The notes under the pieces: model-generated
The model's input: the letters and a program-made list of their open reading frames with translations, nothing else
What the model was told of the DNA's origin: nothing
Databases searched by the model: none
Position numbers and translations under genes: made by a program
In this document: positions 1-64,000 of the stretch, piece by piece
How the letters are laid out: each line of letters opens with the position of its first letter
Numbering within the stretch: the stretch's first letter is position 1
Source of the DNA: Gammaproteobacteria bacterium
GTDB taxonomy: Bacteria; Pseudomonadota; Gammaproteobacteria; Pseudomonadales; JAUIET01
Direction of reading: 5' to 3'
NCBI GenBank assembly: GCA_030431775.1
Contig: JAUIHW010000010.1
Span: forward strand, 47,923-111,922
DNA: 64,000 nt

Positions 1-387
1 TGCTAAATTGGTGCCCTGGAACGCCGACGCGCCGTGTTTTATGATCAGCGTGTCGTCCGCCTGTTTGCCGGTTCTGTCATCAATTTCAACTAATCGGGTA
101 CCCACCTTTAAGGCGGCCATCCCGGTTGCTTTTCTTAGCCAGGGCAGCGCCTTTATTTCCCACGGTTGATAAGCGATGGTGCTGTAGATGACCGGCATCT
201 CGGCGCGTCGGGCGTAATCGGTGAGCACTTTGGTGGCCGCGATTTCTGCAGACATGTCAGCCGCAGTCGGGTACGTGACATCGGTAAAGCCGTAGGAAAA
301 ATCGACCACGATGATAGCGGGTTGGCTTCCTCTCGATACAGACCTACCAAAGCCGGCTAACTGATACACACTGTCTTGGTCAGGCAT
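1..387 (-). CDS. nicF: Isochorismatase-family cysteine hydrolase, probable maleamate amidohydrolase (C-terminal part cut off by window edge)
   Basis: Not in the ORF track. Reading the minus strand from ATG at 387 gives MPDQDSVYQLAGFGRSVSRGSQPAIIVVDFSYGFTDVTYPT...IIKHGASAFQGTNLA, open to the edge; VVDF, K and SAFxGTxL motifs of the family; adjacent to other 2,5-dihydroxypyridine pathway genes. Confidence 0.8.
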   Translation of the reverse strand, partial: MPDQDSVYQLAGFGRSVSRGSQPAIIVVDFSYGFTDVTYPTAADMSAEIAATKVLTDYARRAEMPVIYSTIAYQPWEIKALPWLRKATGMAALKVGTRLVEIDDRTGKQADDTLIIKHGASAFQGTNLA

Positions 388-405
388 ATAGAGGTATTCC
401 GGTGG

Positions 406-1431
406 TCAACTGAACTGAAGTGTTTTGGGGACTATTTTGCCTTCCAGCACGATAGCCTCATCGTCTAGAAACAGAGAGCAGTTACGCATAGGAATATCAA
501 GATGACAGGCTGTATCGTTTTGACCCCCTAACTCGTTATTGGGGCCGGTCGAAAACATTACATTGCCAAGAAAGCTGCGTGGTTCCATGCCCATTCCGCC
601 AGGGAACAGGCCAGGCGCTAAATTATGCCAGTGTGCATCCGGGTTCATGCCCCAGCCAACGTGGCTCATACCCAATCCGCGCTGATCATCGAATGACGCC
701 ATATAGGCACTGATGAGGTCAGCTTCCAGCCCCCCTCTTATATCAGTTATCCAACCGTTTTCGATGGTGTAGACAACAGGTTCACGAACGTACATGTTTT
801 GTGGTAACAGTATGTCTCCCGGTGCGACCACAATCTGGCCATCCACACCGTCATCGTTACCGCCCGTGAACACGAATCCAGAGGGCCAGTGGTCCCAGCG
901 CCCAGGTTCGTCCGTACAGGCGTATTCTGTCAGCGTTGGATAGCTGTCGATAACATAGCTAACATCAGTTCCATGTGGCGAAGTGATGCGCAGGTGCTTG
1001 GCGCTGGCCAGCAATTCTCCAGCAAGTTCTACCTTTTCACGCAATTGCTTGTTAGGCAGCATTCGAGCCAGGAGTTCCGGCGGTTCCACAACAGTAAGCA
1101 CCCGGGTTCCTGCCGCTTGTATTGCCATTTGCTCAGATGAAAACAGTAGAAAAATGCAGTCGATTAGCATGTCAGCTGATTTGAGGGTTTCCACAACTTC
1201 TGGCATTTCTGCCAATTGTGACTTACCGACCGCCCAGCCGTTTTCTATCGGTGGCGGAGGTAATCGCACGTGGTAAACGTTAGCGCGCAGGCGGCGCCCG
1301 GCAGCCATGAAAGCGTTAGCGTAGTCCAGTCTTTCGTCACCCTGGGTAAGCACCACAACGGACTCTCCGTCGTGTACACCCGACATCTTGAGCTGGTGCA
1401 GACAAATGTCGGTGAAACTCTCATGGTCCAT
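406..1431 (-). CDS. nicX: 2,5-dihydroxypyridine 5,6-dioxygenase (NicX/Hpo family)
   Basis: 341 aa; VEPPELLARMLP, TEYACTDEPGRWDHWPSGF, MSHVGWGMNPDAHW, FSTGPNNELGG...CHLDIPMRNCSLFLDD match the remembered NicX protein, including the His and HxD metal-site region. Confidence 0.9.
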   Translation of the reverse strand: MDHESFTDICLHQLKMSGVHDGESVVVLTQGDERLDYANAFMAAGRRLRANVYHVRLPPPPIENGWAVGKSQLAEMPEVVETLKSADMLIDCIFLLFSSEQMAIQAAGTRVLTVVEPPELLARMLPNKQLREKVELAGELLASAKHLRITSPHGTDVSYVIDSYPTLTEYACTDEPGRWDHWPSGFVFTGGNDDGVDGQIVVAPGDILLPQNMYVREPVVYTIENGWITDIRGGLEADLISAYMASFDDQRGLGMSHVGWGMNPDAHWHNLAPGLFPGGMGMEPRSFLGNVMFSTGPNNELGGQNDTACHLDIPMRNCSLFLDDEAIVLEGKIVPKTLQFS

Positions 1432-1454
1432 ATAAACAGATCCCAGTGAAACCG

Positions 1455-2249
1455 CTATTGAAGCGATTGACTCGCGAAATCCATGACGGCCTGCAAAAAT
1501 CCTTCAAGGTCGTCCCAGGGAATCATATGCCCTGCGTTTTCCACGATCTTCACCTCAATGTGCGGAGCCAGCAGCACAATCTCATCAAGATCCTCAGTTT
1601 GAATGACTGGCGCGCCGCCCGCGACTACAAGCCTGAGCGGAAGCGATAGGTTCGCGAGATCAGAATGAATATCGTCGGTGTGGAAACCCTTATAGGTAGT
1701 TTCGATCGCATCAAGTTGACAGGTATGCAGCCATTCAGCGCGTAATTCGAGCTGCTCGCGTGTCCATGTTGGGCAAAACTGTTTCATATCGTCGGCTGAG
1801 CAGCCGCGCGTGGCCATTACGATGGACTCTTCGTACCAGTTCCACGGTGACGGGTAGGCTCTTCTACCGGGGCCACTGACCGGCGGGTCGACCAGAACGG
1901 CACCAGAAAACGCATCCGGAGCGTTTCGTGCTGCTCTTATCGCGGTTCGTGCGCCCATTGAATGACCGAGCAGCAACGGCTTGGTGAAATAATCTGATGT
2001 CGCCAGCGCGATAACATCGTCTGCCATGGCGTTCAGCGAGTAATCAAGATCCCCGTCTTGACTTAAGCCTCTCCCCCGAACATCAAGCACATGAACATTG
2101 AAGGCGCCCGCCAAGCGTTCAGCGATGAAACCCCAAGTAATAGCAGGCGAAGTGATACCCGGAATGACCAACAGGTCTGGCCCATTTCCTTCGTGGTGAA
2201 TCAGGTGCTGGCGAATGCCGTTAGCGTGAACGTTGTAACCGATGGTCAT
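1455..2249 (-). CDS. nicD: N-formylmaleamate deformylase (alpha/beta hydrolase)
   Basis: 264 aa; NGIRQHLIHHEGNGPDLLVIPGITSPAITWGFIAERL, LLGHSMGARTAIRAA, VDPPVSGPGRRAYPSPW, AGHMIPWDDLEGF closely resemble NicD. Confidence 0.88.
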   Translation of the reverse strand: MTIGYNVHANGIRQHLIHHEGNGPDLLVIPGITSPAITWGFIAERLAGAFNVHVLDVRGRGLSQDGDLDYSLNAMADDVIALATSDYFTKPLLLGHSMGARTAIRAARNAPDAFSGAVLVDPPVSGPGRRAYPSPWNWYEESIVMATRGCSADDMKQFCPTWTREQLELRAEWLHTCQLDAIETTYKGFHTDDIHSDLANLSLPLRLVVAGGAPVIQTEDLDEIVLLAPHIEVKIVENAGHMIPWDDLEGFLQAVMDFASQSLQ

Positions 2250-2260
2250 GGAGTGGTTCT

Positions 2261-3013
2261 CTAAAAAGCGCCGGAGAGCAAGCTACCACCGCCGGGCACA
2301 CGGGTAGACAATCCTAATGACTTGAGCATGGCCCAGGTTGTTGCAATCGCAGCGGTTATGACGGGCTTTCCTATCTGCGCTTCAACAACGGAAACAGCCG
2401 GTAGAGAGGGCATTTGTACACAGGCAGAAAGAACAATCGCATCGACCGCGTCAATTTTATTCATATTGGATACAATGCCTGGCAGCTTCTTCGGGTCGTG
2501 TGCAGCAACCTTGAGATTGTTTGAAATTTCCAAAGCCCGCCACTCGACAACGTCTATGCCCTCATTTCTGATGTACTCCACCACAACTTCTGTGAGTGGC
2601 TTCATGTAAGGTGCAACGAGCGCAACACGCTTCGCTCCTAATGCTTGAACGCCTTCAACAAGCGCTCCTGCAGATGTAACGATTGGCGCTGCGCCCTGAT
2701 TATTTTGCGTTACAGCATGTAGACGGTTTTGGGATTCACGATGGTAGCCAAAACCGATTGACATGATTGCGACCAGGCAGGCGTAGCCAATCACATCAAC
2801 TTTTGCATCGGACAGCTCCAGCGCACAACGGTCACTGTCCGCGTCCATAGCAGCCAGTTCCTCTGCGGTGACATGCTTCATACGCATTCGGGAAGAGTGA
2901 AACGTAAACCGTTCCGGATACGCACTTTCTCGAGCGCGGAGCAGCGCCGGAATTTCGGTTTCCATGGTTATGTTGGAACTCGGCACGATCTGGCCTATCC
3001 GGTAGTTTTTCAT
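2261..3013 (-). CDS. nicE: Maleate cis-trans isomerase (Asp/Glu racemase superfamily)
   Basis: 250 aa; RIGQIVPSSNITMETEIPALLRARE...ERFTFHSSRMRMKHVTAEELAAMDADSDRCALELSDAKVDVIGYACLVAIMS is the maleate isomerase signature. Confidence 0.92.
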   Translation of the reverse strand: MKNYRIGQIVPSSNITMETEIPALLRARESAYPERFTFHSSRMRMKHVTAEELAAMDADSDRCALELSDAKVDVIGYACLVAIMSIGFGYHRESQNRLHAVTQNNQGAAPIVTSAGALVEGVQALGAKRVALVAPYMKPLTEVVVEYIRNEGIDVVEWRALEISNNLKVAAHDPKKLPGIVSNMNKIDAVDAIVLSACVQMPSLPAVSVVEAQIGKPVITAAIATTWAMLKSLGLSTRVPGGGSLLSGAF

Positions 3014-3042
3014 TCTCTGACTCGATCAGTATTGTTGCGCTT

Positions 3043-3066
3043 ATAATTGTTCAAGTATATAATTAA
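3043..3066. promoter_or_regulatory. Putative operator A (24-bp palindrome), divergent nicE / molybdenum hydroxylase promoter region
   Basis: ATAATTGTTCA-AG-TATATAATTAA; matches consensus TTAATTRTTCA-N2-TGAAYAATTAA shared with three other sites. Confidence 0.5.
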
Positions 3067-3202
3067 TGGAGCATGGATGGCAAGACAAAATGCGCTTGCT
3101 CTGGTGTTAGGTGAGAATGAGATAAATACGCTAATCGTGGCATTAATGCTCTGGCAGTCCATTTGAGCTCTTTAATGTAAAGGCGTTAATAGAGGCTTCA
3201 AT

Positions 3203-3664
3203 ATGATCAAACTTCACATCAATAGTAAGGAGGTCAGCGTCAGTGCCAGCGAAGACACACCTCTCCTGTGGGTACTCAGAGACATTCTGAAGCTGAACGG
3301 CACCAAGTTTGGTTGTGGTGCCGGTCTATGTGGCGCGTGTACGGTACATATTGGGGGCAAAGCAGTTCGCAGCTGTGTAGTCCCGGTCAGTGCGGTTGCG
3401 GACAAGGCGATTACCACCATCGAAGGATTGTCCAGCGATGGCCCTCACCCGGTGCAGCAAGCGTGGCACACTCATCGGGTATCACAATGCGGATATTGTC
3501 AGCCCGGCATGATTATGGCGGCGGCGGCATTGCTGCAAAACAATCCACAACCGAATGATAAGGATATTGATGAGCAAATAACGAACATTTGCCGCTGCGG
3601 TACCTACCCCCGCGTACGCAAAGCGATCAAAACAGCGGCAAAAATAAGCTCGGGGGATGTATAG
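3203..3664 (+). CDS. 2x[2Fe-2S] small subunit of a xanthine dehydrogenase-family molybdenum hydroxylase (IorA/NicA type)
   Basis: 153 aa; [16 protein letters not shown] and [12 protein letters not shown]...[15 protein letters not shown] cluster motifs. Confidence 0.93.
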
Positions 3665-3666
3665 CC

Positions 3667-5925
3667 ATGAAGTCATCACGCATCAAACGCCGATCTTTCC
3701 TGCACGGTGTGACCACTGTCTCAGCGCTTGCTACTTTCCCCATTGCGATTTCGGGCTGCCAAACGACGCCCACAATGAGCGCGGGTAACACGGATATTCT
3801 TTATTGGGTCAGTATCAACAGCGATAACACGGTCACGTTCAAAATTCCTCAGCCTGAAATCGGTCAGGCAGCAACCACGACGGTGTCGCAGCTACTCGCC
3901 GAAGAGCTCGAAGCCGACTGGGATTCGGTGCGCACCGAATTTTATGATCCCAATACAAATCTCGACAATGCTAATGTATACGTCTGGACGCCTACCCTAG
4001 CCAGTCTGTCGGCTAATCACTTGTTTGATCCGGCCAGAACAGCCGGCGCACAAATTCGTGCGATGCTGATAAGTGCAGCGGCTTCCTCATTCGATTGCAA
4101 TCAAGACGAACTTTTCGCGTCTCGAAATTTTGTTCATCACAAGTCTGACGGGCGAAAACTCACCTATGCAGAGCTGGCACTGGCTGCTTCAGCCATGCAA
4201 CCACCAGGTGCTGGCCAGCTCGAGCTAAAAACCCAGGAGGACTGGAAACTGATAGGTAAATCAATCGACAGGCTTGATCTCAAGCAGTCGACACACGCGG
4301 GGATTAAATACGGTATTGATGTTGAAGTGCCTAATATGCGACACGCTGCTATTCGTCAGTGTCCGGTATACGGAGGTCGCCTGATAAAGGTTGATGACTC
4401 AGTTTTGAATGGCTTTCCAGGGGCGCCGAAAGTGATAACGCTCAAGGGTGGGCATGCAGGCTACAACTCGCCGGTTCCCGAAGGCGAAGACCCTGACTTA
4501 TGGGCGACCCCGGTGACTACCAGTGATGCTGTTGCGGTCGTAGCGGACACCTGGTGGCAAGCAAAGCGGGCATTGGATGCTTTGGAACCGCAATGGGACG
4601 AAGGGGAATTCAAGCACACTTCCAGTGACAGCCTGCGAGCCTCTTTGTCCGATAAATTAACGAAGCCGTTAGATCTTTCTATTTCAAGAGGGGATGTTGC
4701 AACAGCCAAGAAGTCGGCAGCGCAGGTCCATCAAGCAGAATACTATTATCCGTTTATGGACCCTGCACCTCTTGAGCCACTCAATTGTACTGCCGTGGTA
4801 AACGAAAACAGCGCGGAAATCTGGGCCGGAACGCAGTACGCCGATGAAGCGATCGAAGTAGCCAGCAAACTTACCGGATTGCCCAGGCAACAGATCGAAT
4901 TCCATATTATGCATTCTGGCGGGGGCTTTGGGCGCCGTGCGGAAAATGATTTTGTATACCAGGCAGTGCAGATTGCGATGGCCATTTCCGGTACGCCGGT
5001 AAAGCTGCTCTGGACTCGCGAAGAATGCATCCGGAAAAGCTTCTGCGCGCCATTGACCCTGGTGAAATATGAAGGTGCTATCGATGCGCAAGGCGAGGTT
5101 AGCGCTTGGGTATGCCGCGCCGCCAGCGGTCAAGCGGGCGACCAGGCTTATGGCGCCACTGAGTTTCCGTTTCATTTCCCCAATTCGCTGATCGAATACG
5201 ATCGCAGTACGCCAAGCCCGATCCCTTTCGGGTGGATGCGCGGCGTTGGTTACACTCAGCATCTCTGGATGAACTTTGGATTCCTCGATGAGCTGGCTCG
5301 GCTTGCAGGCGGAGACCCGGCACACATGTACCGGTCTTTGTTGCATGAGTCGAAAATTCCGCTCGGTATTGAGTCTCGTGAAATTGCAGTGCAGCGTGTC
5401 AATACCCTTCGCCGCGTACTTGATGCGACGCTTGAGTTAACTTCATGGGATACACACAAATCGGCTGAGAAATCTGGTCGAGGCATCGCAGTCAGTGATA
5501 CGGAGTATTATCCAGGCTACGGTTCAACGTCTGCAAAATCAGCCGTAGTCGATGTTAGCCTTACAGAAGAGCATGGACTGTCGATTAACAAGGTATTTAT
5601 AGTTATTGATTGTGGAACGGTCATTAATCCGGATATTGTTGTTAATCAATTGGAAGGTGGCGTTGCTTATGCGTTAACGAATGCGCTTTACAGTGAAATC
5701 GTGGTGGAACAGGGCCGGGTTGAACAGAGCAATTTTCATGACTACCCGATTTTGAAAGCACATGAGATGCCGGAAGTACAAATCGAGATTCTGCCAGGAA
5801 CAGGTAAGCCTCTCAGTGTCGGCGAGGACGCCCTACCCATTACTATAGCGGCTTTGGTTAACGCTATTGCTGATGCGGGTGGGCCGAGAATTCGCAGCCT
5901 GCCAATAAAGTTAAAACAGGCCTAA
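3667..5925 (+). CDS. Molybdopterin-binding large subunit (IorB/NicB-like), Tat signal with lipobox-like Cys, no C-terminal cytochrome domain
   Basis: Start moved to 3667: MKSSRIKRRSFLHGVTTVSALATFPIAISGC; GGGFGRRAENDF, GWMRGVGYTQH, IDCGTVINPDIVVNQLEGG, motifs of the isoquinoline oxidoreductase beta family; no CxxCH. Confidence 0.92.
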   Translation: MKSSRIKRRSFLHGVTTVSALATFPIAISGCQTTPTMSAGNTDILYWVSINSDNTVTFKIPQPEIGQAATTTVSQLLAEELEADWDSVRTEFYDPNTNLDNANVYVWTPTLASLSANHLFDPARTAGAQIRAMLISAAASSFDCNQDELFASRNFVHHKSDGRKLTYAELALAASAMQPPGAGQLELKTQEDWKLIGKSIDRLDLKQSTHAGIKYGIDVEVPNMRHAAIRQCPVYGGRLIKVDDSVLNGFPGAPKVITLKGGHAGYNSPVPEGEDPDLWATPVTTSDAVAVVADTWWQAKRALDALEPQWDEGEFKHTSSDSLRASLSDKLTKPLDLSISRGDVATAKKSAAQVHQAEYYYPFMDPAPLEPLNCTAVVNENSAEIWAGTQYADEAIEVASKLTGLPRQQIEFHIMHSGGGFGRRAENDFVYQAVQIAMAISGTPVKLLWTREECIRKSFCAPLTLVKYEGAIDAQGEVSAWVCRAASGQAGDQAYGATEFPFHFPNSLIEYDRSTPSPIPFGWMRGVGYTQHLWMNFGFLDELARLAGGDPAHMYRSLLHESKIPLGIESREIAVQRVNTLRRVLDATLELTSWDTHKSAEKSGRGIAVSDTEYYPGYGSTSAKSAVVDVSLTEEHGLSINKVFIVIDCGTVINPDIVVNQLEGGVAYALTNALYSEIVVEQGRVEQSNFHDYPILKAHEMPEVQIEILPGTGKPLSVGEDALPITIAALVNAIADAGGPRIRSLPIKLKQA

Positions 5926-5936
5926 CGTACGTGCAC

Positions 5937-8183
5937 TCAGAATTTGGCGATGAATTCTACTCCGAACATTCTTGGTAAACCGCGCTGGTTGTAGTCGTAG
6001 CCAAAGAACGCCACATTATCAAAACCGTAGGTGCGATACTCTTTATCAGTGAGGTTTCTCACCCAGGTAGATACACCATAGCGCTCGCTGCCCGACAGAA
6101 AGCTGAGTCTTGCATTGAGAACCGCATACGCTTTTTGTGACGTCCTTTGAGTATTGGGCGCATCGAAGAACTGGTCGGCTGAGTAAGTGCCATTGACGTT
6201 GAGACTGACTGTGCCAAAATCTCTTTGCAATATCTCCCAGTTTACCGCGCTGTTGACATTCCACTTGGGCGCGTTGATCAGCTCATTTCCTGTATGGTTC
6301 ACACCGTTAAGTGTGAGCTCATCGTATTCGGTATCCAGATAACCAAGTCCAAAATTAATGGTCAAATCTTCACTGGCCAACCAGGTGCCTTCCAGCTCTG
6401 CACCCAGTATGCTGGATTTAGGCGCATTCACTAGTGAGTACAGAAAAGTATTGGGGTCAGTATTCAAATACTGTTGGTCTTTATAATCGTAGCTGAATAC
6501 GGCTGCGTTCAAACGAAGTCGCTGGTCCAGAAACGTACCTTTCATCCCGAGCTCAATGGCTTCGAGCCGTTCAGGGTTTACAAAATTGATTTCCGACGGA
6601 TCATAGAAACCCTGGACTTGGTAGGAACCGCCTCTGAAAGCGCTACTCCATGACGCGTACAGCATGGTGTCTTCGCTCACAAAATACTCTAAGCCGATGT
6701 TTCCACCCCAGCGATCCACTTCATCTTTTAGCGTAGGCAGGAAGTTATTTCCGTCTGCCGGAATACCGTTGTAGTCAAACAACTCCTGACCGCTTGCGGG
6801 ATCGAGAAAGAAGTTGTCGGCTCGATATTTGTCCAGCTCAGCATCTTCCCGCGTATAGCGTATTCCCGCCAGCACATTGATTTTGTCTGTTACTTTAAAA
6901 TCCGTCTGGATAAATGCGGCATAACTTTCTTTTGTTTGTTCATAGGTGCTCTGTACCGTGCAGCCCGTGAAAAAGTCATCCTGACAGTCATTAATGCCGT
7001 TAGCCGGGGCATTGTCTCCGGCGAACGCATGCAAAAAGTTGTAGCGGTATCGACCATCAACATTTTCGGCAGACAAGTATGCACCAGCGATGAAGCTGAT
7101 TGTTCCACCATTGTCATAGGAAACTCGAATTTCCTGACTGACTTGATCAACATCGGCTAGATACCGGTTGTGGCTGATACTTTGTGCTATTCCATCGGCG
7201 TCCTCCAAAACATCCCATGAGCCATCCTGGTAGGCAGATATCGACGTCATTGTTAAGCTATTGCTCATGGCCCAGTTAACTGTTAGCGATACCAGTGTAT
7301 TATCGAGATCATTATGGCCGACCAGATCTGAACGAGTCTCGTGAAACCCTAAGCCCTCCCGGGTCTCACCAGTAAATCCGATACCAAACTCCCCGACATT
7401 GGTTTGCAGCGTCCCGGGTCCGGTGCCATCACCACTGAGGTGCTGTGCTCGTAACAAAAACTCTAGATTGTCGTTTGGCGTGTACAAAACGCTGACTCGA
7501 GCACTTTTATCTTCAACTGAAGAGGCGTCTTCACCCCGAGTAAGGTTTTCGACGTAGCCATCTACGTCCTGATAGTAAAGCGCACCGCGGATTGCCAGTT
7601 TGTTTTCTACCAGAGGAGCGCTAAAAGCCGCTTTGGCTTCCAGCCGGCCATAGTTACCTGCACCCAACGTCAAATACCCGTTGGCTTCAGAGAGATCCGG
7701 TCGTCTGGAGTAGAAATTGACAGCGCCACCGGTTACGTTTTTTCCGTACAGAGTCCCTTGTGGGCCGCGGAGAACTTCAACTCTGTCAAGGTCATACAGT
7801 GGGAAGGCTTGTAGCGCCGCTACTCCTCGATAGACTTCATCGGTATACATGGCGATAGGGCCGGCCTGATTCAGGCTATATTCGGACATGGTAATACCAC
7901 GAATCGTGTAGACCGGCATTGTCTCCCCGAATGGCATAGACACTTGCATGTTTGGTACCAAAGCAGCAACCTGGCTACTGGTATCAATCTTTGCAGCGCT
8001 CAATGAGCCTTCACTCAAAGCCGTTACAGCGATGGGGATGTCCTGGACACTCTCAGAACGTTTTTGAGCAGTTACCATAACCTCTTCCAAAACCGGCTTC
8101 GCCATAACAGCTGGACTATTCAAGGCATTTATTATGACTACTGAAACACTGAGTATCTTCAAGACAGTTGATCTGGAATCCAT
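5937..8183 (-). CDS. TonB-dependent receptor
   Basis: 748 aa; EEVMVTAQKRSESVQDIPIAV TonB-box/plug start, DLDRVEVLRGPQGTLYGKNVTGGAVN, terminal aromatic (FIAKF). Confidence 0.95.
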   Translation of the reverse strand: MDSRSTVLKILSVSVVIINALNSPAVMAKPVLEEVMVTAQKRSESVQDIPIAVTALSEGSLSAAKIDTSSQVAALVPNMQVSMPFGETMPVYTIRGITMSEYSLNQAGPIAMYTDEVYRGVAALQAFPLYDLDRVEVLRGPQGTLYGKNVTGGAVNFYSRRPDLSEANGYLTLGAGNYGRLEAKAAFSAPLVENKLAIRGALYYQDVDGYVENLTRGEDASSVEDKSARVSVLYTPNDNLEFLLRAQHLSGDGTGPGTLQTNVGEFGIGFTGETREGLGFHETRSDLVGHNDLDNTLVSLTVNWAMSNSLTMTSISAYQDGSWDVLEDADGIAQSISHNRYLADVDQVSQEIRVSYDNGGTISFIAGAYLSAENVDGRYRYNFLHAFAGDNAPANGINDCQDDFFTGCTVQSTYEQTKESYAAFIQTDFKVTDKINVLAGIRYTREDAELDKYRADNFFLDPASGQELFDYNGIPADGNNFLPTLKDEVDRWGGNIGLEYFVSEDTMLYASWSSAFRGGSYQVQGFYDPSEINFVNPERLEAIELGMKGTFLDQRLRLNAAVFSYDYKDQQYLNTDPNTFLYSLVNAPKSSILGAELEGTWLASEDLTINFGLGYLDTEYDELTLNGVNHTGNELINAPKWNVNSAVNWEILQRDFGTVSLNVNGTYSADQFFDAPNTQRTSQKAYAVLNARLSFLSGSERYGVSTWVRNLTDKEYRTYGFDNVAFFGYDYNQRGLPRMFGVEFIAKF

Positions 8184-8252
8184 TAGCCCCTCCAGGGTTT
8201 AAGAGTTGGTTACGCAGTTCTGACTGATAATCCGAGGTTGTTTAAATTTTTA

Positions 8253-8271
8253 TATAGGTAATATACCTATA
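8253..8271. promoter_or_regulatory. Putative operator B: TATAGGT-AATAT-ACCTATA
   Basis: Perfect 7-bp inverted half-sites with 5-bp spacer upstream of the receptor at 8183; same half-site and spacer as 10753-10773. Confidence 0.6.
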
Positions 8272-8344
8272 ATAATAGGTATGAAAACTAAAAACAAGCT
8301 AATAGTATTTGACGTTGCATTTTTTGACCTTGTCAAAAACAGTA

Positions 8345-9499
8345 CTAGGTTGTAGGGCTTTTAAGCACAGCGCCTTCAGGTCGCCGCGCGCCGATTATTA
8401 GGAAAATCATTATGAGTGGTGCTGTGATGGCGAGCATGCTCCACGCAATGGCGGAGTAGCCAAACTGCGTAATAAGCCAGCCGCCCACTACGGGGCCTGC
8501 GCTAAAGCTGACAAAAGATGCGCCGCCTATGAGCGCCGCCCAACGGCCTTCTTTGTCCAGCTCCGCCGCCAGGGTCAGTTGAAGCGGAAATGCCAGCATA
8601 TACAAGCAACCCTGGCTGATAACAGCGATCACAAAAATTGAGGAAATAGTGGTCAGCACTGCAAGAGCAACCGCGACCGCGTGCGCGATCAGACACACGA
8701 TCAGTGGCTTAATAGGGCCAAGGCGTGGCCCCAAATACGCGGCAAACCCACCCCCGGCGGCAGAGCCGATCAATAATGCGGTGTACAAGTACCCGATCGA
8801 CTGCGGGTCAAATCCAATGCGCACGGCAAAGCGTTCAATGAATGCGTAGTACGCCATCATGGCGATACCAAAGACGACCACCCCTAACATCAGCCAGCAC
8901 CCCTCTTGTTTATTGCGTAGTTTAATCACTGTGCGCGAGTGAGCGGACTGGCCGGAACGCGCGGGGAAACAACACAGTACTGCCAGAACCAGAGCCGTCA
9001 TCGCCAACATGACCTGATAGTAGCCTGCATACCCACGGGCCACGATTGCCTGCGCAATCGCAGGGCTGATCAGCGCAGTCAACAGGCAGGCCATCATGGT
9101 AGCGACACCGAACAGCATCGCCGGGTTTGGCGACTGGGCGATCACAGCGTTCACCGCCGCCAACAGCAGACCGCCGCCAAGACCGGCCACAACCCGCCAA
9201 ACGACTAGTGATGTAAACCCTACTGAGTAGATAGCCCCCACGTGTCCCAAAAGGAGCAGCAGCGTTCCAACGACCGCTAACGTTCGAACGGGGATGCGGG
9301 GCAGATAAGGAGCGACAAGCAGCGCGGTGATGCTCATGGCCAAGAGTTCGGCCGAAACCAAAAAACCAGACTGGGCCTCATCGGCACCAAAATAGGTGAT
9401 CACGCTGCCAATGACCAATCCAGACGTGTAGGGGGCTGCATAGACTCCAGTATTGGCGAGGCAAATTGAGGCGCCATGCATCCAGTTATTGGTGTTCAT
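8345..9499 (-). CDS. MFS transporter
   Basis: 384 aa, about 12 hydrophobic segments, MFS-like architecture; directly downstream of the Rieske gene on the same strand. Confidence 0.85.
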   Translation of the reverse strand: MNTNNWMHGASICLANTGVYAAPYTSGLVIGSVITYFGADEAQSGFLVSAELLAMSITALLVAPYLPRIPVRTLAVVGTLLLLLGHVGAIYSVGFTSLVVWRVVAGLGGGLLLAAVNAVIAQSPNPAMLFGVATMMACLLTALISPAIAQAIVARGYAGYYQVMLAMTALVLAVLCCFPARSGQSAHSRTVIKLRNKQEGCWLMLGVVVFGIAMMAYYAFIERFAVRIGFDPQSIGYLYTALLIGSAAGGGFAAYLGPRLGPIKPLIVCLIAHAVAVALAVLTTISSIFVIAVISQGCLYMLAFPLQLTLAAELDKEGRWAALIGGASFVSFSAGPVVGGWLITQFGYSAIAWSMLAITAPLIMIFLIIGARRPEGAVLKSPTT

Positions 9500-9537
9500 A
9501 GCCGTATGCTGCCTGCCCTGTACTGATTGTGGTGACT

Positions 9538-10710
9538 CTAGTCGGTTAGCATCCGTGCGAGGTAACGGCCGAAATCGAACAACGTCGTTTCGTGCACTGA
9601 CATTAATGATTGCTGTGCGTATTGGTTCTTCGCGCCCGCGAGCACGGCCTCTACGGCCGTCTTATCCTCTAGATTCACCCGGTCAAATGTTTGCTTGGTT
9701 TCTTCATAAAATCGTTCGTGATCTTCTTCCTGCGCCAGGCGTTCCGGTGCAACTGCCAGGCCGCGCCGCACGCGCAGTTGCTCGGCACCGTGCGGTTGTA
9801 TCGACATATACCATAAAAAGTCGCCTGTGATTTGGATGAGGTGAGCCGGAAACACGCACGCGACCGAGCCAGTTTCACGCCATTCGCCTTCTAAATGCGT
9901 GTTGGTTTCCGGGGTAACACAAAACCCCCGGTCAGGTTTCACTTTGGAGGTGGAGTAGGTAAAGGCGTCGTGACCCGGGTGAGGAGTCTGCCATGACGTT
10001 GGTGAGATCGGCTCAAAGGTTTCGCGGTGCACCTTGAATAGATGGTAGCCTTCGATAAAGTTCTCCACCAGAATTTTCCAATTGGTATTCCATAACTCAT
10101 CATCGTGAACAAATGTAATGTAGTCTGCCATTCGGTAGCGACCGTACACGTCGGCAAGGTCCCCAAGTCGATCGCTGACCTTGTAGTCGATATCGGCGTT
10201 GAGCGTGACATAGATGAAACCCTGCCAGATATCCAATTTTAGCTCCGTAAGCTGCCTGCCTTCTGTGGTGAAACCCTGGGTTTTATCCATGTACGGCGCA
10301 CGCAGCAGGCTGCCGCTGGCGTCGTAAGTCCACGCATGGTAAGGGCAGGCGAAGCGGAGTTTTCCACGGCCGCGTGTGTCCTTGAGCAATTTAGCGCATC
10401 GGTGAAGACACGTGTTCGCGAAGGCTTTAATGCTGCCATCCTGCTGACGAATGGCAAACACGGGCTGCTCGGCAATGTCCATGGTGACAAAGTCACCTGG
10501 TTCACGAATTTCTTCGGTACGGCCGATACAAATCCACTCTTTTGAGAACAGTTTGTTGATTTCCAGGCGGTTGAAAGCATCGCATACATAGACGGCCGGG
10601 GGGAGGGTAAGTGCTTCGTCCACTGATCGCGTTTTGCACTCTGACAGAGCCTGGAGCAGAGCGTCGCTGACACCGTACTGTCCCGAGGCGGATTCAGGTT
10701 GTCTTGCCAT
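9538..10710 (-). CDS. Rieske non-heme iron oxygenase, alpha subunit
   Basis: 390 aa; CLHRC...CPYHAW Rieske motif, ENFIEGYHLFKVH mononuclear iron motif. Confidence 0.93.
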   Translation of the reverse strand: MARQPESASGQYGVSDALLQALSECKTRSVDEALTLPPAVYVCDAFNRLEINKLFSKEWICIGRTEEIREPGDFVTMDIAEQPVFAIRQQDGSIKAFANTCLHRCAKLLKDTRGRGKLRFACPYHAWTYDASGSLLRAPYMDKTQGFTTEGRQLTELKLDIWQGFIYVTLNADIDYKVSDRLGDLADVYGRYRMADYITFVHDDELWNTNWKILVENFIEGYHLFKVHRETFEPISPTSWQTPHPGHDAFTYSTSKVKPDRGFCVTPETNTHLEGEWRETGSVACVFPAHLIQITGDFLWYMSIQPHGAEQLRVRRGLAVAPERLAQEEDHERFYEETKQTFDRVNLEDKTAVEAVLAGAKNQYAQQSLMSVHETTLFDFGRYLARMLTD

Positions 10711-10752
10711 AACCAGATATTTACGAGTTATTTAAGAATGAGTTCGCGGTAT

Positions 10753-10773
10753 TATTAGGTAGAAAACCTAATA
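10753..10773. promoter_or_regulatory. Putative operator B: TATTAGGT-AGAAA-ACCTAATA
   Basis: Perfect 8-bp inverted repeat in the divergent region between the Rieske oxygenase and TetR genes. Confidence 0.65.
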
Positions 10774-10958
10774 TGTCTACCCTGTTAACGGCGTTTCCAG
10801 CAATCAAGCGTTGGGACAATTGAATACTTCCAGCGTGCTGTAATGAAAGTAGAGTGAATATTGCTACACTAGCGGAAACGCGCGATCAACAGTTTTGGGC
10901 CACTGGGCGCTCTGCGTTGGCGCTGGCGGTAACAGTCTAACTATCCAGAAAACGTTCT

Positions 10959-11591
10959 ATGACTAAAGGCGGTACAAAGTTACACAATAGCGAAACGTCT
11001 GGTTTGACGCCGAAAGGCGCGAAAACGCGGCGGGCTATCCTGAAAGTCGCGCGAAATACGTTGGTGTCAAACGCTGATGGCAACCTGTCGATTAAACAGG
11101 TGGCCGAGGAAGTTGGTATTAGCCTTGGCAATCTACAATATTACTTCCCCACCAAAAGCGAATTGATACGAGGTGTATTGCAGGAATGGCTAGAATCTGA
11201 CCTTGATGCGCTAGACAGCGCGGTACGTAGTAAAAAATCTGGGCCCAGACAGAGGTTACTTGCATTTATTGACCAACAGCTGGCATCCAGTCAGAAAATC
11301 TATGATATTAAACTAATTGTGCACATCTGGAACGCCGCAATCTATGACGAAAAACTAAACGAAGCACTGGCTGAATGGTACGCGAACTATCGCCGGATTG
11401 TGAAAGATATGTTGTTAGAAGCTAACCCTCAAATATCAACTTCCCAACTGGATAATCTTGCAGCCATTGTTATCGCGGTAATTGAGGGTGAATCGGTCAT
11501 CAACGGTGCAAGTATGCCAGCCCGACCAGAGCTCAAGAATCTGCATAGCGAGATTCGTTTGAGCATCTTGCGTTTGGCCGGTCTCGAATAG
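10959..11591 (+). CDS. TetR/AcrR-family regulator
   Basis: 210 aa; N-terminal HTH TRRAILKVARNTLVSNADGNLSIKQVAEEVGISLGNLQYYFPTKSELIRGV. Confidence 0.92.
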   Translation: MTKGGTKLHNSETSGLTPKGAKTRRAILKVARNTLVSNADGNLSIKQVAEEVGISLGNLQYYFPTKSELIRGVLQEWLESDLDALDSAVRSKKSGPRQRLLAFIDQQLASSQKIYDIKLIVHIWNAAIYDEKLNEALAEWYANYRRIVKDMLLEANPQISTSQLDNLAAIVIAVIEGESVINGASMPARPELKNLHSEIRLSILRLAGLE

Positions 11592-11673
11592 AGCGATGAT
11601 CTGCCAGGTGTCGCGCTGGCCAGCATGGGCATGATGCTTCGAGACGGATCTGCGCTAGTGTGTAGCTCAGACC

Positions 11674-12153
11674 TCACAATGGAGATTTAGACGCGATAAA
11701 GGCGATCAGCGCAGCGCGATCCTCGGGATTATTGAGGCCGGTATAAGCCATGCTGGTGCCCGGATACACTGACTGGGGTGCAGCAATGAATGTGTTCATG
11801 TGCTCGACAGACCAGACTTCCGGCTTATTCGCCATGGCCTGAGTGTAAGGAAAGCCGTCAATCGAGCCTACATTACGCCCGGCGACACCGTAGAGACTGG
11901 GGCCGCCGGGTGAAAACTCACCCTCTGCCAGGCCATGACATCCGGCGCACATTTGAAACATGCGTTGACCTCGTTCCAGTGTTGAGTCTGTTGCGGACTG
12001 CTTGACCGCGATCCAGTCAGCGGTGACCTGCTTCGTCTCAAGCGGGTTCGAGGCAGTCTCTTCAATGAGGTCGGCGGAGCAACCCGCAATCAGCCACAGC
12101 GTCACCGCTGCAAGCAGGCTTCGAAACAGAGCTGTCTGCTTCAGTCCGGTCAT
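11674..12153 (-). CDS. Class I cytochrome c, predicted lipoprotein
   Basis: 159 aa; lipobox-like LIAGC near the N-terminus, MCAGCHG heme motif, Met in PGTSMAY; overlaps the upstream amine oxidase by 4 bp. Confidence 0.9.
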   Translation of the reverse strand: MTGLKQTALFRSLLAAVTLWLIAGCSADLIEETASNPLETKQVTADWIAVKQSATDSTLERGQRMFQMCAGCHGLAEGEFSPGGPSLYGVAGRNVGSIDGFPYTQAMANKPEVWSVEHMNTFIAAPQSVYPGTSMAYTGLNNPEDRAALIAFIASKSPL

Positions 12154-13619
12154 GAAGCGCCGGTCGATGCCGATTCCTCAGCGAGTGCCTGGCGAACTTC
12201 TCGTCCAGCCCGAATACCACTCTCAACCGCCCCGTCGATGTAGGCGTGCCACCCGTCTGCAGTCGCACCGCCGGCAAAAAACAAGCGCCCTTCAGGTTTC
12301 GCCATCTCTTTGTATTTGCTGAACCAACCAACACGGTATGAAGGCCAGGCCTGACGTGAAAACGGATCAGTAGCCCAGTTGTAGCTTGATATGGCCTCTA
12401 TTTCCGCTTTTGGGAACAGGCGTTTCATGACTGCGCTGACGGCATCGTGATCGTTAAGGTCAATCAGCGATTGCCGCCCCAGAGTCACTTTCACGATCGT
12501 ACCGAAATCGTCATCAAAATACTCCGTCTGTATTGCGGTAAAGGGATTTGGGTCATCACAAAAAGAAAAGGTGTTGCCGAGGTTTTGCTTGAAACGAACA
12601 AACAGGCAAGCGCCATCGCACATTTCTGCATTCGCAATGAACTCCCGCTTTTCATTAGACAAACCGGGGGTAAAATCAATGTCATCGTATACTTTGGTGG
12701 GCACGGTAATGACTGCGGCTTTCGCTGATACTGTTTGGCCATCGGTGGTTTCAACCCTGATTGCATTCTGATCCTGATGAACCTTAGCGACCACTTTGCC
12801 CAACCGGACTTCAGCACCGCTGTGATCTAGTATCGCCTGGCAGAGGCCAAGAGTGCCTCCGTCCGATATCTTGTAACGCTTTTCGGAATCGCTGAACACA
12901 TAATAGTCCCAAGCGGCAAGAGCATATATTTTCAAAAAGCTTGTATAACTGAACTCATCGGGTGGTGCGCCACCGTAAAGTGTCAGTTCAGCGTTCAAAG
13001 TAGCCTTTTGAAGTTCATTTAAGCCCAGACTTTCCATGTGATCAGCCGCGGATACATTGCTCAGCTCCAGAACACCTGGCTTAAAAAATGGGGAGTATGG
13101 CCTTGGGAACAACTCTTTTGATCCGGCGCAGAAGGCTATTCTCGCAGAGTCGTAGGCTTCGCCAAATTCACTCGGGGAGATTCTCTTTATTTCTCCAGAT
13201 GACAACATCACGTTTGTGGCATCTAGGTCAACCAGCGGAACTTCCTCAAACCCTTTACCATAGCGTTGCATCTCGGCAAATACATGGGGCTGAATCCAGT
13301 GTACGGCCGAACCTCCAAACTCCACTTTCTTGCCTTGAAAATTCCCGGTAAATGTCCGGCCACCAAGGCGGGGGCGTGCCTCCAGAAGAAGCACGCGCTT
13401 GCCTTCAACACCTAATTCGCGAGCTGCGGTAACGCCCGCAAAGCCGCCGCCGATCACGATTACATCGAAATCCAGGTCATGCGATTTTGGCGTTTGCTTG
13501 GCGATGGGTTGGTCTCCCGGTGGTGCACAGCTTTGTAAAGCTGTTCCGGCCGAAACGGCAGCCGCAGCCATCAATACGCTGCGCCGTGTAATGGGTGGTT
13601 TGCTGTCTTGATTATTCAT
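12150..13619 (-). CDS. Flavin-containing amine oxidase/dehydrogenase, similar to nicotine oxidoreductase NicA2, Tat signal
   Basis: 489 aa; ITRRSVLMAAAAVSAGTALQSC signal; DVIVIGGGFAGVTAARELG...LLLEARPRLGGRTFTGNF...EFGGSAVHWIQPHVFAEMQRYG; C-terminal GWHAYIDGAVESGIRAGREV; extended similarity to remembered NicA2. Confidence 0.88.
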   Translation of the reverse strand: MNNQDSKPPITRRSVLMAAAAVSAGTALQSCAPPGDQPIAKQTPKSHDLDFDVIVIGGGFAGVTAARELGVEGKRVLLLEARPRLGGRTFTGNFQGKKVEFGGSAVHWIQPHVFAEMQRYGKGFEEVPLVDLDATNVMLSSGEIKRISPSEFGEAYDSARIAFCAGSKELFPRPYSPFFKPGVLELSNVSAADHMESLGLNELQKATLNAELTLYGGAPPDEFSYTSFLKIYALAAWDYYVFSDSEKRYKISDGGTLGLCQAILDHSGAEVRLGKVVAKVHQDQNAIRVETTDGQTVSAKAAVITVPTKVYDDIDFTPGLSNEKREFIANAEMCDGACLFVRFKQNLGNTFSFCDDPNPFTAIQTEYFDDDFGTIVKVTLGRQSLIDLNDHDAVSAVMKRLFPKAEIEAISSYNWATDPFSRQAWPSYRVGWFSKYKEMAKPEGRLFFAGGATADGWHAYIDGAVESGIRAGREVRQALAEESASTGAS

Positions 13620-13731
13620 AGTGTCAGGCCCAAGTATGGTGCTCTTTTCCGCGTAGCCCAGAGAGTGACTCGTTGCTATCGTAACGAGCTGCTATTGACT
13701 CCCTCTCAGCTTATTGGTAGTGTTCAATAAA

Positions 13732-13755
13732 TTAATTATGCATTTGAACAATTAA
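13732..13755. promoter_or_regulatory. Putative operator A, divergent amine oxidase / FAD monooxygenase promoter region
   Basis: TTAATTATGCA-TT-TGAACAATTAA. Confidence 0.6.
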
Positions 13756-13898
13756 ACGGTACCAATTCCAACACCAAAGGTCAACTAATTTGGCATGGCT
13801 TTGCAGTTTTATGGTCATGCTGGCAAAAAAGTCAATGCAACAACAAGGCGCAGTTGAAACACACTGGCTTTACTAAGCCAAGCAGAGGTAGCGATAGC

Positions 13899-15071
13899 AT
13901 GAGCGATCACGTAATTATTGCAGGTGGAGGGCCTTGTGGTTTGCTGACCGCTCTTGGTCTGGCACAGTCAGGAACACGGGTAACCGTCGTCGAGGCCCTG
14001 GACGAGCTGAACGACAGTCCTCGGGCATTGGTCTATCACCACCCAGTATTACCCCATTTAGAGAGGCTGGGGATTCTGGATGATTGTATCAAGACCGGGT
14101 TTGTGCGGCAGGGCTTCACCTGGCGTATACACAGTTCAGGCGAGCTTATCCACTGGTCTATGGAGTGCTTGGATGAGGCTACGCCGCATCCTTATGCATT
14201 GCACCTGCATCAGGGCTTATTGTCCGATATTGTTGCCAAGCATCTTGAACCATTCACTAATGTGGAGATCAGAAAGTCCACGCGTTGCACCGCATGCACT
14301 GACAGTGCGACTGGGGTGGTTGTTGAAGTAGAGAGCCCTGCAGGTCGCGAAGTGCTTGAAGGCGACTTTCTGGTGGGCGCAGATGGCGCCAGAAGCTCGG
14401 TGCGTAGTGATATTCTTGGATTGAATTTTTTCGGCATAACCTGGCCAAAGCGGTACATCGCAACCAATACCTATGTGGATTTAAGTAGCCAGGATTACAA
14501 CGACACTACGATGCAGCTGGATGATTCCTATGGCGCCGTGATGTGCCGGATAGATGACAACAAATTGTGGCGGGTCACTTTCATGGAAGATCCGGATCTC
14601 CCGGAAGAGAGTATTCCCGAGCGAATAGCGGAGAAGTTTGTCCACCATATACCGGATATTCCCTATCAGCTTGATGATTACGCGCCTTACAGAATGCACC
14701 AGCGCATTGCGGATAAGATGAGAGTAGGGCGCGTGCTACTGGTTGGCGACTCCGCACATGTGACCAACCCTACGGGTGGGCTGGGTCTCACTGGCGGCAT
14801 GTTCGATGCGTTCGCACTGACCGAAGCGTTGAATCGCGTTATCCATGATGGCGCAAGCCACGATCTGCTTGAGTTTTACGAAACTGATCGGCGTCGTATT
14901 TTTATTGAGCTGACTTCCCCTCGAGCCAGCGATAACCTAAGGAGGCTTTATTACCTGCAGCCGGGCCAGCAAAAGGACGACTGCGTTGATTGGCTTCGAA
15001 ATGTGAGCCTTGATCAGAGCTTGATGCGTGAGCAGATGCGATTTACAGAAGACATGGAAACTCGGTTCTGA
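13899..15071 (+). CDS. FAD-dependent aromatic monooxygenase (PHBH/UbiH-like)
   Basis: Start at 13899: MSDHVIIAGGGPCGLLTALGLAQSG; DFLVGADGARSSVR; GRVLLVGDSAHVTNPTGGLGLTGG. Confidence 0.9.
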   Translation: MSDHVIIAGGGPCGLLTALGLAQSGTRVTVVEALDELNDSPRALVYHHPVLPHLERLGILDDCIKTGFVRQGFTWRIHSSGELIHWSMECLDEATPHPYALHLHQGLLSDIVAKHLEPFTNVEIRKSTRCTACTDSATGVVVEVESPAGREVLEGDFLVGADGARSSVRSDILGLNFFGITWPKRYIATNTYVDLSSQDYNDTTMQLDDSYGAVMCRIDDNKLWRVTFMEDPDLPEESIPERIAEKFVHHIPDIPYQLDDYAPYRMHQRIADKMRVGRVLLVGDSAHVTNPTGGLGLTGGMFDAFALTEALNRVIHDGASHDLLEFYETDRRRIFIELTSPRASDNLRRLYYLQPGQQKDDCVDWLRNVSLDQSLMREQMRFTEDMETRF

Positions 15072-15125
15072 TCAGCAGCTTACAGCAAGCAAGGCAAATT
15101 TCTCCAATTGTACAGGGGCGAACAA

Positions 15126-15509
15126 ATGTCCGAATTAGAAACAAAGGTGCTTCAGTTTATGGAGCGCTTCAACGCCGGCGACCTCGATGCAGCGATGGCT
15201 GATTTTGCCGAAAACTCTCAATACATTGATGAGTACGGCACCATTCACAGCGGGAAAAAAGACATCTCAGAAGCACTAGCCCCAATCTTTAATGGCGCGT
15301 TTGGACAGCTGAAGTATACGGTTAGCGATTTGATTCTCGATTCAGACGCGAATCGCGCCCTGGTGACGTGGGAATTGCTCATCACGGGCGCCGATAGTGC
15401 CGTAAGTAGAATGCAGGGCCTAGATATACTGGATTTTGAAGGAACCAGGGTTCGCTCGAAAAACTGCTTCATAAAGGCAAAAGAAACTCTGATCGAGCCG
15501 CTTAGCTGA
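15126..15509 (+). CDS. SnoaL/NTF2-like protein
   Basis: MSELETKVLQFMERFNAGDLDAAMADFAENSQYIDEYGTIHSGKKDI, typical NTF2-like fold start; in operon between two redox enzymes. Confidence 0.75.
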   Translation: MSELETKVLQFMERFNAGDLDAAMADFAENSQYIDEYGTIHSGKKDISEALAPIFNGAFGQLKYTVSDLILDSDANRALVTWELLITGADSAVSRMQGLDILDFEGTRVRSKNCFIKAKETLIEPLS

Positions 15510-15547
15510 TTGATCCAAAAATTCCGTGCAGCGCCGAGGTATTCACC

Positions 15548-17554
15548 ATGTCATCACGTGATCCGCGTTACGATATTCTATTTGAGCCCGTTCAAATTGG
15601 GCCGGTAATGATGAAAAATCGATTCTACGTGGCTCCTCACGCGGATTCATTTGGTATGAGCAAGATTGATGAAATGATTGCTTATAGAAGAGCGCGAGCT
15701 GAAGGAGGTTGGGGAGCAGTATGCACCGGGGAAACCATGATCCACGAAACATCAGATCATGCGCCGTTTATATGTACGCGAATATCTTCAGATAGCTTTA
15801 TTGAGCCGCTTTCCCGTCTCACTTCGGCTATTCATGAGTACGATAGTCTGGCAGGGATAGAGTTGGCGCACGTAGGCTCTTCATGCCCGGCGTGGTCATT
15901 CCGTGAACACCCGATTGCGCCGTCGGCGCAATTCCCGAGGCTATACAATAATCCAGTGGCCGCTCGGAAAATGGATAAGAAGGATATCCAGAATTTTCGA
16001 AAGTGGCATCGCGATGCAGCTATACGCGCGAAAAAAGCTGGATTTGACATTATCTATGCATATTGTTCGCATGACCTCTCTTTGCTGCAAGACTTTCTAC
16101 TGCAAAGTACTAACAAACGGAACGATGAGTACGGCGGTGCATTCGAAAATCGCTTGCGCTTATTAAAAGAAGTCCTTAGCGACCTAAAGGATACCGTTGG
16201 CGATAGCTGCGCGATTGCATTACGCTTTGCGGTAGAAGATCGGCGCCCTGGTTCCGATTTGACGGCTCAGGGTGAAGGCCGTCGTGTGGTTGAGGCGCTT
16301 GCTGATATTCCTGATCTTTGGGATGTGAATGTATCAGACTGGGGTTGGGACAGCGGAAGCTCGCGATTCTTCGAAGAAGGTGCTCAGGAGCCATTTATAA
16401 AATTCGTAAAGCAAGTGACTAATAAACCGGTTGTTGGTGTCGGACGCTTTACCTCCCCAGACGCAATGGTAAGCCAGATCCGCCGAGGAAATCTCGACAT
16501 CATAGGCGCAGCAAGGCCTTCGATTGCAGATCCTTTTTTACCAATAAAAATCGATAGCGGCAATATCGAGAGCATTCGCGAGTGCATAGGCTGTAACGTA
16601 TGCGCCGGTGAGGTCATGAACAACACAGCCATTCGATGCACACAGAATCCATCAGTGGGAGAAGAGTTTCGCAGAAACTGGCACCCTGAACATGTGCCAC
16701 CGGCCGAAGATGGTTCAAAGAGCATACTCATTGTAGGTGGGGGTCCTGCTGGCCTGGAAGCAGCACTGACACTCGGTAAACGCGGCTATCAAGTAAGCAT
16801 TGCTGACGCTGGGAATGAATGGGGAGGCCGCTTGGTAAAAGAGCGGCGAATGCCAGGTCTTAGTGCCTGGGGCAGGGTAGTCGATTATCGTGTGGAACAG
16901 TTGCAGGTAATGCCAAATGTGCAAATGTTTTTGGCAAGTTCGCTAACCGCAAACGATGTGGAAGGCTTCGAGGCTGATCACGTGATTGTAGCGACGGGTG
17001 CAACCTGGCGCCTTGATGGCAGCGGGCGTTCGCATGATAAACCTATCCCCGGTTGGGAAAATGAAAATGTCTGCTCACCCGACAAAATATTGGACGGAGA
17101 CCTGCCTAAAGGTCATGTCGTTGTCTACGATGACGATTACTACTACATGGCGACGGTGATTGTTGACAAACTAGTGGAGGCAGGCTGTAAGGTTAGTTAT
17201 ATCACCACTGCCCCTTCGCCAAGCCCGTGGACTTTCAACACTCTAGAACAGGAGCATATTGTACGTTCGATGGTAGAAGCCAACGTCGACATAAGAGTAG
17301 GGACATCAATCAGCCGCGTCGAAGAGAGCAGTGTGCATATCACTCGTGAATACAGTGTTACTGGTGTAGACCTTCCTGTTGATGGTCTGGTGCTAGTTAC
17401 TGGCCAGCTGGCAAACGATTCGTTGTATTACGACCTTTTGAAAAAACACGAGTCAGGAACGATCCGCTCGTTGCAGCGCATTGGTGACTGCGTAAGTCCG
17501 GCTTTGATTGCCCAGGCAACCCATGATGGTCGCCTTGCCGGCATGAACTATTAG
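15548..17554 (+). CDS. Trimethylamine/dimethylamine dehydrogenase-family flavoprotein (OYE-type FMN domain, 4Fe-4S, NAD(P)-like FAD domain)
   Basis: 668 aa; DPRYDILFEPVQIGPVMMKNRFYVAPH, GARPSIADPFLPIKI, CIGCNVC...CTQN, SILIVGGGPAGLEAALTLGKRGY. Confidence 0.9.
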   Translation: MSSRDPRYDILFEPVQIGPVMMKNRFYVAPHADSFGMSKIDEMIAYRRARAEGGWGAVCTGETMIHETSDHAPFICTRISSDSFIEPLSRLTSAIHEYDSLAGIELAHVGSSCPAWSFREHPIAPSAQFPRLYNNPVAARKMDKKDIQNFRKWHRDAAIRAKKAGFDIIYAYCSHDLSLLQDFLLQSTNKRNDEYGGAFENRLRLLKEVLSDLKDTVGDSCAIALRFAVEDRRPGSDLTAQGEGRRVVEALADIPDLWDVNVSDWGWDSGSSRFFEEGAQEPFIKFVKQVTNKPVVGVGRFTSPDAMVSQIRRGNLDIIGAARPSIADPFLPIKIDSGNIESIRECIGCNVCAGEVMNNTAIRCTQNPSVGEEFRRNWHPEHVPPAEDGSKSILIVGGGPAGLEAALTLGKRGYQVSIADAGNEWGGRLVKERRMPGLSAWGRVVDYRVEQLQVMPNVQMFLASSLTANDVEGFEADHVIVATGATWRLDGSGRSHDKPIPGWENENVCSPDKILDGDLPKGHVVVYDDDYYYMATVIVDKLVEAGCKVSYITTAPSPSPWTFNTLEQEHIVRSMVEANVDIRVGTSISRVEESSVHITREYSVTGVDLPVDGLVLVTGQLANDSLYYDLLKKHESGTIRSLQRIGDCVSPALIAQATHDGRLAGMNY

Positions 17555-17644
17555 TGAATTAGCCCTGGGAGCTGATGACGAAACGATTGTTTGCTGTCCA
17601 GAAAGCCGTGAAGACAGAGAATGAGTGGCCCGCTGCCCTCAGTG

Positions 17645-18556
17645 TCATCCGTGGGGGCTCGGCGAACTCGCTACGGTGAAGTCCGTTTCTTCGAGTACGA
17701 TTGAGGGGCAACACATCTCTACCCATCCGCAATAGGGAGGCGAGACCTGGTAGCCCAATAGTTCCTGCACTTGTCTTGGGTATTTTCGTACCGTTTCCTT
17801 CGGCACCACCAAGTATTGATTTTCTTCCTGCCGTCGATGTCCCTGGGTAAGGGAAATCGCAATGGCAAGGCGCCGCTCATCTTCGGTCATGTTGGCGCCA
17901 CCTCCGTGATAGAGCGAACCGAAGTACAGTAAGCCTGAGCCCCGTCGCATTTCAGCGCAGACCGCCTCTTGAGGTGTTGGTATTCTATCCATATCCCATT
18001 TGTGACTGCCAGGAATTGCCATCGTTGCGCCATTCTTTGCAGTGAAATCTGTTCCGGCAAACAAGGTCTGTAATAGTGTTTGAGGACCTGGATGATAGGC
18101 ATGATACATGCCGTCGTCGCGATGCAAATCCTGGGCGGGCTGGCCAGGCCAGATTTCAATCGCCTGGGTTACTGAGATTTGGATGGAAGGCTTCACCATC
18201 TGTCGTTTCTCGCCTGCAGCCATAGGAAACTCTGGCCGGAGGAAGGCATCGGCTGCACCAAGAAAAATCGGGTTCTGTACGAATTCTGCGGTTGCCAGTG
18301 ATTTGGCAAATAACGCTGAGCAGCGCCGAGTTCTATCACCGGAAAACCCTTGCTCGCCAAACGGCGTGCGCTCCAGCCAGGGAGCCAAATCTGCAATAAA
18401 TCGGTCCATCACATCGGCCGAAATCATGTCTTCGATGATTATACAGCCGTCACGGTCAAGAACCTCGCATACATCATCAATCAACGAATCGTTAGTAAAG
18501 CGTGTTATTGCCAACTTCAATACCCCAGGTGCTCGCGATTTCTGTGAGGGACGCAT
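17645..18556 (-). CDS. Phytanoyl-CoA dioxygenase (PhyH)-family protein
   Basis: 303 aa; LHRDDGMYHAYHPGPQTLLQTL (HxD) and LYHGGGANMTEDERRLAIAISL distal His; start may be internal because an operator-like site abuts it. Confidence 0.8.
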   Translation of the reverse strand: MRPSQKSRAPGVLKLAITRFTNDSLIDDVCEVLDRDGCIIIEDMISADVMDRFIADLAPWLERTPFGEQGFSGDRTRRCSALFAKSLATAEFVQNPIFLGAADAFLRPEFPMAAGEKRQMVKPSIQISVTQAIEIWPGQPAQDLHRDDGMYHAYHPGPQTLLQTLFAGTDFTAKNGATMAIPGSHKWDMDRIPTPQEAVCAEMRRGSGLLYFGSLYHGGGANMTEDERRLAIAISLTQGHRRQEENQYLVVPKETVRKYPRQVQELLGYQVSPPYCGWVEMCCPSIVLEETDFTVASSPSPHG

Positions 18557-18579
18557 TTATTGCTCGTTTGAACAATATT
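18556..18579. promoter_or_regulatory. Putative operator A (weaker) upstream of PhyH gene
   Basis: TTTATTGCTCG-TT-TGAACAATATT; one strong half-site. Confidence 0.35.
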
Positions 18580-18965
18580 TAAGTTGAGTCTACACTCGCC
18601 ACTCTGGCTGTCAAGCCGGGAAATAAAGCGAACCTCTCTCTTGGTGTGTTAGTGGCGCCACAAAGGCGTCACAGCATTGGTTGCTCATGACTCCGGGAAG
18701 AGAACGGCGGCAAGTACGATTGGTGGGCATTGCTATGTTTCCGAGTATATAAGATATGGACCCCCATGACCCCATATCAGCCGGTAGTCAACAGGCGATG
18801 AACCGCCTGATAACCGATTGATGGCCTAGAATTCCTCCGCCAGCCCTTAAAAATCAACAGTTTTTTCTCCACATACCGCCCCATCCTAACCATCAGGCTT
18901 GCCGGACTCCTGCCGCGCCGCCAGGGTTGCAGCAACTTGAATAGCATCGTTGTTTTTTTCGAGCG

Positions 18966-19147
18966 TTATTTGAACAGGCCCGCTTGCATGCAGGCAGCGG
19001 ATGACGCACGACTTTCAAGCAACAGATTGGAATCCTGTGTGGCGGCTTTGCCCTCCAAGTGGCTTTGTATCTTCTCAATGACCACCGGGTCTTTAATGCA
19101 GGCGATCACTTTGACAGCGCCACCGCATTCAACGCATGTTTTGATAG
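18966..19147 (-). pseudogene. C-terminal remnant of an IS91-family-like transposase
   Basis: Minus-strand translation KTCVECGGAVKVIACIKDPVVIEKIQSHLEGKAATQDSNLLLES...GLFK*; resembles the CPxCGGxLKVIAxIxDPxVIxxILxHL tail of IS91/IS801-type transposases; stops just upstream, no full ORF. Confidence 0.6.
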
Positions 19148-19316
19148 CAGATTAAGCCTATCGGCGTTTACCGGCCATAAGACGGGTTAGGTTGTTTCGT
19201 AGAGCTTGGTTAAAACCCCGCCAGTAGCCGATATACAAAAATACAGTATCTGCAATTCGGTACCATTCGCCTAAAGTGCTTGACATTGTGCCATATCGTT
19301 CGCTATCTTCCATTTA

Positions 19317-19340
19317 TTAATTGTTCACATGAATAATTAA
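19317..19340. promoter_or_regulatory. Putative operator A upstream of TonB-dependent receptor
   Basis: TTAATTGTTCA-CA-TGAATAATTAA; best match, one mismatch between half-sites. Confidence 0.65.
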
Positions 19341-19456
19341 TATGAGTAATTTGACGCAGCGGTCGCCGTTGTTGATACCAATGTCAATTTTGTTGCCTCA
19401 GATTCTTGCCAATAAATGAGCGGCAAACGACAAGCCGATTACCGTAATAAGAGGGA

Positions 19457-21709
19457 ATGTCAATGAATTCACACCAAGGGCCATCAAATTCGAAGGGTTG
19501 TATTCGCAAATCCATATGGTTGGGCCTAGGGGTAGTCTCCGCCGCCTGGATTCCTGCCCCTGCGATCGCTGAGCTAGAAGAGGTGGTAGTAACCGCCACA
19601 AGACGTGCTCAATCTCTTCAGGAAATTCCATCAGCTGTTTCATCCTTTAGCGGTGATATGCTGGACAAAATGAAGATTGATGATGTCGGAGATCTGGCTG
19701 GCCAGCTGCCCAACTTGAGTTCGATACAGCCCTACGGAGAAGGCGGCTCACCTTTTTTCGTATTAAGAGGCGTTACAACCAGCGATTATACTTACACACA
19801 GAGCTCCCCTATCGCGATGTATGTCGATGACGCGGTTCGTGCTCTGCCAACACTTGAAATTGGTCATATGTACGACATTGAGCGGATTGAAGTACTGAGA
19901 GGCCCGCAAGGATCTTTGTATGGTAAAAACGCAACGGGTGGCGCAGTCAATGTAATCACCCGAAAACCCGACTTCGATCGCGAGGGGTACATCACGCTTG
20001 GTTACGGAAATTACGACCGCATAGAAGCAAGGGCTGCCTTTCAATCTGCACTAGTTGACGATGTGCTTGCAATGCGAATCGCGCTAAACTACGTTCAAGA
20101 CGACGGTACGATAGAAAACCAGCTTCCTGGACTGGCCGATGACCTGGGTATTGATTTGCTCAGCGGCCGGCTGTCTTTGCTCTTTAAGCCGAGCGATAAC
20201 TTTGATGCTCTGTTGAGAGTGTATACCCACGACAATGATACAACCCCTTACAGCGCTTTCTCTGAGGTAACTATTCCGGGGCTAACCGGTGGAACGACGC
20301 GTGCTGGTCTAGGCTTCCACGAAAGTCGATCGCAGTCCACCTCGAAATTCTGGAAACATGAAAACACTGGTTTCAACCTGACGCTTAACTGGCAGATCAA
20401 CGATGACTATACACTGGTATCTGTGACCAGTTATGACGATGCCGAACTGGAATACGCGGCCGACGATGATGGTCTGGAGCTGGCGCTGGACGAATCAGAG
20501 TTGTTTGCCAAAAATATTAAGCAAACTGTACAAGAGCTTCGCCTGGTTTCCGAATTGGAAGGCCCATTGAACTGGATTGCTGGCTTCCAATATATATCGG
20601 ATGAGCTCGATAACAGCACAATTATATGGACTCTGGATGATGAAGCGCTCGGCTTTGTTGATACGTTGAGCGCTGTGTTGGGTACTCCCCCTACCGGTGG
20701 CCGAGGTTTCCATTTTGGCAATTTCCTCCATCAAGAGAGAGACAGTTGGGCTGCATACGTGCGTGCGGAGTACTCGATTACACCCAACGTAACGCTCCGA
20801 GGTGGTTATCGCTACAGTGATGACGAGGTCGAAGTGAGCGATTACGATGCGTTTTTTGGAGAAACCACGGCTGGCGGTGAGCGCGTTCTGAGCTTTCCAG
20901 TGTTCTTGGATGCCAGTCAGTCAGAGAGTTACACAAATTCCTCGATAGAGTTGGGCGTAGACTGGCAAGTGAGTGAAGACGTTCTTGCCTATTTTTCTTT
21001 CAGCCAGGGCTATCGATCTGGAGCAATAAACGGTCAGGCATTCAGTGATGCGGCAGCTGAAATCACCGCCGCCGCGCCCGAAGAAGTCGATTCCTATGAA
21101 ATGGGCATTAAATCTCAATTGCTTGAAGGAAGCCTGACTTTAAATGCAGCGGCCTTCCATTATATCTACGAGAATCAGCAGTTTTTGATCGCAGAGGACG
21201 GTGGCTTTCTTTTTCCACTGCGAAATGCGCCTGAATCCACGATCACTGGTTTTGAAGCCGAGGCGCAATTACAGGCCTCGGACACTGTATACCTGACTGC
21301 GGGTATAGGACTGCTAAAACCGGAGTACGAGGAACTTGAAATACTAGGCGCGTCGGCTGCTGGAAATCAATTGATTGGCGCACCCGAGGCTACGGCAAAT
21401 CTCGGTTTGGATTGGCAGTTTCTCAAAGCGGACTTTGGTGAACTTAGCCTAAATCTGAATAGCTCCTATCAATCGAAAGTATACTTTGAACCTTTTGAAG
21501 ACGATGCGCTCTCACAGGATTCTTATTGGGTGGTGAATGCGAGATTGTCGCTTGAAGCTGATAATTACAGCGCCGGAATCTGGTCGAAGAACTTACTTGA
21601 TGAAGAGTACTTCGTTTATGGACTTGATTTGAGCTCCACTTATGGAGCACTTTACTTCCAGCGGGGAGCGCCTCAGACTTTCGGTGTGGATTTCACCTAT
21701 CGGTTTTAG
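19457..21709 (+). CDS. TonB-dependent receptor
   Basis: 750 aa; LEEVVVTATRRAQSLQEIPSAV, DIERIEVLRGPQGSLYGKNATGGAVN, ends FTYRF. Confidence 0.95.
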   Translation: MSMNSHQGPSNSKGCIRKSIWLGLGVVSAAWIPAPAIAELEEVVVTATRRAQSLQEIPSAVSSFSGDMLDKMKIDDVGDLAGQLPNLSSIQPYGEGGSPFFVLRGVTTSDYTYTQSSPIAMYVDDAVRALPTLEIGHMYDIERIEVLRGPQGSLYGKNATGGAVNVITRKPDFDREGYITLGYGNYDRIEARAAFQSALVDDVLAMRIALNYVQDDGTIENQLPGLADDLGIDLLSGRLSLLFKPSDNFDALLRVYTHDNDTTPYSAFSEVTIPGLTGGTTRAGLGFHESRSQSTSKFWKHENTGFNLTLNWQINDDYTLVSVTSYDDAELEYAADDDGLELALDESELFAKNIKQTVQELRLVSELEGPLNWIAGFQYISDELDNSTIIWTLDDEALGFVDTLSAVLGTPPTGGRGFHFGNFLHQERDSWAAYVRAEYSITPNVTLRGGYRYSDDEVEVSDYDAFFGETTAGGERVLSFPVFLDASQSESYTNSSIELGVDWQVSEDVLAYFSFSQGYRSGAINGQAFSDAAAEITAAAPEEVDSYEMGIKSQLLEGSLTLNAAAFHYIYENQQFLIAEDGGFLFPLRNAPESTITGFEAEAQLQASDTVYLTAGIGLLKPEYEELEILGASAAGNQLIGAPEATANLGLDWQFLKADFGELSLNLNSSYQSKVYFEPFEDDALSQDSYWVVNARLSLEADNYSAGIWSKNLLDEEYFVYGLDLSSTYGALYFQRGAPQTFGVDFTYRF

Positions 21710-22237
21710 GTAGCGTATTTTGTATTATTACCATTTACGGGACGTCGGTGTTTAATTAACTAAGCAAGCAGTTCTTCAGTTTAGTAGAGACCGCCGACGC
21801 CACATGATGATCAATATACAGGTATTGTTGTTGGTATTGTGAAATAGCCCGGTGAGTTAGACTATTGAATTGCACTTAAAACTGCCCCCGGATTGGATTA
21901 TGATGGGCTATAGAGTTCAATGATTTCTGAATTGATTAGGGCCTGTAGCTGTCCCATATATGCCAAATTTGACATTCAAATAATCAGAAGCACAACCTAA
22001 CGAAAAAGAAATAGGGTGCTGACAATTGCTGCAACAGGCTGCGCAAAATAGTTGCCACTACCAATTCTGCTTATGGCTTCGATGGAAGGTGGCGGGAATG
22101 CACGACCAACGGAACCATCGTTAGGATGAATATGCTATCTCTAAAGGCCTTTGATGGTCTGAGTCTGGAGGCGGTAGCGATTGTTTATGCCTGCAGCCTG
22201 GTGGAACTTACCTAGCCGGCTGCCTGACGTCAGCAGC

Positions 22238-23239
22238 TTACCAGCGCTGTTGCTGTTTCCAGCGGCGTGGGGAAACCCCGAAACGCTGACGGAAGGCATT
22301 GGAGAAGGCGCTCAGGTCCGCGTAGCAGAGCATGTCCGCCAGAGTGGTCAGGGAGCCGTTGGATTCGAGCAGGTATTTCCTCGCGGCGTTGAAACGCACT
22401 TCGTCTAACAACTCCTTGAAACTTGTGTGCTCGGCTTTGAGGCGACGCTGCAAGGTGCGCTTGTTGATCGCCAGGGTTGCAGCAACGCGTTCGATAGAGC
22501 AGTCTCCGGTGTACATGGCCTGCTGGATCAGGTAACGGATCTTGGCGGGAAAGTCGTCCGGGTGGGCAAACTGCAATACATCGATGTAAGTCTCAAGTAA
22601 GCGGTGCAGTTGCGGGTTGGCCTGCACGATCGGCCTGTCCAGAATTGTCGCGTCGAATGTCATGCTTGTCACGTCCCAGTTGAATTGAACCGGGCAACGA
22701 AAACGCTTCCGGTAGGGGCCGAGATCGTCCGTCTCGCCATGGGCCAGGTAGACTGTCGTCGGGGCCCAGTCATTGCGCCACAGCAAGCGCATCATATCTA
22801 CACCGATACCGGCCACAAGGTCTTCCTGCTGCCGGATGGGCAGTTTGCCCTCCAGTTTGCAGGTAAACTGCAGAGATGCCACGCTCCCATTTACATGCAG
22901 CGCGATGTCGGCACCCTGGTTGTGAAAGGAGAAGCGGGTGATTAACTCGCGCAAGGCCGTGCGCAGGTCCGGGGCCTGCTGGATGACGAAGCCCAGGGCG
23001 CCGAGAATGCTGACGTCCTGGTGCTCGGAGAGGCGGAGGCCGAAGTGCGGGCAGCCAGTTTCCATACTGGCCTGTTCCAGCAGCAGCAGTAAACTGGTGT
23101 AGGAGATCCAGGATTCCGGATCCGCTTCAATGCCGTACAGGCCGAGACGTTGCAACAGCTGATCTGCGTCGCCTCCGAGTTCCTCGATAGTGGCGCGAAC
23201 ACCTGTTAGTGCGGAAGCTCGCACCAGGAAGTCTGACAT
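22238..23239 (-). CDS. AraC-family transcriptional regulator with N-terminal arabinose-binding-like domain
   Basis: 333 aa; IERVAATLAINKRTLQRRLKAEHTSFKELLDEVRFNAARKYLLESNGSLTTLADMLCYADLSAFSNAFRQRFGVSPRRWK. Confidence 0.95.
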   Translation of the reverse strand: MSDFLVRASALTGVRATIEELGGDADQLLQRLGLYGIEADPESWISYTSLLLLLEQASMETGCPHFGLRLSEHQDVSILGALGFVIQQAPDLRTALRELITRFSFHNQGADIALHVNGSVASLQFTCKLEGKLPIRQQEDLVAGIGVDMMRLLWRNDWAPTTVYLAHGETDDLGPYRKRFRCPVQFNWDVTSMTFDATILDRPIVQANPQLHRLLETYIDVLQFAHPDDFPAKIRYLIQQAMYTGDCSIERVAATLAINKRTLQRRLKAEHTSFKELLDEVRFNAARKYLLESNGSLTTLADMLCYADLSAFSNAFRQRFGVSPRRWKQQQRW

Positions 23240-23636
23240 CAGTTGTTATCTCTTTATTCGCTTGCCTGTCGTCGAATATCAAGTAATGTAACTGGAGTGT
23301 CAAGCAGGAGACTAGCCCGGGCTAGATTGCCCCGGGGCGTCATTGGCACCTATTCGCAATTTCCTGTCGCTGATAAAAGACTATTTGGCGCAATTGTAGA
23401 GTAGATTCCCACCATTGATAAGCGGGTAACAGGCGGACATGGGCGATCGGCAGCAAGAGGTGTTCATCAGTGGCGTGGTGGCTCCTCATCATATTCGGGC
23501 GAGCCTTGCGCAAGCTTAGAGCAGATCTTGAGGGCTGATGGACGCCGACTGGGGCTGCTCTCTGAAATAAGCCACTTGAGGCAGAACAAAACAATGCCAA
23601 CCAGATTTTCCACAAGCCGTTCAAGGAGTACATAAA

Positions 23637-25559
23637 ATGCAACATCGGACGGTAACATGCACCATTATTGCCGTATCGCTGGTAGGCATCATGAGCATGC
23701 CGGTAATATCGGCGGATACGGCGAATACAAGCTATTCGCCCTACGCTGATCGGGAATATCCCACGCAGGTGTTGTTCGGTGATGTGCACGTTCACTCCGG
23801 GTTGTCTGCAGACGCGGGGGGCGGCGGTACGCGCCTGATGCCGGAGGATGCCTACCGCTTTGCCCGCGGTGATGAGGTGACATCCAACACCGGGCTGCCA
23901 TTGAAAATCTCGCGACCATACGACTTCCTGGCAGTGACAGACCACAGCGATGGTATGGGTGTCATAACGGATATATTGAAAGGAGCGCCCAACATTATGG
24001 CCGACCCCTACGGCCGTGAACTCAACGCCGCTTTCAACAAGGGTGGCATGACCGCCAAGAAAGCTATGGTGGGTATGATAGCGCGGTTCGCTCAGGGCGA
24101 TGTGCCGGTGGCACTTAATTACCAGCCGGGCAACCCAGCCTACCGCTCTGCCTGGGAAGATATTGTCTCGGCGGGACAGGAGTTTAACGAACCCGGGCGA
24201 TTCACCACGCTGTTCGGCTTCGAATGGACGTCCCTGGTCAATGGCAACAACCTGCACCGCGTGGTGTTGATGCGCGATGACGCCAACGTGGCAAAACAGC
24301 TTGAACCCTATACCACCACCCCACCGGTGGGCAGCCCGAACCCGCGCGACCTGTGGAACTGGATGCAGGATTGGGAATCCACCACGGGTGGCCGGATGCT
24401 GGCTATCCCACACAATGGCAACTTGTCTAATGGCTGGATGTTCCCGCTGGTGGACGATTTCCAGGATGGCAGGCCCCTGGATGCCGAGTATGCCCAGACT
24501 CGGCAGCGGTGGGAGCCACTGGTGGAAATGTCGCAGCACAAGGGCGATGGTGAGGCACATCCGATATTGTCCACGAATGACGAGTTTGCGGATTTCGAGA
24601 CCTGGGACATCGGCAATCTCGATGTCAGCGAAGCCAAGACGCCGGACATGCTGCCGGGCGAGTACGCGCGCTCCGGGCTAAAGCGGGGCTTGGAACTGGG
24701 CAAAGCGCTGGGCGTCAATCCGTACAAGTTCGGCATGATCGGCTCCACTGATACCCACCTCGCTGCATCCACTGCCCGCGAGGAGAACTTTTTCGGCAAG
24801 AGCACCCCGGAAGAGCCGCGGCCGGAGCGGGCCATGGTGATTGGCAAGCAAAACATGGTTCTGGGCCTGACCCGCTACGGTTGGGAAACGTCCGCTGGCA
24901 GCCTGGTGGCAGTCTGGGCCAAGGAGAACACGCGCGGGGAGGTTTTCGATGCGATGCAGCGTCGAGAGGCATACGCTACCACCGGCACGCGTATCCGTGT
25001 GCGTTTCTTTGGAGGCTATGGCTTTGATGATGCGGACGCATTGCGACGCGATATCGCGCGGGTGGGCTACGCCAAAGGCGTGCCCATGGGGAGCGATCTG
25101 CCGGCGGTCAGCAATAACACCACGCCCAGTTTCCTGGTGGCGGCCATGCGCGACCCGGATGGCGCGAACCTCGATCGGGTACAGGTGATCAAAGGCTGGC
25201 TGGACGACGCGGGAAAGGCACAGGAGAAAGTCTACGATGTTGTGTGGTCAGGGGGTCGGACGCCCGGCGCCAATGGCAAGCTGCCTCCCGTTGGCAGTAC
25301 GGTTGACCTGTCCGTTCCGAGCTGGAGCAATTCCATTGGCGCTGCTGAATTGACTGGGGTGTGGACGGACCCGGATTTCAAGCCGGCCCAGGACGCGTTT
25401 TACTACGCTCGCGTACTGGAGATACCCACCCCCCGATGGACGGCCTATGACAAGACTCGTTTTGGAATCGAATTGCCGGATGACGTGCCCCTGACCCTGC
25501 AGGAGAGGGCCTATACGTCTCCCATCTGGTACAGTCCGCGATCCGGCAGAGGCGATTGA
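23637..25559 (+). CDS. DUF3604 domain-containing secreted protein
   Basis: 640 aa; signal peptide; PTQVLFGDVHVHSGLSADAGGGGTRLMPEDAYRFARGDEV, PYDFLAVTDHSDGMG, FGMIGSTDTH. Confidence 0.92.
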   Translation: MQHRTVTCTIIAVSLVGIMSMPVISADTANTSYSPYADREYPTQVLFGDVHVHSGLSADAGGGGTRLMPEDAYRFARGDEVTSNTGLPLKISRPYDFLAVTDHSDGMGVITDILKGAPNIMADPYGRELNAAFNKGGMTAKKAMVGMIARFAQGDVPVALNYQPGNPAYRSAWEDIVSAGQEFNEPGRFTTLFGFEWTSLVNGNNLHRVVLMRDDANVAKQLEPYTTTPPVGSPNPRDLWNWMQDWESTTGGRMLAIPHNGNLSNGWMFPLVDDFQDGRPLDAEYAQTRQRWEPLVEMSQHKGDGEAHPILSTNDEFADFETWDIGNLDVSEAKTPDMLPGEYARSGLKRGLELGKALGVNPYKFGMIGSTDTHLAASTAREENFFGKSTPEEPRPERAMVIGKQNMVLGLTRYGWETSAGSLVAVWAKENTRGEVFDAMQRREAYATTGTRIRVRFFGGYGFDDADALRRDIARVGYAKGVPMGSDLPAVSNNTTPSFLVAAMRDPDGANLDRVQVIKGWLDDAGKAQEKVYDVVWSGGRTPGANGKLPPVGSTVDLSVPSWSNSIGAAELTGVWTDPDFKPAQDAFYYARVLEIPTPRWTAYDKTRFGIELPDDVPLTLQERAYTSPIWYSPRSGRGD

Positions 25560-25677
25560 GGTCACCCATCGGTCTGATGAGTTATCACACTGTCGCTTGA
25601 TCACAACAATCTGTCGCCAATTATAAAGTTTTCGTGACTTTGGCACGGTAAGTTGCCGATACAGGCCAATAATCACA

Positions 25678-28083
25678 ATGACGGAATCGCCCATGCAAAC
25701 TCGCAACCATCACCGCTTGGCACCCATCGCCCTGTCCCTGGCTATGGTACCGAGCGTCCCGCTTATGGCTCAGCAGCTGATACTAGAAGAGGTGATTATT
25801 ACCGCGCAAAAACGGGAGCAGAGCCTGCAGGACGTGCCTATCGCCGTGGCCGCCATGACCGGTGAAATGATTGAAGATATCGGCATCACCGACCTGGAGG
25901 AACTGACCCTTTACATCCCCAACGTCACTATTAACCAGGGTCAAGCAACCCCTAATCTGTTCGTCCGCGGTGTTGGTTCCGGCACAAACCCCGGTTTTGA
26001 ACAATCAGTAGGACTGTATATTGACGGCCTTTACTCCGGCCGAGGTCAGCTTGCCAAGGTGCCCCTCACGCTCGACCTGCAGCGGGTCGAGGTGCTCAAG
26101 GGGCCCCAGGGCATCCTGTTCGGTAAGAACACAATTGGTGGCGCTATCAATATCACCACCGCGCGTCCAGACTTTGAGAGTGGTGGCTATGTGGAGGCAT
26201 TGTACGAGCCGGACCATGGTGAGCAGCTGTACACGGGTGTGCTCACCGGTGGCTTGAGTGACAAAGTGGCGGGTCGCCTGGCGGTGCGCTACGAGGGCAT
26301 GGATGGCTGGTGGGATAACGAAACCCTCAACGAGGAGGGGCCAGACAAACAAAACTTGTTCCTGCGCGGCAGCCTGTTGTGGGAAGCCAGCGATACCCTG
26401 GAGGTGATCGTCAAGTACGAACATGGTGACTTCGAGGTCCTGGGACGCCCGCAGGTGGTGTACCAGTCAGACCAGCCGGTGAACGTCTTCGGTGAGGAGC
26501 CCTTCCCGGTGATCGATGATCACGACCGTGGCGCAGGTGATATTCTCGATACAGACGACACAGATATTGACATGGCGCTGTTGACTGTGAATTGGGATGC
26601 GGAAGTGGGGACCGTGACCTCGATTACCGGCTATGCCACCTACGATACCAGCCGTAATACTAACAGTGACATGGCGGCGACACCCTCCATCAACAGGCTC
26701 CAGGAGGAACAGTACGATCAGTTCAGCCAGGAGCTACGTCTCGTGTCGCCGGGCGATGAAACCTTAGACTGGATCGTTGGCGCTTACTATCAGAAGTCTG
26801 AACTTGATGTCAGCAAAACCAACACCGATCTTGACTTCCTGCGTTCCGGCCCACTGGCAGTGCCGCCACTGGTTTACACCACGGACGAACGCATTCCGAC
26901 TCGTTTCGACCAGGACTCCAACAGCTGGGCTGTATTTGCTCAGGGAAGCTATGCACTGACGGATACTCTCAGATTGGGCCTGGGTCTGCGCTACAACGAG
27001 GAGGAAAAGGAAGTCGACAAGGTGGTGTCATCCCCGGGGCTGGGTGCTCGAGCCGGCGCCAATCTGACCGTGCTGGCCAACCCGGCGTCTGGCATACTCA
27101 TCGAGGACCTGCGCAGCCATTCCTTTCTCGGACTGGAGCGTGACGAGGATGAGTTCACCTGGTCGGCAAATCTGCAATGGGACGCCAGCGATGGCTCGAT
27201 GTTGTACGCCAGCGTGAGCACCGGCTTCAAGGGCGGCGGCTTCGATGAAGCATACAGTAATGCGGGGCCCACAGCACGCACCGGTAATATTCTTACCGGA
27301 GAGCCAGATGGGGGTGTGGTAGACATGGGGGTCGACAGCTCAATCCTCGAATACGACAAGGAAACCGTATTGGCTTATGAACTCGGTGCCAAGATGACCC
27401 TGGCCGATGGTGCTGCAAACCTCAATATCGCCGTATTTCGCATGGAGTATGAGGACCTGCAAACCAGCGCATTGATTGGCGATGTGTTCCGGGTAGGTAA
27501 CGCAGGTGAGTCGATAAGCCAGGGTATTGAAGTAGACGGCCGCTGGCTGCTAGCCGAGGGTTTTACTATCGGCGGCGCTGTAGCCTACCTGGATGCCTAC
27601 TATGACGCATTCGACAATGCGCCCTGCACGGTGCCCCAGGACAGTGACCCAATCAATAATCCGGGCTGTCTCGGTGAAGACGGTAGCAATATTGCGCCTG
27701 GTGAATCGGGGGTACAGGACCTCACTGACGAGACCCTTCTATTCGCCCCAGAATGGAGCGGCAACCTCAATGTAGAGTGGATTGTACCGGTCGGCAGTGA
27801 CCTGGAGGTGCGCAGCAACCTGGATGTGAACTACACTGGCGAGTTCTACTCTGCCCTGGACCTCGATCGAAACACCAAGCACGATTCTGCGACCAAGGTA
27901 AACCTGCGTATTGCCCTGACGGACATCGGTGACACCTGGTCAGTTGCCATTATCGGCAAGAACCTGACCGACGAGGAAACCATGTTGTGGCGCAACGACG
28001 TGGCCCTGACCGCAAGCAACAGCTACTTCGGCGTACCGGAGCGCGGCAGGTCTGTTGCAGTACAGGCCAGGTATCGTTTCTAA
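25678..28083 (+). CDS. TonB-dependent receptor
   Basis: 801 aa; LEEVIITAQKREQSLQDVPIAV, DLQRVEVLKGPQGILFGKNTIGGAIN, ends QARYRF. Confidence 0.95.
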   Translation: MTESPMQTRNHHRLAPIALSLAMVPSVPLMAQQLILEEVIITAQKREQSLQDVPIAVAAMTGEMIEDIGITDLEELTLYIPNVTINQGQATPNLFVRGVGSGTNPGFEQSVGLYIDGLYSGRGQLAKVPLTLDLQRVEVLKGPQGILFGKNTIGGAINITTARPDFESGGYVEALYEPDHGEQLYTGVLTGGLSDKVAGRLAVRYEGMDGWWDNETLNEEGPDKQNLFLRGSLLWEASDTLEVIVKYEHGDFEVLGRPQVVYQSDQPVNVFGEEPFPVIDDHDRGAGDILDTDDTDIDMALLTVNWDAEVGTVTSITGYATYDTSRNTNSDMAATPSINRLQEEQYDQFSQELRLVSPGDETLDWIVGAYYQKSELDVSKTNTDLDFLRSGPLAVPPLVYTTDERIPTRFDQDSNSWAVFAQGSYALTDTLRLGLGLRYNEEEKEVDKVVSSPGLGARAGANLTVLANPASGILIEDLRSHSFLGLERDEDEFTWSANLQWDASDGSMLYASVSTGFKGGGFDEAYSNAGPTARTGNILTGEPDGGVVDMGVDSSILEYDKETVLAYELGAKMTLADGAANLNIAVFRMEYEDLQTSALIGDVFRVGNAGESISQGIEVDGRWLLAEGFTIGGAVAYLDAYYDAFDNAPCTVPQDSDPINNPGCLGEDGSNIAPGESGVQDLTDETLLFAPEWSGNLNVEWIVPVGSDLEVRSNLDVNYTGEFYSALDLDRNTKHDSATKVNLRIALTDIGDTWSVAIIGKNLTDEETMLWRNDVALTASNSYFGVPERGRSVAVQARYRF

Positions 28084-28168
28084 CGGCCGTTTAATCGCAT
28101 CCTTTTTGGACTATTGATAGCGGTATCACATTGCCGGGGCGGATACTGCCTGAAATGGAGAGTTTCCA

Positions 28169-29689
28169 ATGAAGACGCGATCAAGTCGACCGAGAAGGTG
28201 CAAAGCGGTGCGGGAGTTCCTCGCACTCGTGGTATTTCTTGGACATGCCTGGACTACGGCAAACGCGGCTGAAAGCCAGCCCAACATCGTCTTCATGCTG
28301 GTGGACAATTTTGGCTATGGCGACTTGGGATCCTATGGCGGCGGTGTACTCCGGGGAGTGCCGACACCCAAACTGGACCAGTTGGCTGCGGATGGACTGC
28401 GCCTGACCAACTTTAATGTCGAACCGGAGTGTACTCCGTCTCGTTCTGCGCTCATGACTGGGCGTATGCCAATACGTAGTGGTACATCGTCAGTAGACCA
28501 GTCGGGTGGCCTGGTAGGATTGACTCCATGGGAATACACCCTTGCTGAACTGCTTTCTGATCAGGGCTATGCGAGCGCAGCTTTTGGCAAGTGGCACCTG
28601 GGTAATATTCAGGGTCGTTTCCCGACTGACCAGGGGTTCGACGAATGGTATGGCATTGCTGGCTCCAGCAATGCGCCGCTGCGGGAATTGCAGCCCGGGT
28701 ATGATGCGCAAATCGCGCCTCCGGATGGTCTGTATACCGGTAGAAAAGGCAGCGAGAGCCAAAGGGTGGGTGATTACACCCTGGCTCAGCGGCGCCAGCT
28801 CGACCGCAAAGTGACTGACAGGGGAGTTGAATATATTGAGGAGCACGCACATGCCAATCGCCCCTTCTTCCTGTATCTAGCTTTTTCTTTACCACACAGT
28901 CCGCCACTGCCTCATCCGGAATTTGATCGCAGCGGTTACAGCGATTACCAGAATGCCCTGGCTGAAATCGATCATAATGCGGGGAGAGTGATCGATGCAG
29001 TTGATAAAGCCGGCATTGCAGAGAATACCATTGTTGTGTTCGCCAGCGACAATGGCCCTGAGACCATGTCCGGTATCGGTATCCAGTATGGAGGACAGTC
29101 CGATTCCGGACCCTTTCGTGGGGAATTCCCAAGCGCATGGGAGGGGGCTATTCGCGTCCCGGCTATTATTCGCTGGCCGGGGCATACGCTGCCTGGTCGG
29201 GTATCCAATGAGGTGATCAGTATTCTGGATTTCTACAGCACTTTCGCCAATGTCGCCGGTGCATCGGAACGGGTGCCGGATGACCGCCCCATCGATTCTA
29301 TAGACCAGACCGAATTCCTGTTCAGTGGCCAGGAGAAATCCAACCGGGAACACCTTCTTGTGTTCTACGCACAGGACTTGCTTGCAGTTAAATGGCGCAA
29401 CTTCAAAGTACATTTCGAGACGCGTTCGCCCTCTAGAGGAGCTGTAGTCCAGCCTGGTCAGGGCGTTGTGACATCCACCCACGTAAAGCTGGGGCTGCCG
29501 CAGATATTTGATCTTTATAACGATCCCAAGGAACTGTGGAATATCGCTGCCGCCAATAATTGGTTGCGGTCGGCCATTGTGCCTATTCTGAGGGAGTACG
29601 CCGTGAGTACCTTGCGTTACCCCAATATCGAACCTGGTTCAAGTGGCCCGCGCCGGTCGGGTCAGAAGTCCCCGGTGCGTAAAGAGTGA
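28169..29689 (+). CDS. Sulfatase (arylsulfatase family), Cys type
   Basis: 506 aa; NIVFMLVDNFGYGDLGSYGG; formylglycine motif CTPSRSALMTGR; FGKWHLG; FASDNGPE. Confidence 0.95.
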   Translation: MKTRSSRPRRCKAVREFLALVVFLGHAWTTANAAESQPNIVFMLVDNFGYGDLGSYGGGVLRGVPTPKLDQLAADGLRLTNFNVEPECTPSRSALMTGRMPIRSGTSSVDQSGGLVGLTPWEYTLAELLSDQGYASAAFGKWHLGNIQGRFPTDQGFDEWYGIAGSSNAPLRELQPGYDAQIAPPDGLYTGRKGSESQRVGDYTLAQRRQLDRKVTDRGVEYIEEHAHANRPFFLYLAFSLPHSPPLPHPEFDRSGYSDYQNALAEIDHNAGRVIDAVDKAGIAENTIVVFASDNGPETMSGIGIQYGGQSDSGPFRGEFPSAWEGAIRVPAIIRWPGHTLPGRVSNEVISILDFYSTFANVAGASERVPDDRPIDSIDQTEFLFSGQEKSNREHLLVFYAQDLLAVKWRNFKVHFETRSPSRGAVVQPGQGVVTSTHVKLGLPQIFDLYNDPKELWNIAAANNWLRSAIVPILREYAVSTLRYPNIEPGSSGPRRSGQKSPVRKE

Positions 29690-29740
29690 GAGATGTGCTG
29701 CAAATTATCTCAATAGAATATGAACCTTGTCCGGCTAATC

Positions 29741-29846
29741 CGGGGACAGTTCACCGATCTAAGCAGATTCCAGACAGATCGGGTCTGAGCCAGCTCTTAC
29801 AGTCAGCATTGCCGGGATGAAGTAATAAACAGGGTAACTGTCCCCG
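29741..29846. repeat. 106-bp element copy 1 with terminal inverted repeats
   Basis: Starts CGGGGACAGTT and ends AACTGTCCCCG (11-bp perfect TIR); second copy of the same length at 30797-30902. Confidence 0.8.
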
Positions 29847-29893
29847 CAATTGGCTGAAACTAAACCACACACTATACAGACGAACAACGAATA

Positions 29894-30715
29894 CTAACCC
29901 CTCTGGTCATGCGCCTGGGCATTGCCCGCAATAGACACGTAACGTTCTTCCAGCTCTTTTTGCCGAACCAGTGCTGCCGGGTCAAGATCGCTTTGGGCGG
30001 GTAGGTCCGGCTCAAAGTGCTGATAGCGATCTTCCCCTCGAACCAACAACGCCGAATCTATCTGCTGTTTGGTTTGCTGTACATGGGGCGCAAAATACTG
30101 CACATTCAGGCCTATGCGCCGGTCACTGCTATGGTTCGGCATGGATGCGTGCAAGGTCCACCCATGGTGGAACGACGCCTCGCCCGGTTGGAGTGCGCAA
30201 TAGACCGAGTTGCCCTCGTTGACGCCCCGCACCGTTTGCCCCTGGAGCAAAACGTTTGAAGAGTCCTGGGTTACTTCGTGATGTTGGCGACCAGACACAT
30301 GACTACCGGCAACCATGCGCATGCAGCCGCTTTCCCTGGTTGCAGGCGACAGTGCCAGCCACATGGTTACCTGATCATCATGGCTCAAGCCCCAATAGGT
30401 CAGATCTTGATGCCAGCTAACGTGGCTAGCGGTATTGGCTTCCTTAACAATGTACGTGGCGTTGTACAGTAAAATATCAGGGCCAATCATCGCTTCCACA
30501 ATGTCCAGTACCGCCGGTAAGGTAGCCAATGTCATTGGTGAGCGAAGAATGGTGTGTACCTTGCTTCTGTAATGCAGCGGGCCTATCACAGACTCTGCAT
30601 TTTCCATCGCCTCCCGGTGGGCACCGGCCGTAGCCGTATCCACAATTCGTACGCCGGAAACAAAACCATCGCGCTCATAGCGCTGTTTGAGACTCCTAAT
30701 TTGCGCCTTCATCAC
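29894..30715 (-). CDS. Phytanoyl-CoA dioxygenase (PhyH)-family protein
   Basis: 273 aa; SWHQDLTYWGLSHDDQVTMWLALSP, GSHVSGRQHHEV, FHHGWTLHASMPNHSSDRRIGLNVQYF. Confidence 0.9.
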   Translation of the reverse strand: MMKAQIRSLKQRYERDGFVSGVRIVDTATAGAHREAMENAESVIGPLHYRSKVHTILRSPMTLATLPAVLDIVEAMIGPDILLYNATYIVKEANTASHVSWHQDLTYWGLSHDDQVTMWLALSPATRESGCMRMVAGSHVSGRQHHEVTQDSSNVLLQGQTVRGVNEGNSVYCALQPGEASFHHGWTLHASMPNHSSDRRIGLNVQYFAPHVQQTKQQIDSALLVRGEDRYQHFEPDLPAQSDLDPAALVRQKELEERYVSIAGNAQAHDQRG

Positions 30716-30796
30716 GCCCCCGTTACATGTTAAGTCTAACTGATAGCGATTCTATGCCAAATGCTGCTGGCGCACTCGGGCTTAATCACTGCAATC

Positions 30797-30902
30797 CGGG
30801 GACAGATAACGATCTAAGCAGATTCTAGCCAAACCGGGACTGGCGCCAGCTCGCATTGTCAGCCGTGCTGGGGTCAAGTAGTAAATAGAGTAACTGTCCC
30901 CG
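30797..30902. repeat. 106-bp element copy 2 with terminal inverted repeats, direct orientation to copy 1
   Basis: Starts CGGGGACAG, ends CTGTCCCCG; internal CGATCTAAGCAGATTC and CAGCTC shared with copy 1. Confidence 0.8.
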
Positions 30903-31094
30903 CGATGTCGTTGTAAAAAGGCTACCGACCGTTTGGCCGCTTAATTGGCTTCGGATGTTAGCTTTTCTAGAAGTAACTGGTCATGAGGTCGGCGGCCCTT
31001 ACCGTTAGTCTCGCATGCATCGACTACCGACAGAAAAAAGACTCAGGCGTGCTCTATCAGCAACACAATTATTTATTGGAAGGAAATATAATCG

Positions 31095-32111
31095 ATGAAC
31101 ATATTGCCATTGATGAGTTCCTGGGTCTGCCCGCGCGGCCTTGCTGCCACTACGTGTTCGACACTGCTAGCTTTCATCACCCTGCCCGCGCTGGCAGAGC
31201 AAGGGTGTGCTTCCAGCGCTAGGCTGGCCAGCCTGGCCTGCGAATATTCCGTGCGCGACGACTTTCATGCCAAGCGTGCTATTTGCTTGGATGGCGCCGC
31301 CGCCGAGCTCAGTGATTGCTTCGTTGAGGCTCAGGAGAGCGCCGATGAAGCACGTGAGGAATGCGCCGCGGTTGATGAAGCCAGGCTTGATTTGTGCGAG
31401 CGGCTGGAGGATGCAGTACACAATCCCGAGTTCGGAGAGGAGTTCGCTGCAAACTTTGTTGATCCCCTTCAGATAGGTGTGTCTGTCACCCCCAATCCCT
31501 ATTTTCCGCTGACTCAGGGAAACCGTTGGGTCTACCAGGGCAGTTTTGATGATGACGGCGAGGAAATCACTGAAGTCATTACCATTACGGTGGAGCCGAG
31601 AACAAAAATGATTGCAGGGATACGCTGCCTGGTTGTTCGGGATGTGGTGGAAATCGACGGCGAGCTCATTGAGGACACTGACGATTGGTTCGCCCAGGAT
31701 GTAGACGGCAACGTCTGGTACTGCGGTGAAGAAGTCAAGGACTACGAAACCTTTGAAGAGGATGAGCCTCCCTTGCCTGAACTCGTCTCAGATGATGGTT
31801 CCTTCAAGGCTGGCCAGGACGGTGATGAGGGCGGTGTTCTGCTTCCTGCGAATCCCGTAGTGGGCGAGATATTCCGCCAGGAACTGTCCATCGCCAATGC
31901 TGAGGATGCGATTGAGATCCTGGCGACCGATGCCAGTGAAGCATCACAGGCCGCATCCTGCTCCGGTAATTGCCTGCAGACTTACGATTTTTCGCCTCTG
32001 GATCCTGAAGCGCAAGAGCACAAATTCTACGCGCCCGGAATTGGCAAGATTGTGGAAATCAATCTGACTGAAGACACACGAGTCGAGCTGATCGACTATA
32101 GCGTTAACTAG
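31095..32111 (+). CDS. Secreted protein of unknown function, Cys-containing helical region plus C-terminal beta-rich domain
   Basis: 338 aa; N-terminal signal peptide; NPYFPLTQGNRWVYQG...CLVVRDVVEIDGELIEDTDDWFAQDVDGNVWYCGEEVKDYETF. Confidence 0.8.
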   Translation: MNILPLMSSWVCPRGLAATTCSTLLAFITLPALAEQGCASSARLASLACEYSVRDDFHAKRAICLDGAAAELSDCFVEAQESADEAREECAAVDEARLDLCERLEDAVHNPEFGEEFAANFVDPLQIGVSVTPNPYFPLTQGNRWVYQGSFDDDGEEITEVITITVEPRTKMIAGIRCLVVRDVVEIDGELIEDTDDWFAQDVDGNVWYCGEEVKDYETFEEDEPPLPELVSDDGSFKAGQDGDEGGVLLPANPVVGEIFRQELSIANAEDAIEILATDASEASQAASCSGNCLQTYDFSPLDPEAQEHKFYAPGIGKIVEINLTEDTRVELIDYSVN

Positions 32112-32139
32112 TGCCCAGCTCACAAAAAGGTATATCATC

Positions 32140-33948
32140 ATGAATAGCATTCACAAACTGCTAGCAACCACGGCTATTATGGGCGTGATCGGCGCAGCGC
32201 CTGGCTGCGGAAATAGCTCAAATCGCAACCAGATCCAGACCCCAACCCCGACCCCGCCAGCTGCGCTGACCATCGAAGGTGAGATCCATGACGGCCCGGT
32301 TTCCGGGGGGAGTCTGTACATTTTTGATGCCACCGGCATTGTCGCGGCGCTGGGTGATGCTGCGACAGCCGAGGATCGAGCCGCAGCTCTGGATGCCGCT
32401 TCGCCCCTGGTGAGTCTGCAGCGCGAGTCGGAATCCGGGCCCACCTACAGTATTGAAGTAGACGGCCAGCATGCAGACAAGGCATTGTTTATCGTGTTCG
32501 ACGGTGCCGACTCTAACGATGCGAGTTTCGGTGGCGAATCGCTGGATATGCTTAGCATGGTCATCAGTATTGCAGAGGGAGAAACCGGCATCGCTAATAT
32601 CACCCCGCACACCAGCTTGAGCACGCAGCAAATCGTTCTGGCCTTGGACCCAGATGGGGATGGCGCGGTGATCGACCAGGCTGAAATTGCTAACGTCTTT
32701 GATGGCGCCCTGGCCAATACTCTAACAGTTTTCGGCAGAGACACTCATGGGGAGGAGTTCTTTGCTGACAGTAGCCCATTCTCCGAAGATGATGGGGAAC
32801 TGCTGACCGCCTCAGCTGAGCATCTGGCGATTTTTTTGCGTGGCGCGAATTCTTATTCGGCGAGCAATATCCACAACGTGTACAGCGTGCTGGCTGCCGA
32901 TATTGCCGATGGGGAACTGGATGGCGTTCTAGACGAAAGTTTAGAGCTTTCTGAATCACTGCGGACGCTGGCCGGAAAGCTGCAAAGTTTTGCAGACGCC
33001 GCAGTACAGCTGCCCGATCAGGGCTTGAGCCCTTCCTGCAGCGCATCGGCGAACGAATTGCATAAATCCTGCGGTTACGAGGTTCTGGACGAGGCCTTTA
33101 TTGGTGCAGCAAAATGCGCGGATCTCGGCTCCGAAGAAACGGCTGAAGAATGCCTGGCCGAGCTCGACGAAACGCGGGCGGAAGCCTTTGGGGAGTGCGG
33201 CGATATTCATGAGGCACGGCTGGCGATGTGTGATGAACTGGGCGACGCCATTCATGACCCGCAGTTCGGCCTGAACTATGCCGAGCAATTTGTCGACCCC
33301 AGAAATATCGGTAGCACGGTGACTCCCAATCCGTACTTCCCCCTGGTGAATGGTAACGAATGGGTGTTTGAAGGCAGCTTTGAAGAAGACGGTGAAACCG
33401 TTACCGAACGGATCACCATCACCGTGTCTGACAAAATTAAAATGATTGACGGGATTGCCTGCCTAGTGGTCCGCGACGTCGTTGTTATCGACGGTGAGTT
33501 AATTGAAGATACCGACGACTGGTTCGCCCAAGATAACGACGGCAACGTCTGGTATTGTGGCGAGGAGGTGAAGGACTACGAAACCTTTGATGGCGACGAA
33601 CCTCAGGTTCCGGAGTTAATTGCCATTGACGGCTCCTTCAAGGCTGATCGGGACGGTGACGAAGGAGGGATCCTGCTTCCCGCCGATGCACAGGTCGGCG
33701 ATGTCTTTCGCCAGGAGTTCTCCGCAGCAAATGCTGAGGACGCGATTGAAATCCTGGCCGTTAATGCTGAGGAAAGTGTACCGGCCGCCAATTGTGACGG
33801 CGAATGCCTGCAAACCCGTGATTTCTCGCCGCTGGACCCGGGCGTAGAGGAGCACAAGTTTTACAAACCTGGAATTGGCAAAATTCTGGAGATTGACCTG
33901 GAAAGTGGGGACCGCGTGGAATTGATCGAGTTTAGCCAGGCGCAGTAG
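32140..33948 (+). CDS. Predicted lipoprotein; paralog of the preceding gene with an added N-terminal region
   Basis: 602 aa; lipobox-like signal (IGAAPGC); C-terminal region NPYFPLVNGNEWVFEG...CLVVRDVVVIDGELIEDTDDWFAQDNDGNVWYCGEEVKDYETFDG aligns along its length with 31095-32111. Confidence 0.85.
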   Translation: MNSIHKLLATTAIMGVIGAAPGCGNSSNRNQIQTPTPTPPAALTIEGEIHDGPVSGGSLYIFDATGIVAALGDAATAEDRAAALDAASPLVSLQRESESGPTYSIEVDGQHADKALFIVFDGADSNDASFGGESLDMLSMVISIAEGETGIANITPHTSLSTQQIVLALDPDGDGAVIDQAEIANVFDGALANTLTVFGRDTHGEEFFADSSPFSEDDGELLTASAEHLAIFLRGANSYSASNIHNVYSVLAADIADGELDGVLDESLELSESLRTLAGKLQSFADAAVQLPDQGLSPSCSASANELHKSCGYEVLDEAFIGAAKCADLGSEETAEECLAELDETRAEAFGECGDIHEARLAMCDELGDAIHDPQFGLNYAEQFVDPRNIGSTVTPNPYFPLVNGNEWVFEGSFEEDGETVTERITITVSDKIKMIDGIACLVVRDVVVIDGELIEDTDDWFAQDNDGNVWYCGEEVKDYETFDGDEPQVPELIAIDGSFKADRDGDEGGILLPADAQVGDVFRQEFSAANAEDAIEILAVNAEESVPAANCDGECLQTRDFSPLDPGVEEHKFYKPGIGKILEIDLESGDRVELIEFSQAQ

Positions 33949-34062
33949 AGCAGTGCTGAAACACGGGCAAAGTCACCTGATTAATTAAGCAAGGATGCGG
34001 TTCTTCATCATTAACCGGTTAAAGCCGGGCTACCTACGTGCCCGGTAAGGACCTTCAGAATT

Positions 34063-34418
34063 TGGTGGAGGTGGCGGGACTTGAACCCGCGTCCGTCAGT
34101 CCGTTGCCCAGGGATCTACATGCTTAGGTCCGTCAATTAATTTAGCGCTTTACAGCCCGACGGGCAGGACGTGAAGCGCGAGCCTGAGATTTGTTTAACA
34201 GCGCCGCGTCAGGCACACTTTGCTGCGGTCCGGTTCTGTATGACAGTTACTTCCCGTTTACCGGCATCCGGTGGTAACTGTTAGCAGGGTTTAAGCTGCT
34301 AAAGCGTACGAATTGTCGTTTGCGACTATTCAGATACAGCTTTGGATTAACGAGATTGGCTGTCATCTCGGCATGCACACAAGGGTTTCGTAACCCACGT
34401 CGATACCAGTTCACCCCC
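34063..34418 (-). ncRNA. ssrA: Transfer-messenger RNA (tmRNA)
   Basis: Minus strand starts GGGGGTGAACTGG, ends CGGGTTCAAGTCCCGCCACCTCCACCA; acceptor GGGGGUG pairs with CACCUCC; tag ORF GCA AAC GAC AAT TCG TAC GCT TTA GCA GCT TAA = ANDNSYALAA. Confidence 0.96.
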
Positions 34419-34430
34419 TCTGAGCGCCTG

Positions 34431-34763
34431 TGGCGGCGCATTTCATCGTTGTGATTTTCGCTCGTTCAGTCATGTATTCGTCTATACACTCCTTCGCTCG
34501 CTTAAATCACGCCTTGAACTGCACCACCACAGGCGCTCAGAGAGCAGGCTGGCGGCGCATTTCATCGTTGTGATTTTCGCTCGTTCAGTCATGTATTCGT
34601 CTATACACTCCTTCGCTCGCTTAAATCACGCCTTGAACTGCGCCACCACAGGCGCTCAGAGAGCACGCTGGCGGCGCATTTCATCGTTGTTTTCTTCACG
34701 CTGTCGGTCATGTATTCATTGATACACTCCCTTCTTGGCTCAGAAAACGCCTCGTTCTGCACG
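34431..34763. repeat. Three tandem about 119-bp palindromic repeat units (third diverged/partial) between smpB and ssrA
   Basis: Units start tggcggcgcatttcatcgttgt at 34431, 34550 and 34669; units 1 and 2 nearly identical; each has GTGATTT...AAATCAC (GTTTTCT...AGAAAAC in unit 3) and TGTAT...ATACA inverted repeats. Confidence 0.9.
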
Positions 34764-34868
34764 AAGTGATCGTTGCAGAACCGGGACTATTGTAGTCTAT
34801 TTGAGTCATGTGCGGACGGTAAGTTCCCTGCAATTGGCTCAAGGGGGTGTAAGCGCTGCCGGCTTTGC

Positions 34869-35351
34869 CTAGCGGTTGCTGCTTCGCATCACCCGCTGCT
34901 TCTCCCGGTTCCAGTCGCGCTCTTTCTCAGTCGCCCGCTTGTCATGGGCTTTTTTACCCTTGGCAATCGCAATCTCGCACTTGACCAGGTGTTTTTTCCA
35001 ATACAGCGCAGTTGCCACGCAGGTGTAGCCCTCTCGCTCGGTGGCATTGCGTATCCTGGCAATCTCGCGGCGGCTGAGCAGCAGCTTGCGAGTGCGCTTC
35101 GGGTCGGCATCTACGTGCGTGCTGGCGCTGAGTAATGGCTCTATCTGTGCACCCAGCAGCCAGACTTCTCCATCTTTCAGCAGTACATAGCTGTCTACCA
35201 GCTGCGCTTTGCCAGCGCGCAGCGCTTTGACTTCCCAGCCTTCCAGAACCACGCCAGCCTCGAAACGTTCCTCCAACAGGAAGTCATGGCGCGCCTTTTT
35301 GTTGAGCGCTATCGTATTGCTACCGGACTTTTTCTTGGGCTTCTTACTCAT
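34869..35351 (-). CDS. smpB: SsrA-binding protein SmpB
   Basis: [56 protein letters not shown]; start set at 35351. Confidence 0.97.
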
Positions 35352-35453
35352 TGCCGCATTATATCGATAGCGCCAGCCGATACGACATAAATTAGTTGAG
35401 ACCAGCCGGCCTTTACAAGAGAATGGACGTTTGTCTATTCGCAAGACTCCGAC

Positions 35454-36818
35454 ATGCAGGGCCCAAAGGATTACATCACCTGGAACAGTAGCTGGACGTT
35501 TTGTCTGGCTGTTGCCGGTTTAACGGTTGGTTTGCAACTGGTATGGACGTTGCCAGCGCAGCTGGACCGCTTCGGTACGGGTTCGGGTTTCGTGCTTGTT
35601 TACCTTTTGGCATTGTTGGTATTTGCCGGGCCAATCATGGCCGGCGAAATCTGGCTTGGGCGAGAGTCACGGCGTAACCCCATGCATGCGGTCAAGCTTT
35701 TGCAGGTTAAGACTGGAATTTCCCGCTGGTGGCGTTTGCTGGGGCCTCTGAGCCTGCTTGTTAGTCTGCTTGTGCTGTCTTACCTGTGTGTATTTGGTGG
35801 TTGGGCTATGGCGTTTGGTTTGGCCGCGCAGAGCGAGGTGTTTTTGCAGCGTGATGCGGACTACGTTGTGCAGCATCTGGACACTTTTCTGAAAACAACG
35901 GATGTTATGGTGAGCTGGCAGAGCACCTTTCTGTTGCTGGCGACCGGCGTGTCGGCATTTGGCGTCATTCGAGGTGTGGGTTTTGCGTTACGGCTGCTGA
36001 TGCCATTGGCGGTTTTATTGTTGGTGGTATTGCTGGCCCATAATGTTTCGGTCGGGGCGCTTACGGTCGATACACTGGCGTCTCTGTTGCAGCGCGATTA
36101 CCACTTTTCCTGGGACGGAGCCTGGTCAGCCATTGCCCTGGCATTTTTCACTGCCAGTGCTGGAATGGGAGGTATCATGGCCTGTGCCGCTCATATGCCG
36201 GAACACCAGAAAATAGCACCGGCGGTTGCTGGCATACTGCTAATCACCCTGGTGTGTGCAGCTCTCAGCAGTGCTGCCGTGCTGCCCTTATTGTGGCATA
36301 GCAATGTGGAGGTGGCCGCTGGGGCACCTTTGGTCTTTTTAAACCTGCCTCTGGCCTACGGATTCACAGTGTATGGTGACTACTATGGCAGTCTCTTTTT
36401 CCTGCTGGTAGCCATCATACTGCTGAGTAGCGCCATTATTTTGTTGGAACCTCTGGTCGCCTGGCTTTCTCATTCGTTTATTGTTCCCCGCTATGTTGCT
36501 GCCTTTGCGGCCGGTGGCATTGTCTGGTTGCTGTCCATGGTGTCGGCGCTGTCTTTCAATGAGTGGTCCCAATTGCAACTTCTACAGCAGTTTTCACCAT
36601 TCAGGCTGTTGGAATTGCTCACAGCCTACGGGCTGATACCCCTGGCTGTCATCCTGAATGGCTTTCTGGTTGCAGCACTGCTGAATTCGCCGCGCTATAA
36701 GCGTTACAGCGGTTTCCGACTGCGACGCTTGCTTGCACGAGCGCATCTTGGCTATGCTGCGCCGCTATTGATAGCAGCCACTGTATGGTTCGCTGTGCAA
36801 AACCGCCTGCTGTATTAG
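35454..36818 (+). CDS. Sodium-dependent transporter, NSS/SNF-like (divergent)
   Basis: 454 aa; [61 protein letters not shown] plus about 11-12 hydrophobic segments. Confidence 0.75.
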
Positions 36819-36829
36819 CGAAAGTAGTA

Positions 36830-37312
36830 ATGATCCGACTTGAACGCAGCGCCTTGCTGATGAAATCAGCGAACTTCATGTTCGACATGATCAACGATGT
36901 GGATGCCTACCCACAATACATGCAGGGCTGCGAGGCGGCAGAAGTTATCAGTGCGGATCATGCCAGCATGACCGCGCGCCTGAAAGTCCGTAAAGCAGGC
37001 TTGAGCCACAGTTTTACCACACGAAACGAGTTGTTGCGTCCCAGCCAAATTAAGCTGGAGCTGGTTGAAGGGCCGTTTTCGCGTTTTTCCGGGCAGTGGA
37101 GTATTCTGGAATTAAACGACAATGCCTGTAAAGTTGCGCTGCTGCTGGAGTTTGCAATTAACAAGCGGCTTGCAGTAAAGCCACTTGAAGCCCTGTTCAA
37201 ATCGGTTGGTGACGAATTGGTGGATGCGGTCTGCCGGCGTGCGGGCAGCTTATCGGACAGTGAAGTGTATGCGCCGGTTTCAACTGGCAACCCGAAAGGA
37301 CCCGAATTATGA
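36830..37312 (+). CDS. ratA: RatA family (START-like/COQ10-like) protein
   Basis: MIRLERSALLMKSANFMFDMINDVDAYPQYMQGCEAAEV; adjacent to smpB and rnfH as in other gammaproteobacteria. Confidence 0.92.
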   Translation: MIRLERSALLMKSANFMFDMINDVDAYPQYMQGCEAAEVISADHASMTARLKVRKAGLSHSFTTRNELLRPSQIKLELVEGPFSRFSGQWSILELNDNACKVALLLEFAINKRLAVKPLEALFKSVGDELVDAVCRRAGSLSDSEVYAPVSTGNPKGPEL

Positions 37313-37611
37313 CAATTAAGGTTGAAGTGGCTTACGCTCTGCCGGACCACCAGAAAATTATTGCACTCGAGGTTGACGAAGGGTGCACGGCTTTGCAGGC
37401 AGCGGAAAAGTCCGGCATTGTTCAGCATTTTCCGGAGATTGACCTTGCCAGCGCAAAAATGGGGGTATTCGGCAAAGCCGTTCCCAAGCCGGATCAATAT
37501 GCACTCAGCCCCGGTGACCGGGTGGAGATTTACCGCCCGCTGATCTTGGACCCTAAAGAATCACGCAAAGAGCGCGCAGCAAAAGCCAAGGCCAAGCGAG
37601 CCGACGATTGA
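37309..37611 (+). CDS. rnfH: RnfH family (UPF0125) protein
   Basis: 100 aa; IKVEVAYALPDHQKIIALEVDEGCTALQAAEKSGI...GDRVEIYRPLILDPKESRKERA. Confidence 0.93.
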   Translation: MTIKVEVAYALPDHQKIIALEVDEGCTALQAAEKSGIVQHFPEIDLASAKMGVFGKAVPKPDQYALSPGDRVEIYRPLILDPKESRKERAAKAKAKRADD

Positions 37612-37995
37612 TCAGCGGCTGGCAGTCGACTCGCTGGCGTCTTCGCTAATTGGCAAATCCTGATCGATTTTGATCAACTCGTCACCACTGAAGTACAAGA
37701 CCATTCGCTTGATGTCTGACACTTCGGCGCCAACCTGAACCTGGTAAGTGTAATCCCAACGGTCTGGGTTGAACGGGTCTTGAATTAAAGGCGTACCCAA
37801 CACAAAGCGCACTTGGCTGCGGGTCATGCCAAGTTCGAGCTTATCGATAGTCTCCTGGTCGAATACGTTGCCCTGCTCAACTTCAACGCGATACACCCCC
37901 GGAAATTCGAACGATGAGCAAGCCACAATCGACCCGGTGAACAAAGTAAGTAATGCGAGTGCGAACAGGCGTTTGCGAATAATATTGGCGAGCAT
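37612..37995 (-). CDS. bamE: Outer membrane assembly lipoprotein BamE
   Basis: 127 aa; lipobox IVACSS; VEQGNVFDQETIDKLELGMTRSQVRFVLGTPLIQDPFNPDRWDYTY. Confidence 0.95.
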   Translation of the reverse strand: MLANIIRKRLFALALLTLFTGSIVACSSFEFPGVYRVEVEQGNVFDQETIDKLELGMTRSQVRFVLGTPLIQDPFNPDRWDYTYQVQVGAEVSDIKRMVLYFSGDELIKIDQDLPISEDASESTASR

Positions 37996-38067
37996 AGGAC
38001 GGCAAATATTCCGTGTGTTCGTTAAAAGTGGGATAATAGCCTAATAAGCAACTAGCGCGAAGTTCTG

Positions 38068-38487
38068 ATGAGCAATGAAAATGCCGAGCTGAAACAGGCC
38101 GGCCTGAAAGTAACCCTGCCGAGGGTCAAAATTCTGCAAATTCTGGAGCAGGCATCCCAGTCGGATCGCCAGCATCTCAGCGCAGAAGATGTATACAAGC
38201 TGTTGCTGGAAAGTGGTGACGACGTGGGCTTGGCAACGGTGTACCGGGTGCTTACCCAGTTTGAGTCTGCCAAACTTGTGGAACGGCACAATTTTGAGGG
38301 TGGACACGCGGTTTTCGAGCTGGCGACCGGCGAGCACCATGACCATATGGTGTGCGTGGATACCGGCGAAGTGCTGGAGTTTTACGACCCGGAAATCGAA
38401 AAACGCCAGCAGAAGATTGCTGCAGATCAGGGATACGAGATTGTTGATCACAACCTGGTGTTGTACGTAAAACGCAAACAGGCTTAA
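38068..38487 (+). CDS. fur: Ferric uptake regulator
   Basis: 139 aa; ELKQAGLKVTLPRVKILQILE...HLSAEDVYKLLLESGDDVGLATVYRVLTQFESA...HHDHMVCVDTGEVLEF. Confidence 0.97.
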   Translation: MSNENAELKQAGLKVTLPRVKILQILEQASQSDRQHLSAEDVYKLLLESGDDVGLATVYRVLTQFESAKLVERHNFEGGHAVFELATGEHHDHMVCVDTGEVLEFYDPEIEKRQQKIAADQGYEIVDHNLVLYVKRKQA

Positions 38488-39317
38488 GACTGTTCCAGGT
38501 TTGAAAGAAACAGTTCCAGTTCCCTGGCGACCAGGCCTGGGCAATCCAGCATGGCGAAATGCCCTGCATCCGGCAGTAAACGCAATTCAGAGCCAGGGAT
38601 CATATCTTGCAGACGTTGCCCGTTACTGCAATTCACCCACTGATCCTGTTCGCCCCATAAAATCCGGGTTGGGACGTTGACCCCGGGGTAAAGCTTCTCA
38701 AGCTGCTCGGTGTATGGGTAATCGTATTGAGCTACCTGGCGATAGTACGCAGCCTTACCGACTTCCCCCGTCCACGGTTCCAGAAGCGCGGCTTCAAAAC
38801 CAGCTGGCATTGCTCGTGTGACGGCTGTTTGCAGGTGCGCCACCAATGTTGCTCTGTGAATGTAGTCCGGTAGCGCCGCGAATACAGCTTCGTGCTCATT
38901 AACCAGCCGTGAGTACGGTGTGCCCCACGGGCTAAGAACCACGCCGTCAATGATCGTCAGGCTTGCCGCCGGGCTTCCCTCCACCAGGTGTGCGCCGAAC
39001 ACCGTGGCCGCGCCGAAGTCATGGCCAACCAAGTGTGCCCGATGCAACTCCTGCTGTTCCAGAAATTCGCTCAGTGCGCGTGCGAATGTGCGTAGACGAA
39101 CTTCCTGGCCAGTAAATTTTTCCGAGGCTCCGAAGCCTGGCAAATCCAGGTAATACAGCCGGTAGCGCTCTTTCAAGCGCTGAACGACACCGTGCCAGAC
39201 AATGGAGCTCGCTGGGGTGCCGTGCACCAGCACCACGGCTGGCCCACTTCCGGTTACATCCCAGGCAAGTTCGCCATGGGACGAAGAAAAGGATTTTGAC
39301 AATTGATGAATCATCAT
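38484..39317 (-). CDS. Alpha/beta hydrolase
   Basis: 277 aa; VLVHGTPASSIVWHGVVQRL, LVGHDFGAATVFG nucleophile elbow, LPDAGHFAMLDCP. Confidence 0.9.
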   Translation of the reverse strand: MMIHQLSKSFSSSHGELAWDVTGSGPAVVLVHGTPASSIVWHGVVQRLKERYRLYYLDLPGFGASEKFTGQEVRLRTFARALSEFLEQQELHRAHLVGHDFGAATVFGAHLVEGSPAASLTIIDGVVLSPWGTPYSRLVNEHEAVFAALPDYIHRATLVAHLQTAVTRAMPAGFEAALLEPWTGEVGKAAYYRQVAQYDYPYTEQLEKLYPGVNVPTRILWGEQDQWVNCSNGQRLQDMIPGSELRLLPDAGHFAMLDCPGLVARELELFLSNLEQS

Positions 39318-39373
39318 GCTTCCACCTGTTCAATATAAGCAGTTAAGAGAATTATTTGTTGTAATAATGAATT

Positions 39374-40342
39374 TTGGAAGCGAAGAGTTTTCAGGCTATC
39401 ATGACATTTCATCATGTGATAATTGCTATGACGGGTTATCTTCCTCCACTGGCTCAACTGCGATCTCTGGTAGCAGTGGTGGCACATGGGCGACTGAATC
39501 TCGCAGCGGCGGCCCTGGGGCTGACCGAATCTGCTGTCAGCCATCACTTGAGTAAACTGGAACGTAGCTTGGGAGTACAGCTGTTGGATAGGAGCCGCTC
39601 GCCAGTAGTTCTGACTGACGCAGGTGGCCGTTTTCATGCGCAGGCCCAGCAGGCGTTGCGATTGCTGGAGCAGGCGGTCGCGGATGCTGCCGGTACAGTA
39701 GGCGGCAAGGTGGTGCTTACATTGCCTCGCACCCTGGCCACCCATTGGCTGATTCCCCATTACCCTTCCCTGTACGCTCACCATGAGGAACTTGAACTGC
39801 AGCTTTTGCCCACCACCCGACAATGCGACCTGCAGCGCGAGCAGATTGATCTCGGTGTGCGCTTAGGTACTGGTCACTGGCCAAAACTGCAGGCCGAGCC
39901 CCTGGTGAGCGAGCGTATTTGCCCTGTCACCACACCCGCCGAAGCTGCAGTCTGGCGGCAGCAGGGTTGGCAATCAATGTTGGCGGCGGCACGGTTAGTA
40001 GTGAACGAGCTGCATCCACAGGAGTGGGAGCAATGGAGCGGGGCCACGGGCTACCCATTGCCAGCGAAGCAACGTGTTACGCGCCTGGAATCCTTTGATT
40101 TGGTACTTCAGGCAGCGTTAGCTGGAGATGCTCTCATCATGGGCCGTACACCGATGGTACATACGGCAATGGCAAAAGGTGATCTGGAAGCCCCGTTCCC
40201 CGAATGGGTAAATACCGGTTTATCCTATTATGCAATCTGGCCTGATCATCAAGCACTGAATCGGTACGCATATGCTGTGTTGGAGTGGTTAAGAGCGTGT
40301 GCCGCAGAGACACGCATTGGGGATCGGCACCCAAGTTTATAA
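39374..40342 (+). CDS. LysR-family transcriptional regulator
   Basis: LAQLRSLVAVVAHGRLNLAAAALGLTESAVSHHLSKLERSLGVQLLDRSRSPVVLTDAG; start may be at an internal Met (MTGYLPPLAQL). Confidence 0.92.
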   Translation: MEAKSFQAIMTFHHVIIAMTGYLPPLAQLRSLVAVVAHGRLNLAAAALGLTESAVSHHLSKLERSLGVQLLDRSRSPVVLTDAGGRFHAQAQQALRLLEQAVADAAGTVGGKVVLTLPRTLATHWLIPHYPSLYAHHEELELQLLPTTRQCDLQREQIDLGVRLGTGHWPKLQAEPLVSERICPVTTPAEAAVWRQQGWQSMLAAARLVVNELHPQEWEQWSGATGYPLPAKQRVTRLESFDLVLQAALAGDALIMGRTPMVHTAMAKGDLEAPFPEWVNTGLSYYAIWPDHQALNRYAYAVLEWLRACAAETRIGDRHPSL

Positions 40343-40398
40343 AACCTGCTGACGTTATTGGAAAATGAGTATTATCGTAGCTTGGTGTGTACCCGTTA

Positions 40399-42066
40399 TC
40401 AGCTGGCCGCCAGCATTTCCTGTGCGTGAGCCCTTGATTGCTCGGTAATCTGAATGCCGCCCAGCATGCGGGCGATTTCGTTGACCTTGTCGTCATTGCG
40501 CAGCTCGTTCAGTTCCGTGGCCACACTTTTCTTGCGAGCGAGCTTGCGCACCCCAAGGTGTTGATGGCCTTTTGCGGCAACCTGCGCCAAATGAGTAACG
40601 CAGAGAATCTGGCTGTGCTTGGACAGTTTGCGCAGCAGCTGGCCGACCACCTCGGCAACTGCGCCACCAATACCCACGTCCACCTCATCAAACACCAGGG
40701 TCGGAATGGAGCTTTTACTGGCGGTTATTACCTGTATCGCCAGGCTGATCCGCGACAACTCGCCACCCGAAGCGACTTTATTAAGGGGTTGTGGTGTCTG
40801 TCCGGGGATGGTGCTGATGAGAAACTCGACTGATTCCTTGCCGTGCTGGCCATGCCGGTCGTCCGCCAGCGGATTCAGCTTAACGGCAAACTGACAACCG
40901 GCCATGTTCAATGCCTTGAGTTGCTGGTTAACCAGGCCGGCGAGCTTTCCGGCCGCCAGCTCGCGCTGCTCGCTGAGTTCAACGGCCAGTTTCAGGTAGC
41001 GATGGCAATGCAGATCAGTTTCAGCCTGTAACTCATCGAGCAGCTGTTCGTCGTTTTGCAGCGCATCGAATTCTTGTTGTAATCGGTCGCGCAGACCAAT
41101 GAGTTCGTCAGTTGAGACGCGGTGTTTGCGTGCGGTTTGGTACAGGCTGCTCAGCCGCTGTTCCACTTGCTGAAGTTCTACCGGGTCAATGGTCTGGCCG
41201 TCGATCTGTGCCTGAATGTTGTAGGCGGCTTCCTGCAGCTGGATGCGGGCCGAGGCCAGCAGGTCCATGGCTTCGCCCAGCTCTTTTCCGTGGCTCGAAA
41301 AGGGCGTCAACAGCTGGTGGGCTTGTGAGCACAGGTCCAGCAGGTTGTTGCCGTCGTCATTTTCACAAAGGCCAAGCGCCTGATGGCAGGCCTGCAATAC
41401 AGCTTCGCTATTGCTCAGACGCTTTTGTTGCAGTTCCAGTTGTTGCAGCTCGCCGTCCTGCAGTTGCAGTTCGTGCAGCTCGTTCAACTGGTACTCCAGC
41501 AATTGGGCATGTGCGTGCTGCTCATCCGACTGGCTCTGGCGACGTTCCAGGTCAGCCAGTGAAGTCTGCCAACGTCTATAAGCGTCCTTAACGTCGCCGG
41601 CCAGCGCTTCAGCCCCGGCGTAGCAATCCAGCAACTGCCGATGCGTGTCGCGTTTTAACAGGCTCTGCTGCTCGTGCTGGCCATGCATGTCGATCAGCAT
41701 GGCGCCGAGGTTGCGTAAATTCTGAATGGGGGCAGGTTGACCGTTAATATATGCGCGGCTTCGCCCTTCGGCGGTAATCACCCGCCGCAGCAGGCAGTCA
41801 TTACCATCGTGCAAGTCGTGCGCCTTCAGCCAGGACTGCGCCTCGCAATTGCGGGAAATATCAAAAATAGCATGTATATCAGCCCTTTGTGCTCCACTGC
41901 GCACGGCCTTGCTGTCAGAACGCCCACCCGCGACCAACGCCAGCGCGTCCAGAACGACCGATTTACCGGCGCCGGTTTCACCCGTGATCACAGTCATTCC
42001 GCCGCTGAAATCCAATTCCAGATTGGCCACGGTTGTGTAATTGCTGACAGTTAGATGAGAAAGCAT
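40399..42066 (-). CDS. recN: DNA repair protein RecN
   Basis: Start MLSHLTVSNYTTVANLELDFSGGMTVITGETGAGKSVVLDALALVAGGR; VASGGELSRISLAIQVI; VFDEVDVGIGGAVAEVVGQLL. Confidence 0.97.
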   Translation of the reverse strand: MLSHLTVSNYTTVANLELDFSGGMTVITGETGAGKSVVLDALALVAGGRSDSKAVRSGAQRADIHAIFDISRNCEAQSWLKAHDLHDGNDCLLRRVITAEGRSRAYINGQPAPIQNLRNLGAMLIDMHGQHEQQSLLKRDTHRQLLDCYAGAEALAGDVKDAYRRWQTSLADLERRQSQSDEQHAHAQLLEYQLNELHELQLQDGELQQLELQQKRLSNSEAVLQACHQALGLCENDDGNNLLDLCSQAHQLLTPFSSHGKELGEAMDLLASARIQLQEAAYNIQAQIDGQTIDPVELQQVEQRLSSLYQTARKHRVSTDELIGLRDRLQQEFDALQNDEQLLDELQAETDLHCHRYLKLAVELSEQRELAAGKLAGLVNQQLKALNMAGCQFAVKLNPLADDRHGQHGKESVEFLISTIPGQTPQPLNKVASGGELSRISLAIQVITASKSSIPTLVFDEVDVGIGGAVAEVVGQLLRKLSKHSQILCVTHLAQVAAKGHQHLGVRKLARKKSVATELNELRNDDKVNEIARMLGGIQITEQSRAHAQEMLAAS

Positions 42067-42119
42067 GTATCGTGCCTCGTTAACCTTGTGCGATGGAGTC
42101 TCGATTGACTCACCGCGGT

Positions 42120-42154
42120 CTGTATGTATGAACAGTATATGTGTTTTTATACAG
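42120..42154 (-). promoter_or_regulatory. Putative LexA/SOS box(es) upstream of recN
   Basis: CTGTTCATACATACAG (CTG-N10-CAG) on minus strand at 42120-42135; degenerate second box CTGTATAAAAACACAT at 42139-42154. Confidence 0.65.
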
Positions 42155-42293
42155 TATTGATGTAAATGTGGCAAGCGCTGAAAGCAGTTGTGATGGTGGT
42201 TTTGCCCCGGGGTGCTGCCAGTCTGATTGCCGGTGGCGGTATTGGCCAAAGCGCGACGATCTTTTACTATGGGGCTACACGGGGTGAATTGGT

Positions 42294-43325
42294 ATGAATA
42301 CGCCGCAACTGTCTGATCGCAGCAGGAAAATTCTCAAAGCGCTGATTGAGCGCTATATCAGAGAAGGCATGCCTGTTGGCTCAAAAACCCTGGTTGAGGA
42401 AACCGGTCTCAGCATCAGCCCGGCGACCATGCGTAATGTAATGGCCGACCTGGAAGCGCACGGGCTGATTGTTTCGCCGCACACATCGGCTGGCCGGATA
42501 CCCACTGAGCAGGGTTACCGCTTTTTTGTCGACAGTCTGATCAGCGTTAATCCGCTGGACGATGAATACCTGAGCAGTCTGCGTGAGGAGTTGAAACCGG
42601 ACAAGCCCAGTACTGCGCTGGTGGAGTCGGCTTCCAGTTTGTTGTCGCAGCTGACCTCGCAGGCCGGTATTGTAATCACGCCCCAGTCCGGCAGCTGCCG
42701 CTTGGAGCATGTCGAGTTTGTACCGCTGTCAGGTAACCGCATTCTGGTAGTTCTTGTGATGAATGATCAGGATGTTGAAAATCGCATTATTCACACCCAG
42801 AGACAGTTCTCACGAAAAGAGCTGGAGCAGGCTGCCCGGTTTATCAATCAGCGCTACGCGGGCCTGGAGTTAGAGCAGATTCGTGATGCGCTGGTGAGTT
42901 CGATGCATGAAGACAAGGAGTCCATCGGGCAGTTGATGCAGTTGATGATTGATGTGGCCGCAGAAACCATGGAGTCTGTGGGTGAGCAGGATTTTGTCAT
43001 GGCCGGGCAGAATAATCTGCTCGATTCGGCTGATGGAAGCCAGGTTAGCCGTCTGAAAGAGCTGTTTGATGCATTCCAGTATAAAAAAGATATTTTGCTG
43101 CTGATGAACCACTGTCTGGACGCCGATGGCATTCGTATTTTTATTGGTCAGGAGTCGGGCTACGATCTGTTTGAAGACTACAGCGTTATTACTGCCCCTT
43201 ACAGCAGCGGTGATCAATCCATTGGCGTCATAGGCATTATCGGCCCAACCCGCATGCAGTACGACCGGGTGATCCCTGTTGTGGACATTACCGCCAAAAT
43301 GCTCAGCGCCGCGCTGAACCGGTAA
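42294..43325 (+). CDS. hrcA: Heat-inducible transcription repressor HrcA
   Basis: 343 aa; SDRSRKILKALIERYIREGMPVGSKTLVEETGLSISPATMRNVMADLEAHGLIVSPHTSAGRIPTEQGYRFFVD. Confidence 0.97.
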   Translation: MNTPQLSDRSRKILKALIERYIREGMPVGSKTLVEETGLSISPATMRNVMADLEAHGLIVSPHTSAGRIPTEQGYRFFVDSLISVNPLDDEYLSSLREELKPDKPSTALVESASSLLSQLTSQAGIVITPQSGSCRLEHVEFVPLSGNRILVVLVMNDQDVENRIIHTQRQFSRKELEQAARFINQRYAGLELEQIRDALVSSMHEDKESIGQLMQLMIDVAAETMESVGEQDFVMAGQNNLLDSADGSQVSRLKELFDAFQYKKDILLLMNHCLDADGIRIFIGQESGYDLFEDYSVITAPYSSGDQSIGVIGIIGPTRMQYDRVIPVVDITAKMLSAALNR

Positions 43326-43329
43326 GCCA

Positions 43330-44253
43330 GTGCCTATTCCCGCAGAGCGCATCATTCACGTTAATATGAATGTGTCTTCTTTATCGCCTGCGGTTGAATT
43401 TTTCACCAATGTTGTGGGACTGCAGGCCATTTCGGTCATGCAGGCTGACCCCCAGGACGGTCGTGGCATGGGGGTTGATGGGTTGGTGCAGTGGCGCGGC
43501 AACAGCATTCACAGCACTGAGCATCTGTGGGATTCCACTATGATCGACCTGCTGGAGTGGCCATTGCCGCAGGGCTTTGGGCGTGCCTACGGGTCGCCGG
43601 CTCACCTGGGCATAAACAGTCTTTCCCTGCAGGTTCCAGACCTGGCGGCCTGTTTCCAAGCGTGTAATCGCTCCTCCTGGTTGGAGATTCTGACTGAACC
43701 TTCGCAGGATGCGGTGCTGGCGCCGGCCGGTTTTTCCGGGCAGAACCCGGATGGCACGGTGTTAGAGTTTGTGCAGGGTGAGGCTGCTTCGGCGCTGAAC
43801 GCCATACACATTAACGTCAGAGATCTGCAACGCTCGATCGGCTGGTACTGCACTGTGCTGGGTTTTGAGCTCGCCGGCGAGCTTGCCGAAGTGCGGCTGC
43901 CGGCCAGCGATTTCACCGCGGGTCGACCGGCGCACCTGATCAAGGCGCGTCTGCAGCTGCCTGGTCGCAGTCATGACTGCTGTCTGCAGCTGCAACAATG
44001 GCTGCAACCGCAAGCGCATGGACAGCCCTACCAGCAGGCCAATCACAATGGCCTGTTTCGGGTGGCATTTGCGGTTGCCGATGCAGCCGAATGCTACCGG
44101 CAATTGCCCGCTCTTGGAGCGAACTGCCCGCATCCACCGGCCTGGCTGGACATGGGGCCGGATATCCCGGTTGACGGGGTTTGGGCTCTGTTCTTTTTCG
44201 ACCCGGATGGCACCTGCGTAGAATTGATCCAGAACCCGGATTTCACGGTTTGA
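43330..44253 (+). CDS. VOC (glyoxalase/dioxygenase)-family protein, two-domain
   Basis: 307 aa; IIHVNMNVSSLSPAVEFFTNVVGLQ and AIHINVRDLQRSIGWYCTVLGFELAGE repeats of the VOC fold. Confidence 0.85.
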   Translation: MPIPAERIIHVNMNVSSLSPAVEFFTNVVGLQAISVMQADPQDGRGMGVDGLVQWRGNSIHSTEHLWDSTMIDLLEWPLPQGFGRAYGSPAHLGINSLSLQVPDLAACFQACNRSSWLEILTEPSQDAVLAPAGFSGQNPDGTVLEFVQGEAASALNAIHINVRDLQRSIGWYCTVLGFELAGELAEVRLPASDFTAGRPAHLIKARLQLPGRSHDCCLQLQQWLQPQAHGQPYQQANHNGLFRVAFAVADAAECYRQLPALGANCPHPPAWLDMGPDIPVDGVWALFFFDPDGTCVELIQNPDFTV

Positions 44254-44260
44254 AAAATAT

Positions 44261-44845
44261 ATGCAAACACTGACCCCGGTGGTAAAGGGTTTACTGTTGG
44301 TAAACATCTCTGCCTATGTGTTGACGGCAGGCTGGGACTTGCGCTTGATTCTGGCTTTGTTTCCGCCGGGTAGCGAGCTGTTTCGCTGGTACCAGCCACT
44401 CAGCCACTTTTTCATGCACGGTAATCTCACGCACCTGCTGTTTAATATGTTCGCTTTGTTCATGTTCGGCCCAATCCTTGAGCAGGTGTGGGGCTCGCGG
44501 CGCTTCATCGTTTACTATTTTTGCTGTGCGCTCGGAGCTATTTTGTGTCAGATGCTGGTCTGGTATACCGGCCTTGCAGCGTTAAACCCGGTGCTTGGCG
44601 CATCGGGTGCCGTGTATGGGTTGTTCGTCGGCTTTGCAATGCTGTTTCCCAACCACCGTATCATGTTGTTGATTCCCCCCATTCCGTTGCCAGCCAAGTA
44701 CATGATTCTGGTGCTTGTGCTGTTCGATTTGACGCTTGGTCTCAGCGGCGCGGCCAGTGGCATAGCGCATTTTGCGCATTTGGGAGGCGCTCTGGCTGGC
44801 GCGCTGTTTGTGTTATGGTGGCGGCGCACGAATACTCAAATCTGA
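44261..44845 (+). CDS. Rhomboid-family intramembrane serine protease
   Basis: 194 aa; HFFMHGNLTHLLFNMFALFMFGPILE, PVLGASGAVYGL, HFAHLGGALAG. Confidence 0.95.
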   Translation: MQTLTPVVKGLLLVNISAYVLTAGWDLRLILALFPPGSELFRWYQPLSHFFMHGNLTHLLFNMFALFMFGPILEQVWGSRRFIVYYFCCALGAILCQMLVWYTGLAALNPVLGASGAVYGLFVGFAMLFPNHRIMLLIPPIPLPAKYMILVLVLFDLTLGLSGAASGIAHFAHLGGALAGALFVLWWRRTNTQI

Positions 44846-44849
44846 TCCA

Positions 44850-46136
44850 TTGGCAAGCCGCTACCTCACCATTTTTGCCCTGATACTCGCGGGCGAGGCT
44901 GTGTTCAGCCTGTCGTTTCATGTGCCGCGCTTTTTCCGGCCTGCCTTGCTGGAAGTTTTTCAAATCAATAACACCCAACTCGGTGATTCCTTTGCTGCCT
45001 ACGGTGTTCTGGCCATGCTCAGCTATCTGTTGGGAGGGCCATTGGCCGATCGGTATACGCCGCGGGTCATGCTTAGCCTGTCGCTGATGATGACGGCATT
45101 GGGAGGGCTGCTGATGGCAACGATTCCCGGAGCTGTTGGCTTGACCCTGCTGTATGGCTACTGGGGTATCACCACGATATTTCTGTTTTGGGCGCCGTTG
45201 ATTCGTGCGACCCGGGAATGGGGAGGCTCGCTTGCGCAGGGTCAGGCTTTTGGCTTGCTGGATGGTGGCCGTGGTCTGGTGGCAGCGGGCAGTGCCACAG
45301 TGATCATCGTGTTTCTCAACTGGCAGTTTCCAGGGGATCTGGACGGCTCCACCGCGGCTGAGAAAAAAGCAGCATTGCAGGGAGTGATTTATTTGTACAC
45401 CGGGCTGACCTTCGCCGCCGGACTGCTGACATGGTTTGTTTTGCCGCGTAGCGGTGCAACCGGCTCGGCGAGTGCAATTTCATCCCTCGAACGTTTGGCC
45501 GAAGTGGTGCGCAAGCCGGTGGTCTGGGCGCACGCGGGGGTCATTGTGTGCGCGTATTGTGCCTATAAAGGCCTGGACAGCTATTCTCTTTATGCGGTGG
45601 ATGTGTTGGGTATGAGCCAGATCGAGGCGGCCACATTCACATCGAATGCGGCCTATCTGCGCTTTTTTGCTGCCATTGTAATTGGTTTGCTGGCCGATCG
45701 TGTGGGCGCCGCAACCAGCATTGTAGCGCTATTTGTGGTGTTGATCGTTAGCTATGCCGTGCTCGCTGGCGCGCACCCCGGGAATGCTGCCTACCTTATT
45801 CTGTACGGCAACCTGCTGGTGACGTTCTTTTGCGCCTACGGCATGCGCGGGGTTTATTTTGCGCTGCTTGAAGAAAATCGTACCCCCGCCCATCTTACCG
45901 GGACCACGGCCGGCCTGGTGTCGGTGCTCGGGTATACGCCAGATATATTCTTTTACTCCATTTCCGGCCGTATTCTCGATTCAGCTCCGGGTCTGCAAGG
46001 GCACCTGGCGTATTTCCAGTTTTTGGGCGGCATTATGCTGCTTGGCCTGTTGATGACGGCCTGGGTGATCCGTTGTAACCGACTCGGGTCACAGGCTGAG
46101 CAAAAAGACGGGAAAAAGTTTACCCACGGCCCTTGA
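44850..46136 (+). CDS. MFS transporter (TTG start proposed)
   Basis: ORF from 44772; TTG at 44850 gives [53 protein letters not shown], about 12 hydrophobic segments. Confidence 0.85.
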
Positions 46137-46159
46137 AATTGGCGGCACTGACCCAATGT
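46132..46159 (+). promoter_or_regulatory. Putative sigma-32 promoter for grpE
   Basis: CTTGAAA-N13-CCCAATGT, 43 bp upstream of GTG start 46202. Confidence 0.65.
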
Positions 46160-46201
46160 CGGGGGATTGCATTACCAGGTCAGAAACAGGAGGCACAACA
46201 G

Positions 46202-46807
46202 GTGGGAGAAAAACCGGCTGAATTCGATCAGGAGTCAAACCCGGAGGCTGGGCCTGCAGAGACCAGTGAGCCTGTCACCGAGCAGGGCGCAGAAGCGGCG
46301 GCTGCTGAACGTGAAGGAGAGAGTGGTGCCAGTAATGACCCGCTCGAGGCTTTGCAGGCCGAAATAGCGAGCTTGCAGGAGCAATTGGCCGACAGCCAGG
46401 AACAGGTGATGCGGGCGGCGGCCGAGGCCCAGAATGTTCGCCGTCGGGCCGAAAAAGATGTTGAGAATGCGCACAAATTTGGGTTGGAGAAGTTCTGCAG
46501 TGAACTGCTGGTAGTCGTTGACAACCTGGAACGGGCCCAGGAGCAGGCCGATAAGGACGACGAAGCTCTGCGGCCGCTGATTGAAGGTATCGAGTTGACG
46601 CACAAGAGCTTTCTTGATGTGTTGGCCAAATTCAGTCTGGAGCGGGTTGACCCGGTGGGTGAGCCTTTCGATCCGCAGTTACACCAGGCGATGACCATGG
46701 TCGAAAACCCGGACAGTGAACCGAATACGGTGCTAGACGTGATGCAGAAGGGTTATACCCTGCATGGGCGACTGCTGCGCCCGGCCATGGTCGTGGTCAG
46801 CAAATAA
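46202..46807 (+). CDS. grpE: Nucleotide exchange factor GrpE (GTG start proposed)
   Basis: [42 protein letters not shown]...[46 protein letters not shown]. Confidence 0.96.
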
Positions 46808-46832
46808 ATTAACACACCAAGAAGCCGAAACG

Positions 46833-46860
46833 CTTGAAAATCAGGGTTTCGTACCCATAT
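46833..46860 (+). promoter_or_regulatory. Putative sigma-32 promoter for dnaK
   Basis: CTTGAAA-N14-CCCATAT upstream of dnaK ATG at 46918. Confidence 0.65.
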
Positions 46861-46917
46861 CACGAACAAGACACAAATCCCGGTAACGGGCTTGAATGAC
46901 GCAAAGGTAGGTAAACA

Positions 46918-48849
46918 ATGGGCAAGATTATAGGAATTGACCTCGGAACAACCAACAGCTGTGTGGCGGTTCTGGATGGCGACAAGCCGAAAGTAATTGA
47001 AAACTCAGAGGGTGATCGCACCACCCCATCAATCGTCGCATACACCGAAGACGGCCAGATTCTGGTTGGCCAGTCGGCCAAGCGCCAGGCAGTGACCAAT
47101 CCGGACAACACGATTTTTGCGGTGAAGCGCCTGATTGGCCGGCAATTTACTGATGATGTTGTCCAGAAAGACATCAAAATGGTGCCGTACAAAATTGTCG
47201 CCGCCGACAATGGCGACGCCTGGGTGGAAGCCAATGGCGAGAAAATGTCCGCGCCGCAGGTGTCTGCGCAAGTTCTGATGAAGATGAAGAAAACCGCCGA
47301 AGAGTTTCTTGGCGAGACTGTGACCGAGGCGGTTATTACCGTACCGGCCTATTTCAATGATTCGCAACGTCAGGCCACCAAAGACGCTGGAAAAATTGCC
47401 GGTCTTGATGTAAAGCGCATCATCAATGAGCCCACTGCAGCTGCGCTGGCCTATGGTATGGACAAGTCGCAAGGTGATAAGACCATTGCGGTGTATGACC
47501 TTGGCGGTGGTACTTTCGACATCTCCATTATTGAAATAGCCGAAGTGGACGGCGAGCATCAGTTCGAGGTGCACTCCACCAACGGTGATACCTTTCTCGG
47601 TGGTGAAGACTTTGACCTGCGCTTGATCGAATATCTGGCGGATCAGTTCAAGAAAGACAACGGGATTGATTTGCACAATGATCCTCTGGCTTTGCAGCGT
47701 TTGAAAGAGGCGGCGGAGAAAGCCAAGATTGAGCTGTCCAGCAGCCAGCAGACCGAAGTAAATCTGCCCTATATTACGGCCGATGCCAGTGGGCCGAAGC
47801 ACCTTGTGGTCAAGCTGAGTCGGGCCAAACTGGAATCTCTGGTGGAAGAGCTGGTCAACCGCTCGCTGGAACCTGTAAAGATTGCTCTGAAAGATGCCGG
47901 AGTGCAGGCGGGCGATATCGATGATGTGATTCTGGTCGGTGGTCAAACCCGCATGCCGTTGGTGCAGGAGAAAGTAAAAGAGTTTTTTGGCAAAGAACCG
48001 CGTAAGGATGTTAACCCCGATGAAGCGGTTGCCATGGGTGCGGCCATTCAGGGCGCAGTGCTGTCTGGCGATGTCAAAGACGTATTGTTGCTGGACGTGA
48101 CTCCGCTGACTCTGGGTATTGAGACCATGGGTGGTGTGGCCACTCCGCTGATTGAGAAGAATACGACGATTCCGACCAAGAAGTCACAGACCTTCTCAAC
48201 CGCGGAAGACAACCAGACCGCTGTGACAATCCATGTGGTTCAGGGGGAGCGCAAGCAGGCCGGGCAAAACAAGTCGCTGGGTCGTTTTGACCTCGCGGAC
48301 ATACCGCCAGCGCCGCGCGGTGTGCCACAAATCGAGGTAAGTTTCGACATCGATGCGAACGGCATTCTGAACGTGTCGGCCAAAGACAAGGCCACCAACA
48401 AGGAACAGTCAATCGTTATCAAGGCGTCCAGCGGCTTGTCGGATGAAGAAATCGATAAGATGGTGCAGGATGCCGAGGCCAATGCCGAGGCGGACCGCAA
48501 GTTCGAAGAGCTGGTGTCTGCGCGTAACCAGCTGGAAGGTATGGTGCATGCAACCCGCAAAACGCTGGAAGAGGCAGGCGATAAAGCCACCGATGATGAA
48601 AAGTCTTCTATCGAAGCCGCGATTGGCGAGGCCGAAGAAGCCCTGAAAGGGGATGACAAAGAGGCCATCGATGCCGCCAGCACCAAGCTGATGGAAGCTT
48701 CTTCAGGCCTGGCGCAGAAGATGTACGCTGAACAGGCTCAGGCAGCGGATGCAGCCGGTGGGGCGGCCGATGGTGCCGACGCGCAGGCCGACAATGCGGC
48801 TGATGATGCGGTGGACGCCGAGTTCGAAGAAGTTAAAGACGACAAATAA
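46918..48849 (+). CDS. dnaK: Molecular chaperone DnaK
   Basis: 643 aa; [37 protein letters not shown]; acidic C-terminal tail [10 protein letters not shown]. Confidence 0.99.
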
Positions 48850-48933
48850 AAGCGGCCATTGGCGCCTGCTATAGGGTCGGGGTTCGCTTGAAAGCGGCCT
48901 CGGCCCTTGCTGTTTTATACCGGATAAACCCTG

Positions 48934-50061
48934 ATGGCAAAACGAGATTACTACGAAATACTGAACATTGACCGGAACGCGAGCGACGCCGAGATTAAAA
49001 AGGCGTATCGCCGCATTGCCATGAAGTTTCATCCTGACCGCAATCCCGATGACGCCGACGCCGACGCCAAATTCAAAGAAGCCACCGAAGCCTATGAAGT
49101 GCTGTCGGATGGGGAAAAACGTTCGGCTTACGACCAGTTCGGGCATGCTGGTGTCGACCCGCAGTCCGGCGGCTTTGGCGCTGGTGCCGGTTCGTTCAGT
49201 GATATTTTTGGTGATGTATTTGGCGATATATTCGGTGGCGGAGGTGGTCGCTCGCGTGGCGGCCCTCAGCGCGGTTCCGACCTGCAATATACACTCGAAC
49301 TTGACCTCGAACAGGCGGTTAAAGGCACGACGGTTACCATCAAAGTGCCTAGGCTGGTTGCCTGTGAAACCTGTGATGGCAGTGGCGCCAAGCCGGGCAG
49401 CTCTCCAACCAATTGCTCAACCTGTGGCGGGGTTGGCCAGGTGCGTATGCAGCAGGGTTTTTTCTCAGTGCAGCAGACCTGCCCGAACTGTCGGGGGCGT
49501 GGCACCATTATTTCTGACCCATGCAGAGACTGTCATGGCCAGGGCCGGGTGGAAGAACGCAAATCGCTGTCGGTGAAGGTACCGGCCGGAGTAGACACCG
49601 GGGACCGGATTCGTTTGTCGGGCGAAGGAGAAGCCGGGCCCAGCGGTGGTCCCAGTGGCGACCTTTACGTGCAGGTATCGGTGCGCGAACACGCTATTTT
49701 TGAACGCGACGGTAAACACTTGTACTGTGAAGTGCCAATCAGTTTCGTCGATGCCTGTCTGGGCGGCGAGCTCGAAGTACCCACGCTTGACGGCCGGGTA
49801 AAGCTCAAGATTCCTGCTGAAACTCAAACTGGAAAACTATTTCGCTTGCGCGGTAAAGGGGTTGTTCCAGTACGTGGCGGCAGTGCGGGCGATCTGCTTT
49901 GTCGGGTGGTTGTGGAAACACCGGTCAGCCTGAACCGTCGCCAGAAAGATTTGTTGGAGGAGTTCCGATCGTCAATGGAAGAGCGTGGGTCAAAACACTC
50001 GCCCAGAAAAGAGACCTGGTTTGAGGGTGTGAAAAAGTTCTTCGATGATATGACTGGCTGA
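48934..50061 (+). CDS. dnaJ: Molecular chaperone DnaJ
   Basis: 375 aa; J domain with HPD; four CxxCxGxG-type zinc motifs. Confidence 0.99.
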
Positions 50062-50129
50062 GCCGGTAGGAAGCTTTCTCTGAATACAACCTTCCGCTAT
50101 AGTGGCGTCGCTGACAACGACATGGTTGA

Positions 50130-50951
<822 letters not shown>

Positions 50952-50963
50952 GCCAGCTTTACC

Positions 50964-52244
50964 ATGACGACACCGGAACTGGACCCAGAGCACTTTATCC
51001 CCTTTCGGGCCGAAGATTTGCGGCGCCTGCTGCTGAACAGTCCGGAAATGCAGGATCAGAATCGGCGGCTTTTTGAGAAAATCTGTATTCTGATTCAGCG
51101 CTATTATCACCTGGCGTTCCAAAAGCAGCTGAATACCCTCAAGGATTGCTACGCCCCCTTTAACCCCGACCGCGACACCTTGCCGATTGGCGAAGAGTCG
51201 GCTTCAGTATTGCGGGAAAAGCAGGAGCAGCTGGTGGCTGTGCTGAACGATGTGGTTCAGGCTGCCAACTTTAAGATCGTCAGCCAGCAAGATTTGGACA
51301 ACTCAATTGAAGAGGAGTCACTGTTTAATATTCGCCTGGACGTAGACTTCAACGATTTTGACCAGATCCTGTTTTATCGTCGCGGTGAATCGCGGCGGCA
51401 AGCCTGGGTGCGAAAATGGTACAGCTGGAAAAAAACCAATATTGAGTTCACCAACTACGATCGTGTGCTGGTGTATGTTCGAGTCAAGGGTGAGGCCTAT
51501 TTTCGAGACCGCGACCCGGACAGCATGCTGTTTCGCCCCGGTACTACAATGATCAAACTGTTTCGAAATATTCCAAAAGCCGATCTGGAAATGTTATTCC
51601 CAAACACCGAAGTGGCGATGCGGGTCAGGGACAAGATCATGATCGGTGTACCGGCCGCTGTCAGCGGGGTTGTGGTGCTGGTCACCAAGCTGGGCTCGAC
51701 CCTGCTGTTGTTGGCAGCGTTGTTCGCGTTCTGGTTGGGCTGGCGCAATGAGCCCGTATTTATTGACCAGACTGCGCTGGTAGCCCTGGGCGTAGGGCTT
51801 GGTTCTGTGGGCGCGTATATCTGGAAGCAGTTCAATGCCTTCCGCAACCGCAAAATCCGCTTTATGAAGGTGTTGGCGGACAATCTTTATTTCAAGAATC
51901 TGGACAACAACGCCGGCGTGTTTCATCGCCTTATCGATGCCGCCGAGGAGGCAGAGTGCAAAGAGGTCATGTTGGCGTACTATTTTCTGGTCACTTCGGC
52001 CGAGCCATTGACGCCGCAGTCCCTGGATGAGCAAATCGAACAGTGGCTAAAAGGCTTCGGCGGCGGGCAGTGCGATTTCGAAATTGAAGACGCACTGGAC
52101 AAACTGCGGGCGCTTGGCCTGCTGGATGGTGCGGCTGACTCGGCTGCTGCCGATGCCAACACGCATCTTTTGCCTGTCAAGCTCGACGTTGCACTGGAGC
52201 GTGTGGAAGCTGCCTGTCACGACGCAGTTTCGCGCATCGACTGA
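50964..52244 (+). CDS. TMEM143/DUF3754-like membrane protein
   Basis: 426 aa; HFIPFRAEDLRRLLLNS...LFEKICILIQRYYHLAF; LYVRVKG-type core; two hydrophobic segments (VSGVVVLVTKLGSTLLLLAALFAFWLG). Confidence 0.8.
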   Translation: MTTPELDPEHFIPFRAEDLRRLLLNSPEMQDQNRRLFEKICILIQRYYHLAFQKQLNTLKDCYAPFNPDRDTLPIGEESASVLREKQEQLVAVLNDVVQAANFKIVSQQDLDNSIEEESLFNIRLDVDFNDFDQILFYRRGESRRQAWVRKWYSWKKTNIEFTNYDRVLVYVRVKGEAYFRDRDPDSMLFRPGTTMIKLFRNIPKADLEMLFPNTEVAMRVRDKIMIGVPAAVSGVVVLVTKLGSTLLLLAALFAFWLGWRNEPVFIDQTALVALGVGLGSVGAYIWKQFNAFRNRKIRFMKVLADNLYFKNLDNNAGVFHRLIDAAEEAECKEVMLAYYFLVTSAEPLTPQSLDEQIEQWLKGFGGGQCDFEIEDALDKLRALGLLDGAADSAAADANTHLLPVKLDVALERVEAACHDAVSRID

Positions 52245-52324
52245 GCCAAGACCATAGACAGCACCCTACCTGCTTGCGTACAATGGGAACCATAACGCTG
52301 TTCGCTGAAAAGCGGGCTTGCAGT

Positions 52325-52368
52325 AAAAAAGCGAGATGACGCACGCCGTGCCAGCATCTCGCTTTTTT
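52325..52368. terminator. Rho-independent terminator-like hairpin (bidirectional) just upstream of carA
   Basis: AAAAAAGCGAGATG-ACGCACGCCGTGCCAG-CATCTCGCTTTTTT. Confidence 0.85.
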
Positions 52369-52399
52369 GCAACTAAACCTGCTTATTTAACCGCTGGCA

Positions 52400-53560
52400 T
52401 TGGAGGGCTTCGGATTGTTACAACCCGCGGTATTGGCGCTCGCAGACGGCAGTCTGTTCCATGGCGTCTCTATTGGTAAATCGGGTTTCTCGGTCGGCGA
52501 AGTCGTTTTTAATACCTCGATGACGGGTTACCAGGAAATCCTGACAGACCCATCGTACGCTCAGCAAATTGTAACCCTTACCTACCCACACATCGGCAAT
52601 ACCGGGGTCAATACTGAAGACGAAGAGTCGTCATCGGTCTGGGCGACCGGTCTGGTTATTCGTGATTTGCCGCTAGCCGCCTCCAATTTTCGCTCCGAGC
52701 AAAGCCTGGAAGACTTTCTGAAAGCCAGGGAGGTCGTTGCCATTGCTGAGATTGACACTCGCCGGTTGACCAGGCTGTTGCGCGAAAAGGGCGCTCAAAA
52801 CGGTTGTGTCGTCGCCGCTGCACCAGGTGAAGAAGTGGACGTAGAGTTCGCCCTTGAACAGGCGCGGGCCTTCGCGGGGCTCAAAGGCCAGGATCTGGCG
52901 CAAGTCGTTTCCACAGCCAAGCCCTACTCATGGAATGAAGCAGTCTGGGCCTTGGGTGAAGGGTATGCAAGCACCACAGCTGAGCAGCATAAATACCGGG
53001 TGGTGGCCTACGATTTTGGGGTTAAGCGCAACATTTTAAGAATGTTAGTTTCCAGGGGTTGCGAGATCACCGTTGTGCCCGCAAAAACGCCGGCCAGCGA
53101 AGTATTGGCAATGCAAGCTGATGGGGTATTTTTGTCCAATGGGCCAGGCGACCCTGAGCCCTGTGACTATGCGGTCGAGGCTATCCGTGAAGTGCTCGCC
53201 AGTGACCTGCCTGTGTTTGGCATATGTTTAGGGCACCAGCTTCTTGGGCTGGCGTGCGGGGCAAAATCCGTCAAGATGAAGTTCGGTCACCATGGGGCCA
53301 ATCATCCCGTTCAGGATGTCGACAGCGGTCGGGTGATGATTACCAGCCAGAACCACGGTTTTGCGCTGGACGAAACCAGCCTGCCAGACTGTCTGCGCAT
53401 GACGCACAAGTCCCTGTTTGACAATTCCCTGCAGGGTATTGAGCACACCAGTAAACCTGCATTCAGCTTCCAGGGCCACCCTGAGGCGAGTCCCGGCCCG
53501 CACGATGTCGCGCCTTTATTTGACCGTTTTATCAGCTTGATCGATGCCAAAAAGAACTGA
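52400..53560 (+). CDS. carA: Carbamoyl-phosphate synthase small subunit
   Basis: 386 aa; [18 protein letters not shown]...[38 protein letters not shown]. Exact start uncertain. Confidence 0.98.
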
Positions 53561-56500
53561 CATAGAGTCCATACTCATTATTGGTGCGGGCCCGATTGTG
53601 ATCGGTCAGGCCTGCGAATTTGATTACTCGGGTGCCCAGGCCTGCAAGGCACTGCGCGAAGAAGGGTATCGGGTTATTCTCGTTAACTCCAATCCGGCCA
53701 CCATCATGACCGACCCGGCCATGGCGGATTCCACCTATATCGAGCCTGTGAATTGGCGCACTGTCAAAAAAATCATTGAAGCAGAAAAGCCGGATGTACT
53801 TTTGCCGACAATGGGCGGGCAAACAGCACTGAACTGTGCGCTGGACCTGGAGCGCGAAGGCGTTCTCAAAGAACATGGCGTGGAAATGATTGGCGCGCGC
53901 GCTGATGCCATCGACAAGGCTGAGGACCGGCAACGCTTCGACAAGGCGATGAAGGCCATTGGCTTGGATACCCCGCGTGCAGCGTTGGCACACAGCATGG
54001 AGGAAGCGTTACAGCTGATCGACCACATCGGCTTTCCGTGCATCATTCGGCCTTCGTTTACAATGGGTGGTTCAGGTGGCGGTATTGCCTATAACCGCGA
54101 AGAATACCTGGAAATATGCGAGCGTGGTCTAGACCTCTCACCGACCAACGAGCTGCTGATCGATGAGTCGTTGATTGGCTGGAAAGAATACGAAATGGAG
54201 GTGGTGCGCGACCGCAATGATAACTGCATCATTGTTTGCTCCATTGAAAACTTTGATGCCATGGGAGTGCACACCGGTGACTCCATAACCGTGGCGCCAG
54301 CGCAGACCCTGACCGACAAGGAATACCAGATTATGCGCAACGCCTCACTGGCGGTGCTGCGAGAGATTGGTGTGGAGACCGGTGGTTCCAATGTGCAGTT
54401 TGCGGTGAATCCAGCGGATGGCCGCATGGTTGTGATTGAAATGAACCCCAGGGTATCGCGTTCCTCCGCGCTTGCGTCCAAGGCGACTGGCTTTCCCATT
54501 GCCAAAGTGGCGGCAAAACTGGCGGTTGGATATACGCTGGATGAATTGCAGAACGATATTACGGGCGGGGCAACACCGGCTTCCTTTGAGCCCAGTATTG
54601 ACTATGTTGTTACCAAAATTCCGCGCTTCACATTTGAAAAATTCCAGGCCGCCGATGCCCGCCTAACGACCCAAATGAAGTCGGTAGGCGAAGTGATGGC
54701 AATCGGCCGAACCTTTCAGGAGTCGTTGCAGAAAGCGCTGCGCGGCCTTGAAGTAGGGGCCAGCGGCCTGGACCCTATGCAGGACCTCTCGGTAGATGAT
54801 ATACGCAGTTTGCTGATCGGTAAGCTGCGATCGCCGACCAGCGACCGCATATGGCACGTCGCCGATGCGTATCGGGTGGGTTTTAGCACCGAGGAAATTG
54901 CGGAATTCAGCGGAATCGACCGGTGGTTTCTTGTGCAGCTTGAAGATCTGGTGAACACGGAATCCCAGATTGAAAGCTTGAAGTTGGAGCAGATAAGCGC
55001 GGTTGAAATGCGCCGGTTTAAGCGCAAAGGTTTTTCCGACTCTCGCATGGCGGCCCTGCTTTGGGTGTCTGAAAAGGAAGTGCGTGCCCGTCGGCACGAG
55101 CTTGGTGTGCGGCCAGTGTACAAACGGGTAGACACCTGTGCTGCTGAGTTCGCCTCATCGACTGCTTACATGTATTCCACTTACGAGGAAGAATGCGAAG
55201 CTGAGCCAAGCGATCGGGAAAAAATTCTGGTAATTGGCGGTGGCCCCAATCGTATCGGCCAGGGCATCGAATTTGATTATTGCTGTGTGCATGCAGCACT
55301 GGCGATGCGTGAAGATGGCTTTGAAACCATCATGGTCAATTGTAACCCGGAAACAGTCTCCACAGACTACGATACTTCGGATCGTCTTTTCTTTGAACCA
55401 GTGACTCTTGAAGACGTTCTGGAAATCGTTGAGCTTGAGCAACCGCGCGGTGTCATTGTGCAGTTTGGCGGGCAAACTCCTCTCAAATTGGCCAATGACC
55501 TGCAAGCAGCTGGCGTACCGATCATGGGCACCACACCGGATGCCATTGACCGCGCTGAAGACAGAGAGCGGTTTCAGCAAATGATTGAGCGGCTGCATCT
55601 GCTGCAACCACCCAACACAACCGTACGCAGTCAGGAAGAGGCGCTGACCGTGGCCGGGGAAATTGGCTATCCGATCGTGGTACGACCATCCTATGTTTTG
55701 GGCGGCCGGGCCATGGAGATAGTACATAAAGACAGCGAGCTTGAGCTGTACATGCGCGAGGCAGTGCAGGTGTCTGAAGAATCGCCGGTACTGCTGGACC
55801 ACTTTCTAAACGCAGCGATTGAAGTGGATATTGATGCCATCAGCGATGGTGAGCAGGTGGTCATTGGGTCGATCATGCAGCATATCGAGCAGGCTGGTGT
55901 ACACAGCGGGGATTCCGCCTGCTCCCTGCCGCCTTACAGCCTGCCAACCGATGTGCAGAATGAAATGCGGCGCCAGGTCAAGCTGATGGCGCTTGAGCTG
56001 GGCGTGAAGGGGCTCATGAATGTGCAGTTGGCCTATCAGAATGGCAAGATCTATATTATCGAGGTGAATCCGCGCGCGTCGCGCACCGTGCCGTTCGTTT
56101 CCAAAGCCATTGGCGTTTCACTGGCCAAGGTGGCGGCCCGATGCATGGCCGGCAAGACGCTTGAAGAACAGGGTTTTACCGAGGAAATTGTGCCGGACTT
56201 TTATTCGGTCAAGGAAGCCGTTTTCCCGTTCAACAAATTCCCGGCGGTTGACCCGATTCTGGGCCCCGAAATGAAGTCAACCGGTGAGGTGATGGGCGTT
56301 GGTGAAACCTTTGGAGAAGCTTACCTGAAGTCGCAGGTCGGTGCGGGTGACAGTCTGCCTGCTGGCGGGGTGGCATTTATCAGCGTTCGTGATGCGGACC
56401 ACCTCGCATCGGTAGACGTTGCTCGTTCCCTCGTTGATCTCGGCTTCGAGTTGGTCGCTACGCGCGGCACCGCAAAAACCCTGGCGGCTGCCGGTTTGGA

Positions 56501-56765
56501 AGTGCGAGCCATCAATAAGGTACTGGAAGGTCAACCGCACATTGTTGATGCGGTGAAAAACAACGAGATCAACCTGATTATCAATACCACCGAAGGCCGT
56601 CAGGCCATAGCCGATTCGGCAATCATCCGCCGCAGCGCACTGCAGCACAAAGTGTATTGCACAACAACACTGGCTGGAGGTGCAGCCGTTGCCGAAGCAC
56701 TGCAATTCGATGGCGAACTCAAGGTTCGGCGGTTGCAGGATTTACACAAGAGGGTACAGCAATGA
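53544..56765 (+). CDS. carB: Carbamoyl-phosphate synthase large subunit
   Basis: 1073 aa; [37 protein letters not shown]. Confidence 0.99.
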
Positions 56766-57238
56766 GTCAGATTCCGATGACGGTTGAAGGTGAGGCTATG
56801 CTGCGGGAAGAGTTAAAGCGCCTTAAAACCGAAGACCGGCCGAGAATCATTCAGGCAATTGCCGAGGCGCGTGAGCATGGCGACCTGAAAGAAAATGCGG
56901 AGTACCATGCGGCTCGCGAGCAACAGAGTTTTGCTGAAGGGCGTATAGCGGAAATAGAGGGCAAGTTAGCCGAGGCCCGGGTGATCGACATTACCAGCAT
57001 GCCGAACAACGGCAAAGTCATATTCGGAACGACAGTTGAACTGATTAATGTCGATACTGATGAAGAGCTGCGTTACAAAATTGTTGGTGATGATGAGGCG
57101 GATGTTAAGCAGAATAAAATATCAGTGAATTCACCGATTGCCCGTGCGCTGATCGGTAAAGAGGAAGGCGATGTTGCCAAGGTGAACACACCCGCGGGAA
57201 CTGCCGAATATGAAATTGCCCAGGTAGAGCACCTGTAA
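56762..57238 (+). CDS. greA: Transcription elongation factor GreA
   Basis: [57 protein letters not shown]. Confidence 0.99.
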
Positions 57239-57267
57239 ACGGCGCTGCCGGCAAACGTCTCAAAGTA

Positions 57268-57906
57268 TCAGGCAAGAAATTCCGCCCTGGTTCGCTCGTT
57301 GGTTCTGAACGCTCCACCCAAGGCCGTGGTCTCGGTTTCTGAGTTGACGTCCATAACCCCACGCGACTTTACACAGTAATGCGTTGCCGAGATCGACACC
57401 GCCACATCGTCTGTTTCCAGTAATGTTTGCAAGGCTGTCAGTATCTGCTGAGTCAGTCGCTCCTGTACTTGCGGGCGTTTGCCGAAGAACTGCACCAGGC
57501 GATTGATTTTCGACAAGCCGATGATTTTTTTAGACGGGATGTAGGCCACTTTGGCGGTGCCATCGATGGTTAGAAAATGATGCTCGCAAGAACTGCTTAG
57601 GCTGATTTCTTTGACCTTAACCATTTCCTCCACGCCCATTTTGTTTTCGATCATGCTGATCTTAGGGAAATTCTCATAGTTCAAGCCGGAGAAAACTTCG
57701 TAGACATACATTTTGGCGATTCTGTGCGGCGTTTCCGCCAGGCTGTCGTCGCGCAGGTCCAAGCCAAGTGTCGACAACACCTCGCTCATGTGCCCACAAA
57801 TCAATTCGTATTTTTGCTCGTTGGAGAGGTTTTGATCGATTTTCGGCGTCTCCAGTCCTTCGCTGATCAGGCGATGACGCACGGCTTCGGCAGCTTCGCT
57901 CAACAT
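57268..57906 (-). CDS. folE: GTP cyclohydrolase I
   Basis: 212 aa; [26 protein letters not shown]...[38 protein letters not shown]. Confidence 0.98.
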
Positions 57907-58016
57907 GTCATAAGTTCCTATGTTTCGAGTGCTCTACGCTACCCGATCCAGGATGGATCACCGCTCGCTGGAGTGAACCGTGTGCGGGACTTTAGCGTAT
58001 CCGGAGTATATTTGCG

Positions 58017-59495
58017 TTGACTCAGGGTGGCTGCATGGAACTGTTTGAGACAATTGAAGTACCGAGACCGGCGGCGGAATGCTTCCGCTATCTATTGGAC
58101 TTTTCAAGATGTGAGGAATGGGACCCTGGAGTGCTTAGTGCGGCCCGAAAAGGTGTAGCACCGCTTGGCGTAGGGGCGGCATTCACCGTGGAGTGCGCGC
58201 TGCCAATCGGCAGCATCACATTGGATTATAAAACCGTTCAGGCTCGCGAAAACACGCTGATTAAGCTGATCGGAACGTGCCGTTATTTTACGGTTGAAGA
58301 TACCATTGAGTTCTCCGAGGAGTCGAAAGCGGGGGCTTTGATGACCCGCATCAGTTATCGGGCGGTGTTCAATTTTAAACAGATCCCCAACGTACTTCTT
58401 CGCGCTGCGGCGCCGGGTTTGCGAAAAGTTGGTAAGCAGGCGGTCGACGGCTTGAATGCGGCGTTGTGTGATGACTTCCCGGTCCCTGAACAAACGGCCC
58501 TGTCCGAGCTGGGGGACAAATTGGTTCTGCCGGGAATGGCCTATTTTTCGCGCCTTGGCTATACGCGTGCCAGGCCCCATTTTAATCCTATGTCGGCAGA
58601 CATCTCAGGTAAACGGGTATTGCTAACCGGTGCCAGCTCGGGTATCGGCCTGGCGGCTGCGCACGATCTGGCGCGGCGAGGGGCTGAGCTGCTGCTGGTC
58701 GTTCGGGATAGAGCGAAAGGCGAAAAAGTTGTTACCGACATCAAGCAGCGAAGCGGCAATAGCTCCGTTAGCCTGTTGATTGCCGATATGAGCCTGTTAG
58801 ACGATGTGGACAGTCTGGTAAAGACTCTGCGCTCGAGGCGCAAACCAATTGATATTCTGATCAATAACGCCGGCGCACTGTTCGATGAGCAGAGAGATAC
58901 AGAGGAAGGTTTTGATGAAAGCATGGCCTTGTTACTGCTTGCGCCCTATCGACTGATGACTGGCTTAAAACCAGTACTGGAGCGCGCTGATGACCCGCGC
59001 GTGATCAATGTGGTTTCCGGAGGTATGTACACTCAACGCTTGAACTTACGCGCCCTGGTTACTCCGCCGGTTGACAATTATTCCGGAAGTGCGGTCTATG
59101 CCCAGGCCAAGCGGGCTCTGATGATCGCAACTGAAGCGCTGGCGCACGATTGGGAAAATGAAGGCATTGTTGTTAATGCAATGCACCCCGGTTGGGCCGA
59201 TACGGCCGGAGTGCGTTCTGCTTTGCCGGAGTTCTATAAGCTGACCAAGGGCATTCTGCGTACTCCGCAACAGGGCGCCGATACGATCATCTGGCTGGCA
59301 GTCGCCAGCGAAGCGGCCAGCGTCAGCGGAGAGCTGTTTCTGGACAGAACGCCGCGAGACCCCTATCTTATCCCGGGCACTTGTGAAAGTGAGTCACTTC
59401 GGGCGCTATTGCTGGACTGCCTGCAAAATTGCAAAACCAGGTCGGAGTGGGAGCTGGCAGTAGAGCGCAACAATACAGCTTTTGTCGCAGAGTAA
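58017..59495 (+). CDS. Fusion of N-terminal SRPBCC/polyketide-cyclase-like domain and C-terminal short-chain dehydrogenase
   Basis: 492 aa; ELFETIEVPRPAAECFRYLLDFSRCEEWDPGV followed by GKRVLLTGASSGIGLAAAHDLARRGAELLLVVRD, INNAGALF, YAQAKRA. Confidence 0.88.
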   Translation: MTQGGCMELFETIEVPRPAAECFRYLLDFSRCEEWDPGVLSAARKGVAPLGVGAAFTVECALPIGSITLDYKTVQARENTLIKLIGTCRYFTVEDTIEFSEESKAGALMTRISYRAVFNFKQIPNVLLRAAAPGLRKVGKQAVDGLNAALCDDFPVPEQTALSELGDKLVLPGMAYFSRLGYTRARPHFNPMSADISGKRVLLTGASSGIGLAAAHDLARRGAELLLVVRDRAKGEKVVTDIKQRSGNSSVSLLIADMSLLDDVDSLVKTLRSRRKPIDILINNAGALFDEQRDTEEGFDESMALLLLAPYRLMTGLKPVLERADDPRVINVVSGGMYTQRLNLRALVTPPVDNYSGSAVYAQAKRALMIATEALAHDWENEGIVVNAMHPGWADTAGVRSALPEFYKLTKGILRTPQQGADTIIWLAVASEAASVSGELFLDRTPRDPYLIPGTCESESLRALLLDCLQNCKTRSEWELAVERNNTAFVAE

Positions 59496-60474
59496 ACCCG
59501 TGAACAGCCGCCGCACAACAGACTTACCCGCTATTACTCTGGCGATCAGTGCCTGCCTGAATGGCCAGGAAGTTCGTTACGACGGTGCCAGCCGACGATT
59601 CAAACTGCGCAAATCTCTGGCAGAATTTGTCCAGTTTAAGCCGTTTTGCCCGGAAATAGCTATCGGCCTGGGTGTGCCCCGCAAAACGCTGCGTCTGGTC
59701 GGAGATGTCGATGAACCGCGAGTGATCCAGACTGACGGGCAATTGGACTTCACTGAACAGCTGCAGCGCTATGCGGATCAGATCGCCACTGAATTGGAGG
59801 CTGACCATAGTGTCTGCGGGTACATTCTTTGTAAGGGCTCGCCTTCCTGTGGTATGCAGGCGGTGAAAAGATACAATACCAAGGGCGATCTGCTGGGTCA
59901 GGATGCCAGCGGTGCATTTGCAGCGCAGTTGCGCAAACGGATGCCTTATTTGCCCCTGGAGGAAGACGGGCGGCTGAATGATCGTGGCTTGCTGGAGAAT
60001 TTTCTGACCCGGGTGCATGCCTTGGCACGCTGGCGCACTGCTCTGGCCAATGGCGTAAGCTCAGCGAAACTGATCCAATTTCACAGTCAGCACAAATTTC
60101 TACTGCTTGCGCATAGCCAGGAAAGCTATCGGCGCCTGGGCCGTTTGCTGGCGAACCTGACAGCGGGGAAGCCGGATGCAGTGGCAGGTGACTACATTAC
60201 AGAGTTCATGCTTGCCCTGGCCAAAGTCCCCAGCCATGGAAACCACGCCAATGCACTGATGCACCTCCAGGGCTTCGTGAAAGAAAGCATTTCTTCCAAG
60301 GAGCGAGCCGAACTGAGTGAGTCCATTCTTGCTTACCGCAATCGCGAAGTTCCCCGTCAGGTTCCTCTGGCATTGTTGCGGCATCATTTGATGAACAACC
60401 CCAACGAATATGCGCAGGCGCAATGGTACTTTGAACCGTTTCCGGCAAGGATGTCGTTGCAAATACACAGTTAA
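59482..60474 (+). CDS. DUF523 + DUF1722 (YbgA-like) protein
   Basis: 330 aa; AISACLNGQEVRYDGASRR...FCPEIAIGLGVPRKTLRLV; CGYILCKGSPSCGMQAVKRY; C-terminal YRRLGRLLANL region. GTG at 59500 is an alternative start. Confidence 0.9.
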   Translation: MSQSKPVNSRRTTDLPAITLAISACLNGQEVRYDGASRRFKLRKSLAEFVQFKPFCPEIAIGLGVPRKTLRLVGDVDEPRVIQTDGQLDFTEQLQRYADQIATELEADHSVCGYILCKGSPSCGMQAVKRYNTKGDLLGQDASGAFAAQLRKRMPYLPLEEDGRLNDRGLLENFLTRVHALARWRTALANGVSSAKLIQFHSQHKFLLLAHSQESYRRLGRLLANLTAGKPDAVAGDYITEFMLALAKVPSHGNHANALMHLQGFVKESISSKERAELSESILAYRNREVPRQVPLALLRHHLMNNPNEYAQAQWYFEPFPARMSLQIHS

Positions 60475-60501
60475 GTTCTTCCAGTATTCGAGTAACAGGA
60501 A

Positions 60502-60726
60502 ATGATTGAAAAAAACCTTGGCAGGGTCGAAAGAGCGTTGCGACTATTGGTTGGTTTGGCGCTATTTTTGTTTATTCTGCTTGCAGAGCTCTCAGGGGCC
60601 TACCTGCTGGTATTAACAACTATTGCGATTTTTCTGCTGGCAAATGCTGTGACAGCGCGTTGCTATCTTTGGCGCTGGCTAGGCTTGAACAGTTGCACCA
60701 ATGATGAATGTTCGGAGCTACCCTAG
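60502..60726 (+). CDS. DUF2892-like small membrane protein
   Basis: 74 aa; EKNLGRVERALRLLVGLALFLFILLAELSGAYLLVLTTIAIFLLANAVTARCYLWRWLGLNSC. Confidence 0.8.
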   Translation: MIEKNLGRVERALRLLVGLALFLFILLAELSGAYLLVLTTIAIFLLANAVTARCYLWRWLGLNSCTNDECSELP

Positions 60727-62198
60727 TTCGCTGTTTCTTCGGTAGTCGGATTCAGCGGTACGACTGACAAACCGTCGAACACCTTTTCAACCAATGCCCG
60801 ATACAAAAGGCGATAACCATCCTTATCAAAACCCGGCTGGTCGTTGCAGGCCAGGCGCTGGGCGCTGTCCATGGACTCAACATTGTCCAAAGACGCAATC
60901 AGCTCCCCTTGGGTGACGAGCCCTTCCCAACGCCAGCTTCCAAGGTATGCCCAATTGGATACCCGATGTGCATCGGTGATGCCCAGAGAAGTATTGTGCT
61001 CGCAAATCAGCACGTCTCCGGCAAAAGGCCAGGCCTCTATTCGGGTTTGTTGCAACGCGTCCAACAGGCGTTCGTTGTGTAACGAAGGGTCTTCTTTGCC
61101 AATACAGACGCCGTTGCATTTTCCAAGCTGGTAAGCAAAGCAGGCACCTTTGCCGTGTTCCAGGCCCATCACTTTTTTGCACAAGCCATGTTCCTCGGCA
61201 AGCTTGCGCAGGTGCTTGTTTGTCGCGTTTCGCGAACTGTATACACCATAGCTGACAGCCGGAAAAGACTGGGTGGCATCGAGCTGTTTAACCTGAAGCG
61301 TATTAAGCGTTTGCTGGTGTTGCAAAAAAATACACCAGAGTTTTTTCAATGGTCGCAAGCGGCGGTTGTAGATTGGCTGTCGCTGCTTGATTTCTAGATT
61401 CTCCATCAACAGCGCACCCAGTTCTCCAGCCGTTGTGCGGTAGTCGATGCTGTGAACTTCCTGGGCCATTCTCATCTCGCGCGGTTCGCGCACGTCGGCA
61501 CTGAAATGGGATTTGACCCGAGTGCGAATGGTCTTGCTTTTGCCAACGTACAGTAATTGCCCCTGTTCACCAAAAAAATAATACACGCCTGGGGAGTCCG
61601 GTAAGCTGTCCGGCACACCGGCATCAAGGTGGGTTGGCAAGCTCGGTTTACCAAGTTGCTGCTGTGCACAGGCATTAACTCGGGCAAGCCCATGCTCCGC
61701 AATTGCATAATCCAGAAACTCCCTGGTCGCCAGTACATCGGCCATTGCCCGATGGCGCACCCCGGCTGAGCCATTAATTTGTTCCATAATGGCGGCAAGG
61801 CTGTAGCGCTGCCAGTGGGGAAACAATGCTCTGGCAAGCTTGAGAGTACAAATAATCTTGGGGCGGAAGCTATATCCGCAGTGTTTGAATGCACGCTTTA
61901 AAAATGAGTAATCAAAACGTGCGTTATGGGCGATGAAGACACAGTCATTCAACAAGCCCCACAATTCTGTGGCGATGTCTTCAAAGCCGGGCTGGTCCGC
62001 CACCATCTCGTTGTGAATGCCGGTTAGGCTGGCGACATACGGTGGAATGCTGATCCCCGGGTTAAGCAATTGCTGGAACGAATACTCTGAATGGTCGACA
62101 TCGATCAGCAGCGCGCCCACTTCAGTGATGCGTTCGCTATTGGCATTGGTGCCCGTGGTTTCGAGGTCGACAATGGCGCAAACTTGATTCAGTAACAA
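60723..62198 (-). CDS. DnaQ-type DEDDh exonuclease fused to a UvrC/Cho-type GIY-YIG nuclease domain
   Basis: 491 aa; CAIVDLETTGTNANSERITEVGALL...HNARFDYSFLKRAF...HRAMADVLAT; then SPGVYYFFGEQGQLLYVGKSKTIRTRVKSHF. Confidence 0.93.
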   Translation of the reverse strand: MLLNQVCAIVDLETTGTNANSERITEVGALLIDVDHSEYSFQQLLNPGISIPPYVASLTGIHNEMVADQPGFEDIATELWGLLNDCVFIAHNARFDYSFLKRAFKHCGYSFRPKIICTLKLARALFPHWQRYSLAAIMEQINGSAGVRHRAMADVLATREFLDYAIAEHGLARVNACAQQQLGKPSLPTHLDAGVPDSLPDSPGVYYFFGEQGQLLYVGKSKTIRTRVKSHFSADVREPREMRMAQEVHSIDYRTTAGELGALLMENLEIKQRQPIYNRRLRPLKKLWCIFLQHQQTLNTLQVKQLDATQSFPAVSYGVYSSRNATNKHLRKLAEEHGLCKKVMGLEHGKGACFAYQLGKCNGVCIGKEDPSLHNERLLDALQQTRIEAWPFAGDVLICEHNTSLGITDAHRVSNWAYLGSWRWEGLVTQGELIASLDNVESMDSAQRLACNDQPGFDKDGYRLLYRALVEKVFDGLSVVPLNPTTEETAN

Positions 62199-62211
62199 AG
62201 GACTACCGGAG

Positions 62212-63675
62212 CTAGCTGCCCCGCTGCTGCTGGCGGGGCATGGATTTCAGTGCCTGCAAGGCGCGCTCACGCGCGAACTGATGTTCCACGATTGGCAGCG
62301 GATAATCAAGGCCCAATGTGACGCCGGCGTCGCGCAGGGCCGCTTCCGGTGCCTTCGCCGGCTCGTGTAAGTAGCGCGTTGGCAGCTTTGCCAGCTCAGG
62401 AACGAAACGGCGGATATAGTCGCCATCCCGGTCAAATTTTTCGCTTTGTAAGATTGGGTTGAAAATACGAAAGTAAGGTGCAGCATCAGCGCCGCAGCCA
62501 GCCACCCATTGCCAGCCGCTGACATTATTCGCCAGATCGGCGTCGACCAGAGTATCCCAGAACCAGCGTTCGCCGTCTTTCCAGTGTTGCAGCAGGTGTT
62601 TAACCAGGAAGGAAGCGGCAACCATGCGGACTCGGTTGTGCATCCAACCGGTCTCCCAGAGCTGTCGCATACCGGCGTCTACCAATGGGTAGCCTGTCTG
62701 CCCGCGTTGCCAGGCTTTCAGCAGCTGTTCATTGCGCTGCCATGGAAAATCGCTGAATTCAGCTTTAAATGGTGAGTGGGTCAGCTCAGGCCAATGATGC
62801 AGCAGATAGTAGCAGAAGTCCCGCCATACCAGCTCGCGCAGATAAGCACTTGCGCCTGTTGCCAATGCAGGGTTCGCCGCTGCAGCCAGCTCAACTTCAT
62901 GCCACACTACACGCGGGCTGATCTCGCCAAAATGCAGGTGGGGTGATAATTGTGAAGTGCCCTCCACGCCGGGCAAATCACGCTGTTCATGGTAGTGTTC
63001 AAGCGCTGTCTCGGTGAAGCGGCGCAGATGTAAAAAAGCACCTTCTTCACCAGGATGCCAGGACGCTTGCAAGCCCGCGTACCAGTCGATTGTGGGCTGT
63101 AAGCCCAAGCCGGAAAGCGCCGAGCTGCTGGCCGGTCGTGCCCGCGTCCAAACAATGCTCTGAGGCAACTTGGCCTGCCTGGCCGGAGACACCTGCTGGA
63201 GACAGCGTTTGTAGAATGGCGTGAACACCTTGTAGGGTGTGCCATCATCTTTGGTGACGCTGTCGGGATCAAATAACAATGAACCTGCAAAGCGCTTCAC
63301 GGTAATGTCATGATCGCCACTAGCCATCAGCTGCTGGTAAACACTGTGTTCCAGGGCCGCTCCGGCGGGCTCATAGCAGCGGTTGAAATACAAGGCGTTG
63401 GCGGAGTACTCCGCAATCAAGCCTTGTAAAACAAGTTTGCTATCGCCCGTGAAGAAGTACAACTCGCCACCGATGGCCTTTAGCTGCGTGTCCAGTGCTT
63501 TCAGGCTTTGCTGCAACCACCAGCGAGAGGCCCCACCCGGCGGGCGAAGGTTGGCGTCATCCAGAATGAAAACGGGCAGAACTGCTAAGCCATTTTCTAC
63601 GGCAGCCGCCAGCGCCGAGTTGTCAGCCAGTCGCAAATCGTCGCGAAACCAGACAATGGCAACCGGCTTACTCAT
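62212..63675 (-). CDS. phrB: Deoxyribodipyrimidine photo-lyase
   Basis: 487 aa; IVWFRDDLRLADNSALAAA; LVDAGMRQLWETGWMHNRVRMVAASFLVKHLLQHWKDGERWFWDTLVDADLANNVSGWQWVAGCGADAAPYFRIFNPI. Confidence 0.98.
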   Translation of the reverse strand: MSKPVAIVWFRDDLRLADNSALAAAVENGLAVLPVFILDDANLRPPGGASRWWLQQSLKALDTQLKAIGGELYFFTGDSKLVLQGLIAEYSANALYFNRCYEPAGAALEHSVYQQLMASGDHDITVKRFAGSLLFDPDSVTKDDGTPYKVFTPFYKRCLQQVSPARQAKLPQSIVWTRARPASSSALSGLGLQPTIDWYAGLQASWHPGEEGAFLHLRRFTETALEHYHEQRDLPGVEGTSQLSPHLHFGEISPRVVWHEVELAAAANPALATGASAYLRELVWRDFCYYLLHHWPELTHSPFKAEFSDFPWQRNEQLLKAWQRGQTGYPLVDAGMRQLWETGWMHNRVRMVAASFLVKHLLQHWKDGERWFWDTLVDADLANNVSGWQWVAGCGADAAPYFRIFNPILQSEKFDRDGDYIRRFVPELAKLPTRYLHEPAKAPEAALRDAGVTLGLDYPLPIVEHQFARERALQALKSMPRQQQRGS

Positions 63676-63684
63676 GTCGACCGG

Positions 63685-64000
63685 TCAGAAAGTAAAAACG
63701 GGATTCAATAAACGCGTTAAGCGCCCGGTAAATCGCAAATCACCACTGACGGCAGTCAATAAAATACAGTCCTGATCGCGGTGGGCAACCGGCTTATGCA
63801 CATGGCTGGCATCACACTCAATGAAGTCACCTGCGGAGTAGCTTCCCAATTCATCGGAGTAGCCGCCTTGCAATAACACCGTGAACTCATTGCCGCTGTG
63901 CGTGTGCTGGAACACACTGCGGCCTTTGCCTACCCGCAACAACTTCACGATAAATCCTTCTTCATTGGCTGCGGGCAGGTCGAAGAAACTCACCCCGGGC
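63685..64000 (-). CDS. ChrR-like cupin anti-sigma factor, N-terminus outside window
   Basis: PGVSFFDLPAANEEGFIVKLLRVGKGRSVFQHTHSGNEFTVLLQGGYSDELGSYSAGDFIECDASHVHKPVA; frame stays open to the window end. Confidence 0.75.
   Translation of the reverse strand, partial: PGVSFFDLPAANEEGFIVKLLRVGKGRSVFQHTHSGNEFTVLLQGGYSDELGSYSAGDFIECDASHVHKPVAHRDQDCILLTAVSGDLRFTGRLTRLLNPVFTF

Follow-up and report, generated by a model that had tools for sequence, protein, structure and literature searches.

A predicted 6-hydroxynicotine dehydrogenase and its overlapping lipoprotein cytochrome c gene in a gammaproteobacterial nicotine cluster

Two overlapping genes in the window (the whole 64,000-nucleotide stretch of DNA that was analyzed) encode a flavin amine oxidoreductase (FAO) and a c-type cytochrome that, as we hold with good confidence, together constitute the 6-hydroxynicotine:cytochrome c oxidoreductase of a VPP/ndp-type nicotine cluster. 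By analogy with characterized enzymes, electrons very probably pass from the FAO to the cytochrome specified by the overlapping gene, and the likely substrate is (S)-6-hydroxynicotine and not nicotine. A sequence-only reading of this DNA had proposed an alkaloid:cytochrome c oxidoreductase, which is the best-supported interpretation and matches relatives that have been tested (PMC12224317, PMC12272882, PMC9396064), but which had already been published for the family. The features at the center of the analysis are:

12150..13619, minus strand: flavin amine oxidoreductase (FAO) of the NdpB/NctX type, predicted 6-hydroxynicotine dehydrogenase (PF01593; best PDB match NctB, 6cr0)
11674..12153, minus strand: class I c-type cytochrome, predicted lipoprotein and proposed electron acceptor (PF00034; cytochrome c matches in the PDB)
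12150..12153, minus strand: 4-bp ATGA stop/start overlap between the FAO and cytochrome genes (from the sequence)

Both open reading frames lie exactly where the sequence-only reading had placed them, and on the minus strand: translation yields an FAO of 489 aa (13619 to 12150) and a cytochrome c of 159 aa (12153 to 11674), and coding-strand bases 12153-12150 read ATGA, the cytochrome ATG start sharing 4 bp with the FAO TGA stop. The FAO matches PF01593 (Amino_oxidase) at 161 bits against a cut-off of 19.8 and contains the FAD Rossmann motif GGGFAGVTAAREL, which places it in the FAO superfamily. Its partner is the cytochrome c that it had been taken for, with a PF00034 match of 39.5 bits, a single CxxCH at residues 69-73 and Met135 within a conserved YPGTxM. 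The accompanying proposal that the cytochrome is membrane-tethered is supported by its lipobox LIAGC at Cys25 (PROSITE pattern PS51257), which makes it a predicted lipoprotein; overlooked in that proposal were the FAO's own signals, a twin-arginine motif with RR from residue 12 (ITRRSVLM...ALQSC; assigned by motif only) and an LQSC lipobox at Cys31 that passes the PROSITE lipoprotein pattern. The FAO is itself a predicted Tat-exported lipoprotein and, because each protein carries a lipobox, both are predicted to be tethered. TatC, cytochrome c maturation and heme-copper oxidases are encoded in the genome. The two sequence traits described for cytochrome-c-using FAO dehydrogenases, an N-terminal Tat signal (here the motif) and an adjacent cytochrome gene, are both present (PMC12224317).

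Conservation of the overlap in homologous loci had been named as a check on the pairing, and the overlap is indeed found in every export-signal-bearing relative examined: in each, a lipoprotein-like cytochrome c gene directly follows the FAO gene and overlaps it, by 4 bp in Pseudohalioglobus lutimaris and Sphingobium as in the present locus, by 8 bp in Novosphingobium and one MAG, and by 11 bp in a Halieaceae MAG, the last two figures depending on the start codon chosen. The Halieaceae MAG cytochrome has a weak lipobox, and the relatives' overlapping cytochromes are only 32-43% identical to the present one. Two NctB-type enzymes, from Shinella and Paracoccus, have neither an export signal nor an adjacent cytochrome gene. 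Export signal and adjacent cytochrome change together, in a comparison of small numbers and related lineages. Because the overlapping FAO-to-cytochrome order recurs in all of the signal-bearing relatives examined, we take the overlap here to reflect more than chance.

When the FAO was searched against the PDB, the best match was NctB ((S)-6-hydroxynicotine oxidase, 6cr0) at 547 bits, followed by NicA2 at 474 bits, with all others at or below 310. Among genomes the nearest protein is that of P. lutimaris HF004 (79% identity), and then come MAGs and sphingomonad NdpB enzymes (56-60%). Since identity is 56-60% to the NctB/NdpB/NctX lineage and 46% to NicA2, the description of the enzyme as NicA2-like is imprecise and does not hold in a strict sense. 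In the tree the NctB/NdpB/NctX lineage has support of 100/100 with NicA2 outside, and the present gene forms, together with P. lutimaris, an early branch beside NctB and NdpB/NctX (98/97), a placement that matches the published position of the P. lutimaris enzyme (PMC12272882). The tree favors nesting of NctB within the cytochrome-bearing group, but not firmly (AU p = 0.097). Assignment to NicA2 proper was rejected, identity being only 46% and NicA2 residues W108, W364, N462 and Lys340 being A, A, Y and C here; the Ala and Tyr at the second and third of these positions are common to all NdpB/NctB-lineage enzymes compared. An order-level genome survey returned only distant FAO homologues, at most 34% identical, and the gene was not found in the one same-genus genome searched. 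The G+C content of the cluster (window 1-18600) is 51.2%, compared with 54.7% at the housekeeping end of the window; this lower value and the missing gene in the same-genus genome are consistent with horizontal acquisition of the cluster.

The key oxidase states described for this family include A90, M100, V214, E300 and Tyr328, where the dehydrogenase ancestor has V, V, I, T and Glu (PMC12272882). The aligned residues in the present FAO are V127, V137, I251, C338 and E366, so that four of the five positions show the dehydrogenase state and the fifth is Cys338, not the oxidase Glu. At position 329 of the same study the present FAO has Tyr, whereas Node C has Glu and Node D has Ala. Membership of the NctB-type oxidases was rejected: the signal and adjacent cytochrome are present, there is no Glu at 300, and the main associated oxidase residues are replaced. 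The flavin-facing Lys331 of NctB is kept as K377, and the flavin lysine of NicA2, Lys340, aligns with Cys338, which, like Tyr239, differs from the residue in NdpB and NctB. A Trp/Tyr pair has been proposed as the electron exit in NicA2 (PMC9396064); it is kept as W415/Y413, but because NctB has both residues too, they do not discriminate a dehydrogenase from an oxidase.

On the evidence of sequence homology, the pair is part of an almost complete VPP/ndp nicotine cluster with homologues of NdpA-H, whose other members are:

1..387, minus strand: NdpG/Ami/NicF-like maleamate amidase, N-terminal part (65% to Shinella; whole gene at contig 47674-48309)
406..1431, minus strand: NdpE/NicX/Hpo 2,5-dihydroxypyridine 5,6-dioxygenase (PDB 7cn3, 299 bits; 78% to Shinella)
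1455..2249, minus strand: NdpF/Nfo/NicD-like N-formylmaleamate deformylase, an alpha/beta hydrolase (71% to the Shinella cluster gene)
2261..3013, minus strand: NdpH/Iso/NicE-like maleate isomerase (76% to annotated ndpH of S. xenophagum; 78% to Shinella)
3203..3664, plus strand: 2Fe-2S subunit of a nicotine dehydrogenase-like molybdenum hydroxylase, NdhB/NdpAS (Fer2/Fer2_2; 61% to the Shinella HZN7 subunit)
3667..5925, plus strand: nicotine dehydrogenase molybdenum subunit, NdhA/NdpAL (MoCoBD domains; 54% to annotated ndhA of Shinella HZN7)
8345..9499, minus strand: MFS transporter, possible product importer (PF07690)
10959..11591, plus strand: TetR-family regulator, possible cluster regulator (TetR domains)
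13881..15071, plus strand: NdpD/HspB-like 6-hydroxy-3-succinoylpyridine 3-monooxygenase (PDB 7da9, HspB, 502 bits)
15123..15509, plus strand: SnoaL-like protein kept in nicotine clusters (PF12680; 57% in P. lutimaris, 40% in S. xenophagum)
15548..17554, plus strand: NdpC/Pno-like 6-hydroxypseudooxynicotine dehydrogenase of the FMN/Fe-S family (67% to annotated ndpC of Sphingobium fuliginis)
17645..18556, minus strand: PhyH-family dioxygenase (PF05721; 66% in Sphingobium ndp clusters)

The NicF-like gene straddles the left window edge and completes the lower nicotine pathway, and the NdpC/Pno-like protein matches PDB 6l6j at 1045 bits as well as histamine and trimethylamine dehydrogenases. Homologues of most cluster genes occur near the P. 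lutimaris FAO gene, and the loci of the Halieaceae MAG and Shinella contain several of them. In Sphingobium and Shinella an aldehyde dehydrogenase gene stands beside the FAO gene; neither the window nor the 40 kb on its left nor the P. lutimaris locus yielded one. Counterparts of the SnoaL-like and PhyH-family genes are also present in Sphingobium ndp clusters, and neither has an assigned step in the pathway. A Rieske oxygenase resembling the glycine betaine monooxygenase family lies inside the cluster at 9538-10710, with the MFS gene on one side and the TetR gene on the other; the related loci examined, including 21 kb around the P. lutimaris gene, yielded no homologue. At 5937-8183 and 19457-21709 the cluster is flanked by TonB-dependent receptors; the second shares 74% identity with a receptor next to the P. 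lutimaris cluster and so may import a pathway substrate. Left of the window, at contig 42967-44265 (left-flank locus coordinates 14956-16293), there is a second FAO, 31% identical, with no Tat signal and no nearby cytochrome gene, and both the P. lutimaris nicotine cluster (locus coordinates 4471-5781) and that of the Halieaceae MAG (5575-6921) contain an orthologue of it; a Rid-family gene is found further left of the NicF-like gene (left-flank locus coordinates 17523-17900).

The overlap might represent ordinary operon compaction with no functional pairing, as genes in bacterial operons very often overlap by 4 bp. We consider this very improbable, because adjacency and overlap persist while the surrounding gene order shifts between lineages and because the pair is missing where the export signal is missing; FAO and cytochrome divergences also track one another (Spearman 0.73), a correlation that is only suggestive because its 15 pairs are non-independent. 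A functional pairing in which the FAO hands its electrons to the cytochrome competes in turn with the view that the FAO is an O2-using oxidase like NctB and that the cytochrome serves something else. Such a view draws on NctB being the best solved relative, on the conservation of its Lys331 as K377, and on the B. anthina and P. taiwanensis members, which have an adjacent cytochrome and still react appreciably with O2 (PMC12224317). We nevertheless judge it quite unlikely: NctB and its Paracoccus relative lack the signal and adjacent cytochrome that the present FAO possesses, the residues at the main oxidase-determining positions are not those of an oxidase, and the published ancestral nodes A, B and C around this branch react with O2 at only 18-76 M-1 s-1 (PMC12272882).

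The chemistry and the acceptor could also be as proposed with a different natural substrate, namely nicotine, nornicotine or a marine pyridine alkaloid. The closest named relatives, P. lutimaris and Halieaceae, come from families known in marine samples, Cys338 and Tyr239 are unlike the residues of NdpB and NctB, and the second FAO conserved in the cluster has no assigned substrate. Against this stand the NdhAB, Pno, HspB and NicX-type orthologues, all of which indicate the 6-hydroxylated VPP route, the replacement of NicA2 Trp108, Trp364 and Asn462 by Ala, Ala and Tyr, and the preference for 6-hydroxynicotine of Node B, the ancestor reconstructed where P. lutimaris branches off (PMC12272882), and a substrate other than 6-hydroxynicotine accordingly seems to us unlikely. 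The prediction of (S)-6-hydroxynicotine follows from the NctB/NdpB/NctX lineage of the enzyme and its VPP/ndp surroundings, and this compound is the most likely substrate because the cluster has NdhAB and because loss of ndpB in Sphingomonas melonis TY abolishes growth on nicotine with accumulation of 6-hydroxynicotine (PMC5343071).

In the mechanism that we propose for the 6-hydroxynicotine:cytochrome c oxidoreductase, the NdhAB molybdenum hydroxylase would make (S)-6-hydroxynicotine in the periplasm, and the FAO, exported folded via Tat and lipid-anchored on Cys31, would oxidize its pyrrolidine ring to 6-hydroxy-N-methylmyosmine with transfer of hydride to FAD. The resulting FADH2 would give two electrons, singly, to the product of the overlapping gene, a lipid-anchored cytochrome c, which a terminal oxidase would then re-oxidize; the hydride transfer, single-electron steps and terminal oxidase of this scheme are carried over from tested relatives, and reaction of the FAO with O2 should, by the same analogy, be poor. 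Hydrolysis of the product would give 6-hydroxypseudooxynicotine, which would then enter the cytoplasm for breakdown by Pno, HspB, NicX, NicD, NicF and NicE. Relatives with an adjacent cytochrome have been shown to use it; for enzymes of clades 2 and 3, reaction with the adjacent cytochrome proceeds at 10^4-10^6 M-1 s-1 (PMC12224317).

More tentatively, and with appreciable doubt, we suggest that one lipid-tethered cytochrome c may act as the shared acceptor, in succession, of two periplasmic enzymes that would themselves be lipid-tethered, the NdhAB nicotine 6-hydroxylase and the 6-hydroxynicotine dehydrogenase. This suggestion arises because NdhA has a Tat motif and a lipobox (ISGC) and there is no clear pseudoazurin gene, pseudoazurin being the acceptor used by NdhAB of Agrobacterium S33 (PMC7688666). 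The present genome yielded no pseudoazurin-like gene except a weak copper-domain match inside a 588-aa frame, and searches of relatives' genomes turned up no stand-alone one; some relatives lack the NdhA lipobox. A simple swap, with pseudoazurin in oxidase-type clusters and cytochrome in dehydrogenase-type clusters, is not supported because the Paracoccus NctB-type genome has no pseudoazurin match either. On the Shinella HZN7 plasmid (locus coordinates 16406-19419), an IS66 insertion apparently interrupts the pseudoazurin gene beside ndhA.

Publications of 2022 to 2025 already contain the general concept, its NdpB/NctX form in which the enzymes are lipoproteins, and the orthologue from P. lutimaris, which is named as forming an operon with a cytochrome c (PMC12272882). 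Absent from the publications consulted are the full cluster around the early branch, Cys338 and the notion that the cytochrome also serves NdhAB. Modern NctX proteins were not obtained soluble in E. coli (PMC12272882), and because of this insolubility the publications consulted contain no kinetics for a native NctX/NdpB-cytochrome pair; the present or P. lutimaris pair could supply the soluble NctX-type enzyme with its native cytochrome that they lack. The locus adds another early-branch genome to the lineage used to study the flavoenzyme switch between cytochrome c and O2, and gives that branch, within gammaproteobacteria, an almost complete pathway setting.

Among named systems the closest is that of P. 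lutimaris HF004, whose FAO is 79% identical, likewise has Cys at position 338 and overlaps a lipoprotein cytochrome c gene by 4 bp, with the same nicotine cluster genes around it; its gene order is different, and the Rieske oxygenase of the present window was not found in the 21 kb examined there. NdpB (NctX group) of Sphingobium/Sphingomonas is similar in its 56-58% identity, its status as a Tat lipoprotein, its overlapping 159-aa lipoprotein cytochrome and its ndp cluster; it differs in having Thr at the Cys338 position, and its neighboring aldehyde dehydrogenase and flavin reductase are without counterparts near the present gene. NctB of Shinella HZN7 is 56% identical, has the same likely substrate and a lysine at the Lys331 position, but is without a signal peptide and adjacent cytochrome, and its A90, M100, V214, E300 and Y328 are replaced here. 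The NicA2-CycN system of Pseudomonas putida S16 resembles the present pair in its cytochrome c acceptor, Tat export and operon with the cytochrome gene, whereas it differs in its 46% identity, its nicotine substrate, the lysine Lys340 at the place of Cys338 and its pyrrolidine pathway.
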